From positions 1 through 34,851 of the forward strand of contig JAJXWR010000021.1 in the NCBI GenBank assembly GCA_021781515.1: a DNA stretch of 34,851 bases, in the 5' to 3' direction. The notes beneath the pieces are model-generated. The model had not been told where the DNA came from and made no database searches. It saw only the letters and a list, made by a program, of their open reading frames with translations. The translations under genes were made by a program, and so were the position numbers. Source of the DNA: Pseudomonadota bacterium (GTDB lineage: Bacteria > Pseudomonadota > Gammaproteobacteria > Pseudomonadales > Moraxellaceae). This document shows positions 1 through 34,851 of this stretch, one piece after another. Numbering within the stretch: position 1 is the stretch's first letter; every line of letters begins with the position of its first letter.

Positions 1-1464
1 GGCAATCGCCAGGGACAGCAGCATCCCCATCGAGGCATTGATCGGAATCGGGCTCATGTAGGGACCCATCAGTCCCGAGACAAAAGCCATGGGCAGTAAG
101 GCGGCAATTACCGTAAAGGTAGCCAGGATGGTCGGCCCCCCCACTTCATCCACCGCAATAGGAATCCAGTGCGCCATCGGTGCATCCGAGAGACGACGGT
201 GGCGATGGATATTTTCGACGACAACAATGGCGTCATCGACCAAAATACCGATGGAAAATATCAGGGCGAAGAGTGATACCCGGTTCAGCGTGAAACCAAC
301 AGCCCAGGAAGCAAAAAGCGTAACGGCCAGGGTTAACAGAACAGCGGTTCCTACAATCAGCGATTCTCGGCGGCCGAGAGAGAAAAACACCAGGATAATG
401 ACAGAGGCGGTGGCAAACACCAGCTTCTCAATGAGTTTGTTGGCCTTGGCCTGAGCAGTTTCCCCGTAATTACGGCTAATGTTGACCTGTACCTGCGCCG
501 GAATTATGGTATTTTGCAGAATTTTTATCCGGTCAGTGAGTGCTTTGGCCACAGTTACGGCATTACTGCCTGCAATTTTGGTGACCTGCACAGTGACAGC
601 AGGTGCTTCGCCTTTCCGTGTTCCTGTCCAGACATAGTGTGCCGGTTGGTCAGGCCCCAGAAATACCTGAGCCACTTCGGACAAGTAGACCGGTTTCGCA
701 TCGACCATACCGACTATCAGGTGACGGACGTCGGTAGCGGATCGCAGAAAATCATTAGTTACTACAGTCAGTTGTTGATTATCATGTACAATATCGCCTT
801 CACGGGCCGAGACATTGGCGGTTTGCAGGGCACCGGCAATTTGCAGTGCTGTCAGCTGATGCGCCCTTAAGGCTTCAGGATCCAGATCAATGCGTAACAC
901 TTCACCAGGTCCCCCCAGTGTCGTGACTTCACGGGTGCCGGGAATACGCTTCAGTTCGGTTTCCAGGGTATGGGCAATTTTTTCCAGATCATAAGCTGCC
1001 GCTTGTGGCTGAGTGGTGGATAGTGTCAGGGCGACGACCGGGACGTCATCAATACCCATGGGTTTGATCAAGGGTTCGCTGTAGTGCATCCCTGGCGCTA
1101 ACCAGTCCTTATGGCTTTTGAGCGTATCCCACAGACGGATCAACGCCACGTTGCGCGACACCCCTACTTTGTACTGCACGGTCAAAACCGCCATTCCTGG
1201 CATGGAAACAGAATAGACATGATCCATGCCTTTGATGCGTGCCAACACCTGCTCTGCAGGGCTGGAAATCAGATTTGCCACATCAGGGGCGCTGGCTCCC
1301 GGAAACGCAATCAGAACATTGGCCATCGTCACATTGATTTGCGGTTCTTCTTCTTTGGGAGTGACAGAAATGGCAAAAAGACCAAGTAAAAGCGCCATCA
1401 ATGCCAGCAGGGCAGTTAATGGTGTATCCAGAAAATGGCGAGCCAGACGACCAGCAATGCCCAT
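1..1464 (-). CDS. RND-family efflux permease, N-terminal part (runs off left edge)
   Basis: The frame is open from an ATG at 1464 to the window edge, giving about 488 residues of a protein family usually near 1,000. AAGGAGAA lies 6-7 nt upstream of the start. Seen: an N-terminal cytoplasmic stretch and first membrane helix (MGIAGRLARHFLDTPLTALL), the TPKEEEPQINV segment that opens the periplasmic domain, and the TM4 signature GILVDDAIVVVENIHRH with the paired aspartates of the proton relay. Near the edge comes YMSPIPINASMGMLLSLAIA. Family knowledge: a proton-driven inner-membrane pump working with an adaptor and an outer-membrane channel. The adaptor gene lies 43 nt upstream; no outer-membrane factor is in view. 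The substrate cannot be read from this half, but the DUF2892 neighbour and CsoR/CstR-type operator suggest a metal, sulfur or electrophile stress link (inference). Confidence 0.93.
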   Translation of the reverse strand, partial: MGIAGRLARHFLDTPLTALLALMALLLGLFAISVTPKEEEPQINVTMANVLIAFPGASAPDVANLISSPAEQVLARIKGMDHVYSVSMPGMAVLTVQYKVGVSRNVALIRLWDTLKSHKDWLAPGMHYSEPLIKPMGIDDVPVVALTLSTTQPQAAAYDLEKIAHTLETELKRIPGTREVTTLGGPGEVLRIDLDPEALRAHQLTALQIAGALQTANVSAREGDIVHDNQQLTVVTNDFLRSATDVRHLIVGMVDAKPVYLSEVAQVFLGPDQPAHYVWTGTRKGEAPAVTVQVTKIAGSNAVTVAKALTDRIKILQNTIIPAQVQVNISRNYGETAQAKANKLIEKLVFATASVIILVFFSLGRRESLIVGTAVLLTLAVTLFASWAVGFTLNRVSLFALIFSIGILVDDAIVVVENIHRHRRLSDAPMAHWIPIAVDEVGGPTILATFTVIAALLPMAFVSGLMGPYMSPIPINASMGMLLSLAIA

Positions 1465-1507
1465 GGCAGTTTCTCCTTGAAACGTGAAAGCGTGAATACC
1501 TGGCTAT

Positions 1508-2551
1508 TCAGTGTTGCAGTCCGGCGGCAACGGGATCCAGTGCTACTTTTTCACCGGCTTCCAGACCAGACAAGACTTCAATGGCATCCCCGGGAAGTTT
1601 TAATCCGAGGCGGATTTGCCGCAGTTCCGGAGGGGAATCTGCATGCACACAGTAGACGGCGGTTAATTCAGAACGTTGCAGCACAGCCTGCAGCGGAATG
1701 ACCAGACGTCGGCGGGTTCCGGTGACAAAGTGCGCCGAGACCAGTTGACCGGGGAGAAGTCCGTCGGCAGCAGACAGGTGCATGCGGACTTCCGTGGTGT
1801 GGGTCACGGGATCGGCGGTCGGCATCCAGGTCATGCTGGAGCTGGGAATCCAGCGGCTATGTCCCGGAACCTCGATATACGATTTATTCCCCTGATGAAC
1901 CGCTGCCAGACGTAACTGCGGAATTTGTGCACTGGCGCGCAACCAGGCCGGATCAAAACCGGTGGCCAGCGGCGTACCAAGACCGGCAACGTCCCCGACT
2001 TCTACCAGTAACGAGGACATGACGCCGGAATAAGGGGCCACGATGTTGGCAAAACCGCGGGTCGTCTGTTGCTGGTTCAGTTCCGCCTGCACGCTACGCA
2101 AATGGGCGACAGCACTTTGCCAGTTGGCATTGGCCTGATCATACTGGGCTTGCGAGACATAATGTTGCGCTAGTAGCTGTTGCACCCGGTTGAACTGGTC
2201 GGCGGCATTTTGTTGTTGCACTTGCGCTTCCTTGACCCGCGCTGCCGTGGACAACAGTTGTTGGTCAGCGACTGAGGTATCAATGCGCATGATGACCTGG
2301 CCGGCTTTTACTCGGTCACCGGCCCGGAAATTAATCTGCACAATACGACCGGCCGTCTGGGCGCTCACCGTTGACTGACGTTCTGCTTCCACAGTAGCTA
2401 CAGTATCGTAGGTGGTTTCAACCTGCTGATAACTCACCGTTGCTGAGGCAGGAACTGCGGCGATGGCACGGTCAGTTCCCCATAATGCCAATGCGGTCAG
2501 CAGTGGCATTACCGGAAAGACTGAAAAAGAAAGAAATGAAGGGCGGTTCAC
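1508..2551 (-). CDS. HlyD-type periplasmic adaptor (membrane fusion protein) of the RND pump
   Basis: A 347-residue protein with an N-terminal signal or anchor helix (about residues 5-32), then a biotinyl-lipoyl half-motif (VSAQTAGRIVQINFRAGDRV), a coiled-coil hairpin rich in Gln and Ala (about 95-165), the second lipoyl half (ANIVAPYSGVMSSLLVEVGD) and a beta-barrel domain ending in LSGLEAGEKVALDP. This order is standard for RND adaptors, which bridge the inner-membrane pump and the outer-membrane duct. Its ATG overlaps the stop of the DUF2892 gene by 4 nt, and the permease follows after 43 nt, so the three are very probably one transcript. Confidence 0.93.
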   Translation of the reverse strand: MNRPSFLSFSVFPVMPLLTALALWGTDRAIAAVPASATVSYQQVETTYDTVATVEAERQSTVSAQTAGRIVQINFRAGDRVKAGQVIMRIDTSVADQQLLSTAARVKEAQVQQQNAADQFNRVQQLLAQHYVSQAQYDQANANWQSAVAHLRSVQAELNQQQTTRGFANIVAPYSGVMSSLLVEVGDVAGLGTPLATGFDPAWLRASAQIPQLRLAAVHQGNKSYIEVPGHSRWIPSSSMTWMPTADPVTHTTEVRMHLSAADGLLPGQLVSAHFVTGTRRRLVIPLQAVLQRSELTAVYCVHADSPPELRQIRLGLKLPGDAIEVLSGLEAGEKVALDPVAAGLQH

Positions 2552-2748
2552 GGTTTAATTTCCTCTGGCAAGCCAAACATTTTCAGCAGGGTCATCATCG
2601 GGCACCATTGGGTAAAGGCCGATTGGAAAAGATTCAGTCCGATGAAGGCTGTAAACAGAAACCACGCAGGATTAACGAAATGGCCCAGAGCAACACTGAG
2701 CATAATAAATAAACCGGCAATTAAACGAAGTGCTCGTTGAACAGTCAT
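2548..2748 (-). CDS. DUF2892 (YgaP-like) small inner-membrane protein
   Basis: A 66-residue protein starting MTVQRALRLIAG. It has two hydrophobic helices and the DUF2892 ending NLFQSAFTQWCPMMTLLKMFG with its conserved Cys-Pro. I chose the ATG at 2748 because AGGAG sits just upstream; a longer frame exists to 2787 but has no such site and would run into the dyad promoter region. In YgaP-type proteins this domain follows a rhodanese sulfurtransferase domain; here it stands alone. It is the first gene of the efflux operon, directly behind the operator-promoter at 2784-2812. Its function in this setting is unknown. Confidence 0.85.
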   Translation of the reverse strand: MTVQRALRLIAGLFIMLSVALGHFVNPAWFLFTAFIGLNLFQSAFTQWCPMMTLLKMFGLPEEIKP

Positions 2749-2783
2749 GGCTAAACTCCTGATGTACAGTGGATGTTGTAGAT

Positions 2784-2812
2784 ACATTATACCCCTGGGG
2801 GTATAATGTCAA
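2784..2812 (-). promoter_or_regulatory. Promoter with embedded CsoR/CstR-type operator dyad
   Basis: On the minus strand TTGACA (2807-2812) and TATAAT (2786-2791) are perfect -35 and -10 boxes with a short 15-bp spacer. The spacer and -10 box are covered by a perfect inverted repeat with 12-bp arms and a 2-bp centre (2784-2809), core ATACCCC-TG-GGGGTAT. This core resembles operators of CsoR/CstR-family repressors, which sense Cu(I) or persulfide (family knowledge, recalled). It drives the DUF2892, adaptor and permease genes. No CsoR-type repressor gene is in this window. Confidence 0.75.
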
Positions 2813-2827
2813 GCCTCTGTATATAAT

Positions 2828-5800
2828 TTATGGAGATATGGGTCCGGTTTCTACGGGTCGGGTAGCCAATTCAGTATTGATCCCCTGTGCGGTCAAATTA
2901 TTGCATATGACCTGCTCGGCGCTAAAACGAAAGAGATAGTGGGGGCCCCCGGCCTTGAACCCCGTGCCGGATAATCCTTGTCCGCCAAAGGGTTGACAAC
3001 CTACCTGAGCACCGATCTGATTGCGGTTGACATAGACATTACCGATACCCAGGGTTTTTGCCTGTTCCAGCCAGCTCGCAGGCATCCGGCTATAGATGCC
3101 TAAGGTGAGTCCATAGCCACTGTGGCGAATCCATTGCAACACCTGCGCTTCCTCCCCGCAGGCATAACAGGCAACATGCAGTATCGGGCCAAATATTTCC
3201 CGGTCAGGTAGCTCATTCCAGGAACACAGATAGGCCGCAGGTGCGACATAGCAACCGTGTTCTGGAATGTCCGCCTGGGCCAGTAATTCACTACGCTCAC
3301 CGAGCGCTTGTTGATAAGCCAGTAGTTGGCTTTGCGCATGTAAATCAATGACAGGTCCGACATCCGTGGCAAAATCCAGTGGATTACCGACGAGCAGCAC
3401 TGACATGGCCTGCGATAGATGAGCACGCAAACTGTCCAGCAAGGTGTCCTGCACAAAGAGTATCCGACAGGAAGAACAGCGTTGGCCTGCACTATTAAAG
3501 GCGGATACCAGAACATCGCGTACCAGTTGCGGAATTAGCGCAGTACTATCGGCAATCAGCGTATTCAGGCCACCGGTTTCGGCAATTAACGGCAACACTG
3601 CCGTATGTTTTTCTGCCAGTTGCTGATGGATCTGCTGTGCCGTCTGCGTGGATCCCGTCAGAGCGACACCGGCAAGCGATGCAAATTCCAGCAGGGTCTG
3701 GCCCAGTTCCGCTGAAGTGCCCAGCAGGAGTTGTAGTGCTTCAACCGGAATACCACTGTGGTGCAGGTCACGTACGGCCCGTTCGGCGAGCATGGGTGTC
3801 TGCAGGGCAGGTTTAGCGACGACAGTGTTCCCACAGACTAAGGCGGCTGCGATTTGCCCTAAAAAGATGGCCAACGGAAAATTCCACGGACTCAGACAGA
3901 CAAACATCCCTCGTCCCTGCCACAGCAGGGTATTGGCTTCACCCGTAATATGTGCCAGAGTTTGCGGAGCCAGCGCCTGTTGTGCCAGCATTGCATAATA
4001 ACGGCAAAGTTCTACGGCTTCACGTAATTCAGCCTGGGCATCCATGAGGACTTTGCCGCCTTCATGCACGAGAAGGCAGAGGTAATCAGTCGCCTGTTCT
4101 TCCAGAATGGCCGCCATGCGCAAGAGGCAGTTGGCCCGCACTGCCAATGGTTTTTGTTGCCAGTCAGACAGGGCTGACTGAGCCTGTTGCAGCGCCTTGA
4201 GCGCCATAGGGGCATCCGCCAGATGTAACTGCGTCATAAAACGACCATCGGCACGCGAATGCTGTGGATGTAAGGCACCGGTTTGTCGTTGCCCATTGAT
4301 AATACTGCCAGTGTGTTCTGGCCAGTGAGGATTGTGCAAGTGCCCCTGGATTTTCAGCAGTGCCGCTTCGTCGGCCAGACTGAAGCCACTGGCCCGGTGC
4401 CATTGCACCCCGGGAAGGTGCCGTGGATCCGCTTCCGCAGCAGATAAGGTCTGCAGACGTTCGCTAAATCCGGCAAACGGGTTGGCCAGCGGTTCCACCG
4501 ATTGCTGCGTCGAGAGTTGGGCAACAAAGGACTGGTTGCTGCTGTTTTCCAGCAAACGCCGCACGAGGTAGGGCAGTAACTCTGCATAAGCGCCTATCGG
4601 TGCATAGAGACGACAGGGATAGCCTGTTTCCGCCTGATGCAGTTGATGCAATGCTTCCCCCATGCCTTGCAGACGCTGTACTTCATAAGGACGTTCACCG
4701 GCGACTTCCTGAATCCACGCCAGTGTGTGGGCATTATGCGTGGCAAACTGTGGTCGCAGTAAACGTGATTGCAGTAAAAAACGAGCACAGGCGAGATAGG
4801 CAATATCCGTATGTTGTTTACGGCAGTACACCGGATAGGCGGTAAGGGACAGTTGTTGCGCCCGTTTGATCTCTGCATCCCAGTAAGCCCCTTTCACCAG
4901 ACGTACCGGAATGCACAGGCCCGTCTGACGAGCCAATTGCTCAAGACCGGACAAGGTTTCCGGGGCATTGGGTAAATACGCCTGAACGGCAATGCCCAGG
5001 CCGTCCCAACTGGCGAGATCCGGATGCCGACGCAACTGTCGCATGACGTTCATTGTCAGTCCCAGTGTTTCGCTGTCTTCGGCATCCAGTGTCAGTTCAA
5101 TGTTATGCAACGCTGCGGTTTTCGCCAGCCATAAACAACGTTCAGTCAACTCATCCAGACACACGCTCTGTTTGGCAGCAGCAAACTGGGGATGCAATGC
5201 AGAAAGTTTGATCGACAGACTATCGCGCATCGAGCGAGGTTGTTCGGCCATGGCGAGTAATGCCTCACCGTAGGCATTCAGGTACCGTTCAACGTCCTCA
5301 TTACCCAGAGCAGATTCACCCAACATATCGAAACTATATAGCAGGGAAGCGTGTCGCTGAGACAGCGCACCATGGATGTTCTCTGCAAAAATGAAATGCT
5401 GAGCGGCTCGCTGTATCACCAGACGCACCGTTTTTAGAAATAGCAGATTAGTCCATGGCAGTAACCAGGGCGCATTACGTTCACTTTGCCTGAAATAGAA
5501 TTTTCCCCATTTCAGTGCCGATTCGGCCACCCATTGCGTCCAGGTCGCCGATGCAAAAAAATCATCTTTCCATCGTCCCTGGCTGAGCATTGAACGGGAA
5601 AACTCCAATGCCGTTTCTTCATCAGGAATCCGTAAAAAACATTCAGCCAGCGACAGCAATGCCTGACCTTCAGCCGAATCCAGACCAAACTGCGTAAGCA
5701 TTCCAGCAAACAGATTACCAGAGGCACTCTGGATATGTTCAATCCAATTGCGTGCCCTGTTTTCAATTCTTTGTTCCTGCTCGGCCTCCAGTGCGATGGA

Positions 5801-5869
5801 TTTATGCAGTGCCAACAGGCGCTGTGCCTCATCCGAAGCGGCAGATGACCGTATCGATGAATGTATCAT
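2828..5869 (-). CDS. putA: Bifunctional proline dehydrogenase / P5C dehydrogenase PutA (short form)
   Basis: A 1,013-residue protein. After an N-terminal helical arm comes the FAD-dependent proline dehydrogenase barrel (GIAVQAYLPNAPETL, RLVKGAYWDAEIKRAQ near residues 290-350). The NAD-dependent aldehyde dehydrogenase half follows, with ETGGLN, the catalytic-cysteine segment SAGQRCSSCRILF, and GGQGLSGTGFKAGGP at the end. It oxidises proline to glutamate in two steps with channelled P5C. It has neither the N-terminal ribbon-helix-helix domain of the autoregulatory enterobacterial form nor an obvious long C-terminal domain, so it should be an enzyme only, with regulation elsewhere. The ATG at 5869 has only a weak ribosome site; a slightly later start is possible. 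The divergent neighbour is proline iminopeptidase, which releases proline, a plausible metabolic link. Confidence 0.96.
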   Translation of the reverse strand: MIHSSIRSSAASDEAQRLLALHKSIALEAEQEQRIENRARNWIEHIQSASGNLFAGMLTQFGLDSAEGQALLSLAECFLRIPDEETALEFSRSMLSQGRWKDDFFASATWTQWVAESALKWGKFYFRQSERNAPWLLPWTNLLFLKTVRLVIQRAAQHFIFAENIHGALSQRHASLLYSFDMLGESALGNEDVERYLNAYGEALLAMAEQPRSMRDSLSIKLSALHPQFAAAKQSVCLDELTERCLWLAKTAALHNIELTLDAEDSETLGLTMNVMRQLRRHPDLASWDGLGIAVQAYLPNAPETLSGLEQLARQTGLCIPVRLVKGAYWDAEIKRAQQLSLTAYPVYCRKQHTDIAYLACARFLLQSRLLRPQFATHNAHTLAWIQEVAGERPYEVQRLQGMGEALHQLHQAETGYPCRLYAPIGAYAELLPYLVRRLLENSSNQSFVAQLSTQQSVEPLANPFAGFSERLQTLSAAEADPRHLPGVQWHRASGFSLADEAALLKIQGHLHNPHWPEHTGSIINGQRQTGALHPQHSRADGRFMTQLHLADAPMALKALQQAQSALSDWQQKPLAVRANCLLRMAAILEEQATDYLCLLVHEGGKVLMDAQAELREAVELCRYYAMLAQQALAPQTLAHITGEANTLLWQGRGMFVCLSPWNFPLAIFLGQIAAALVCGNTVVAKPALQTPMLAERAVRDLHHSGIPVEALQLLLGTSAELGQTLLEFASLAGVALTGSTQTAQQIHQQLAEKHTAVLPLIAETGGLNTLIADSTALIPQLVRDVLVSAFNSAGQRCSSCRILFVQDTLLDSLRAHLSQAMSVLLVGNPLDFATDVGPVIDLHAQSQLLAYQQALGERSELLAQADIPEHGCYVAPAAYLCSWNELPDREIFGPILHVACYACGEEAQVLQWIRHSGYGLTLGIYSRMPASWLEQAKTLGIGNVYVNRNQIGAQVGCQPFGGQGLSGTGFKAGGPHYLFRFSAEQVICNNLTAQGINTELATRPVETGPISP

Positions 5870-5934
5870 AGAGCAGATTCCATCTTAAAATTTCCTCGCA
5901 TTGCAGCAAAAGGTCAGCCTCTGGCTTCTTCTAG

Positions 5935-5962
5935 ATTGTAAGTATAACTTCAGGCAGTGCAA
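5935..5962 (-). promoter_or_regulatory. Probable putA promoter
   Basis: On the minus strand TTGCAC (5957-5962), a 16-bp spacer and TACAAT (5935-5940) form a reasonable sigma-70 promoter ending about 65 bp upstream of the putA start. Confidence 0.5.
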
Positions 5963-6061
5963 ACGGTACGGTCGCTGATTTGCGGATCAGAGAAATTTTT
6001 TGCAGTACCTGCCGGATATTTCAGCAGAGTAACCGGCCAATGTGTTAAGAATATGATTTAC

Positions 6062-6079
6062 TATACTGCAGATCTGCAG
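6062..6079 (+). promoter_or_regulatory. pip -10 box and overlapping 14-bp perfect palindrome
   Basis: TATACT (6062-6067) looks like a -10 box about 45 bp before the iminopeptidase start. It runs straight into CTGCAGATCTGCAG (6066-6079), a perfect palindrome covering the expected transcription start. It could be an operator; no good -35 box is visible. Confidence 0.35.
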
Positions 6080-6110
6080 ACAGCGTCTGCATTCTCCAGG
6101 AGTATCTCGG

Positions 6111-7067
6111 ATGCGTGTGCTTTATCCTGAAATTGCCTGTAATCGCCAGTTCATGCTGTCAGTGTCGGCAGATCATCAGATTTACGTGGAAGAATCCGGT
6201 CAACCCGATGGCATACCGGTGTTATTTATCCATGGTGGGCCAGGTGGAGGTTGTCTGCCATGGCAACGGCGTTTTTTTAACCCGGAAAAATACCGGATTA
6301 TTTTGTTTGATCAGCGTGGTTGTGGTCGTAGTCAGCCCTATGCCAGCCTGGAAAACAATACGACACCGGACCTGATTGAAGACATGGAACGGATTCGCAA
6401 TGAACTGGCCATTGAACGTTGGGTGCTTTTTGGTGGATCCTGGGGATCGACGCTGGCAGTGGCCTATGCTGAACAATTTCCACAACGAGTACAAGCACTG
6501 ATTTTGCGTGGAGTATTTTTATGCCGACCCAAAGACATCTACTGGTTTTATCAGGACGGAGCGAGTCGGGTGTTTCCCGATGCCTTTGCAGAATTCGTCA
6601 AACTGGTGCCGCCGGAAGAAAGATCCAACCTGCTATCTGCATATTACCAGCGACTGACCGGAACCGATGAATTGCAGCGCATGGCCTTTGCTAAAGCCTG
6701 GTCGCTGTGGGAAGGGCATTGCCTGACCTTACACCCCAGCCCCTCGGTGGTTGAACAGTTTGCCGATCCCCATAAAGCCTTGGCCATGGCCAGGATTGAG
6801 GCACATTATTTTATGCATGACAGTTTTTTTAGGGACAATCAGTTATTGGCAGACGCAGAAAAAATGGCGGATATTCCGGGAATCATTGTACATGGCCGTT
6901 ATGACATGGTCTGCCCACTGGATAATGCCCTTGCATTGCATCAGGCATGGCCTGCATCCCGACTGCAGATCATTCGAGACGCCGGTCATGCGGCTACAGA
7001 ACCCGGGATACTGGATGCGTTAGTCAGGGCCACGGATGAACTGGCCCAGGATGTTGAACCAACGTAA
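6111..7067 (+). CDS. pip: Proline iminopeptidase (alpha/beta hydrolase, peptidase S33)
   Basis: A 318-residue protein, the usual length of the family. It removes N-terminal proline from peptides in the cytoplasm. Seen: the oxyanion-hole segment HGGPGGG near residue 42, DQRGCGRS, the nucleophile elbow GGSWGSTL with the catalytic Ser near residue 110, the acid in HGRYDMVCP, and the catalytic His in RDAGHAATEPG. CCAGGAG lies a few bases upstream of the ATG. It is transcribed away from putA, so released proline could feed proline catabolism (inference). No frameshift or missing residue was noticed. Confidence 0.95.
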   Translation: MRVLYPEIACNRQFMLSVSADHQIYVEESGQPDGIPVLFIHGGPGGGCLPWQRRFFNPEKYRIILFDQRGCGRSQPYASLENNTTPDLIEDMERIRNELAIERWVLFGGSWGSTLAVAYAEQFPQRVQALILRGVFLCRPKDIYWFYQDGASRVFPDAFAEFVKLVPPEERSNLLSAYYQRLTGTDELQRMAFAKAWSLWEGHCLTLHPSPSVVEQFADPHKALAMARIEAHYFMHDSFFRDNQLLADAEKMADIPGIIVHGRYDMVCPLDNALALHQAWPASRLQIIRDAGHAATEPGILDALVRATDELAQDVEPT

Positions 7068-7481
7068 GTCAGCGCAATAATCGTTTTGGTACAGCCCGGT
7101 ACCTGCACCCGTACCACATCTGTGCCTAAAGGCTCTGCGCTTCTTGAGTCTTCAATGGTTGAGCGCACGTTGCCGTGTCGCCCCGGACAACCCCGTTCGG
7201 GTGTATCATTAATGAATGAAATTTACCGCTTTTGTACATCTGCGTCGCGTTTCGGTCAGAGTAATCCGTATGGCCGTCTCGCTGATAGCATGACTCCGGT
7301 TGGGTCTTAGGATTGACATTGAAGAAAAACTCTGGGGAGAACACTTTTGCTTCTGTGAGACGTGCAGTATCACAACTGGAGACAAAAAACCGAGATTGTG
7401 CTGGCATTTTGTTCAAATCAATGCCGTCAGGGGTGGCAACTGAAACAGCTGTCTCATCGCTGTACTCCAGCGGTTGGCTTT
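7068..7481 (+). other. Gene-free stretch upstream of the small-RNA locus
   Basis: No recognisable gene. A minus-strand frame of 144 residues crosses it (7126-7560) but has no family match I know, and it continues into the regulatory part of the repeated RNA locus, so I treat it as chance. No convincing terminator follows the iminopeptidase gene. Confidence 0.4.
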
Positions 7482-7506
7482 GTAACAGGGGGTAACGGGG
7501 TGTTAC
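7482..7506 (+). promoter_or_regulatory. GTAAC/GTTAC activator-like site (UAS), copy A
   Basis: GTAAC at 7482-7486, again at 7492-7496, and GTTAC at 7502-7506: three half-sites spaced exactly 10 bp, the last two forming an inverted repeat around GGGGT. The same arrangement occurs at 30485-30509, and GTAAC direct repeats at the same 10-bp step recur at 29068-29096. The site lies 85 bp upstream of a sigma-54 promoter, the usual position for an enhancer-binding protein such as NtrC or CbrB. CbrB is the activator of the analogous Pseudomonas RNAs; its identity here is inference. Confidence 0.65.
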
Positions 7507-7591
7507 TCGACGTAGCGGAAAAATGCAGTGAGCGTAGAGGTGTGTTTTAATAAACATCATTTAATCAATAGGATAGATGTATAAAAAATAG

Positions 7592-7606
7592 TGGCACGGT
7601 TCCTGC
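7592..7606 (+). promoter_or_regulatory. Sigma-54 (-24/-12) promoter, copy A
   Basis: TGGCACGGTTCCTGC matches the sigma-54 consensus TGGCACG-N4-TTGCW with one change and has the required GG-N10-GC spacing. It is preceded by a stretch shared with copy B (AAAAAATAGTGGCAC). Confidence 0.75.
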
Positions 7607-7617
7607 TTTATTTATAT

Positions 7618-7886
7618 TGCCAGATGATGAAAAATAAAAATGGCAAATAAAAATAACAAGACAATAAAAATAAAACAAATTATATAAATAAATAATAAGA
7701 ATAAATACCAAAACAATAAAAGCAATACAATAAAAGCAATAAAATAAATACAAATAATAATAACGCACAAAACAATAAATAAATTAAGTGAATGTCGTAT
7801 AAAAAAAACAAAAAACCACAAAAAAACAAAAAACCACAATCCATAAATGATGAGCACCGGGAGATGAAGTCTCCCGCTCCATCCTC
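7618..7886 (+). ncRNA. Putative sigma-54-dependent A-rich small RNA, copy A (CrcZ/CrcY-like architecture)
   Basis: The predicted start is about 12 nt after the -12 GC. The next 230 nt or so are strikingly A-rich and almost free of G, dominated by AAN-type triplets such as ACAATAAAA and AATAATAATAACG, with an 18-nt tandem repeat at about 7808-7838. AAN repeats bind the distal face of Hfq (family knowledge). The end carries CGGGAGA-TGAAG-TCTCCCG (7858-7876) inside a sequence almost identical to copy B. It resembles the Pseudomonas CrcZ/CrcY RNAs, which titrate Hfq-Crc in catabolite repression. There is no poly-U after the hairpin, so the 3' end is uncertain. No protein is encoded. Confidence 0.6.
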
Positions 7887-8027
7887 AGTAATAAATCCTA
7901 TTAAGTTTGCAAAAAGATCTCGTAATATCATGGTGATGTAGTAATAATATTTTACTCATATGATTTTATGAGGAATATAATGGCCAATCCCACAATAAAA
8001 TTCGATTTTGAACAGATAAAGCTGGCA

Positions 8028-8126
8028 GCTTAAGAGATTCTTCGCCAGTTCTGTGCGATTATGCACTCCAGTGAGTTTGCTTTCCGTGTGCGCATAACAG
8101 TCAAGCAGGATATTGAGTATTCTCGT
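8028..8126 (-). pseudogene. Possible remnant of a LuxR-type regulator C-terminus
   Basis: The minus strand reads a short segment containing KLTGVHNRTELAKNLL, like the recognition-helix end of LuxR/NarL helix-turn-helix domains (typically RKLGVHNRTEL). Nothing before it in the same frame looks like the rest of the domain. Tentative. Confidence 0.25.
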
Positions 8127-8702
8127 CCTGCTGGGTCTGACTGACTGAACCGAATGCACCGGGGTCTGCAAAGTGGGGGTGTTTGATTTTTCCAACAATA
8201 GGTGTGGTGATACCAATTCGTTCCGCATGGTGACTTCCAGTGCACAGTGTCAGGTACGTGGCAATTTGCGTCCTGAAAGCGAGATTTCTATACTGCAATG
8301 GCAAATTGATCATCAGCGTCTCACCGCCACTTTGCAAAATTCAAAGAAGTTGGCAGAATCAGAAATGGCAAGAAGACGTGGGTTGTCTCAAAGCATCAGA
8401 GGGAAACCAAAGGACTATTTGTCAAGCAGGTGTTGGAATCCATACTCAGTGTAATATGCAGCTTGCCGCACAGATGGTTTCAAAAATCATCTTCCTTCTG
8501 GGAGAAATGATTTAAAGCACCTTTGCAATGAGCTATGATTGCCATTTGAGCATATTGCCTGTTAGGGTATGTTTTTTGTAGTTTGGTGTTTTTTTAATGG
8601 TGGCCACTGTGGAGAGTGAACAGGCATGCCACGCAGCAGGAACTCAACAGGTTTTCTGCTTTGCCTACCCGATTGTAAATCCGGGGTTTCACGTATAGAA
8701 CG
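8127..8702 (+). other. Gene-free leader region before fumarase
   Basis: No recognisable gene; overlapping 90-residue frames on both strands look like nothing known. TTGAGC (8546-8551), a 16-bp spacer and TATGTT (8568-8573) could be the fumarase promoter, leaving a leader of about 120 nt. Weak evidence. Confidence 0.35.
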
Positions 8703-10223
8703 ATGACACTGATTCGACGAGATGATCTGCTGCAAAGTGTTGCTGATGCGCTGCAATTTATTTCTTATTATCATCCACTGGATTTTATACAAGCGGTTCA
8801 TCGCGCCTGGCAGATGGAAGAGAGTCCTGCTGCTCGTGATGCCATGGCGCAAATTCTCATAAATTCAAGAATGTGTGCGATGGGACACCGACCGATTTGT
8901 CAGGATACCGGGATTGTTACCGTGTTTGTAACGATTGGTATGGAAGTTCGTTGGGATTTCAAAGAATCACTGGATGAGGTAATCAATGAGGGTGTGCGTC
9001 AGGCTTATCTGAATCCGGATAATGTATTGCGTGCTTCTATTTTGCGTGATCCTGCGGGTGCTCGACAGAACACTCGGGATAACACCCCTGCTGTCATTCA
9101 TTACCGGGTCGTTCCGGGTGATCAGCTTGATATTACAGTGGCAGCCAAAGGTGGGGGGTCAGAAAACAAATCAAAAATGGCCATGCTCAATCCTTCGGAT
9201 TCTATTGTGGACTGGGTACTGAAAACTGTCCCGACGATGGGGGCAGGCTGGTGTCCTCCCGGGATGCTGGGAATTGGTATTGGTGGGACTGCGGAAAAAG
9301 CCATGCTGCTGGCCAAGGAATCTCTCATGGATCCGGTGGATATTCAGCAACTACAACAGCGTGGTCCGGCAAACCGAATTGAGGAATTGCGTCTGGAACT
9401 TTATTCCAAAGTCAATGCCTTAGGTATTGGCGCACAGGGTTTAGGCGGGTTGACCACCGTGGTGGATGTAAAAATCCGCGACTATCCGACCCATGCCGCT
9501 TCGTTGCCGGTCGCTCTCATTCCCAATTGTGCAGCCACACGTCATGTGCATTTTCATCTGGATGGTCATGGACCGGCGCTTCTGCAGGTTCCCCGGATTG
9601 AAGACTGGCCGGAAGTCAGCTGGGATAATCAGGAGGCCCGCCGGGTGAATCTGGATACAATCACGCTTGCAGAAGTACGGAGTTTTAAAACTGGAGAAAC
9701 GTTGTTATTGACCGGTACGTTGCTGACGGGCCGTGATGCTGCACATAAGCGGATGGTTGATATGCTTGCACGTCAGGAAGCATTGCCTGTGGATTTACAA
9801 GGCAAGTTTATTTACTACGTTGGACCGGTTGATCCGGTGCGCAATGAGGTAGTGGGGCCCGCCGGACCGACTACAGCGACAAGGATGGATAAATTTACCG
9901 AGACAATTCTGGCAAATACCGGGCTTTGGGGAATGATCGGTAAATCTGAGCGGGGTCCAGAGGCTATTGAAGCCATTCGTAAGCACCAGGCCGTGTATCT
10001 GATGGCCGTTGGCGGAGCGGCCTATCTGGTATCCAAGGCAGTGCGTCAAGCCCGGGTCGTGGCATTTGCCGATCTAGGAATGGAAGCAATTTATGAGTTT
10101 ATGGTGGAAGATATGCCGGTCACCGTTGCTGTGGATGCGCAGGGGGTGTCAGTACATCATACTGCTCCGTTAATCTGGAGGGAAAAAATTGCACAGCATG
10201 TCCCGGCAGATAAATCGACGTAA
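8703..10223 (+). CDS. Fumarate hydratase class I (oxygen-sensitive, 4Fe-4S)
   Basis: A 506-residue protein that interconverts fumarate and malate in the TCA cycle. The first half carries GHRPICQDTG (Cys 66), KGGGSENKS, GAGWCPPGMLGIGIGGT (Cys 184) and PNCAATRH (Cys 276); the three cysteines have the spacing of the iron-sulfur ligands in E. coli FumA. The C-terminal half has GPVDPVRNEVVGPAGPTTATRMD and VGGAAYLVSKAVRQARVV. The beginning MTLIRRDDLLQSVADALQFISYYHP matches the usual family start, so the ATG at 8703 is chosen although no strong ribosome site is visible. It stands alone; the next gene downstream is a broken redoxin. Confidence 0.95.
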   Translation: MTLIRRDDLLQSVADALQFISYYHPLDFIQAVHRAWQMEESPAARDAMAQILINSRMCAMGHRPICQDTGIVTVFVTIGMEVRWDFKESLDEVINEGVRQAYLNPDNVLRASILRDPAGARQNTRDNTPAVIHYRVVPGDQLDITVAAKGGGSENKSKMAMLNPSDSIVDWVLKTVPTMGAGWCPPGMLGIGIGGTAEKAMLLAKESLMDPVDIQQLQQRGPANRIEELRLELYSKVNALGIGAQGLGGLTTVVDVKIRDYPTHAASLPVALIPNCAATRHVHFHLDGHGPALLQVPRIEDWPEVSWDNQEARRVNLDTITLAEVRSFKTGETLLLTGTLLTGRDAAHKRMVDMLARQEALPVDLQGKFIYYVGPVDPVRNEVVGPAGPTTATRMDKFTETILANTGLWGMIGKSERGPEAIEAIRKHQAVYLMAVGGAAYLVSKAVRQARVVAFADLGMEAIYEFMVEDMPVTVAVDAQGVSVHHTAPLIWREKIAQHVPADKST

Positions 10224-10285
10224 CCGTCTGTACTTAGTCGCTTTCTGATATTTGTGTGTACTGGGGCTAAAGTTGGAGCACGCAG

Positions 10286-10626
10286 GTGGGGGCGGAATCG
10301 CTGCAGGTGGGTCAGCGTGTTCCTGTATTTAATGCAGTAATACTGGCAGGGCAGTCCATTCGTCTGGCTGATTTGCAGGGCCGTTCGGTGTTGCTGAGTT
10401 TTGTTTCAGGGTGGCGCCAGCCATGTCGCCAAGAAACAAAAAAAGTACTTCCTTGCTCAAGCAGTTGCTGCCCTCACAACAGGCGCATTTTGCAGGTTAT
10501 GGACGAATGTGGTGACTGCTGGTTAGTTTTCTGGTGGATGCAGATGGTAAATTAGTGGTTGATGGCTGGAAAAAATCTCCTGCGGCAATTGATCAGATCT
10601 GGCTTGCCGAGCAGAAACCGCTATAG
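10286..10626 (+). pseudogene. Broken thioredoxin-like (AhpC/TSA or TlpA-type) gene
   Basis: The first frame (GTG start at 10286) reads VGQRVPVFNAVILAGQSIRL and LADLQGRSVLLSFVSGW, then RQPCRQE at the place of a redoxin CxxC or CP motif. The frame is lost at the A-run near 10437-10444. The +2 frame then gives LLKQLLPSQQAHFAGYGRMW, a stop, and a clear family ending FLVDADGKLVVDGWKKSPAA to a TAG at 10626. So there is a frameshift and an in-frame stop, and the first motif cysteine appears replaced. The total of about 113 codons is shorter than usual, so an internal deletion is likely. Confidence 0.65.
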
Positions 10627-10654
10627 CCATGCGGCTTTGATCACATTTAAACAA

Positions 10655-10866
10655 GGAAGAGGAAGCTTGTGCATTCGTTCGTGAATTGTTCGTGTCAATG
10701 GCCGATATCGAACCAGGGTAAAATTGACAATTCATAGCTGGTTCGAATTCATCGAACAGCTGCCCCTGCTCATGACAAAGCCATTGCTGCCTTTTTGGAA
10801 GAACTAATAATTGAGGAGTTTCAACATCCTGGAACCGGTGAAAAATTGGTATTTCGACTGGTCTAG
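10655..10866 (+). pseudogene. Degenerate C-terminal fragment, possibly of a transposase
   Basis: Broken frames read ECAFVRELFVSMADIEPG, then after a frameshift and a stop RIHRTAAPAHDKAIAAFLEE and EFQHPGTGEKLVFRLV ending at TAG 10864-10866. The ending resembles the FPGTxLRLxYxLV tail of some transposase-like proteins as I remember them. The family is not certain; the decay is clear. Confidence 0.35.
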
Positions 10867-10941
10867 TGCGAAATAATGTGCAAAGTCAGTATCCGATTGA
10901 ACCCGACGGGATCAGGAAGTCTGATGTAGTAAAAATTGTAG

Positions 10942-10972
10942 AAAAAAACTCTGTCCAGGGAAAATCCAGGAC
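10942..10972 (-). terminator. Rho-independent terminator after mazF-like gene
   Basis: On the minus strand GTCCTGG-ATTTTC-CCTGGAC-type hairpin (10953-10972, one internal mismatch), then AGAG and seven T (10942-10948). It lies 50 nt after the toxin stop codon. Confidence 0.65.
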
Positions 10973-11021
10973 GGAGAGAATGTAAACGGGAAATGTAAGT
11001 GGCTCATGGGCTGATCTTGCC

Positions 11022-11348
11022 TTACCTTGGCAGAGCCAAGTGAATCTTGATTGCATCCTCAACTGCCAATATATCCGTCTTTGATAACTCACCCAACCGG
11101 GTCTTCAAGCGTAATTTGTCGGTAGCCATGATTTGATCAGCCATCGCTTTGCTGCTCTGTCCGCCCACTGTTACCACGGCTTCGCTGGGGTACAGCCGTC
11201 CCGTATTGCTGGTAAGAGGCACAACAACCACACGCACAAGATTGCGATTTGCCGCATCGTTGCTCACGATTACAGCAGGCCGTTTATTGCGAATTTCACT
11301 CCCCACTGAAGGGTCGAATTCAACCCACCATACTTCACCGCGTTTCAT
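11022..11348 (-). CDS. MazF/PemK-family mRNA-interferase toxin
   Basis: A 108-residue protein, full family length. Seen: MKRGEVWWVEFDPSVGSE at the start, KRPAVIVSNDAANR, VVVVPLTSN, ADQIMATDKLRL and ELSKTDILAVEDAIKIHLAL. These are the conserved strands and the RPAVIVS motif with the catalytic Arg of the MazF/PemK/Kid fold. The family cleaves RNA at short sequence-specific sites until neutralised by its antitoxin. The start overlaps the upstream antitoxin gene by 14 nt, as in many toxin-antitoxin operons. No damage was noticed. Confidence 0.93.
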   Translation of the reverse strand: MKRGEVWWVEFDPSVGSEIRNKRPAVIVSNDAANRNLVRVVVVPLTSNTGRLYPSEAVVTVGGQSSKAMADQIMATDKLRLKTRLGELSKTDILAVEDAIKIHLALPR

Positions 11349-11565
11349 CGGTCATGTCCTTTGCTAATGCGTTACTCCAGTTTTGTGCCTCAGCCTCACG
11401 AACTTTATCGGCAGCCATTGCCTTGTAGCTCTCATCAAGCGACGTATCCAGAACAAGCGGACGGAGTAAATCCTCAATGAACTGGCTCATACGCCGTTTG
11501 CCAATCGTCCGATTCAATCCTTCGTATACCGCTTCATCAAGTGTTATGGTCATTCGTTTATGCAT
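11335..11565 (-). CDS. MazE-like ribbon-helix-helix antitoxin
   Basis: A 76-residue protein starting MHKRMTITLDEAVYEGL, the beta strand and helix of a ribbon-helix-helix DNA-binding domain, then KRRMSQFIEDLLRPLV and an acidic C-terminal tail (KVREAEAQNWSNALAKDMTD) that should bind and block the toxin. I chose the ATG at 11565 because AAAGGATT lies just upstream; an ATG 33 nt earlier has no such site. RHH antitoxins usually repress their own operon with the toxin as co-repressor; an imperfect ATGC-rich dyad around 11590-11608 could be the operator, but that is a guess. Confidence 0.88.
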   Translation of the reverse strand: MHKRMTITLDEAVYEGLNRTIGKRRMSQFIEDLLRPLVLDTSLDESYKAMAADKVREAEAQNWSNALAKDMTDETR

Positions 11566-11619
11566 CTTGAAATCCTTTAAATAATACGTTGTATGCATAG
11601 CGCATATATTAACATGGTT

Positions 11620-11811
11620 TCACCCTTCACCGCCGAGATAACTATCGATAAATATGGCCATTGACAAGGTGGCACCAGCGTAATAGCTGACCCATTGGGC
11701 ATCCGCTACCGTAATCAAAAAGAGGTACAATGCCAAGGCACTGGTATCGCAGCGTTCAAAAAGGTGATCCCGAGCCAAGCGGTGATCGACCCGGCTGAAT
11801 TGCGGCGGCAC
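11620..11811 (-). pseudogene. Truncated remnant of a helix-turn-helix-type hypothetical protein
   Basis: Reads SRVDHRLARDHLFERCDTSALALYLFLITVADAQ and then SYYAGATLS before breaking off in unrelated sequence. This start is familiar from hypothetical proteins found near insertion sequences, where it goes on for another 50 residues or more. The function is not known to me; the absence of a continuation suggests a fragment. Confidence 0.35.
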
Positions 11812-12111
11812 GATACGCAGCCGCTGTGGTCATTGATCTCCTTGATCCTTATTTGACGCTATAACTAAACATCAAAAAATATTCGGTGTAGCCAAAAAAG
11901 CGTCCATTGCCCAAGATTAATAGCTCTGACCGCCGGTGACAGTCAAGGCACAACTGATGGTCATCTTATTGTCATGAAAATAAATAAATTTAATTAATGT
12001 AAATCCATTCCCTGATTCTGATCAGACGTGTTAGGGAATGAGCGTTTGTGCGGAGCATTACCACATGCTTTTGATCTACACACGCTAAAAATGGGCGTAG
12101 TACGCCGAAAA
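11812..12111. other. Gene-free stretch
   Basis: About 300 bases with no supported gene. AT-rich in the middle (around 11980-12000). Confidence 0.4.
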
Positions 12112-12141
12112 CAAGAAAAATAATGCCTGCGAGGCAGGCAT
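12112..12141 (-). terminator. Rho-independent terminator of the large lipoprotein gene
   Basis: Perfect hairpin ATGCCTGC-CTC-GCAGGCAT (minus strand, 12123-12141) followed by a T-rich run TATTTTTCTTGT. It sits about 85 nt after the lipoprotein stop codon. Confidence 0.8.
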
Positions 12142-12224
12142 GTGTTAATTCGTTAAACAGACCTCAACTTCCTCGGGAGTGTCCTGACCATGAACAAGGT
12201 CACAGACACCCCGGGTTGGTATTG

Positions 12225-15218
12225 TTACAAGGCGACTATCGAATTATCAGTAAAAGTAACCAGATAGGCGTTGGCGAAATTATTGGAAGTTGTGATGGCT
12301 CCTTTGCTCAGTGTGCCTTGTGTGGTGGTTCCCACCTGGACAGGGACGGATAATTTTCCACTCGAAGCACTGGAGAAGGCAGAGAGCGGAAGACTGACTG
12401 CCGCACCGCTACTGTCACTTAACAGAATATTGCCAACGTTCGCATGACTGGCCTGAAAGTTAGGTTCGACGATTGTGAGCATGGGCAAGGCATCCAATGT
12501 GAGATTGATAGTCGCATCCCCTGTTTTCAACCCCGTTCGATCTCCAGAGACGTTAAGTTTTACGGTATGTACTGCCCCACCGAGGGTCACAGACGCAGAG
12601 ATGGAGGCAGAAATATTTTCTATCCCCGGGGCAGATCCACGAGCCAGCCCGCCGTAACTTTGTGCCACCGTTGCTGTCACGGGAACGGGAGTTGTGCTGC
12701 TCAGGTTCGCTCCAGCGCTGGTGAACCATGAAAGAAAGTTGTAAGTTGTTGTCGTTGTTTGCAGGGTATTATTATTATTATTATAGTAGTAGGGGGATGA
12801 TGATGAATTTGCACTAATGCCTGCTAGCGCTGCACTTAAGGTAGTGCTTGAATTGCAGTCAATTAATGTCATCTGGTAATTATTGTTCAGTGGCCCCCCG
12901 CTATACGGCCATACTCCGCCTGAATTGGCACCGGTAAGCATGAACAGTGCATTTTGAGGACCGGATGAGGATGTGCTTGATGTAGTTGTGGTGGAACTGC
13001 CGCTGTTGCAATACATCATCGCTTCGTTGCTAGTTGCCGGGGCATTGACAAGATACACCGCTGGGGGGGTGGCTGAAGCGGTATTGTTAAACGTATTGAA
13101 AATCCCACTCCAGGGGGCGAGAGTAATGCCTGGATTTACAGTGAGAGCAGCGTATTCTTGTGTTTGTGTGGAGGCAGAGCCTGGGAAGTATTGATAGTTG
13201 AGCAGGGCTGAATTTTTATAACCGTCGCCCGGGATTACCTGCACGAGGTTGTTTTGTGTGTTGGGCTGATCCAGACTGGCGGTTGCAGTAACGGCAATAT
13301 TGTCCTGATTGACGCCGGTATTCAAGGTTCCGTTGATGCTTAGAGTGGTCGGAATCAGCGCAGGGATCGTGGTGATATTATTAGTGTCGACCACAGGTTC
13401 GTTGATCTTTTGCGCCGCAATTGACACATTACCGGTAAACACACTCTTGGCTTCAGTGATCGTGGCATTTGTCAGGCTCAACGTGGCGCTATCTGGAGCA
13501 TTAGTACCTGTTAATTGAGCGGAACCGAGACGCAGTGGGTTAACTGCAGTTGCATTGTTGTAGTTAAGGGTTAGTGAGCCTCCAGAATTGCCAAAGGCCA
13601 GACTGATATTCGGGCTGCTTAGCGTGCCCCCAGGCATTAGTTGTATGGTATCACTGGTTTGCGCCGTACCTGCCGAGGCGGGGTAGGTGACCGCAATATT
13701 GTTTAGCTTGATGGTAATAGGTGTGGTGTTAGGAACGGGTATAAGACAATTGTTGGTCGATGTCGATGTCGATGTCGATGTGTTGCATGGCGTTCCCGAA
13801 GACCAGTAACCCCAAGACCAGTAACCTGGTTGAACATTGATGCTGCCATTGAGTATAACACTGGGTGAAGCGCTTCCTGTGGTGGTGGAAGTAATGGCAA
13901 AATCGGCATTGGGTTGAATGATCAGAGGATAACTGCTACTTCCATTAGAACCGGTTCTCAATAATGAATAGGTATAATTATTGGAATTATAGATAAAATT
14001 GAGGAGGTCAGTAGTAGTCAGCGTTCCACCATTGTGGGCAACTTGTGCTTCGTTGAGGAGGAAACCGCCTAATGTCTCGGTTGCTTTCATCAATTGTGAC
14101 ATTTCAGCGCTATTGCTTTGTAACAAGGTTGTAACGGGTTGATACGCAGTGGCCAGTGCGGCAATATTGCCTGAGTTGTCGAGTGTTAAGGCGGTTTGCA
14201 GAAAGATATGCAGGTTATTGATAAAGTTTTTGGCAATGGTTAACGGAGATGTCGCTGGAGTGATGTTAACTGTGCTCAGGGAACCTATGTTCTGATTGTT
14301 GGCAGTAGTCATTGCCGTCGTTAACGCGTTGGATACTTGGGAGTTGGTCAAGCCGGCTGCCTGGGTGACGGCCAGGGAGGCACTATACAGGTTGGCCAGC
14401 GTCGGAATGCTTGCACTGGAGGCTGTAACCAATGTCGAGCCAGTAGTGTTCACGATGCCTTGCTGGGTAATCAGCTGATTACCGAGATTCTGGATAATGG
14501 CTTGCGGCGTGCTGTTGCTTTGTGCGGCCAGTGTGGCGATGGCGGCATTCATGACGGCATATTGCTGTGAATCGGTGGGGGCCTTGCCTACGTTGGTCGC
14601 AGTGATATCGGCAGGTATGGTGCTGTTCAAATCCTGCAACCCGAACACTGTGGCCACTTGTGTTAGGCTCTGCGTGATATTGCTGGAAGTCAGGCCCCCC
14701 GAAGTGTTTTCCGCCAGTGTGGTTGCCAGTTGTGTGAAGGGGGTGATCTGAGCATTAATGGTTGTGGTGGACGGGGAAACACTTCCAATAACTGTATCCA
14801 TCACCAGTGATGCGGGTGGAGTGAATGTGTTACCAAATGCCACTGAACCACACCCTCCGGCGGTATCACAGGTTTCCAGTGTGGTGGCATCGACCGTTTC
14901 TTCAACAACAACGGGCCCGGTAACTCCCGTGACCTTCAGAGAATATTGGCCAGTGGTTGATGTGCGCACGGGTGAGCCAATAGGAGAACCCTTTTTCCCA
15001 CTGCTGTCCACACTATAGGCTGTGATGATTGCATTTTGCAAAATTCCCTTGGAGACGACACCCTGCAGCGTAAATGGAGTCGAGGCGACACTATTGCTCG
15101 CACTACTTGAGCCTCCACCGCCCCCACAGGCCGTCAGGAGACAAACACTACCGATGAGAACGAGCGGTGTCAGATGTTTATTTTTTTGAACGGCAGGTTT
15201 GTTAAAAGATTTACTCAT
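12225..15218 (-). CDS. Large Gly/Ser/Thr/Asn-rich lipoprotein, function unknown
   Basis: A 997-residue protein with a lipoprotein signal peptide: basic N-terminus, hydrophobic core LVLIGSVCLLTAC with the lipobox Cys at residue 31, then GGGGGSSSASNS as a flexible tether. Next comes a segment like a carboxypeptidase-regulatory or big-Ala-like domain (FTLQGVVSKGILQNAIITAY). The rest is low-charge sequence rich in T, S, N and A that suggests beta-structured surface repeats. Low-complexity stretches include a T-S alternation from a TCGATG hexamer repeat (13757-13780) and YYYNNNNN from a trinucleotide run (about 12767-12790); both are multiples of three and would not shift frame. AAGGAA precedes the ATG and a terminator follows, so it is a single-gene unit. 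Presumably outer-membrane or surface located (inference); no catalytic motif is recognised. Confidence 0.85.
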   Translation of the reverse strand: MSKSFNKPAVQKNKHLTPLVLIGSVCLLTACGGGGGSSSASNSVASTPFTLQGVVSKGILQNAIITAYSVDSSGKKGSPIGSPVRTSTTGQYSLKVTGVTGPVVVEETVDATTLETCDTAGGCGSVAFGNTFTPPASLVMDTVIGSVSPSTTTINAQITPFTQLATTLAENTSGGLTSSNITQSLTQVATVFGLQDLNSTIPADITATNVGKAPTDSQQYAVMNAAIATLAAQSNSTPQAIIQNLGNQLITQQGIVNTTGSTLVTASSASIPTLANLYSASLAVTQAAGLTNSQVSNALTTAMTTANNQNIGSLSTVNITPATSPLTIAKNFINNLHIFLQTALTLDNSGNIAALATAYQPVTTLLQSNSAEMSQLMKATETLGGFLLNEAQVAHNGGTLTTTDLLNFIYNSNNYTYSLLRTGSNGSSSYPLIIQPNADFAITSTTTGSASPSVILNGSINVQPGYWSWGYWSSGTPCNTSTSTSTSTNNCLIPVPNTTPITIKLNNIAVTYPASAGTAQTSDTIQLMPGGTLSSPNISLAFGNSGGSLTLNYNNATAVNPLRLGSAQLTGTNAPDSATLSLTNATITEAKSVFTGNVSIAAQKINEPVVDTNNITTIPALIPTTLSINGTLNTGVNQDNIAVTATASLDQPNTQNNLVQVIPGDGYKNSALLNYQYFPGSASTQTQEYAALTVNPGITLAPWSGIFNTFNNTASATPPAVYLVNAPATSNEAMMYCNSGSSTTTTSSTSSSGPQNALFMLTGANSGGVWPYSGGPLNNNYQMTLIDCNSSTTLSAALAGISANSSSSPYYYNNNNNTLQTTTTTYNFLSWFTSAGANLSSTTPVPVTATVAQSYGGLARGSAPGIENISASISASVTLGGAVHTVKLNVSGDRTGLKTGDATINLTLDALPMLTIVEPNFQASHANVGNILLSDSSGAAVSLPLSAFSSASSGKLSVPVQVGTTTQGTLSKGAITTSNNFANAYLVTFTDNSIVAL
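13757..13780. repeat. Hexamer tandem repeat (TCGATG x4) inside the lipoprotein gene
   Basis: Four perfect TCGATG units, encoding alternating Ser-Thr. Copy-number change would lengthen or shorten the stretch without a frameshift. Confidence 0.9.
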
Positions 15219-15267
15219 GAGTGAATTCCTTTCAGAGATAAGTCGAAATCAGTGGATAGTCGCTACG

Positions 15268-15297
15268 ATCGTACATTTTTACACAAATATTCGGCAA
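15268..15297 (-). promoter_or_regulatory. Possible promoter of the large lipoprotein gene
   Basis: Minus strand TTGCCG (15292-15297), an 18-bp spacer and TACGAT (15268-15273), about 50 bp upstream of the start. Confidence 0.35.
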
Positions 15298-15852
15298 GTT
15301 AACGCTAACAGTATCGGGTAGCATATGACCCATATCAACTAACCTTGAATTTTATTTAATTTTGCGTGTAAAAAAAACTGAGAATGCAGACAATGCAACA
15401 TCTTCCATGCGGGTAGATGCAGTTTTTTCCGGTTTGTGCGTCCGGTCACTGTTGCATCAACGTTCTGAGTACCGCCACCTGATGATTAAAGCTCAGTGGT
15501 TATTCAGTCATGGACGGGGGCTGAGAGGATTGGCGTGTTTATCACGCACTCAAACTTTTAATGTCTTGATTGCCAATATGTCGCCCCTCTTAATGCTATT
15601 ATTATAGACAGATCAAAAAACAATCAACTGCATGCTTATATTCCCGTCAGGAATGGCGGGGTTTTACGCATAAACTGATAAAAATCACTTCAAAGTTATA
15701 TTTGAATATCATGCGCTGCCTCCAAGTAAGTGACTGGGGTCAATTTCAATTAAAAAAGCAATACAATAGCCCCTAAGACTCTTTTAAACAGACTTGTCTT
15801 ACAGGAAACGGTGTGGTCTTGGCTGTTTTGGGGTTTCAGGAAGAATAAGGTG
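15298..15852. other. Gene-free stretch
   Basis: About 550 bases. A plus-strand frame of 81 residues (15362-15607) resembles nothing known and has no clear ribosome site. It is followed by the plus-strand terminator at 15643-15665, so a short plus-strand transcript is possible. Confidence 0.35.
15643..15665 (+). terminator. Plus-strand hairpin terminator without an obvious gene
   Basis: CCCGTCA-GGAA-TGGCGGG hairpin (one G-U pair) then GTTTT. No recognised plus-strand gene lies before it for more than 4 kb. Confidence 0.55.
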
Positions 15853-16290
15853 TTAAGGAGAAGAAGGCGTCAATAAAAATAACACCTTGATATCGTGAGG
15901 GACATTCTGTGTATCAATAAACCCCAAGGCGGATGAGTTTTGTCGAACCGCCTGCAACATGGCCTGGGTATCTGGCAGTATGCGAGGCGGAGTGGCCTGG
16001 CCTGAAAATAACAATTGTGCCCAGTAAGTGTTGATTTGCGACAAGGGTTTGCCGGTCAGCAGGCGATAAAATTCTGTACGTAACGTAGGAGAACCCCGTA
16101 AGTCCATGGGCATCGGGATCTCGTTGTTGGGTAGCGTGAGCAGACGTCCCGTATAAATATCCAGTACCTGCGCACGTGTCAGCGGCCCAAGGTCAGAATG
16201 TTTACTGACAATAACAGCAATATCCGCCGGACACTGAATGTCAGTGCCGGCAAGCATCAATGCCATGATTATCCCTGTCCACTGACGCAT
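15853..16290 (-). CDS. Small PstS-like periplasmic phosphate-binding family protein
   Basis: A 145-residue protein with an N-terminal hydrophobic signal-like segment (IIMALMLAGTDIQCPADIAV). The body reads LTRAQVLDIYTGRLLTLPNN, PMDLRGSPTLRTEFY, and ends QNSSALGFIDTQNVP. This matches the short PBP-like proteins related to one half of phosphate-binding PstS: VxDIFxGxxxxWPNG, then RxxFY, then xGAIGYV near the end. Such proteins lie in the periplasm, and their ligands are mostly unproven. Full-length PstS is twice as long, so this is the small subfamily rather than a truncation. It lies 80 nt downstream of the acyl-CoA synthetase gene on the same strand. Confidence 0.75.
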   Translation of the reverse strand: MRQWTGIIMALMLAGTDIQCPADIAVIVSKHSDLGPLTRAQVLDIYTGRLLTLPNNEIPMPMDLRGSPTLRTEFYRLLTGKPLSQINTYWAQLLFSGQATPPRILPDTQAMLQAVRQNSSALGFIDTQNVPHDIKVLFLLTPSSP

Positions 16291-16370
16291 GAACGCAGTC
16301 CCCTGGAATCTGTATGAGGTTGAATTTGCGTAAGGTCAATGGTATACAGTAATGCATAAATCATACCTGA

Positions 16371-18203
16371 TTAAAAACGATAGTGACCTTCAATAATATT
16401 ATTATAGATCTCCGGTGTCAGTTCAGTATAAACATGCGTACCGGGCAAACACAGGTACAGTGCATCAGTTCCTGTTAGTGCCGGATCAAAGCCTTCTTTT
16501 TTCAGGTTGACTTTCTGATATTTGAAAGTTCCTGTGGTTTCCATTTTTTTCATGACCCGAATAAACAGGGGAACCGCGAAAGGGGGAAGCTCTTTGCGCA
16601 GGTATTCATAGAGCATATGAAAATCAATGTGGTGAATCCCATCCCGTAGTGTTACGGCCGCCATCCCTGCTCGACCATTCGTTCCGGGAATTTCAACACC
16701 ATAAACCACGGCATCGGTCAGTTGACCAAAAACCCCCATAATATTTTCAACTTCTGTGGTTGATACGTTTTCACCCTTCCAGCGGAAGGTATCCCCGGTA
16801 CGATCGACAAACTGCGCATGGCGAAATCCAATATCACGCAACAGATCCCCGGTGTTGAAGTAGCGGTCACCTTTGACAAAGACGTCTTTTAAAATACAGG
16901 CTTCATTTTTGGCCGCATCGGTATAGCCATCAAAAGGTGATTTATCTGTAATTTCTGCAATCAGTAATCCGGCTTCTCCTGGACGGACGGTGCGCAAGAA
17001 ACCATCCGGGCTGCGAGCGGGTTGTTCCGTGTCTTTGTCATAGGCAACGATACAATAAGGCAGTGGAGAAAATCCAACCGTGTTGTCAAAATTAAACAGG
17101 TTGGTAAAACCGATATTGCCTTCACTAGAGGCGTACAGTTCCAGCACTTCTTCAATACCAAAGCGCTGCTTGAAGGGTTTCCAGATCCCTGGGCGTAACC
17201 CGTTGCCGATAATTTTAGTCGCCCGGTGCTGCCGGTCACGATCATCGGCTGGCAGTTCCATCAGGTAACGACATAATTCACCAACATAGCCAAAACTGGT
17301 GGCCTGAAATTTTCGAATGTCATTCCAGAATTCCCGGGCTGAAAACTTACGGCGTAGTGCAATACCGGCACTGCCGGCAATACAGGATCCCCAGCAGACG
17401 ACCATGGCAGTGGCATGATACAGGGGCAGGGTATTATAAAGAATGTCATGTTTACCAAAACGCACCGTACCTAGGCCGAAGGCACCATAGGCCTTCATCC
17501 AGCGTCCATGCGTAAAGATCGCGGCTTTGGGAAGTCCAGTGGTGCCTGATGTATATACGTAAAACAAACCATCCTTGCGGCGAATCTGTTGGGTGGTTGA
17601 TGGATTAAATAGCGGACAACGATCAATGGCGGTTTGCAGATTGATCATTCCTGCAGGGGCTTCTCCGGGATTTTGCTGCACGTCCTGATCCGCAAACCAG
17701 TAAACGGCACCCTGATCAATACTCAGATTTGGATGTACCTCAGTAAATGGCTGAATCAGTTCATCGCCAAGAATCACGGCGCGAGGCTTGACCAGATTGA
17801 TAGAATGAGTCAGTACCCGATCCCGTTGCGAGGTATTCACCAAGGCGGCCACCACACCAATTTTGGCCAGAGCGATAGCAATCGCCAATAGTTCAGGACG
17901 ATTTTCCATTAAAACAGCAACGACATCCCCTTTGGCAAAACCCTGCATCAAAAAATAATGCGCAATCCGGTTGGCCCATTGATTAAACTGGGTGTAAGTG
18001 TAACGTTGCTCTTGATACAGCACCGCCGGGCCATGGGGATTGTGACGCGTGGCCTGTTCAAATGCCCAGCCAAGACCCACAGTTTTGTTCGGATCTGTAT
18101 CCTTACTGATGCGCAACCCCTTCAACATAGTGGGTAAATGGGTCAGGAACCCGGGTACTTTTCGGGCTACCTGCGATAAAGTGATAACATCGTCCTGGCT
18201 CAT
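16371..18203 (-). CDS. Long-chain acyl-CoA synthetase, FATP/FadD6 type
   Basis: A 610-residue AMP-forming enzyme that activates long or very long chain fatty acids to CoA thioesters. Seen: the ATP-binding P-loop YTSGTTGLPKAAIFTHGRW (about residues 216-235), the LYASSEGNIGFTN region, FNTGDLLRDIGFRHAQFVDR with the adenylate-binding Asp, and WKGENVSTTEVENIMG, the linker of this family. I start at the ATG at 18203 because GAGGAA lies just upstream and MSQDDVITLSQVARK fits the family beginning; the frame itself is open for another 31 codons. No frameshift was noticed. Its partner is unclear: the only gene downstream on the same strand is the small PstS-like one. Confidence 0.93.
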   Translation of the reverse strand: MSQDDVITLSQVARKVPGFLTHLPTMLKGLRISKDTDPNKTVGLGWAFEQATRHNPHGPAVLYQEQRYTYTQFNQWANRIAHYFLMQGFAKGDVVAVLMENRPELLAIAIALAKIGVVAALVNTSQRDRVLTHSINLVKPRAVILGDELIQPFTEVHPNLSIDQGAVYWFADQDVQQNPGEAPAGMINLQTAIDRCPLFNPSTTQQIRRKDGLFYVYTSGTTGLPKAAIFTHGRWMKAYGAFGLGTVRFGKHDILYNTLPLYHATAMVVCWGSCIAGSAGIALRRKFSAREFWNDIRKFQATSFGYVGELCRYLMELPADDRDRQHRATKIIGNGLRPGIWKPFKQRFGIEEVLELYASSEGNIGFTNLFNFDNTVGFSPLPYCIVAYDKDTEQPARSPDGFLRTVRPGEAGLLIAEITDKSPFDGYTDAAKNEACILKDVFVKGDRYFNTGDLLRDIGFRHAQFVDRTGDTFRWKGENVSTTEVENIMGVFGQLTDAVVYGVEIPGTNGRAGMAAVTLRDGIHHIDFHMLYEYLRKELPPFAVPLFIRVMKKMETTGTFKYQKVNLKKEGFDPALTGTDALYLCLPGTHVYTELTPEIYNNIIEGHYRF

Positions 18204-18316
18204 GGTATTCCTCAATAATGATGGAGACGGGTTGTATGTCCGTTGATAACATTTAAGTGTAGCCTCTCGTGACCGAGTCTGCACGGCTGTAGTCATTCTA
18301 GTGCATTGAACCTAAG

Positions 18317-18341
18317 ACACAGGGTGACCCTGTGTTTTTTT
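18317..18341 (+). terminator. Plus-strand rho-independent terminator
   Basis: Perfect ACACAGGG-TGA-CCCTGTGT hairpin followed by six T. It faces the plus strand although the gene to its left is on the minus strand; it may stop antisense transcription across the synthetase gene. Confidence 0.7.
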
Positions 18342-18750
18342 CATGTGCCGCCGGTTAATCTCATTAACCACCTTGCTGTCACCATGGGGAGGAAAAGGCG
18401 AAATTGATTTTGACCTGGATTTGTTCTGTATTATATATTTTTGTATTTGTATAATTAAAACATTATTGATTATACTATAAAATACAAGAGCAAAAAGGAT
18501 TTATGCTTGGGTTTTGCCCAATGGGATTACTGTTCATTATATGCACATTGTAACTGCCGGTGGTGAGCCATCTGAGGTGGTAAAACAGTCCATTAAACTG
18601 AACTACGTCCCTAAAATCAGGGTACATTCGCCAGTGTTGCGGAGGATGGCGGAGAATTCGCGTCGGGTTAATGACGGACCCTGGATTGCCTCAGCTGTCA
18701 TGCAGTGATGGATAATTTAAGATTTTTGGACAGGAACTAAGGAATGGTTT
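18342..18750. other. Gene-free stretch upstream of apt, with a probable promoter
   Basis: AT-rich around 18420-18490. TTGTAT (18447-18452), an 18-bp spacer and TATACT (18471-18476) may start the apt transcript, giving a leader of about 270 nt. A 64-residue frame (from 18514) in this leader is unrecognised. Confidence 0.4.
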
Positions 18751-19269
18751 ATGCAATTTGCTGATTTAGAAGCACAAATTCGTCTGGTTATGGACTTTCC
18801 GAAAGCCGGAATCTTGTTTCGTGATGTGATGCCTTTATTGCAGGCGGATTATCGTGCCACCGTGAATGCACTGGCGCAACTGTTGAGTGAGGCAGAGTGG
18901 CAGCAGATCGATGCCGTGGTTGGCATTGAAGCACGGGGGTTTTTATTGGCCTCCGGGTTGGCCTATGCCCAAGACAAGGGGCTACTCGTGGTGCGTAAGC
19001 CGGGTAAATTACCTCCTCCGTGTTTTGAACAACGTTACACCCTGGAATACGGTCAGGATGCGTTGCAGATTGCCGCACAATTACCGCCACAGCGTGTGTT
19101 GATTGTCGATGATGTATTGGCCACAGGGGGGACAATGCGCGCCTGCTGCGCTCTGTGTGAAAAGGCAGGGCATACAGTCAGCGAATCAATGACGCTCATC
19201 AATCTAGAGTCACTGAATAACTTCTGTTGGCAGGGGCGTAGTGTCCGGGCATTATGGGGCTATCGATAG
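18751..19269 (+). CDS. apt: Adenine phosphoribosyltransferase
   Basis: A 172-residue protein of normal length. It makes AMP from adenine and PRPP in the cytoplasm. Seen: DFPKAGILFRDVMPLL at the start, the GIEARGFLLASGLAYA segment, VRKPGKLPPP, and the PRPP-binding loop VLIVDDVLATGGTM near residues 114-127. The start has AAGGAA six bases upstream. The next gene encodes a nucleosidase of the kind that releases adenine, so the two probably form an adenine salvage unit. Confidence 0.95.
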   Translation: MQFADLEAQIRLVMDFPKAGILFRDVMPLLQADYRATVNALAQLLSEAEWQQIDAVVGIEARGFLLASGLAYAQDKGLLVVRKPGKLPPPCFEQRYTLEYGQDALQIAAQLPPQRVLIVDDVLATGGTMRACCALCEKAGHTVSESMTLINLESLNNFCWQGRSVRALWGYR

Positions 19270-19343
19270 TGAATAATCGCCGTATCCATGAATATACTGT
19301 GCACTAATTTGAATTAGCTGAAAAAGAGCGGGGACGCTGGTTG

Positions 19344-19943
19344 ATGTTTAAAAAAAATGTGTTGTTGGTTATGGCGTTGTCTGATGAAAACGAGGGGAAT
19401 CGCCTCGGGGAGTTTGCTGAAGTTTTGTATACCGGTGTGGGAAAAATCAATGCCACCCTGAAATTGACCGAGGCATTGCTGCAACGAGACCGGGAAGATT
19501 TACTGGTGGTGAACGTTGGTTCTGCCGGTTCACATCGTTTTAGTGCCGGAACGGTGGTCTGTGCCCATCGTTTTTTTGAACGGGACATGGATGCCTCGGC
19601 GCTGGGCTGCCTGCCCGGCCAGACGCCGTTTGAGGAACATGTTTATCTGGACGTTGGTCTGTCAATGGAAAATCTGCCATTGGCGACCTGTTTTACCGGC
19701 GATAGTTTTGTCAGCCAGCTAACGACGGAGCCGCTGTATGAGCTTATCGACATGGAAGCCTATGCCTTGGCGAAAACCTGCCATTATTTCAATGTGCCAT
19801 TTGTCTGTATCAAATATGTAACGGATGGGGCGGATGGCCAGGCAGCCACTGACTGGCGACAATCGTTGGTGCTCGCCACTGACCAGTTGGTGGGTACTTT
19901 GCGGCAGAGTCGGATCTGGCTTGATCATCATAAGAGCGGTTAA
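19344..19943 (+). CDS. MTA/SAH-nucleosidase-like purine phosphorylase-superfamily enzyme
   Basis: A 199-residue protein. Seen: VLYTGVGKINATLKL (substrate loop), LLVVNVGSAGSHRFSAGTVV, ELIDMEAYALAKTC with the ribose-binding MEA, and CIKYVTDGADGQAA with the general-acid Asp. These are the motifs of the MtnN/PNP_UDP_1 superfamily. It is about 30 residues shorter than typical MtnN, so I do not assign the gene name. Family reaction: hydrolysis of methylthioadenosine or adenosylhomocysteine to free adenine. It lies 74 nt after apt on the same strand, and APT would recycle that adenine. A TTG three bases earlier is an alternative start; no strong ribosome site is visible. It converges on the regulator gene at 19967 with 23 nt between stops. 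Confidence 0.82.
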   Translation: MFKKNVLLVMALSDENEGNRLGEFAEVLYTGVGKINATLKLTEALLQRDREDLLVVNVGSAGSHRFSAGTVVCAHRFFERDMDASALGCLPGQTPFEEHVYLDVGLSMENLPLATCFTGDSFVSQLTTEPLYELIDMEAYALAKTCHYFNVPFVCIKYVTDGADGQAATDWRQSLVLATDQLVGTLRQSRIWLDHHKSG

Positions 19944-19966
19944 ATGTCGCTGCCTTTGCAGGTGGA

Positions 19967-20659
19967 CTAATCGATGAATTTATAACCCATACTGTAGATT
20001 GCCTGAATAAATTCAGCATCGGGACGAATTTCATGCAGTTTTTTGCGCAGATTTTTGATATGCGTATCAATCATCCGGTCTGAAATGCTCGTATCATCCG
20101 GATAAGCACGGCTCAGTAGTTGTTCCCTGGAAAACAGATACCCAGGTTGTGACAGTAGTATCTGCAATACCTTGAATTCTTTGGGTGTCAAGGTCAAGGG
20201 CTGCTGATCCAGTTCACATTCGAACCGTTCCGCATTCAAGCGAATTCCGGCATGCTGTAGATCGCTGTCCGTTGTTTGTACCGGGTCGGGAGTTGTTGTT
20301 ACCCGACGCAAGACATTTTTAACACGGGCTACGACTTCTCTTGGACTAAAAGGTTTGCAGATATAATCATCGGCACCCAGTTCCAGACCAATCAAGCGGT
20401 CGATTTCTTCGGCGCGAGCGGTAATTATCAGGATCGGCACACTGGAAAACCGGCGGATAGCCCGGCAAATATCCAGACCATCCATTCCGGGAAGCATCAG
20501 ATCGAGCAGAAGCAGGGCGGGTGCCTGTTTGGACACGGCGGCAACAATCCCCTGTCCGTCAGCAAAGACGCGAACGTTAAAACCGGCCTGACTGAGGTAG
20601 GCAGACAGTACGGCACTAATACGTTCTTCGTCTTCTATGATCCATATTTCCGACATCAT
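19967..20659 (-). CDS. OmpR/PhoB-family response regulator
   Basis: A 230-residue protein: receiver domain (residues 5-118) with acidic pair EDEE, phosphoacceptor Asp 53 in LLLLDLMLPGMDG, Thr in LIITARAEE and Lys in DYICKPFSP. A winged-helix DNA-binding domain follows (LTPKEFKVLQILLSQPGYLF, SDRMIDTHIKNLRKKLHEI, SMGYKFID). It resembles BaeR. The ATG has AGGAG a few bases upstream and lies 44 nt inside the end of the kinase gene, so the two are co-translated. Last gene of the eight-gene operon; likely autoregulatory (inference). Confidence 0.95.
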   Translation of the reverse strand: MMSEIWIIEDEERISAVLSAYLSQAGFNVRVFADGQGIVAAVSKQAPALLLLDLMLPGMDGLDICRAIRRFSSVPILIITARAEEIDRLIGLELGADDYICKPFSPREVVARVKNVLRRVTTTPDPVQTTDSDLQHAGIRLNAERFECELDQQPLTLTPKEFKVLQILLSQPGYLFSREQLLSRAYPDDTSISDRMIDTHIKNLRKKLHEIRPDAEFIQAIYSMGYKFID

Positions 20660-22151
20660 CGGTCTCCTGAGGGGATAGTTGTGGGGTCGGTAGGGCGCTG
20701 CAGTTGCGTGGAAAAGTGATGGATACCCTTAACCCGCCCAAAGGCGAATGACTAACAACAATAGTGCCTTCATGGGCATGAACAATGGCTTGACACAGCG
20801 AAAGCCCCAAACCACTACCACCATTTTTGCGTGTTCTTGAGGTATCCAGACGAAACAGTCTTTCAAAGAGGCGATTGAGTGCCCAGTCGGGCACACCGGG
20901 AGCACTGTCATCAAAGAGAACGATAATGTGCTGTGCCGTCGCCTCCATCTGGATGTTTAATTGACCGGGAGCCTCGGTGTAGCGGATGCTGTTTTCCAGC
21001 AAATTGGCAAATAACTGGTGCAATCGCTGTGGATCGCCATGTACGCCGAGCGGTGTGTCTGGCACATTCAGGCTGAGGCTAAGTGGTTTCTGTTGCAGGC
21101 GTGTATGATAAGCGATTGTGCTCTGACGTAAAATTTCAATGAGATTGATGGGTTGTTTACGATAATTCAGTGCACCCAAATCACTTAAAGTCAGTTCCTG
21201 CAGATCTTCGACTAACTGGCTGAGGGAGAGTACATCCTGATGCAATAATTGCACCCGTTGGGTACTCAAGGGATAGATTCCATCCAGAATGGATTCCAGT
21301 TCAGCCCGCAAGATGGTGAGCGGGGTACGTAACTCATGCGAGATATCAGCCATCCAGCGCGCCTGATGGCTACGGCTTTGTTCTAATGCCAGCGCCAGCT
21401 GATTAAAATCCCGCACCAGTTGCCCAAGTTCATCATGGCGTTCTTCGCCCAGATGGATTTGGTAATTGCCAGCGGACAGTGCTGCGTAGGCACGGATCAG
21501 TTGCCGAATGGGGGCCAGCAGGTGCCCGGTTAATGCAAAAGCCACCAGTGCACACAGGAGCAGTTCCATGCAGGCCACGTAAAGAATCAGGCGGTACTGT
21601 GAGTGTAAAAAACTGAAAGTCTGATCTTGTTCCAATGTGGGGCGGCGATGGACGTAGAGCCAGCCCAGATGCTGCTGACCCACATCAATCGATTGCCGCA
21701 AGTCATCGGGACTGATTTGCGGATTACCAAACACCAGTTGATCGTGGGCATCAAACAGGGAAGTTCGGGGCCCCATTTCTCCGAGGATCACCTGTAAATT
21801 GAGGCGGTGCGGCCGATTGAAAGGAGCGGGGCCAGCGAGTGGTGGACGCCGTGGATCGTCAGAGATCCGGGACGGGCCAGCGCCAGGGATACCAATCTGC
21901 TCCAGTGTCGCTTCCCAGGATCCGTATTGCAGACAAAGGCGACCCAATTGCTGAGCCGCCTGTTGTACCTTATGGTGATCACGTTCTGCCAGAAATCCGG
22001 GATAGCCTGCCACCAGGTTCCATTGCAGTACCGCAATCATGGCCAGTAGCGCAAAAAGAGTGGGCAGCAGCATAGCAAAAAACAGCTTGCTAAAAATTCG
22101 CATCGGCAACTCTGGACACATGATCAAGAAATAACCGCAACTGTTGCTCAT
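20616..22151 (-). CDS. Inner-membrane sensor histidine kinase (BaeS-like)
   Basis: A 511-residue protein: TM1 about residues 19-45, a periplasmic sensing domain to about 186, TM2 187-212, HAMP 213-262, then the H-box MADISHELRTPLTIL with phosphorylated His 272. The ATPase domain has NLLENSIRYTEAPG (N-box), FDDSAPGVPD (G1) and GGSGLGLSLCQAIVHAHEG (G2). The ATG at 22151 overlaps the TPR gene stop (ATGA), suggesting coupling; an internal ATG at 22103 (MRIFSKLFFAM) is nearer the membrane helix and equally possible. Sitting last with its regulator in the operon, it may sense the cell-envelope state affected by the M23/OMP products (inference). Confidence 0.94.
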   Translation of the reverse strand: MSNSCGYFLIMCPELPMRIFSKLFFAMLLPTLFALLAMIAVLQWNLVAGYPGFLAERDHHKVQQAAQQLGRLCLQYGSWEATLEQIGIPGAGPSRISDDPRRPPLAGPAPFNRPHRLNLQVILGEMGPRTSLFDAHDQLVFGNPQISPDDLRQSIDVGQQHLGWLYVHRRPTLEQDQTFSFLHSQYRLILYVACMELLLCALVAFALTGHLLAPIRQLIRAYAALSAGNYQIHLGEERHDELGQLVRDFNQLALALEQSRSHQARWMADISHELRTPLTILRAELESILDGIYPLSTQRVQLLHQDVLSLSQLVEDLQELTLSDLGALNYRKQPINLIEILRQSTIAYHTRLQQKPLSLSLNVPDTPLGVHGDPQRLHQLFANLLENSIRYTEAPGQLNIQMEATAQHIIVLFDDSAPGVPDWALNRLFERLFRLDTSRTRKNGGSGLGLSLCQAIVHAHEGTIVVSHSPLGGLRVSITFPRNCSALPTPQLSPQETDDVGNMDHRRRRTY

Positions 22152-22756
22152 AGCCCCACATAGAGCCTGGCCTCCTGGTTTCCGGGACTGAGCCGAAGTA
22201 CCTGCTGATAAGACAATCGGGCCTGTGTTGCATTACCTAGCCATTTTTCTGCCCGAGCCAAGTACAGCCACGGATAAATTTCACTGGGGAAGCGTTTGCT
22301 TAACTTTATAGAACGGTTATAGAGTCCCGTCCAGTTTTTCAAGGCTTCTTCGCATTGCATGAGGTGTAATTCCAGTAAATAATTATCACCACTTTCCAGT
22401 GCCTGTTGACCGATACGACGGGCTTCCTGCCAACGTTCCTGTGCCATACGCACTAACATCATGCCCATACGGGCATCCAGGGAATCTGGGTTCAGAGCCA
22501 GGCTCTCTGCATAGGCATTCCACGCTGCATTAAACTGGTTCTGGCGGTAAAACAGCCACCCTTCGCGTAAAAGGATCAACGGCCGTGAGTCATTATCACC
22601 TGAAAGACTTTGTAAGGCGGCCAGCGCCCCATTCAGATCTCCAGTGGCTTCCCGGGTATAGGAGGTCTGCCACAGGGGAAGCTCAGAGGCGGCCTGGGCG
22701 TGGAGGCCTGTACTGCCTAAAAGAAGCAAGGTCAGAGCAATGGATGATGTTTTCAT
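22148..22756 (-). CDS. Exported TPR-repeat protein
   Basis: A 202-residue protein with a clear signal peptide (MKTSSIALTLLLLGSTGLHAQA). Tetratricopeptide-type helices follow: AFNAAWNAYAESLALNPDSL-like repeats near residues 75-105 and ATQARLSYQQVLRLSPGNQEA near the end. TPR domains hold protein complexes together; here the location is periplasmic or outer-membrane-attached. I start at 22756 because GAGGATT precedes that ATG and the signal peptide begins there. It follows the outer-membrane-like gene by 26 nt and overlaps the kinase gene by 4 nt. No partner is known; the neighbouring OMP-like and M23 proteins are the obvious candidates. Confidence 0.82.
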   Translation of the reverse strand: MKTSSIALTLLLLGSTGLHAQAASELPLWQTSYTREATGDLNGALAALQSLSGDNDSRPLILLREGWLFYRQNQFNAAWNAYAESLALNPDSLDARMGMMLVRMAQERWQEARRIGQQALESGDNYLLELHLMQCEEALKNWTGLYNRSIKLSKRFPSEIYPWLYLARAEKWLGNATQARLSYQQVLRLSPGNQEARLYVGL

Positions 22757-22782
22757 AATAAATCCTCGTTGTGGTTGCAGCA

Positions 22783-23664
22783 TTAAAAATGCACCTTCAG
22801 ATCCAGAGTCATTTGCGTCTGCAGGTAGTGTTTTCCAGTTAATGACGAATTAAAATCGCTTGACTCGATGCTATAGCCCAGATCGGCAGCTTTTCCTGAA
22901 TACCAGCGAGCGCCAAGGCGTATCCACCAGTGTTGCGGATCACTCAGGTTGTAAACGATGGGCTGGTTGGCATCGACAGCATAAATGCGTCGCCCTCCAC
23001 CAACGCTCAGGTAGGTGGTTTCTAACTGCCCTGGGGCGGCCGTGTCAGGCCAGTGTTGCACTGTCAGTTCTGCACTTCGCTGCGGTGTTTGTGAGGCAGA
23101 AGCGATAGTTTGTTGCAGTACGGCGAAGGTCAGTGCGGTGTGTTGATCAACACAGTTCCAGGTGACATAGGCACCAGGCTGTTTCACCTGGATCGATGGC
23201 TGATACCAGGAACTGGCCCAGGAACCCCCCGCAGACAACTGCCCTGAATACGGCAGATAATCCAGATTCAGGGTCATGATATGCCCTTGGCGTTGGTCAG
23301 AGTAATTGACGGAACTGTCTTGCACCCGCATGTATCCCGGACGCCAGTTCAGCGATCCTCCCAGAAAATCGCTGTCAGTACGCCAGCGCAGCTGAACCAG
23401 TTGCTGATTTTGTGCAAGTCTCGGTAGGGCATACTGATTCAGCCGCAGCGTATCAGTGCCTAGCCGCAGCCCCCAGCGGTCCGTGGGCTGCAGGTCCATT
23501 ATTACCCCGGTATCCATCAGACTGTGGCGTAAGGTGGACTGGGTGTAGCGCCCACCACTGGTATATAAATCCACATCACCGTCAAACGGAGCCGCCTGGC
23601 CACAGAGACTTAACAGCAGTGCAGCGTAAAACGCCTGATTCATAGGAGATGGACTGGATTTCAT
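22783..23664 (-). CDS. Probable outer-membrane beta-barrel protein, unknown function
   Basis: A 293-residue protein with a signal-peptide-like start (MNQAFYAALLLSLCGQAAPF within the first 30 residues). Alternating polar/aromatic strands follow (RWGLRLGTDTLRL, FLGGSLNWRPGYM, QTQMTLDLKVHF), and the chain ends in Phe, the typical C-terminal signature for BAM-inserted barrels. I know no named family for it. The ATG overlaps the stop of the urea-transporter/M23 gene (ATGA) and CCGGAG lies upstream. The paired export of this protein and the TPR protein suggests an outer-membrane arm of the operon's system (inference). Confidence 0.7.
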   Translation of the reverse strand: MKSSPSPMNQAFYAALLLSLCGQAAPFDGDVDLYTSGGRYTQSTLRHSLMDTGVIMDLQPTDRWGLRLGTDTLRLNQYALPRLAQNQQLVQLRWRTDSDFLGGSLNWRPGYMRVQDSSVNYSDQRQGHIMTLNLDYLPYSGQLSAGGSWASSWYQPSIQVKQPGAYVTWNCVDQHTALTFAVLQQTIASASQTPQRSAELTVQHWPDTAAPGQLETTYLSVGGGRRIYAVDANQPIVYNLSDPQHWWIRLGARWYSGKAADLGYSIESSDFNSSLTGKHYLQTQMTLDLKVHF

Positions 23665-25922
23665 ACCAGAGCTCCGGACAAAATGGTGGCTGCTGTTGGC
23701 AACGATGCAGAGTGAGACTTCAGGGTTGTGGTAGAAACATACTCACTGCGCCAGGACGGAATGCCGGCATCGGCAAGTTGTGCCAATGCGCACAGCCTGG
23801 CCTCGCCAATGAGTTGATGATTGCGCCACAGCCGTAAATGGGTCAGACCCCATTCCGGTTGCAGACAGGCTTCTGTGCGCAGCAATGGCGTTCTGCGGTG
23901 TTGATGGGTGGCGCTTTGTAACCAGCCGGCCTGACCGTTGAGACTAGATCGCTGGTACTGACTGTTGAGCCCATCAGGCAGCAGTGGTCGCAAGAACCAG
24001 GGCAAGGTTCCCGAAAAACTGTGACTCAGACTGAACGACGGACTGTCTTGCCAGCGAATTTCCTGGGTTTCCAGCGGTGTTAATCCCATGGCCAGTAACC
24101 AGGCATCAAAAGCGGCTTCCTTGGGGCCTTGACGATCAAAGAAAGCCAATACCTGCTCATTGTGAATAAATGCGGCACTGGCCCCACTGGCGCTGACCAG
24201 ACGACGCTCGCCCATCAAAGTGACCGTAACCGTCAGAATCAATGACTGCGATTGCCCCCGGCAAGTCCAGAGGTACTCCATCTGACGACCCAGTGGCAGA
24301 CTCAAGGCATGTTGTAAGGCGGTACTGGATACAGCCGCCTGCAGGCGTTGACCGATTTCAGGTACCCAACTCAGACGGTAATCAGCCACCAAAGGGGCAG
24401 AAACAGCCGATTGCACAATACTGTGACAGAGGCGAAAGGGAACGGTAGCCGCACCGGGAAGGGCGTCCTGTTGCACTTGCAGATGTAAATGGGGTTGCGG
24501 TGAACGACCTGAATTGCCACAAAGTCCAAGAATCTGCCCGGGAACCACCCAGTCGCCACACTGTACCTGCATACTGAACTGACGCAGGTGCGCCAACAGC
24601 ACGTACCATCCTTCAGGGGTACGTAGCATCAGGTAATTTCCCCAATTATTGTGGCTGTCGATCTGCCCGGGAACATTGTCGGCACAGTGATCAACGATAC
24701 TTACGATAGTGCCGGCCACTGGCGCACACACCGGCTGAGCAAAGCAGTAGTAATCACTGACGGTTGCTCCATCGCTGCGATAACTGCGCCCGTCACCTTG
24801 TTGATAAAAATCCAGGGCATACTGCCACGGCGACTGGTGCGTCCATTGCCCGTGGAATCCCTGATAAATTTCCCATATTCCCTGAAAAGGCGGGCGCAGA
24901 TGCAGCAATCCACTGGAAGATCCACGGTGTTGTGCCAAACGCACCTGTTCGTAATGGGTTTCTGGTAGATCCGGCGTGTTCAGCAGTAATTGGGGATGGT
25001 GATTGCTGGAACGTAGGGTGAGCAGGTTCAACAGGCTATAGGTACTGAGTAAAAATGGCAGTGCCATGCCAGAGATCCCAATAGAGTCAAGCAAGGGTCT
25101 AAGCGCAATCAGTAACACGGCCGTGAGGCAGACGGCAGCGCCAGCCACCAGCGCACTGATGCGCCCCGGCACCAGATAAATGCCGCCGATAGCGATGCTG
25201 ACCAGTATAAAATTGAATCCGGCCCAGTGGGCAATCTCCGGATTACTCACGGAGAACTGTTGCAGCATCCATTGTCCGATCAGATAACCGCCAACGGCCA
25301 GACACAGTAAATAACGTGACAGTTGCAACAGACCGATGCAGATCACCAGACCACTGAGTGGATCCGCCACAAAAAACGGCGTTCCCAGTGCGCTTAAAAA
25401 ATTAGTGAGACCCGTCGGAAAATGCGTCACCAGTAACTGCCGTAATGTATCCAGCGTTGAAAATTCCCATTGATGATGTGCTGCCAAGCCTAAACCGCTC
25501 CAGCTAGGGGCAATGGCCAGCAACAGCGCACTGGTCAGGGCAAAGGGAAGGGAAAATGCGGATACTCCCTGCCAACGCCAGAAAAGCTGTTGTGTCAACG
25601 TGCTGGTGAGCAGGAGCAGCAACAGCGCCACTCCCAGTAATCCGCAAAATGCCATGGTGAATGACCAGAGACTGGCCATGGCCAGTCCGGTCAGCAGGCT
25701 ATTGCAGAGAAACACGGTGCGATACAGCGGTGGTAAGGCCGATAGTGCAAACAAGGCACAGGCGATACTGACAGTCAGCAATCCTGTCAGCCCTAGCGAA
25801 GGATGCAACAGGGTGGCCAGCAAAAAGACACCGCCGGTCACCGGTCGCTCACTGAAAAATACGGCCGCATAACTACGCCCTACAGACTGGCGTAGTCGCA
25901 AATATCCGTTATGGATTTGCAT
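23661..25922 (-). CDS. Urea-transporter-like membrane domain fused to an M23 metallopeptidase domain
   Basis: A 753-residue protein. Residues about 1-310 are strongly hydrophobic with many membrane helices and resemble the bacterial urea transporter family (FLSALGTPFFVADPLSGLVI, GFNFILVSIAIGGIYLVPGR). Residues about 340-480 form an M23 (LytM-type) domain with putative Zn ligands in WTHQSPWQYALDF (His, Asp) and PHLHLQV (His-x-His), with LLAHLRQFSMQVQCGDWVVPG and VCAPVAGTIVSIV as core strands. About 270 further residues are unassigned. I start at the ATG at 25922 because CGGAG precedes it and it lies 4 nt after the previous stop. If the zinc site works the domain could cut peptidoglycan or a peptide in the periplasm. 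How a channel and a hydrolase work together is not known to me. Confidence 0.85.
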   Translation of the reverse strand: MQIHNGYLRLRQSVGRSYAAVFFSERPVTGGVFLLATLLHPSLGLTGLLTVSIACALFALSALPPLYRTVFLCNSLLTGLAMASLWSFTMAFCGLLGVALLLLLLTSTLTQQLFWRWQGVSAFSLPFALTSALLLAIAPSWSGLGLAAHHQWEFSTLDTLRQLLVTHFPTGLTNFLSALGTPFFVADPLSGLVICIGLLQLSRYLLCLAVGGYLIGQWMLQQFSVSNPEIAHWAGFNFILVSIAIGGIYLVPGRISALVAGAAVCLTAVLLIALRPLLDSIGISGMALPFLLSTYSLLNLLTLRSSNHHPQLLLNTPDLPETHYEQVRLAQHRGSSSGLLHLRPPFQGIWEIYQGFHGQWTHQSPWQYALDFYQQGDGRSYRSDGATVSDYYCFAQPVCAPVAGTIVSIVDHCADNVPGQIDSHNNWGNYLMLRTPEGWYVLLAHLRQFSMQVQCGDWVVPGQILGLCGNSGRSPQPHLHLQVQQDALPGAATVPFRLCHSIVQSAVSAPLVADYRLSWVPEIGQRLQAAVSSTALQHALSLPLGRQMEYLWTCRGQSQSLILTVTVTLMGERRLVSASGASAAFIHNEQVLAFFDRQGPKEAAFDAWLLAMGLTPLETQEIRWQDSPSFSLSHSFSGTLPWFLRPLLPDGLNSQYQRSSLNGQAGWLQSATHQHRRTPLLRTEACLQPEWGLTHLRLWRNHQLIGEARLCALAQLADAGIPSWRSEYVSTTTLKSHSASLPTAATILSGALV

Positions 25923-25926
25923 GAAC

Positions 25927-27330
25927 TTAGACTCCGTCAGGCGTTTCCAGGTGCGATGGCATCCGATCTTGTGCATTCATCACTTGTAGATTTTCCGCCT
26001 GCCGTATTACTGAAACGTCTGCATCGTCGGCATGCAACAGGACAATGGCCGGGCGATATTCAATAAATTGCAACCATTGTGTGTTGTTGTAGGCTCCGGT
26101 GGGTGAAATCAGCAGCCTGTCTCCAGGTTGTTGCGGGGGCAGGGAAATACTTTGACGGATGACATCAATGTTCATGCACAGTGGCCCATAGAGCACCGTT
26201 TCTTCCGGGTATCCCCGTGAGGGTTGCGTCAGTTGAACCTTATGGTGATACCAGAATCCGGTAAACAGCACATTCACCCCCGCATCCAGCACCAGAGCCC
26301 GGCGGTTGTCAGGCAGGCGTTTGTTGGCAACGACGGTTGTTAATAGACACTGTGCCTCATCAATGACAGCACGCCCGGTTTCCAGAACCAGCTGCGGCAG
26401 CGAGCGGCGATCCAGCAGTTCTTCATGCAATGTCGTACACATCGCCTCGGCATATTGTTCGAAGCCTGGGACGACCTGCTCCGGCGGTAAATAAATCCCT
26501 TGCAGGGCATTGCGTGAAGCGAAACCACCGCCAATATCCAGGTAATCCAGATAGATGTCGTACTGAGATTCCAGTTGACGCATAAAACCACACATCTTAC
26601 GGATTTGCGCCTGATAGGCACGCACATCAAGTACAAAAGTCCCTATATGACTGTGCAGGCCAATCAACTTAAGATGGGGACTTCGCATGACCCGGACGGC
26701 GGCATCGCGAGCTTCTCCGTTATCCAGATTAAAGCCAAAACGACTCCAAGTATCGGTATAGCCGGTATCGAAATTGAGGCGCAGCGCAACCTGGGCCACC
26801 TGTTTCTGCTGCCCGGCTATTTTTTCAAGCGCAGCGATCTCATCAAAATTGTCTAAATGAATCCGCGCCCCTTCAGTGACCGCCCGCTGGAGGCTGGCAG
26901 TGGTTTTGTGGGGGCCATTGTAGATAATCTGAGCACCAGGAACGCCCAGACTCCGTGCCTTGTCATACTCAAAAGCAGAGACGACTTCGGCCCAACTTCC
27001 TTCTTGGTGCAAAATCCGGCAAATGGCGCTGGTATAATTGGTTTTATAGGACCAGCCGTGAATAACCTCTGGATAGCGACTGGAAAAAGCACTGAGCAAA
27101 TGCCGGATATTCTCTCGCAACCGCTGTTCCGACGTAACAAACAGCGGTGAACCGTAGGTCGCCAGTAATTGCTCTATGGAACGTCCTTCCAGTTGTTCAA
27201 CCGGTTGCTGAACATCCACACTACGTCGGCCGAATTTATTCAGGCCAGTCATCTGCACCACACATAAAAAGGGGGCTTCCCAGGCTTGTAATTCACCATC
27301 GTTGGTCGTCGGGGTAGTCAGCGAATTCAT
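25927..27330 (-). CDS. PLP-dependent decarboxylase, Dap/Orn/Arg (fold type III) family
   Basis: A 467-residue protein. Seen: PLFVTSEQRLRENIRHL, the PLP-lysine in GWSYKTN (Lys 96), HSHIGTF with the ring-stacking His, the phosphate-binding GGGFASR, LETGRAVIDEAQ where relatives usually have EPGR, GPLCMNIDVI with the active-site Cys at the dimer interface, and GAYNNTQW. About 45 extra residues precede the usual domain start. The family removes the alpha- or D-centre carboxylate of diaminopimelate, ornithine, arginine or carboxynorspermidine. The substrate cannot be read here; it need not be lysine biosynthesis because the neighbours are ATP-grasp and PqqD-like. GGAGAG precedes the ATG, which overlaps the ATP-grasp stop (ATGA). 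Confidence 0.9.
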   Translation of the reverse strand: MNSLTTPTTNDGELQAWEAPFLCVVQMTGLNKFGRRSVDVQQPVEQLEGRSIEQLLATYGSPLFVTSEQRLRENIRHLLSAFSSRYPEVIHGWSYKTNYTSAICRILHQEGSWAEVVSAFEYDKARSLGVPGAQIIYNGPHKTTASLQRAVTEGARIHLDNFDEIAALEKIAGQQKQVAQVALRLNFDTGYTDTWSRFGFNLDNGEARDAAVRVMRSPHLKLIGLHSHIGTFVLDVRAYQAQIRKMCGFMRQLESQYDIYLDYLDIGGGFASRNALQGIYLPPEQVVPGFEQYAEAMCTTLHEELLDRRSLPQLVLETGRAVIDEAQCLLTTVVANKRLPDNRRALVLDAGVNVLFTGFWYHHKVQLTQPSRGYPEETVLYGPLCMNIDVIRQSISLPPQQPGDRLLISPTGAYNNTQWLQFIEYRPAIVLLHADDADVSVIRQAENLQVMNAQDRMPSHLETPDGV

Positions 27331-28517
27331 AATATTCTCTCCAGATCCTGATCAATTAACTGCACAGTTACACGGGTGTTGGCTACACATTGAGTTTTTG
27401 AAAATCCGGTGGACAGGATTCGACTCCCATTAACCGTCATGGCTTCCAGTTCCGCCATCGGCACAATCTGTTCCTCGGCATAACGGATAAATGTCATCCC
27501 GGAGCGGGCCTTTTCTGTAGCGCAGCGGCCATGGCTGATGTACTGGAGAAGGCGAGCCGGCAAGTTACACCCCGCTCCATGGGTCAGATAAACCCAGGCG
27601 GGAAACCGCGGATTAATTTCAAGAAGATGAAATTTTCCCTGTGAATCACAGATCATTTCAATTTCCATCGGGCCTGGCCAACGTAATTGCTCAATCAACC
27701 GTTGAGCAATCGCTTCGAGTAATGGATGCTCAATAGTCGTTCCCGCCCAGGCTTTGCCTTTTTCCGTCAGCGCCCGTTTGCGCATCATCACCATGCCCAG
27801 GCTATTGCCTTCACCGTCCCCGAGCGCACATATGTTGAATTCCTGCCCGGCAATGTATTGTTGTGCCAGGATTGGCAGGCCCCATTCACCGGCCAGTTTG
27901 TGAAATGCAGCGGTCGCCATCGTGGCATTACTCGCCACTACGGCATCATAGAACCGACCTTTGACCACCAGCGGGTAAGACCAGCCCTCCCGTTCACAAT
28001 CCAGAAAAAAGCGCGGATGGGTCAAATGGCGAATGGCAGGAGTAGACACCGCCGCTGCTTGACAAAGTTCCGGAAGACGATCTTTATCCCGACGACCAAC
28101 CAGTGAAGGTTCAGGCAACAACGTATGAATACCTGAATCCGCCAGCGCCGGTGCCAGTCTGCTGAAAGCCACCAGTTCGGAGTCCAGACAGGGAATCAAG
28201 ACATCAAAGGGATTTTCCTGATGAATCTGCTGCAGTCGTAGTAATAATGCAGCCTCGCCACTACTGGGCCAGGGCAATAAGTAACTACTGCTGCAGATGT
28301 CTGGATGGTACAATCCGCCATCCAGGACGTCATAACCTAATCCAATGATATCACCTGCAAATTCTTCATGTTCCCGAAGACAGCGGGCAGTAGCATACCC
28401 AGGTCCCGGATTATCCGGACGGTTATTCATGCCAGTAATGGCCACACGTTTTTGCGTCCATTGCGGCGTTTTTTGCACAGACAGGGGCGGACATAAACCA
28501 AGAGGAATAGGGTTCAT
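27327..28517 (-). CDS. ATP-grasp carboxylate-amine ligase-like protein
   Basis: A 396-residue protein. The N-terminal half is a pre-ATP-grasp domain (KRVAITGMNNRPDNPGPG; FDVLIPCLDSELVAFSRLA). The ATP-grasp core follows, with lysines in YPLVVKGRFYDA, the ILAQQYIAGQEFNICALG strand, and the Mg site GPMEIEMICDSQGKFHLLEINPRFPAW with the E-x-N signature. The layout is like PylC or CPSase-type ATP-grasps, which join a carboxylate to an amine through an acyl-phosphate. I start at 28517 (MNPIPLGLCPPL), which overlaps the PqqD-like stop by 4 nt; the frame extends 18 codons further without a ribosome site. The substrate is unknown: the decarboxylase next door may make its amine partner, or the PqqD-like protein may present a peptide (inference). 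Confidence 0.87.
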   Translation of the reverse strand: MNPIPLGLCPPLSVQKTPQWTQKRVAITGMNNRPDNPGPGYATARCLREHEEFAGDIIGLGYDVLDGGLYHPDICSSSYLLPWPSSGEAALLLRLQQIHQENPFDVLIPCLDSELVAFSRLAPALADSGIHTLLPEPSLVGRRDKDRLPELCQAAAVSTPAIRHLTHPRFFLDCEREGWSYPLVVKGRFYDAVVASNATMATAAFHKLAGEWGLPILAQQYIAGQEFNICALGDGEGNSLGMVMMRKRALTEKGKAWAGTTIEHPLLEAIAQRLIEQLRWPGPMEIEMICDSQGKFHLLEINPRFPAWVYLTHGAGCNLPARLLQYISHGRCATEKARSGMTFIRYAEEQIVPMAELEAMTVNGSRILSTGFSKTQCVANTRVTVQLIDQDLERIL

Positions 28518-28804
28518 AAGAGTACCGCCTGCAATTGCTGCACAAAACGTTCGATAGCAATGGCACAACAATCGGCATCGACGGCAAATTGCCGGGTCAA
28601 TGCAACAATCAACTCGTTCAACGGCTTGGCTGATTGCAATTGTTGCAGAAGAATAATACCCGATGGATTGACGGTAAAACTCTGACCACTCATTGGATCA
28701 AAGACAAAGCCATTATGACTTAAGGCCAGTACGTTGAGACGCTGTTGCTGATACAACCTGTCCAGCCAGGGCTGAGATGATGAAAGTGAGGGAGGGGTAG
28801 ACAT
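28514..28804 (-). CDS. PqqD-like protein (possible RiPP recognition element)
   Basis: A 96-residue protein. Its core reads NVLALSHNGFVFDPMSGQSF then TVNPSGIILLQQLQSAKPLN, with a C-terminal helical half (ELIVALTRQFAVDADCCAIA). This is the PqqD pattern (FDPxxGxxxxLNxxGxxIxxxL) of a small winged-helix chaperone that in PQQ and other RiPP pathways binds the leader of a precursor peptide. I start at 28804, where GGAG lies upstream. It is the first gene of the eight-gene operon. I searched nearby for a precursor-like small ORF and found none I can support, so the partner may be elsewhere or not a peptide. Confidence 0.75.
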   Translation of the reverse strand: MSTPPSLSSSQPWLDRLYQQQRLNVLALSHNGFVFDPMSGQSFTVNPSGIILLQQLQSAKPLNELIVALTRQFAVDADCCAIAIERFVQQLQAVLL

Positions 28805-28850
28805 CGTTTTTCTCCACAAAGTAATGGGACTGTCACGTCGGAGTCATTTC

Positions 28851-28864
28851 GCAAAATGGCCGCC
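28851..28864 (-). promoter_or_regulatory. Weak sigma-54-like promoter before the PqqD-like operon
   Basis: Minus strand GG (28863-28864), N10, GC (28851-28852) with TTTTGC at the -12 side, about 47 bp before the start codon. The -24 side lacks the rest of the consensus (only GGC matches). Listed because a GTAAC-repeat region lies about 200 bp upstream. Low confidence. Confidence 0.25.
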
Positions 28865-28952
28865 GGATACAACAGTACTCAAGGTACATTGAGAAAATGG
28901 GTGGGTGATGAGGAAAAAATGGGGCAATTGTGGAAAACGTCAGCAAGTGTAA

Positions 28953-28969
28953 ATACGAACCGGTCGTAT
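28953..28969. promoter_or_regulatory. Small dyad upstream of the PqqD-like operon
   Basis: ATACGA-ACCGG-TCGTAT, perfect 6-bp arms with a 5-bp centre. A candidate operator only. Confidence 0.3.
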
Positions 28970-29020
28970 CAATCATCCCTGTTATGGCTACTGAGGTGGC
29001 CTCAAGAATAAAGACTAACC

Positions 29021-29097
29021 AACAAGACAGACTGAACTTTTTTTGCAGTACAACGGAGATTGGATCAGTAACCTCAGGTAACGGGGGTCGGGTAACC
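29021..29097 (+). repeat. Partial copy of the small-RNA upstream region (copy C)
   Basis: Shares with copy B the stretch AAGACAGACTGAA, CAGTACAACGGAG, TTGG and TCAGTAAC, then GGTAACGGGG. GTAAC occurs at 29068, 29078 and 29092. No sigma-54 promoter or A-rich tract follows on the plus strand, so it is either a fossil or an activator site used in the other direction, toward the PqqD-like operon. Confidence 0.65.
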
Positions 29098-29651
29098 ATG
29101 ACCCCTTGCTGGGTCGAAGTCCCTTTAAGCACCGGACAGGCGAGTCGCACCGCATCCCGGCTCAAACACTCTGCACAAAACCACTTGGCAGGACAAACAC
29201 ACAAGGTGTGTTCCGCTCGTCTGCAGCCGTTATGGTTCGCTGGCCAACGCCGACGGGGGTGTGCCAGTTCCCCATCTTCGATAGCTGCGTGACGCTGGCC
29301 AATCTGATTGCATTCGTCGGCAGCGGCGAGCAAACCGCCACCTATCATCAATGGGCACAGAGTTGCGAACCTGACATCTGCCAAACCTGAAGGAGATCAA
29401 CATGGACCTCTCCGGCATCGACACAGCGGCGTGCCGCCAAAAGCATCATCGGCATGTTCTTTCCTGTGCCAAGAAGCGATGTGTTGTTTCCAGAATTCCC
29501 GGCTTGCCTCTGGTGTCATCATGACTCGCCATGTCTTTGGCTTTGAGACATCGTAACGAATCAGATACTTTTATCACAGGTGCACTTTACCGAACGCTTA
29601 CCAAATAACCGTCGGGCAGCTCGGTGTTCCACAGGTGCCTTTGAAGAACTT
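29098..29651. other. Gene-free, probably decayed sequence
   Basis: About 550 bases richer in G and C than the flanks, with several short overlapping frames and no family I recognise. One plus-strand frame ends ANLIAFVGSGEQTATYHQW before a stop at 29390, followed by a ribosome-site-like GAAGGAG and a short ORF. It may be remnant coding sequence from a mobile element, in keeping with the intron fossil just after it. Confidence 0.35.
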
Positions 29652-29725
29652 GAGCCGAGTGCGGTGTGAATCGCATACACGATTCTTAGGGGACGGTGGC
29701 CCAGTAATGGGGGCTGTTACCCGAC
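29652..29725 (+). mobile_element. Group II intron 3'-end fossil (domains V and VI)
   Basis: Positions 29652-29685 match the 34-nt domain V layout of bacterial group II introns: GAGCCG, then GTGCG, GTGTGAATCGCA as the distal stem-loop, and CGATTC closing the stem (consensus CGGTTC, so one pair is lost). TTAGGGGACGG follows and then a domain VI-like hairpin ending in TTACCCGAC, the usual 3' boundary. No reverse transcriptase reading frame or 5' end (GUGYG) was found, so this is a dead remnant next to hicB. Confidence 0.6.
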
Positions 29726-29753
29726 CAATCAATGGTCGAACATAGCAGGCAGA

Positions 29754-30152
29754 TCATTGATGCATGGCCACACGGGCAGCCTCAACCAGAAAGCCGCTGC
29801 GACTCAAGCCGTGAGCCTTAGCATATGCATCTATGCGTGCAAGTATCAAGCGCGGTATGGTTATGTTGATTTTTTCGGCAGGTCCAAGGTACTTTTCAAC
29901 AGGGACATCCACCACAGCCCAGATCCAGCCCGCATATTCTGGTTCCGACTGAATCTCAGATAGCGATCGAGCGGCAGGAATTGTCACACCGTCCTCAATC
30001 ATGATTTCAACATGCTGATCTATGGCCAGGCGAGCATTTTCCATCGCTTCGTCCATCGTGTCCCCAGCAGAGAAGCAGCCTGGCAGATCAGGTACAGCCA
30101 CTCCCCAAGCGGTGGAGTCTGTTCCAGGCTCAAGGGCAATGATAAATTTCAT
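29754..30152 (-). CDS. hicB: HicB antitoxin with C-terminal ribbon-helix-helix domain
   Basis: A 132-residue protein. The N-terminal degraded RNase H fold reads GVAVPDLPGCFSAGDTMDEA and ENARLAIDQHVEIMIEDG; the C-terminal DNA-binding part reads INITIPRLILARIDAYAK and LSRSGFLVEAARVAM. It should bind HicA and repress its own promoter. Its ATG overlaps the hicA stop by 4 nt. It appears intact, whereas its partner HicA is scrambled in the middle. Confidence 0.93.
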   Translation of the reverse strand: MKFIIALEPGTDSTAWGVAVPDLPGCFSAGDTMDEAMENARLAIDQHVEIMIEDGVTIPAARSLSEIQSEPEYAGWIWAVVDVPVEKYLGPAEKINITIPRLILARIDAYAKAHGLSRSGFLVEAARVAMHQ

Positions 30153-30352
30153 GGTTGCTTCTCCAATCCGGCTTGCTTAAGTCGCTTGTACAATAGGCAT
30201 CTTCCCAAGTCTTTCTTCTCCCGAGTCTTTCTTCGGATGAGGTACGGTGATATGACCAGTCTTGCGTGGGTGAATACATGGTGACTTCCCTTGGAACCAC
30301 GCAGGGTCCAAGCGTCAGCCTCTAACAACTTAATCAGGTCTTTGCTGTTCAT
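30149..30352 (-). CDS. hicA: HicA toxin with internal compensated frameshift (probably inactive)
   Basis: A 67-residue frame. The start MNSKDLIKLLEADAWTLRGS and KGSHHVFTH are classical HicA, with the catalytic His of the dsRBD-like mRNA-interferase fold. The family then expects a segment like PxKTGHITVPHPKKDLG. Here the reading frame gives ARLVISPYLIRRKTREKKDL, but the neighbouring frame of the same DNA reads RKTGHITVPHPKKD. A one-base loss after the FTH codons puts it out of frame, and a 16-nt tandem duplication (30203-30234) restores it before GRCLLYKRLKQAGLE. The protein is thus continuous, but about 20 core residues are replaced. The longer frame to 30373 (GTG) is less likely than the ATG used here. 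Confidence 0.8.
   Translation of the reverse strand: MNSKDLIKLLEADAWTLRGSKGSHHVFTHARLVISPYLIRRKTREKKDLGRCLLYKRLKQAGLEKQP
30203..30234. repeat. 16-nt tandem duplication inside hicA
   Basis: Two adjacent copies (sense GAAGAAAGACTCGGGA and GAAGAAAGACTTGGGA) differ at one base. Sixteen is +1 modulo 3, which compensates an upstream single-base loss. Confidence 0.85.
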
Positions 30353-30484
30353 GGTGGTTATTATACCCACCACTTATTAATGAGTCAAATGACGGATCCT
30401 GTCTGCTCTGTGTATAAACTTCAGGATGCCCGCCAGTTCATCACCAAGACAGACTGAATTTTCAGTACAACGGAGGTTGGTTCA

Positions 30485-30509
30485 GTAACATAGGGTAACG
30501 GGGTGTTAC
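30485..30509 (+). promoter_or_regulatory. GTAAC/GTTAC activator-like site (UAS), copy B
   Basis: GTAAC at 30485-30489 and 30495-30499 and GTTAC at 30505-30509, the same 10-bp rhythm and GGGGT centre as copy A, 86 bp upstream of the sigma-54 promoter. Confidence 0.65.
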
Positions 30510-30595
30510 CTCACGTAGCGAAAAAATTGGGGTATGTCCGTCAGTGTATTTCAATAAACTCATTTTATTCAATGAAATAGATGCAGAAAAAATAG

Positions 30596-30610
30596 TGGCA
30601 CAGATCATGC
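30596..30610 (+). promoter_or_regulatory. Sigma-54 (-24/-12) promoter, copy B
   Basis: TGGCACAGATCATGC has GG-N10-GC spacing and the TGGCAC block. It lies in AAAAAATAGTGGCAC, identical to copy A, while the spacer bases differ. Confidence 0.75.
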
Positions 30611-30621
30611 TTTGTATATAA

Positions 30622-30841
30622 TGTTGCAAAATAAAAAAACAAAGCGACAAAAAATTAAAATAATAAAGCTCACTAAAAATAATAAAACGCACTATAACAA
30701 GAATACATAAATATAAAAATCAACTAAAAACAATAATAAAACCGAACAATAATAAAAAAACATTTATAAATTCAAATAAATAAAACAGCTAAATACCCGT
30801 AATGATGAGCACCGGGAGACGATGTCTCCCGCTCCATGCTC
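30622..30841 (+). ncRNA. Putative sigma-54-dependent A-rich small RNA, copy B
   Basis: About 220 nt. The middle is A-rich with AAN-type runs (AACAATAATAAAA, AAACAATAATAAAACCG) but differs in sequence from copy A, while promoter and 3' end are conserved. The end folds as CGGGAGA-CGATG-TCTCCCG (30813-30831) inside an outer GAGCA/TGCTC stem (30807-30841). This pattern, conserved ends around a divergent A-rich body, suggests that composition rather than exact sequence is selected, as for an Hfq or Hfq-Crc titrating RNA like CrcZ/CrcY (inference from family knowledge). No poly-U follows, so the 3' end is uncertain. Confidence 0.6.
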
Positions 30842-31006
30842 AGTAATAGTCAGTTTGTCTTTCCGTTCGTTTCTTGCTCTTTGTTCGAATCTTCAATGTG
30901 TTGCTACCCTAAGATGAGCAATTGTCGGATCCTCCGCTTCAGATAACCTTGCAACCGTTGTGATGCACAATCCGTTATTGCCCAGGAGAATCCGTCATTT
31001 CTGTGT

Positions 31007-31656
31007 TCAAACAAGTTCTAGCAGATTTTTTTTGAACCAGGCAAAACTTGGGGATGCGTTGTTTGCTATGTCCATGTGCGGAGTGATCTTTTCAGCCCAC
31101 TGCGATTTCTCGGCACCGACAGCTTGCCAACCTTTTGCTGAGAGGGCGGCAGAGCCTCCGCTATAGACCGCATCTGCCAAGCGCTCCCATGTGCCGCCAA
31201 TCGAGTCATTGACATAGGCATTCAGGACCGCATCTTTGGCTTTTGGATAGGCCGTTTTGATAGCATGAATGTCACCAAGCAACCAGGCTTCAGTCTCTTC
31301 AATGGCTATGCAAAACCGGGTTGCTGGCTGAGGATTGCACGCATTCAGGATATTGAAAAGCGTTTGACGAAATGTTTTCAGGCACTTGTTTTAAGGTCGC
31401 AGACAAGGATGACGGTCGCAGGATAATCATCTGGGTAATTGGCGAAAGTTTTGCCGTATCCACGAAGCAGCTTTGGGAGTTGATCAAGCAGGAGGCGTTT
31501 GCCAGCATCGCTATTGTTGCCAAGGTTCTTCGGTATGTGGCCTATGCCTTTATATGAATGAATGTTGATCGTATGGTCTTCACCGATGATTTTCGGAACC
31601 AGAATTTCAAGTAGTTTCTTTCCAGACTGGTCTTCAACGAGGATCTCAAAATGCAT
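31007..31656 (-). pseudogene. DUF4276 (TOPRIM-like) effector gene, frameshifted in the DxD motif
   Basis: The first frame starts 4 nt after the ATPase stop: MHFEILVEDQSGKKLLEILV, then PATVILVCDLKTSA and a stop at 31378. The VEDQSG segment and VCDLD-like strand look like the two acidic motifs of a TOPRIM fold. The +1 frame goes on as NKCLKTFRQTLFNILNACNP and IAIEETEAWLLGDIHAIK to the family-like end at 31007. Adding one A in the A-run (plus-strand T4 at 31389-31392) would join them as DLKNKCLK. So one base is missing right at the metal-binding DxD. DUF4276 proteins often accompany AAA ATPases in defence loci (family knowledge). A sequencing error in the homopolymer cannot be excluded. Confidence 0.75.
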
Positions 31657-31660
31657 TCGA

Positions 31661-32953
31661 TCACCTCGCATCCAGATAATCGCTGTACCACAGGCCACCC
31701 AGCGGCAAACCTTCGGCCACCATGTTTTTGACAGTGGGGTCATCGCTTGCTCTGTGGATTAACGAATAGCCATCCGGTCCCTTTTCCAGAATCCAGACTT
31801 CAGCGGGTTCCAAGGCATCTACCAGATAGGGCTGATGGGTCGTAATGAACACCTGAGAGCCGCCCTTGCGGCCTGTTGCGTGCTCGCGGAATTCCTTTGC
31901 CAAGGATTCAAGAAGTTTATGGTACAAGCCATTTTCCGGCTCTTCAATACATAAAAACGGTGGGGGTGTTGGATCTTCGAGCAACAGGAGGTAGGCGAAT
32001 ACCTTCAATGTGCCATCAGACATTTGTTGCGAATAAAAGGTGTCTTGAAAACCTTTGTCATTGAACCGCAGTAGCAAGCGGCCATCGTTTGTTTTTTCTG
32101 TGTCAATCTTGTTGATGCCGGGAATTTTTTCGGCAATTCGCTTCAAAATGGCCTGGAATTGCTTTGGATGTTCCCGCTCCATGAATTGCACGACGTTTCC
32201 GAGATTGTCGCCGTGGCTGTTGAGATGTTTCTGTGGGCCGGCGAGGGGCAGGCTCCTTGCTGCGTCTGGAGTGAAATAGCTGAGGTACCACCCTTCGATA
32301 AACTTGCGGAATGCGGAAATCCTCGGATGCTGTTTCAATGAACCCAGCGTGGCAATCCCCAGCTTGCGCTGGTCGTCAAGCTCAACAACCTCGGTTTCTG
32401 TAGACTCTTCTTCCGCCTCACCTGATTCAATGGACTGAATCAGACCAAACAGATCAAATACATCGTGTTCTTCATCGATCTGTCGGCCTTCTTGATCGCC
32501 TTTCCAAACAATACCTTTTCCACTGTTCAACAAGAGAAACGAGAAGGGCCATCCGTGTTTCTGACCTTTTCGCCGCTGTCTGAGACGTTCTTTCAAGACA
32601 TAAGGCCGACCTGAATGATCAACATTAATGGATATTTCATAAGTGATTGGACGGGCATTCCCATCCTCCTTGTAATAGACCTCAAATTCGATGGGCCCTT
32701 TTTGACCTTGTGCCCGGATACGCTCAAAACCGCCCCTGCCGCGAGAGTCGCACGCCTCTTCGACCCCAGATTTTAAGGCATCCGCAAGAAACCCGAAGGC
32801 ATCAAGCAACGTGCTCTTGCCTACACCATTCTTTCCAATAACCGCCGTCATGGGGGTGAGGGGATCAGTCTGTTGTTGATTCCAGAGGCGACCGAGTGTC
32901 ACGTCTTTGAGCGACCTGAAATTCTTTATTCTAATACCTTCAATCGTTGCCAT
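31661..32953 (-). CDS. AAA/ABC-type ATPase of a defence-like pair (AAA_21, OLD-like)
   Basis: A 430-residue protein. Seen: IRIKNFRSLKDVTLG, Walker A GKNGVGKSTLLDAF near residues 40-53, the ABC-like signature QQMSDGTLKVFAYLLLL, Walker B PPFLCIEEPENGLY and the H-loop VFITTHQPYLVDAL. This is the SMC/RecF-like ATPase of OLD, RloA, AbiL and PARIS-type systems, which pair with a TOPRIM or RloB-type effector; the DUF4276 gene 4 nt downstream fits that place. It follows the type III restriction gene by 55 nt on the same strand, so it could be carried as an accessory of that locus. The ATPase appears intact although its partner is broken. Confidence 0.9.
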   Translation of the reverse strand: MATIEGIRIKNFRSLKDVTLGRLWNQQQTDPLTPMTAVIGKNGVGKSTLLDAFGFLADALKSGVEEACDSRGRGGFERIRAQGQKGPIEFEVYYKEDGNARPITYEISINVDHSGRPYVLKERLRQRRKGQKHGWPFSFLLLNSGKGIVWKGDQEGRQIDEEHDVFDLFGLIQSIESGEAEEESTETEVVELDDQRKLGIATLGSLKQHPRISAFRKFIEGWYLSYFTPDAARSLPLAGPQKHLNSHGDNLGNVVQFMEREHPKQFQAILKRIAEKIPGINKIDTEKTNDGRLLLRFNDKGFQDTFYSQQMSDGTLKVFAYLLLLEDPTPPPFLCIEEPENGLYHKLLESLAKEFREHATGRKGGSQVFITTHQPYLVDALEPAEVWILEKGPDGYSLIHRASDDPTVKNMVAEGLPLGGLWYSDYLDAR

Positions 32954-33008
32954 TATCCGCCCCCTATTCTTGTAATCGCCTCTGCGGCGGATGATTTGTC
33001 GGTTGTCA

Positions 33009-34851
33009 CTACTTCACCACGTCCATCAGTTTATCAAAACTATCTACTACGTCGTACTTCACCTCCTTTACAGCGTAACGTCGGTTCATCTCATCAAAAA
33101 ACTTGCGGGCGCATTTGATCTTGGTTTTCTCGATCTCGCGCAGATCCATTGATGACATTGATCCCTTGGTTTCTGCAACAAAGTAGATGTGCTTTACCGC
33201 ACCTTCCTTGAAAGAGATGGCCCAGTCGGGATTGTAGTCACCTACCGGGGTCGGGATCAGAAAACCGCGTGGCAACTTGGCGTACACAACCACTTCAGCA
33301 CTGGCTTCCAACGCCTTGGCAAAATCTGATTCAGGTGTTGATCCGGAATCCGGCAGCACGAAATCGTAAATATGGTGCCGGGGTGTTTTGACCGCATGGC
33401 TAAAATCCTGCCGGGTTTGCCCGGCGGTAAAGATGTCCTGGTCGAACTTGTCTTCGATCGGATCGTAGGCCAAATGTTCGATGATAACGGTGGACTTCTG
33501 CTCGTTGATCAAGCGTACTGCTTCGGCTATGAAGTTCTCTGGGTTGATTTTAAACTGTGCGAACACAGCGGCGTCGAGTCCTTTGAGAATCTCGGCCACC
33601 GCACGCCGTGTCAGTTGGGTGCCTTCGCTAAGTTTGCCGATAAGGTCGTACTTGACTGCCGAATGGATTGATATGTGGTTAATTTCCGTTTCCGTGACCC
33701 TCAGATCGAAAGCGTTGCCGCCCTTGATCCCCTCGTAGGTCACCACGGCGGTCTGTTCTCCCTGTTGTATAGTGTATTGCAACGGAGTTACCCGTAGTCC
33801 AGCCTCTTTGTCGTTAAGAGTATCGACTGCCTTCTTGATCAGCTCGTCGGAGTTGAATTCAACGCTGTACGCTGCTTTGTGGTTGATACGATTCCAGAGT
33901 TCCTTGAACTCTTTTTTTGCGAAATTGGCGTTGAGCGGGTTTTTCTTGGGTTTGCGGTCGTCGTTGATTTCTGGCAACTGACTGTCGCTGAAGACACTGT
34001 CGATCAACTGGAACACCTGCTCGGCGTGTTCTGCAAGCTCCGGGGGTAGTGTTGCCAAAGCACCGTCCTTCCTGTCCTGGTGATAGCCGCAGGTGATATG
34101 GTCTGCGTCATCGGTATAGTCGTGTTTCAGCAGGTACCTGTAAATCTGCTTTGCCAGCGGCGGCGTAATTTCGACGTCGCCAGTCGCCGTTTTTAGCACA
34201 CGGCCGGAAAAGCAGTCTGGAGTTAACACAGGCAAACGTGCTGATAATGATTCGCTAATGTCTTTCTGTAGTGCAGTAACAAAATCCTTGTAACTTTCAC
34301 TCGCCACCACGGTCAATACGTTCACATCGTGCACTGTGGCCGGGTGATCCATCCGGTCACCGCTTTGGTTAACGGCCAGTCGTAAGCCGCGCCCCACCTC
34401 CTGGCGGCGTGAAATGGTGTTATCGCTGTGCTTGAGCGCACAGATGACGAACACATTCGGGTTGTCCCAGCCCTCGCGTAAGGCTGAGTGCGAAAAAATG
34501 AAGCGCACCGGTTCTGCAAACGCCAGCAAGCGTTCCTTGTCCTTGAGAATTAAGTCGTAGGCATCCACATCGTCGGACAACCCGGCATTCTCACCACGTG
34601 CTGCAACCGTTGGGTCGGCCAGTCGCTTGCTCTTCTTGTCGATGGAAAAGTAGCCACTGTGGGTTTTTTCAGCAGAAATGCCTTTCAGGTACTGAATGTA
34701 CGGTGTCTGGTCTAGATCCAGCACTTCGTTGAGGTAGATCTGGTATTCTTCCTCGAAAATGCGGGCGTATTCGCCTTTTTCGTCGGCCACTGTGTAATCA
34801 CGGTACTTGATCACTTCGTCGATGAAGAACAAGGTCAAGACCTTGATGCCT
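33009..34851 (-). CDS. Type III restriction enzyme Res subunit, C-terminal part (runs off right edge)
   Basis: About 614 residues with no start in view; the frame is open to the edge ([17 protein letters not shown]). Seen: SF2 helicase motifs [19 protein letters not shown] (motif V) and [15 protein letters not shown] (motif VI), then a long linker and a PD-(D/E)xK nuclease in the last 120 residues ([26 protein letters not shown]). Type III enzymes are Mod-Res complexes that translocate and cut DNA between two inversely oriented unmethylated sites. The Mod gene would lie beyond the right edge. No stop or frameshift is visible in this part. Confidence 0.94.

Follow-up and report, generated by a model that had tools for sequence, protein, structure and literature searches.

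CrcZ has been described as an RNA that titrates Hfq, with (ARN)n repeats bound on the distal face of the protein (PMC4063720). In P. putida, according to PMC6296734, CbrB recognizes the subsites TGTTAC (F) and GTAACA (R) at a spacing of 20-25 bp, and IHF is placed between these subsites and the sigma-54 promoter. The CbrAB system was called unique to Pseudomonadaceae, with a synteny known only in Pseudomonas and Azotobacter (PMC8871633), and both CbrAB and the cbrA-cbrB-crcZ synteny are stated as confined to these two genera in the passages concerned (PMC8871633; PMC6296734). The host family of the DNA studied here, which contains Acinetobacter, is the Moraxellaceae: the organism shares its GTDB family with genus g15, and a 1.2-kb segment of a g15 genome gave matches, at 80%, to Acinetobacter baumannii records alone. 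No description of CrcZ or CbrAB in this family was found among the titles and the beginnings of abstracts of the open-licence literature. We propose here that two loci of a moraxellacean genome, copies A and B, are probably two of six CrcZ-type Hfq decoy RNA genes activated by CbrAB and sigma-54, which were amplified and dispersed in this lineage.

The window, that is, the whole stretch of 34,851 nucleotides that was analyzed, is an entire contig (G000:C41) of a draft genome of 2.79 Mb, assembled in 142 contigs and 96% complete. All features of copies A and B are on its forward strand. In copy A, the activator sites (7482-7506) consist of three half-sites, GTAAC at 7482, GTAAC at 7492 and GTTAC at 7502, and adjoin a ACGTAGCG block (7510-7517) which is identical in all six copies. 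These half-site words correspond to the CbrB-type subsites GTAACA / TGTTAC, following the consensus given in PMC6296734. The sigma-54 promoter TGGCAC-N6-TGC (TGGCACGGTTCCTGC) is located at 7592-7606, 85 bp after the last half-site. An IHF-like site occupies a fixed position at 7563-7575, 29 bp 5' of the promoter; it differs by one mismatch from the IHF consensus WATCAANNNNTTR and is individually weak (shuffle P 0.09). Placing the start of the RNA body 12 nt past the -12 GC, at 7618, gives an A-rich and G-poor body of 230 nt (7618-7847; 65% A, 7% G), followed by a conserved 3' element, TGATGAGCACCGGGAGA..TCTCCCGCTCCA, at 7848-7881. Thus, the three half-sites at 10-bp steps, the GG-N10-GC promoter 85 bp further on and the nearly G-free stretch of about 230 nt that the initial annotation had reported all stand. 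Copy B (30485-30836) follows the same plan, with activator sites at 30485-30509, a sigma-54 promoter (TGGCACAGATCATGC) at 30596-30610, an A-rich body of 181 nt at 30622-30802 (61% A, 6% G) and the conserved 3' hairpin element at 30803-30836. This copy is flanked by a HicB-like antitoxin gene (29754-30152) and by an AAA_21 (AbiEii-type) ATPase gene (31661-32953).

Two copies had been recognized initially, and both are indeed in the window, but the genome holds six, the others being located on contigs C53 (one), C142 (one) and C134 (two, 3.9 kb apart). The other five copies share 68-85% identity with copy A, too little for assembly duplicates of it. The activator sites, the ACGTAGCG block, the promoter (TGGCAC-N6-TGC in 6/6) and the 3' element are near-invariant across the six copies, whereas the bodies drift in sequence with an A content that stays at 61-65% and a G content of 4-9%. 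The window contains the exact pattern GTAAC-N5-GTAAC-N5-GTTAC two times, in copies A and B, as against none in 100 dinucleotide shuffles, and genome-wide this pattern is present only at the six loci. With up to one mismatch, the triple site gave 18 matches in the whole draft genome, all at the six copies (on either strand or overlapping), and the backwards control pattern gave none. The promoter hexamers alone, with two mismatches allowed, showed no enrichment in the window (137 observed vs. 142 expected); their only two perfect matches there are those of copies A and B. When both strands of the window were scanned for at least 60% A and at most 10% G over 200 nt, copy A alone was retained (7 of 6932 overlapping segments); copy B, which has a shorter body, was below this cut.

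The genes flanking the six copies vary from copy to copy and in comparison with the sister species of the same genus, represented by the MAGs LL7.bin33 (G002) and SKS4.bin34 (G018). No copy of this genome lies beside cbrB, and pcnB is absent among the genes near the six copies. Six scattered copies with sharp homology limits could also be expected from a MITE-like or other mobile repeat, spread over the genome, which carries a sigma-54 promoter by chance and has no regulatory role. Moreover, in a FastTree phylogeny of the promoter regions the six copies form one clade (0.991) beside the sister-species copies, therefore they multiplied within this lineage, and an amplification into contexts differing from those of the sister species also fits a mobile element. 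We nevertheless consider this explanation very unlikely, since the promoter, the activator sites, the hairpin and the body composition were all kept, since the same arrangement stands beside cbrB in other genera, and since no terminal inverted repeats were seen when the ends were inspected by eye in the copy alignment.

We measured the coverage of the RNA body by four consecutive ARN units against dinucleotide shuffles. ARN repeats cover 53% of copy A vs. 24% in its shuffles, and the coverage is significantly above shuffles in four of the six copies (A, C, D and E); by the same measure, copies B and F present no ARN enrichment beyond base composition. Coverage was also clearly above shuffles in the five relatives tested (5/5) and in a Pseudomonas-type CrcZ reference. 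The 3' hairpin noted initially in copy A is supported by folding (z-score -3.4, with -3.0 to -4.2 in the four other copies folded). One correction is needed: no T-run follows it at 7848-7881, so that it is not a textbook intrinsic terminator. No covariation of the hairpin was detected within the six copies, and an alignment of 15 hairpin sequences was discarded as misaligned. As sigma-54 promoters often drive mRNAs and no T-run terminator was seen, the transcripts might be 5' leaders or mRNAs of small peptides and not stand-alone decoys. We regard this as very improbable: no sense-strand stretch free of stop codons exceeds 38 codons in copies A and B, the downstream genes vary among copies, and the next recognized gene after copy A, encoding a fumarase, starts about 0.8 kb downstream.

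The Rfam CrcZ model (RF01675), which had been suggested as a check, does not recognize copy A (11.1 bits vs. a cut-off of 95). It gave no match at E<=0.01 in this genome and none at gathering threshold in the window, and the matches obtained under permissive settings (MicX, miRNAs, snoRNAs, weak CrcZ) were rejected as far below cut-off. The same model gives 20-21 bits for the loci of genus g13 that have the full crcZ synteny (see below). Over 244 genomes of the order, it matched 60 at E<=0.01 and reached the cut-off in 11, therefore RF01675 is probably narrower than the spread of CrcZ-like loci.

The initial annotation had pointed out that the absence of rpoN would exclude the promoter, and had advised a search for cbrAB. 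The genome encodes RpoN as well as Hfq, the latter being present in all eight genomes tested. Among its six sigma-54 activators, two are NtrC and NorR by curated cut-offs. Searching with the CbrB of a Pseudomonas-type crcZ locus (L153) as query, we found a CbrB orthologue on contig C5 (58.9% identity, 535 bits, vs. 305 bits for the next activator), and the preceding gene encodes a full-length CbrA (49% over 981 aa). No RNA copy was found downstream of cbrB on this contig; the gene located there, read by eye, is presumably smpB. The half-sites have the words of the P. putida CbrB subsites but follow each other every 10 bp, whereas those of the g13 genomes show a Pseudomonas-like spacing of 21-23 bp. 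NtrC, NorR and the three other sigma-54 activators were set aside as regulators because the half-sites fit CbrB and the RNA gene co-occurs with CbrB.

A DNA search of copy A in 199 genomes of the family gave, outside its own genome, only A-rich low-complexity matches among three candidates scored per genome; because of this number of candidates it was replaced by promoter models. The first model (R1), built from the six promoters, found further loci in the family. Fourteen weak R1 loci were inspected: those of Acinetobacter, without activator sites plus promoter, were rejected, and those of G048, G054 and G040 were genuine and kept. CbrB itself is encoded in 28 of the 199 genomes, which belong to 8 of the 16 genera; the genomes sampled from Acinetobacter (g15), g8, g6 and g10 all lack it. 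A broader promoter model of 23 sequences (R2) was run on the 28 CbrB-bearing genomes and on 12 CbrB-less genomes chosen by hand from 171. At E<=1e-5, it matched 25/28 CbrB-bearing vs. 0/12 CbrB-less genomes, and 15/18 vs. 0/12 once the ten genomes of training sequences were removed. Among the CbrB-less genomes, G016 came closest to this cut, with a match at 1.4e-5. Three CbrB-bearing genomes (G001, G007, G037) had a best match weaker than 1e-5, which in G001 and G037 is beside cbrB.

Reading of the coordinates showed that 20 of the 28 CbrB-bearing genomes have a promoter match on the strand of cbrB and no more than 0.4 kb downstream of it; the match was not adjacent or not seen in the studied genome (G000) and in G002, G018, G005, G021, G004, G020 and G007. 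Thus, none of the three genomes of the genus studied has the match directly downstream of cbrB. Two g13 genomes (G046 and G058; loci L162 and L163) present the order cbrA-cbrB-RNA-pcnB-folK, and in g3 copies follow cbrB immediately and another one stands immediately before pcnB. A location between cbrB and pcnB is thus seen in g13 and partly in g3, and for none of the six copies of this genome (0/6). The Pseudomonas-like order of these sister genera lends weight to the CrcZ/CrcY architecture proposed initially, and, together with RpoN, CbrAB and Hfq, to the view that the locus is a homologue or analogue of CrcZ/CrcY in a different gammaproteobacterium.

A pattern scan of genomes gave 31 loci, and the arrangement was seen in SKS4.bin34, LL7.bin33, LL7.bin50, JABEVH MAG 27, LL7.bin25 and two Natronospirillum records. 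The SKS4.bin34 copy (L099, on G018:C46, minus strand, downstream of 187) has a body largely made of head-to-tail AACAAAA units, which suggests growth of decoy bodies through the expansion of tandem repeats. LL7.bin25 is labelled Bacteroidetes; its 3-kb contig (L133, JAJZHJ010000349.1, 2392-2509) carries a copy very similar to E and F and is probably mis-binned. The Natronospirillum records (L119, 843-961; L128, 2755-3115) contain a CrcZ-like RNA gene whose promoter follows the same plan and which has AACAAAAACAACAA-type motifs. In L128 this gene precedes pcnB and then, presumably, folK, panB and panC, as named on the basis of their protein sequences; the place of cbrB before it is taken by a peroxiredoxin-like gene. 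Other loci of the scan (Paraburkholderia/Burkholderia, Desulfobacterales and others) were dropped as their downstream sequence is not A-rich, and an Anaerosalibacter locus was dropped as its A-rich stretch resembles a coding gene. Seven of the Paraburkholderia/Burkholderia loci (L110, L113, L115, L116, L125, L134, L136) share a half-site plus sigma-54 pattern of 132-133 bp, which may be a conserved sigma-54 promoter with another role. Also, in four Acinetobacter genomes (L074, L083, L084, L089), a conserved A-rich stretch, AGATGATAAAAACAACGAAA..., follows a T-run hairpin downstream of one gene, and no sigma-54 promoter was seen there.

A search for crc had also been advised. The sole Exo_endo_phos protein found in this draft genome (96% complete) is encoded on contig C117 (L062) beside pyrE, the neighbour of crc in a Pseudomonas-type genome. 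It shares 36% identity with Crc but keeps the ExoIII residues QE, GDFN and SDH, where Pseudomonas Crc has QD, GSLY and SQH. According to PMC3662782, the Ser and Tyr replacements explain why Crc is not a nuclease. Since the ExoIII residues are intact in the crc-position protein, no Pseudomonas-type Crc, that is, one without a nuclease active site, was found in this genome, and a Pseudomonas-type Hfq-Crc complex is not supported. The other Moraxellaceae genomes checked likewise have an ExoIII with intact active site in the crc position. Carbon-repression phenotypes have been reported for crc mutants of one Acinetobacter strain (PMC8312277), which makes a regulatory role of the crc-position protein conceivable. 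The main partner of CbrB/sigma-54-activated A-rich RNAs could be this ExoIII-like protein, or poly(A) polymerase, RNases or another A-binding protein, with Hfq secondary. In this sense, the RNAs contain 61-65% A vs. 33% in the Pseudomonas-type CrcZ reference and have no internal hairpins, and pcnB, which encodes poly(A) polymerase, comes after the RNA gene in some sister genera. We find such a partner unlikely in view of the Hfq present in every genome tested, of the ARN phasing, significant in copies A, C, D and E as well as in relatives, and of the pcnB neighbourhood, which is common to Pseudomonas crcZ, a known Hfq decoy.

We therefore return to Hfq decoys as the preferred reading, and infer from the sequences that the genes are transcribed, that CbrB and Hfq bind, and that the RNAs act as decoys with an effect on carbon use. 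The six genes would produce non-coding RNAs, each about 220-270 nt long, with the mode of action of CrcZ and CrcY in Pseudomonas. Once CbrA, the sensor kinase, is active, CbrB would bind the three half-sites, which are separated by roughly one helical turn, and activate the sigma-54 RNA polymerase at TGGCAC-N6-TGC. The A-rich RNA, with its tripartite ARN repeats, would then bind several Hfq hexamers on their distal face and draw Hfq off the A-rich ribosome-binding sites of catabolic mRNAs, allowing their translation, and the 3' hairpin may end or protect the RNA. The gene would descend from a crcZ kept after cbrB in sister genera, copied in this lineage to at least six intergenic places with loss of internal hairpins and G residues. 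More tentatively, and with somewhat less than even confidence, we suggest that the CbrAB-sigma-54-RNA-Hfq circuit predates Pseudomonadaceae and the nuclease-dead Crc; in this lineage it might need no such Crc, Hfq acting alone or alongside a still-active ExoIII in the crc position, and would be strengthened by six dispersed, stripped and nearly G-free decoys.

These data place CbrB in eight genera of the family of Acinetobacter, with the RNA gene beside cbrB in most such genomes, and a pcnB-linked RNA gene also in Natronospirillum, beyond the range stated for Pseudomonas and Azotobacter. The origin of Hfq-decoy control thus becomes testable, namely whether it was working before Crc lost its nuclease residues. 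They also raise the question of why CbrB is lacking in Acinetobacter and in a number of other genera of this family. The six-copy, body-only version represents a minimal decoy of natural origin, with which one could ask what number of Hfq hexamers is diverted in a cell.

Among known systems, Vibrio Qrr1-5 are similar in that several sigma-54-dependent RNA genes are under one response regulator; they have other activator sites and no A-rich body, and act by base-pairing through Hfq. CsrB, RsmY and RsmZ carry GGA motifs for CsrA/RsmA, in contrast to A-rich motifs for Hfq. They resemble the present RNAs by repeated protein-binding motifs that titrate a global post-transcriptional repressor, an analogy drawn in PMC4063720. 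The closest likeness is with CrcZ, CrcY and CrcX of Pseudomonas and Azotobacter: CbrB-type half-sites, a sigma-54 promoter, A-rich putative Hfq-binding motifs with ARN enrichment in four of the six copies, a 3' hairpin, more than one copy per genome and, in sister genera, the position between cbrB and pcnB. However, the predicted RNAs are of about 220-270 nt vs. about 400, are not recognized by RF01675, have bodies of 61-65% A and 4-9% G without internal hairpins, and are preceded by half-sites at steps of 10 bp instead of 20-25 bp; the six copies are beside neither cbrB nor pcnB, and no Pseudomonas-type Crc was found in the draft genome. The new features are thus the absence of a nuclease-dead Crc, the lineage, the six dispersed copies and the body-only design.

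Follow-up and report, generated by a model that had tools for sequence, protein, structure and literature searches.

Six adjacent genes at positions 22148–28804 of the window (the whole 34,851-nucleotide stretch of DNA that was analyzed) are read here as a self-contained system, probably spread by horizontal transfer, for making a small amine with an amide linkage and exporting it across both membranes, a reading to which we give a probability of about 0.5. What can be seen in the cassette is its conservation as a unit, its intact active sites, and the predicted folds of its channel, peptidase, and barrel. In the proposed pathway, an ATP-grasp enzyme, with a PqqD-like protein as accessory, would form an amide between the side-chain amine of a diamino acid such as Orn or Lys and either a carboxylic acid or an amino acid. 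A PLP decarboxylase would then strip the alpha-carboxylate from the conjugate to yield an N-acyl diamine, a step with residue-level support. The compound would cross the inner membrane via a channel of the urea transporter (UT) fold, whose attached M23 peptidase domain would trim or release it, and the outer membrane via a 14-stranded barrel, with a TPR protein serving as scaffold. Since UT channels are passive, transport might instead run inward. As a reading, the original prediction of amide-bond synthesis and decarboxylation coupled to envelope transport is supported, and its statement that no pathway with this gene set had been described agrees with our literature searches, in which no description of the cassette was found among openly accessible papers. 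None of the six core proteins reaches the cut-off of an NCBIfam equivalog. If the reading is correct, it implies an undescribed metabolite of wide distribution, a UT channel fold employed for something other than urea, and possibly M23 peptidases that work in the cytoplasm. A role in anti-phage defense was rejected because the six core proteins gave no PADLOC match.

Gene organization and the core unit

The ORF list of the window contains eight ORFs between 19967 and 28804, all on the minus strand, to which the following domains and functions were assigned.

28514–28804, minus strand: PqqD-like protein of 96 amino acids (PF05402, 38.8 bits); ribosome-binding site GGAGAAAAACG before the ATG at 28804
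27327–28517, minus strand: predicted ATP-grasp amide ligase, PRK12767/carbamoyl-phosphate-synthase-like superfamily (PF15632, 42 bits; PF02655)
25927–27330, minus strand: alanine-racemase-fold PLP decarboxylase (Orn/DAP/Arg decarboxylase, PF02784 and PF00278); predicted substrate, an N-acylated diamino acid
23661–25976, minus strand: UT-fold channel with M23 metallopeptidase domain and C-terminal beta domain, UT-M23 (PF03253, 109 bits; PF01551, 46.5 bits)
22783–23664, minus strand: predicted outer-membrane beta-barrel of 14 strands, CymA/OmpG/FadL-like, OMP (AlphaFold, VIA-align)
22148–22783, minus strand: TPR protein, predicted periplasmic (PF07719 and others), with an N-terminal signal peptide apparent by eye
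20616–22151, minus strand: BaeS-like histidine kinase, optional (HAMP-HisKA-HATPase; NF012163, 386 bits, cut-off 500)
19967–20659, minus strand: BaeR/OmpR-like response regulator, optional (response regulator domain; NF007982, 269 bits, cut-off 380)

As originally described, the eight genes share one strand and four ATGA overlaps can be read in the sequence (at 28514, 27327, 23661, and 22148). The OMP and TPR genes overlap in a TAATG at 22783, and the kinase and regulator genes share 44 bases. UT-M23 probably starts at the ATG at 25922, 4 bases past the decarboxylase stop, rather than at 25976. A promoter scan returned fewer matches than were obtained in shuffled sequence.

The core consists of the six genes from PqqD-like to TPR, and the kinase and regulator (19967–22151) are a local, optional addition to this unit. 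Both proteins miss the BaeS and BaeR equivalog cut-offs, although this is still their nearest family. The two-component sensor had been taken to be dedicated to the operon, a view that was not supported in that form: it is absent from most relatives, with a related kinase, and likewise a related regulator, in nine loci including the window (eight others), and elsewhere the PqqD-like protein is fused behind a TetR repressor, as in many Zetaproteobacteria.

Conservation and spread

A neighborhood survey recovered the exact six-gene order in 38 distinct loci from several phyla. Hosts of the cassette are iron oxidizers, magnetotactic relatives, Aquificota, Geothrix, and environmental gammaproteobacteria, and a four-gene core is present in Melainabacteria. 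The TPR gene adjoins UT-M23 or OMP in most loci; in some, OMP and TPR are absent or lie apart. Among 369 gammaproteobacterial genomes, a full UT-M23 was present in 12 of the 13 with the ATP-grasp and in 4 of the 356 without it (Fisher p = 2e-18). The two genes are always adjacent in those 12 genomes (one contig, few kb apart), and two of the four genomes with UT-M23 alone carry a partial decarboxylase gene beside it on short contigs. Pairwise identities across loci are correlated (r 0.83–0.93) for the ATP-grasp, decarboxylase, UT-M23, OMP, and TPR proteins. The conserved order, the co-occurrence, and the correlated divergence together uphold the claim of one functional unit, and whereas relatives in which the biosynthetic and the UT-M23/OMP/TPR genes never co-occur had been named as grounds for refuting it, the survey found both in 38 loci. 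The cassette has probably spread horizontally. A search of plasmids gave a stand-alone Thermus M23 protein as its sole match.

Predicted substrate of the decarboxylase

The best PDB match of the decarboxylase is N-citrylornithine decarboxylase (7kh2, 209.7 bits), followed by diaminopimelate decarboxylase (132 bits). The catalytic Lys, His, Glu, Arg, Cys, and Gly loop of FslC/FigC are all present in 73 of 73 relatives, in which K96, H226, H228, E317, R320, C385, M386, and the GGG loop are invariant. In N-citrylornithine decarboxylase, the Asp beside the catalytic Cys that binds the side-chain amine is replaced by Met355 and the acid of the specificity helix by T327/T330/Y331, and the enzyme groups with the conjugated-amino-acid decarboxylases SbnH, AcsE, MccE, and BtrK (PMC7857480). 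When residue numbering was mapped by hand from the alignment with 7kh2, the equivalent sites were C385-M386 and T357/W360/Y361, again invariant, such that all 73 sequences have the FslC/FigC combination of a Met beside the Cys and no acid or Arg on the specificity helix. These residues lead us to predict an N-acylated diamino acid as the substrate of the decarboxylase. Its acyl group is probably not citrate, since I388 and Q418 stand where 7kh2 contacts citrate through H357 and R387; the score against NF041039 (N-citrylornithine decarboxylase) is 226 bits, below the cut-off of 500. Assignment as LysA in lysine biosynthesis was rejected, as TIGR01048 gives 224.8 bits against a cut-off of 297.9 and a Met, not an acid, stands beside the Cys in 73/73 sequences. 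In the ATP-grasp, an E-I-N-P-R motif is invariant in 31 relatives, and the closest solved structure is 2pn1.

The same order of chemistry is published for the Francisella rhizoferrin pathway (FslA/FigA synthetase with FslC/FigC), in which the ligase acylates a diamino acid and an alanine-racemase-fold decarboxylase then removes the alpha-carboxylate; FslC/FigC share the Met beside the Cys and the acid-free specificity helix. The cassette differs in that its ligase is an ATP-grasp rather than an NIS synthetase, its citrate-binding residues are absent, its membrane protein is UT-M23, and a barrel and a TPR protein are dedicated to it. The assembly of the butirosin side chain, which uses the carrier BtrI, the ATP-grasp BtrJ, and the decarboxylase BtrK, likewise combines a small protein with an ATP-grasp and a decarboxylase of the same fold. 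However, the PqqD-like protein is not an acyl carrier protein, the cassette has no aminoglycoside genes, and transport differs. BtrK belongs to the FigC clade (PMC7857480).

Envelope proteins and location of the peptidase

The AlphaFold model of UT-M23 (pLDDT 88.6) aligns over residues 14–347 with 3k3f (VIA-align Z 35.4) and over residues 355–537 with LytM/M23 (Z about 13, range 12–14). The zinc ligands and catalytic residues H380, D389, H463, H496, and H498 are present in 32 of 32 sequences. Compared with M23/LytM metallopeptidases, with which it shares the fold and these five residues, the domain has a longer spacing between the first zinc-ligand His and the Asp (T-H...W..A.D-F), is fused behind a channel, and has no signal peptide of its own. 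The C-terminal domain (residues about 540–745) gave no Pfam or PDB sequence match, and the whole-model structure comparison stopped short of it.

The N- and C-termini of urea transporters are both inside, which would place the M23 domain in the cytoplasm, and on this analysis the domain may indeed be cytoplasmic. In 31 of 32 UT-M23 sequences, Lys and Arg occur more often on the side that bears the termini, a pattern that is reversed if the termini themselves are excluded. At least five of the nearest stand-alone relatives of the M23 domain have no signal peptide, small proteins among them. The topology and these relatives speak against the peptidoglycan processing that had been proposed. In a cell-wall pathway, the enzymes would either couple an amine to a peptide of the peptidoglycan or produce a diamine linked to the wall, a periplasmic M23 domain would remodel the wall, and the barrel and TPR protein would tie it to the outer membrane. 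Such a pathway would suit an M23 fold closest to LytM-type wall hydrolases with every catalytic residue in place, as well as the BaeSR-like envelope-stress regulator adjoining some loci. We nevertheless consider it unlikely given the inside termini of urea transporters, the charge pattern with its stated reversal, the signal-less M23 relatives, and a search for a wall-binding domain that found none.

The OMP had no Pfam or NCBIfam match. Its AlphaFold model (mean pLDDT 90.5) has a signal helix and 14 strands, with VIA-align Z scores of 21.6 to CymA, 20.1 to OmpG, and about 20 to FadL/TodX; by this model, the protein is an outer-membrane barrel of no known family.

The PqqD-like protein and RiPP biosynthesis

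A GFVFDP..G.SFTVN..G motif is conserved in the PqqD-like protein in 67 loci. The PqqD/RRE domain expected of a PqqD-dependent RiPP cluster is present (the PF05402 match above), and the best NCBIfam match is the HPr-rel-A PqqD chaperone TIGR04353 (30.9 bits, below the cut-off of 35), with a weak match to the lasso PqqD model (27.3 bits). Unlike HPr-rel-A systems, the conserved cassette has no HPr-kinase-like gene. A LysW-like carrier charged at its C-terminus was rejected because the C-terminal residues are unconserved in the listed sequences.

These weak matches to RiPP chaperone models would fit a RiPP-like pathway in which the PqqD-like protein recognizes a ribosomal precursor peptide whose gene lies outside the cassette, the ATP-grasp and decarboxylase modify it, M23 removes the leader, and the UT domain and barrel export the product. 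The complete zinc site of M23 would fit as well, and MccE, which falls in the clade of this decarboxylase, has a modified peptide-nucleotide as its substrate (PMC7857480). However, no small ORF near 104 loci was conserved beyond closely related loci, in a search that could miss short or distant peptides, and PqqD is missing from four variant loci, so that the "modified peptide" originally proposed was not borne out in the RiPP sense. In addition, UT structures have pores too narrow to admit a peptide, and the conserved core is without a peptide ABC exporter. A RiPP-like pathway is thus quite unlikely, and the cassette is probably not a RiPP system.

Pore residues of the UT domain

The earlier label of urea transporter stands for the fold but not for the pore. 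UT-M23 resembles dvUT and UT-B over residues 14–350 (Z about 35), with both LPF-containing halves, but carries fused M23 and C-terminal domains and has unconserved polar pore residues. At the positions of dvUT Q24 and E187, polar residues that coordinate urea, the 32 sequences mostly have S/A/E/T and A/S/W/T, respectively, and the second site is never Q or E, whereas a UT encoded beside a urease operon (L221) retains Q and E. Judged by its pore residues, the UT domain would not be a urea transporter. Urea or nitrogen scavenging, with urea imported by UT and assimilated by the enzymes, would agree with the family and fold matches but is most improbable: neither a carboxylate-amine ligase nor a decarboxylase uses urea, and it was rejected on the altered pore residues and the lack of a detectable urease alpha subunit in the genome, which is about 96% complete.

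Variant loci

Four loci from two lineages (L037, L165, L203, and L211) have UT-M23, TPR, and, where the contig reaches, OMP, with the usual enzymes and PqqD replaced. They encode a fold-type-I Orn/Lys/Arg-type decarboxylase unrelated to that of the core, accompanied, unless the locus is truncated, by another kind of ATP-grasp (NF005096) and a C45 acyltransferase. We count this as convergence in favor of the proposed pathway. That an envelope part also occurs with other enzymes, and that OMP and TPR are missing or separate in some loci, might suggest chance adjacency of a biosynthetic and an envelope unit, but this is ruled out by the synteny across phyla and the co-occurrence, and is further opposed by the correlated divergence and by variants that swap enzymes for functional analogues rather than lose them.

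Fold-type-I Orn/Lys/Arg-family decarboxylases usually use free amino acids, so decarboxylation might come first in the variant. Another locus (L168) has the ATP-grasp, the decarboxylase, and a UT without M23, and the peptidase is therefore not always needed. Why a small-molecule channel should carry a peptidase is a matter of speculation. Tentatively, and with the odds against it, a UT-fold channel with a metallopeptidase on its cytoplasmic face would cut the amide compound made by the ATP-grasp and decarboxylase at the channel mouth during release through channel and barrel, this pair having been combined with two or more unrelated sets of enzymes whose products are identical or alike. Rv2531c, an uncharacterized decarboxylase of Mycobacterium tuberculosis, belongs to a family that the variant connects with an ATP-grasp and a C45 partner, which offers a lead for this orphan enzyme.

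Gene content of the locus

The original prediction of an eight-gene operon agrees with the ORF table of the window, in which all eight genes lie on the minus strand at 19967-28804. The domains that it named were borne out by a domain search of the eight proteins, and its four ATGA overlaps can be read in the window sequence. Structure predictions added the following detail for the outer-membrane barrel protein (OMP) and for the urea-transporter-fold channel fused to an M23 metallopeptidase domain (UT-M23, gene 23661-25976).

OMP gene, 22783-23664, minus strand: without family matches; signal peptide and 14-stranded barrel predicted with high confidence
UT-M23, residue 14 to ~350: predicted UT domain
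UT-M23, ~355-537: predicted M23 domain
UT-M23, to ~745: predicted beta-rich C-terminal part, unassigned to any family

In structure comparison, CymA, OmpG and FadL/TodX have the folds nearest to that of the OMP model, and the UT domain aligns over residues 14 to ~350 with urea transporters of solved structure. Because the first 13 residues are modelled with low confidence and an ATG at 25922 lies four bases past the decarboxylase stop, translation of UT-M23 probably starts at 25922 rather than 25976. By eye, ORFs resembling an adenine phosphoribosyltransferase and a methylthioadenosine nucleosidase lie just downstream of the cassette on the opposite strand (18751-19943), and HicB-like antitoxin, AAA ATPase and type III restriction-like ORFs lie upstream (29754-34838), possibly a defence region.

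Conservation of the six-gene set

The PqqD-like, ATP-grasp, PLP decarboxylase, UT-M23, OMP and TPR genes form a real, conserved biosynthesis-and-transport system. Scanning 84,980 species genomes with a UT-M23 alignment gave 183 relatives, the best 80 of which were fetched. The complete set stands in identical order at 38 distinct loci, the remaining distinct loci being mostly partial or interrupted by contig ends. By record title, the cassette occurs in Gamma- and Zetaproteobacteria, Magnetococcales, Nitrospirae, Desulfobulbaceae, Geothrix, Persephonella and Kapaibacterium, among others. Genes beyond the cassette are mostly unrelated between loci, the sole large flanking cluster consisting of two-component regulators.

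Among 369 gammaproteobacterial genomes drawn as a sample, the ATP-grasp (E < 1e-30) occurs in 13, full UT-M23 in 16 and both in 12 (Fisher p=2e-18), always on the same contig with a few kb between them. Together with the 38 same-order loci, this upholds the proposal that the enzyme genes and the UT-M23, OMP and TPR genes belong to one unit. Four genomes have UT-M23 without the ATP-grasp: two (L163, L166) have, on short contigs, a partial decarboxylase gene adjoining UT-M23, one (L164) has a contig that stops just past UT-M23, and one (L165) holds a variant cassette. When loci are compared in pairs, the sequence identities of five of the proteins (ATP-grasp, decarboxylase, UT-M23, OMP, TPR) rise and fall together, with correlations of 0.83-0.93; this shows joint inheritance rather than contact, since shared descent also yields such correlations.

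The variant cassette was found at four loci, two gammaproteobacterial (L037, L165) and two phylum-level matches (L203, L211).

L037, 2001-13323: variant cassette
L165, 101-6166: variant cassette, contig ending inside the ATP-grasp
L203, 1410-10537: variant cassette
L211, 9025-17736: variant cassette

For L203 and L211 the UT-M23 frame was set from genome search coordinates, because the ORF table lists a second long frame overlapping it. Here UT-M23 and TPR are followed by a fold-type-I Orn/Lys/Arg-type decarboxylase, an NF005096-family ATP-grasp, a C45 acyltransferase/hydrolase and OMP, so the decarboxylase and ATP-grasp functions are predicted to be kept by unrelated or distant proteins, with C45 in place of PqqD. 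The closest match of the type-I decarboxylase (608 bits) is M. tuberculosis Rv2531c (9n0o), an orphan decarboxylase whose activity is not known (PMC12910592).

In a further locus (L168, 2415-7301), the ATP-grasp and decarboxylase accompany a UT domain without M23, which adjoins a predicted secreted (lipoprotein) dienelactone hydrolase. Three loci (L200, L204, L205), putatively Magnetococcales-type from locus-level similarity, have an asparagine synthase adjoining UT-M23 and an additional protein; in both sequences read (L200, 5072-6643; L204, 4897-6819) this is a UT protein with a TPR array separating its two channel halves.

As the original prediction had held, the six-gene set is apparently undescribed, no description having been found in a literature search covering few subscription journals. 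Its parts are members of known superfamilies; as far as found, the gene combination, the UT-M23 fusion and the swap of whole enzyme sets around UT-M23 are new.

Substrates of the decarboxylase and the channel

The window decarboxylase scores 209.7 bits against N-citrylornithine decarboxylase (7kh2) and 132 against the best diaminopimelate decarboxylase. The published structure of 7kh2 accounts for recognition of a conjugate by two changes: Met355 replaces the Asp next to the catalytic Cys, and the specificity helix lacks its acid (PMC7857480). With equivalences mapped by hand from the alignment with 7kh2, both changes are fixed (C385-M386 and T357/W360/Y361 in 73/73 relatives). The Met is thus common to both enzymes, whereas the proposed citrate contacts differ, being replaced by I388 and Q418. 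These residues suggest a conjugated substrate with an acyl group other than citrate, which the ATP-grasp encoded upstream would make and on which the decarboxylase would then act. This reading fits the published phylogeny, in which SbnH, AcsE, MccE and BtrK share the N-citrylornithine decarboxylase clade and act on conjugated substrates (PMC7857480). A search around 104 loci found no short ORF that is conserved, so a RiPP precursor for the cassette is not evident, though one may exist.

The urea-transporter label holds for the fold, which matches solved UTs, but not for the probable function. Most hydrophobic slot positions of the pore are kept. In dvUT, Q24 and E187 are polar pore residues that coordinate urea, and their counterparts here are replaced; a comparison UT encoded beside urease genes retains Q and E. 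Since, in addition, urease was not found in the window's genome, urea is an unlikely substrate.

Location of the M23 domain

We lean towards a cytoplasmic M23 domain in UT-M23. Both termini of solved UTs are cytoplasmic, and in the UT-M23 model the UT domain is complete, with no additional membrane helix ahead of M23. K/R counts favour termini inside in 31/32 sequences, although loops alone do not. The M23 catalytic residues are invariant among aligned relatives. The nearest stand-alone relatives include secreted and membrane-anchored proteins and at least five of 209-240 aa without a signal peptide, which are apparently cytoplasmic.

L215, 6392-7114: small M23 protein, no signal peptide
L216, 7019-7648: small M23 protein, no signal peptide
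L217, 6498-7202: small M23 protein, no signal peptide
L219, 6143-6847: small M23 protein, no signal peptide
L220, 6208-6846: small M23 protein, no signal peptide

Regulation

The window kinase and regulator are BaeS- and BaeR-like, both under equivalog cut-offs. Kinases related to it lie close to the cassette at eight further loci; most of these are Melainabacteria-type, with an HK-RR pair directly after UT-M23. The proposal of a dedicated two-component sensor is not supported as stated: two genomes from the window's taxonomic order carry the six genes in the same arrangement without kinase and regulator. Many Zetaproteobacteria have the PqqD-like domain as the C-terminal part of a TetR-like protein (e.g. 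L040, 5670-6497), a repressor fusion suggesting that PqqD-like domains can be regulatory. Given these kinases and TetR-PqqD fusions, regulation of the cassette recurs yet is not fixed.

Follow-up and report, generated by a model that had tools for sequence, protein, structure and literature searches.

Two copies of a unit composed of phased CbrB-type half-sites, an IHF-like site, a sigma54 promoter, an A-rich body and a 3′ hairpin were found in the window (the whole stretch of 34,851 nucleotides that was analysed), and the Moraxellaceae host genome appears to carry at least six such units at dispersed positions. We consider it likely that these units encode CrcZ-like small RNAs, which are induced by CbrB and sigma54 and titrate Hfq.

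According to the proposed mechanism, each unit would be a free-standing small-RNA gene of about 220–270 nt. After exhaustion of the preferred carbon source, the transceptor kinase CbrA would activate CbrB, which would act on the phased TGTTAC/GTAACA half-sites and, together with DNA bending by IHF, drive the sigma54 promoter. The resulting RNA is predicted to be an A-rich, mostly unstructured chain with a 3′ hairpin and, in several copies, also a 5′ hairpin. Its A-R-N repeats would load the distal face of Hfq, thereby freeing catabolic mRNAs from Hfq-mediated translational repression. Since the exact sequence would be needed only at the promoter and the ends, the bodies could drift and yet stay A-rich. 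The six dispersed copies would take the place of the one crcZ found behind cbrB in many relatives. The prediction extends the same circuit to Moraxellaceae, to which Acinetobacter belongs, and to other gammaproteobacteria, with an enlarged RNA family. It would serve as a natural test both of the need for Crc and of where an Hfq decoy is under constraint (promoter and ends) or free to vary (A-rich body).

Anatomy and copy number of the units

The host genome (2.79 Mb in 142 contigs, 95.94% complete) is probably a MAG. A preliminary description of the window had reported copies A and B about 23 kb apart, with common activator sites at nearly the same distance from a TGGCAC block and with a 3′ hairpin of variable loop, and all of these features were recovered (Table 1). 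The TGGCAC blocks at 7592 and 30596 lie 23,004 bp apart, GTAACA, GGTAAC and TGTTAC occur in both copies, TGTTAC is separated from TGGCAC by 85 bp in copy A and by 86 bp in copy B, in agreement with that description, and the hairpins with their variable loop read GGGAGATGAAGTCTCCC in A and GGGAGACGATGTCTCCC in B. Copy B was confirmed as a real unit with phased half-sites, IHF-like site, sigma54 promoter, a body of about 60% A and 3′ hairpin, and copy A, spanning 7482–7879, follows the same plan. The outer stem described as an addition in B (TGAGCA/TGCTCA) was also predicted for B and not for A (−20.0 kcal/mol; 0/200 shuffles as good); it shows no sign of function.

Table 1. Positions of the sequence features of copies A and B in the window
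Copy	Feature	Position	Strand	Basis
B	CbrB-type half-sites GTAACA (30485–30490), GGTAAC (30494–30499) and TGTTAC (30504–30509)	30485–30509	+	Sequence match to published half-sites
B	ACGTAGCG box, possibly a degenerate fourth half-site	30513–30520	+	Same letters in 6/6 copies
B	Putative IHF-like site, 29 bp 5′ of TGGCAC	30567–30579	+	7/9 positions of the IHF consensus, by eye; top match of the script in B elsewhere
B	Sigma54 −24/−12 promoter TGGCACAGATCATGC	30596–30610	+	Sequence; kept in 6/6 copies
B	Predicted RNA 5′ end (+1 at ~30622, placed by sigma54 spacing) and 5′ hairpin TGTTGC/GCGACA with A-rich loop	30622–30649	+	3/200 shuffles as stable
B	A-rich body, 61% A, 3 (A-R-N)n≥4 runs; predicted to bind the distal face of Hfq	30628–30803	+	Binding predicted from PMC4063720
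B	3′ hairpin CGGGAGAC-GAT-GTCTCCCG, outer TGAGCA/TGCTCA	30806–30842	+	Predicted fold; similar GGGAG..CTCCC hairpins in relatives
A	Half-sites GTAACA, GGTAAC, TGTTAC and ACGTAGCG box	7482–7517	+	Sequence
A	IHF-like site AATCAATAGGATA, at −29	7563–7575	+	8/9 positions of the IHF consensus
A	Sigma54 promoter TGGCACGGTTCCTGC	7592–7606	+	Sequence
A	5′ hairpin TTGCCA/TGGCAA with A-rich loop	7617–7646	+	2/200 shuffles as stable
A	A-rich body, 64% A, 9 (A-R-N)n≥4 runs	7623–7850	+	0/300 shuffles with as many runs
A	3′ hairpin GAGCACCGGGAGATGAAGTCTCCCGCTC	7852–7879	+	Predicted fold

The preliminary description had counted two copies in the genome, but blastn of the host genome with copy B revealed six units: two in the contig of the window (C41), two in contig C134 (C134a, C134b), and one each in C53, a short contig, and C142, where the copy lies near the contig end. 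Copy A was recovered at E=2.4e-29 and the four others at 1.4e-39 to 1.3e-23, so that the likeness of A and B is not due to chance. Three more scans of the host genome with different patterns, one of them a GTAACA version of the pattern aimed at other CbrB targets, gave the same six units and no seventh. The search for further copies that the preliminary description had proposed thus ended with six units in the host, and with additional ones in congeners.

The three half-sites GTAACA/GGTAAC/TGTTAC are present 5′ of the promoter in 6/6 host copies, as is TGGCAC-N6-TGC, a sigma54 motif of the GG-N10-GC type. In 10 of the 13 promoters examined, the stretch that best fits the IHF consensus is placed at −29 or −30. 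At the position of the host ACGTAGCG box, congeners have GGTAGC or AGTAGC. TGTTAC and GTAACA are the half-sites named for P. putida CbrB in PMC6296734, and those of the host are equal to them.

The six copies fall into three sequence groups, {A, C53, C142}, {C134a, C134b} and {B}. Mean pairwise identity among all six is high in the activator block (0.92), promoter (0.91) and hairpin (0.93), intermediate in the spacer (0.67) and low in the body (0.54, gaps counted) and the flanks (0.42–0.43). Between groups, homology stops at the first half-site and just past the hairpin. The divergence of the A-rich bodies of A and B, as claimed before, was confirmed, with an alignment score of 34, compared with a mean of 23 and a maximum of 36 for 100 shuffles. 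The ten other between-group body pairs score 40–54 against shuffled means of 24–30, which indicates that faint homology is left there. Body divergence is therefore strong between the groups, but it does not extend to the four within-group pairs, whose bodies are 88–93% identical. C53 and C142 lie in larger duplicated segments with common flanking repeats, and some copies thus probably arose by segmental duplication.

All six bodies contain 61–64% A, compared with 22–35% A in the 200 bases on either side. The copies have 9, 7, 5, 5, 4 and 3 (A-R-N)n≥4 runs, 33 in total. These runs exceed shuffled sequences in A and in C53 (2/300 with as many), and stay within the expectation from composition in B (104/300) and C134a (119/300); counts of AANAANAA are clearly above shuffles only in C134b. 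Of the selection on composition that the preliminary description had proposed, the conserved A content stands, but a motif excess beyond composition is clear in some copies only, so that composition is what is shown to be kept. As described in PMC4063720, there are six (A-R-N)n≥4 stretches in CrcZ of P. aeruginosa, an RNA that attaches to the Hfq distal face and titrates Hfq away from catabolic mRNAs.

The inner 3′ hairpin is common to all six host copies, and no pair is changed on both sides. Hairpins of the GGGAG..CTCCC type occur in 27 of 37 units, the remaining ten having another or no such hairpin. For the covariation set, 22 of the 27 were used and five were left out. MAFFT misaligned these hairpins of mixed origin, and its alignment was replaced by a script alignment on the GGGAG/CTCCC core. 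In the 22 core-aligned hairpins, the pairs flanking the core change together: pair −1 occurs as C-G, U-G, A-U, U-A and G-C (21/22 paired), and pair 5 as A-U, G-C and C-G. As the hairpins had been chosen by an inverted-repeat search, pairing is partly built in, and the joint change of pair types is the informative part. The covariation proposed as a check of the hairpin was hence seen once relatives were added, but not among the six host copies alone. No T-run follows the hairpin in host copies A and B.

At the other end, 5′ hairpins of 5–6 bp with A-rich loops were predicted in B, A, C142 and C53 (at most 9/200 shuffles as stable), their sequence differing between B and the A group; they are absent from the predicted folds of C134a, C134b and a Pseudomonas-like control. 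A 5′ hairpin with at most 9/200 shuffles as stable was obtained for 8 of 26 units, several of which are related copies, and as a unit feature it is only suggestive.

Regulators and distribution among relatives

The sigma54-activator family is represented in the host genome by seven matches, of which six are at full strength; such activators imply RpoN. One of the full-strength activators is a CbrB-like protein of 446 aa with receiver and sigma54-interaction domains (L048:7972–9312, minus strand). The CbrB-like gene directly follows the gene of CbrA, a kinase of 986 aa, in which a Pfam scan detected PAS and kinase domains, and no SSF domain at 0.001. Residues 2–594 of CbrA match PDB 10ED at E=6e-186, an entry given in PMC13022988 as the SLC5-STAC part of Pseudomonas CbrXA. 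The host also encodes Hfq with a conserved core and a distal A-binding face, in which Phe replaces Tyr25. With regard to Hfq targets in the fetched part of the host genome, an A-R-N run near the start codon was found in 1 of 60 sampled genes, against a background of 1.6%, so that no target emerged from this sample.

The host encodes one protein of the ExoIII/Crc family. It retains the nuclease motifs and is closer to a Neisseria ExoIII (2jc5, 270.7 bits) than to Pseudomonas Crc (4jg3, 179.5 bits), so that it is no more than a candidate for a Crc partner. Its gene adjoins an ORF that reads like pyrE, and pyrE-crc is also the neighbourhood in Pseudomonas.

Proteins like CbrA (E≤1e-80) were found in 36 of 58 genomes, comprising 19/37 of the host's own family (host included) and 17/21 of other families of the order. 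CbrA and CbrB occur in Moraxellaceae and in further gammaproteobacteria. A CbrB-like gene lies next to CbrA in 75 of 80 named loci, and the C-terminal helix-turn-helix region of these regulators is very similar among the compared relatives. A unit, defined by three or more AANAANAA motifs together with a CbrB half-site and a sigma54 site, stands directly behind cbrB in 27 of the 74 named loci with enough downstream sequence. No such unit was seen behind cbrB in 53 of all 80 loci, 47 of which have readable downstream sequence. Among the named strains, Agitococcus lubricus DSM 5822 possesses cbrAB and, provided that G005 is this strain, also a unit at G005:C1:212458. In the host, cbrB ends 40 bp from a convergent smpB (named by eye), no unit follows it, and the ancestral crcZ place is empty. 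CbrA-CbrB pairs without an A-rich unit behind cbrB were also noticed in Thioalkalivibrio, Solimonas and Ectothiorhodospira (L235, L236 and L240), where CbrAB may have other outputs.

The Rfam CrcZ model (RF01675, gathering score 95) gave no match in the window at the gathering score, nor did it recover any of the six loci when E was relaxed to 5. The positive control, the unit of a Pseudomonas-like relative (G056), reached 306.8 bits, whereas two Moraxellaceae units behind cbrB scored 27.0 bits (E=0.0024) and 20.0 bits (E=0.26); such units escape the model.

In the two congeners, at least three and at least two units, respectively, are present, with half-sites mostly in forward-reverse-forward order about 11 bp apart and with bodies unlike those of the host copies. 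One orthologous pair in congeners G001 and G002 adjoins the same convergent gene (aat-like by eye). Identities are 0.88 for the activator block, 0.89 for the promoter, 0.92 for the 3′ part and 0.60 for the spacer; the A-rich part, with 59% A in both species, has 0.73. The congener unit G002a (L162) has a body made up largely of ACAAAAA-like repeats, as if the decoy had grown by repeat slippage.

Outside the host, blastn of copy B against 58 genomes retrieved nothing but short A-rich matches. Strong matches were confined to the host both for a strict pattern, GGTAACNGGGTGTTAC, in 99 genomes and for a model of the 5′ block built on sequence alone, in 293; the sites had diverged. The pattern TGTTACN{70,100}TGGCAYNNNNNNTGC is not specific by itself, as it matched 58 of 99 genomes, including genera without CbrA, many matches looking coding. 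Twenty places of the looser pattern, picked by eye and genus, were followed and kept if an A-rich downstream region or a cbrB neighbour was present. A second kind of CbrB/sigma54 unit, not beside cbrB, was observed in sister genera (L164, L165, L166, L167 and L168); it has a long hairpin followed in most cases by GGCCACTGAGA and another hairpin at the end, and the next gene is pcnB-like by eye.

Known systems and alternative explanations

The host units resemble CrcZ, CrcY and CrcX of Pseudomonas and Azotobacter in their CbrB-type half-sites, IHF-like site, sigma54 promoter, A-R-N-rich body and 3′ hairpin of the GGGAG..CTCCC type. The parallel to CrcZ/CrcY drawn in the preliminary description is strengthened by the presence of CbrA, CbrB and Hfq in the genome and of a similar unit right after cbrB in relatives, and its interpretation of the copies as regulatory RNAs is supported. 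There are also differences. Six copies stand against CrcZ with CrcY and/or CrcX per species in PMC8871633, and copy B measures about 225 nt compared with 407 nt for P. aeruginosa CrcZ, a length taken from PMC4063720. The host half-sites are about one helical turn apart rather than about two as in the Pseudomonas-like control, several host copies have a 5′ hairpin, and none lies beside cbrB or matches Rfam. Owing to the missing Rfam match and cbrB neighbourhood, the host copies are not filed as CrcZ; their plan is CrcZ-like, and distant homology to CrcZ is probable.

RsmY/RsmZ and CsrB/CsrC bind RsmA/CsrA through GGA loops. Like the proposed decoys, they are RNAs titrating one RNA-binding protein, a comparison made for CrcZ itself in PMC4063720, whereas the host units are A-rich and presumably aimed at Hfq. 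As in CbrA/CbrB, an SLC5-STAC kinase adjoins a sigma54 activator in the host; PMC8871633 calls this system unique to Pseudomonadaceae and describes the cbrA-cbrB-crcZ arrangement only in Pseudomonas and Azotobacter, unlike its presence in Moraxellaceae and other gammaproteobacteria found here. A literature search for CbrA together with Moraxellaceae found no paper, and related searches gave none as judged by titles and the beginnings of abstracts.

The sharp ends of copy homology, at the activator sites and immediately behind the hairpin, would also suit a dispersed repeat, mobile or duplication-borne, that carries a promoter by chance and whose copies have no regulatory role, and so would the larger duplicated segments around C53 and C142. 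However, no ORF belongs to the unit, the groups have retained the sites and ends but have different bodies, and a similar unit recurs behind cbrB in relatives. The preliminary description had regarded conservation of the whole unit, body included, among relatives as the mark of a mobile repeat; instead, congener bodies differ, and the orthologous pair is fixed at one place beside the same downstream gene and keeps its ends with a diverged A-rich body. We consider a repeat without function very unlikely. Hfq-bound RNAs can also pair with mRNAs, and the bodies contain one to four ATG start codons each, as might be expected of Hfq-dependent base-pairing sRNAs or small-protein mRNAs. Yet no conserved seed is present, the bodies of A and B align hardly above shuffled sequences, and indels between copies make conserved reading frames unlikely, which renders both roles highly improbable compared with decoys.

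Sigma54-dependent leaders of downstream protein genes, instead of free RNAs, would be in line with the activation of protein genes by CbrB in P. putida (PMC6296734), with a beta-CASP gene on the same strand after C53 and with a fumarase gene about 800 bp past A. This explanation has very little probability in our judgement, since a strong hairpin closes each unit, the downstream genes vary between copies, and only opposite-strand genes and short unsupported ORFs extend over 2 kb behind copy B.

A further reading may be offered tentatively. CbrAB-CrcZ could be an old gammaproteobacterial system and not an invention of Pseudomonadaceae, and in this genus crcZ could have left its ancestral place to give rise to dispersed multi-copy Hfq decoys. 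These may work without a nuclease-dead Crc, perhaps reflecting a state before Crc lost its catalytic residues.

Gene neighbourhood of the copies

The genes flanking the host copies differ and include ubiE and an acyltransferase gene, etfQO and the gene of a beta-CASP protein, hicB, and the gene of a type III restriction protein. At the C53 unit (L011) and the C142 unit (L009), two more repeats of ~156 and 238 bp were noticed, which lie in direct orientation on both sides of the C53 unit. The ~156 bp repeat, part of which is found again at other genomic positions, resembles the beginning of a decayed ORF.

The neighbourhood of copy B is defence-rich, with a HicB-type antitoxin at 29754–30152 (−) and, at 31661–34838 (−), an AAA ATPase with weak similarity to MAD3 as well as a fragment of a type III restriction endonuclease. 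A match to a group II intron domain at 29650–29725 (+) is below threshold (35.4 bits, gathering 40), and ~67 bp of it are 83.6% similar, in inverted orientation, to DNA upstream of copy C134b. Further away, the region 25927–28571 (−) encodes a decarboxylase similar to the rhizoferrin synthesis protein FslC (226 bits, cut-off 500), next to an ORF that is ATP-grasp-like by eye; together they form a possible metallophore cluster.
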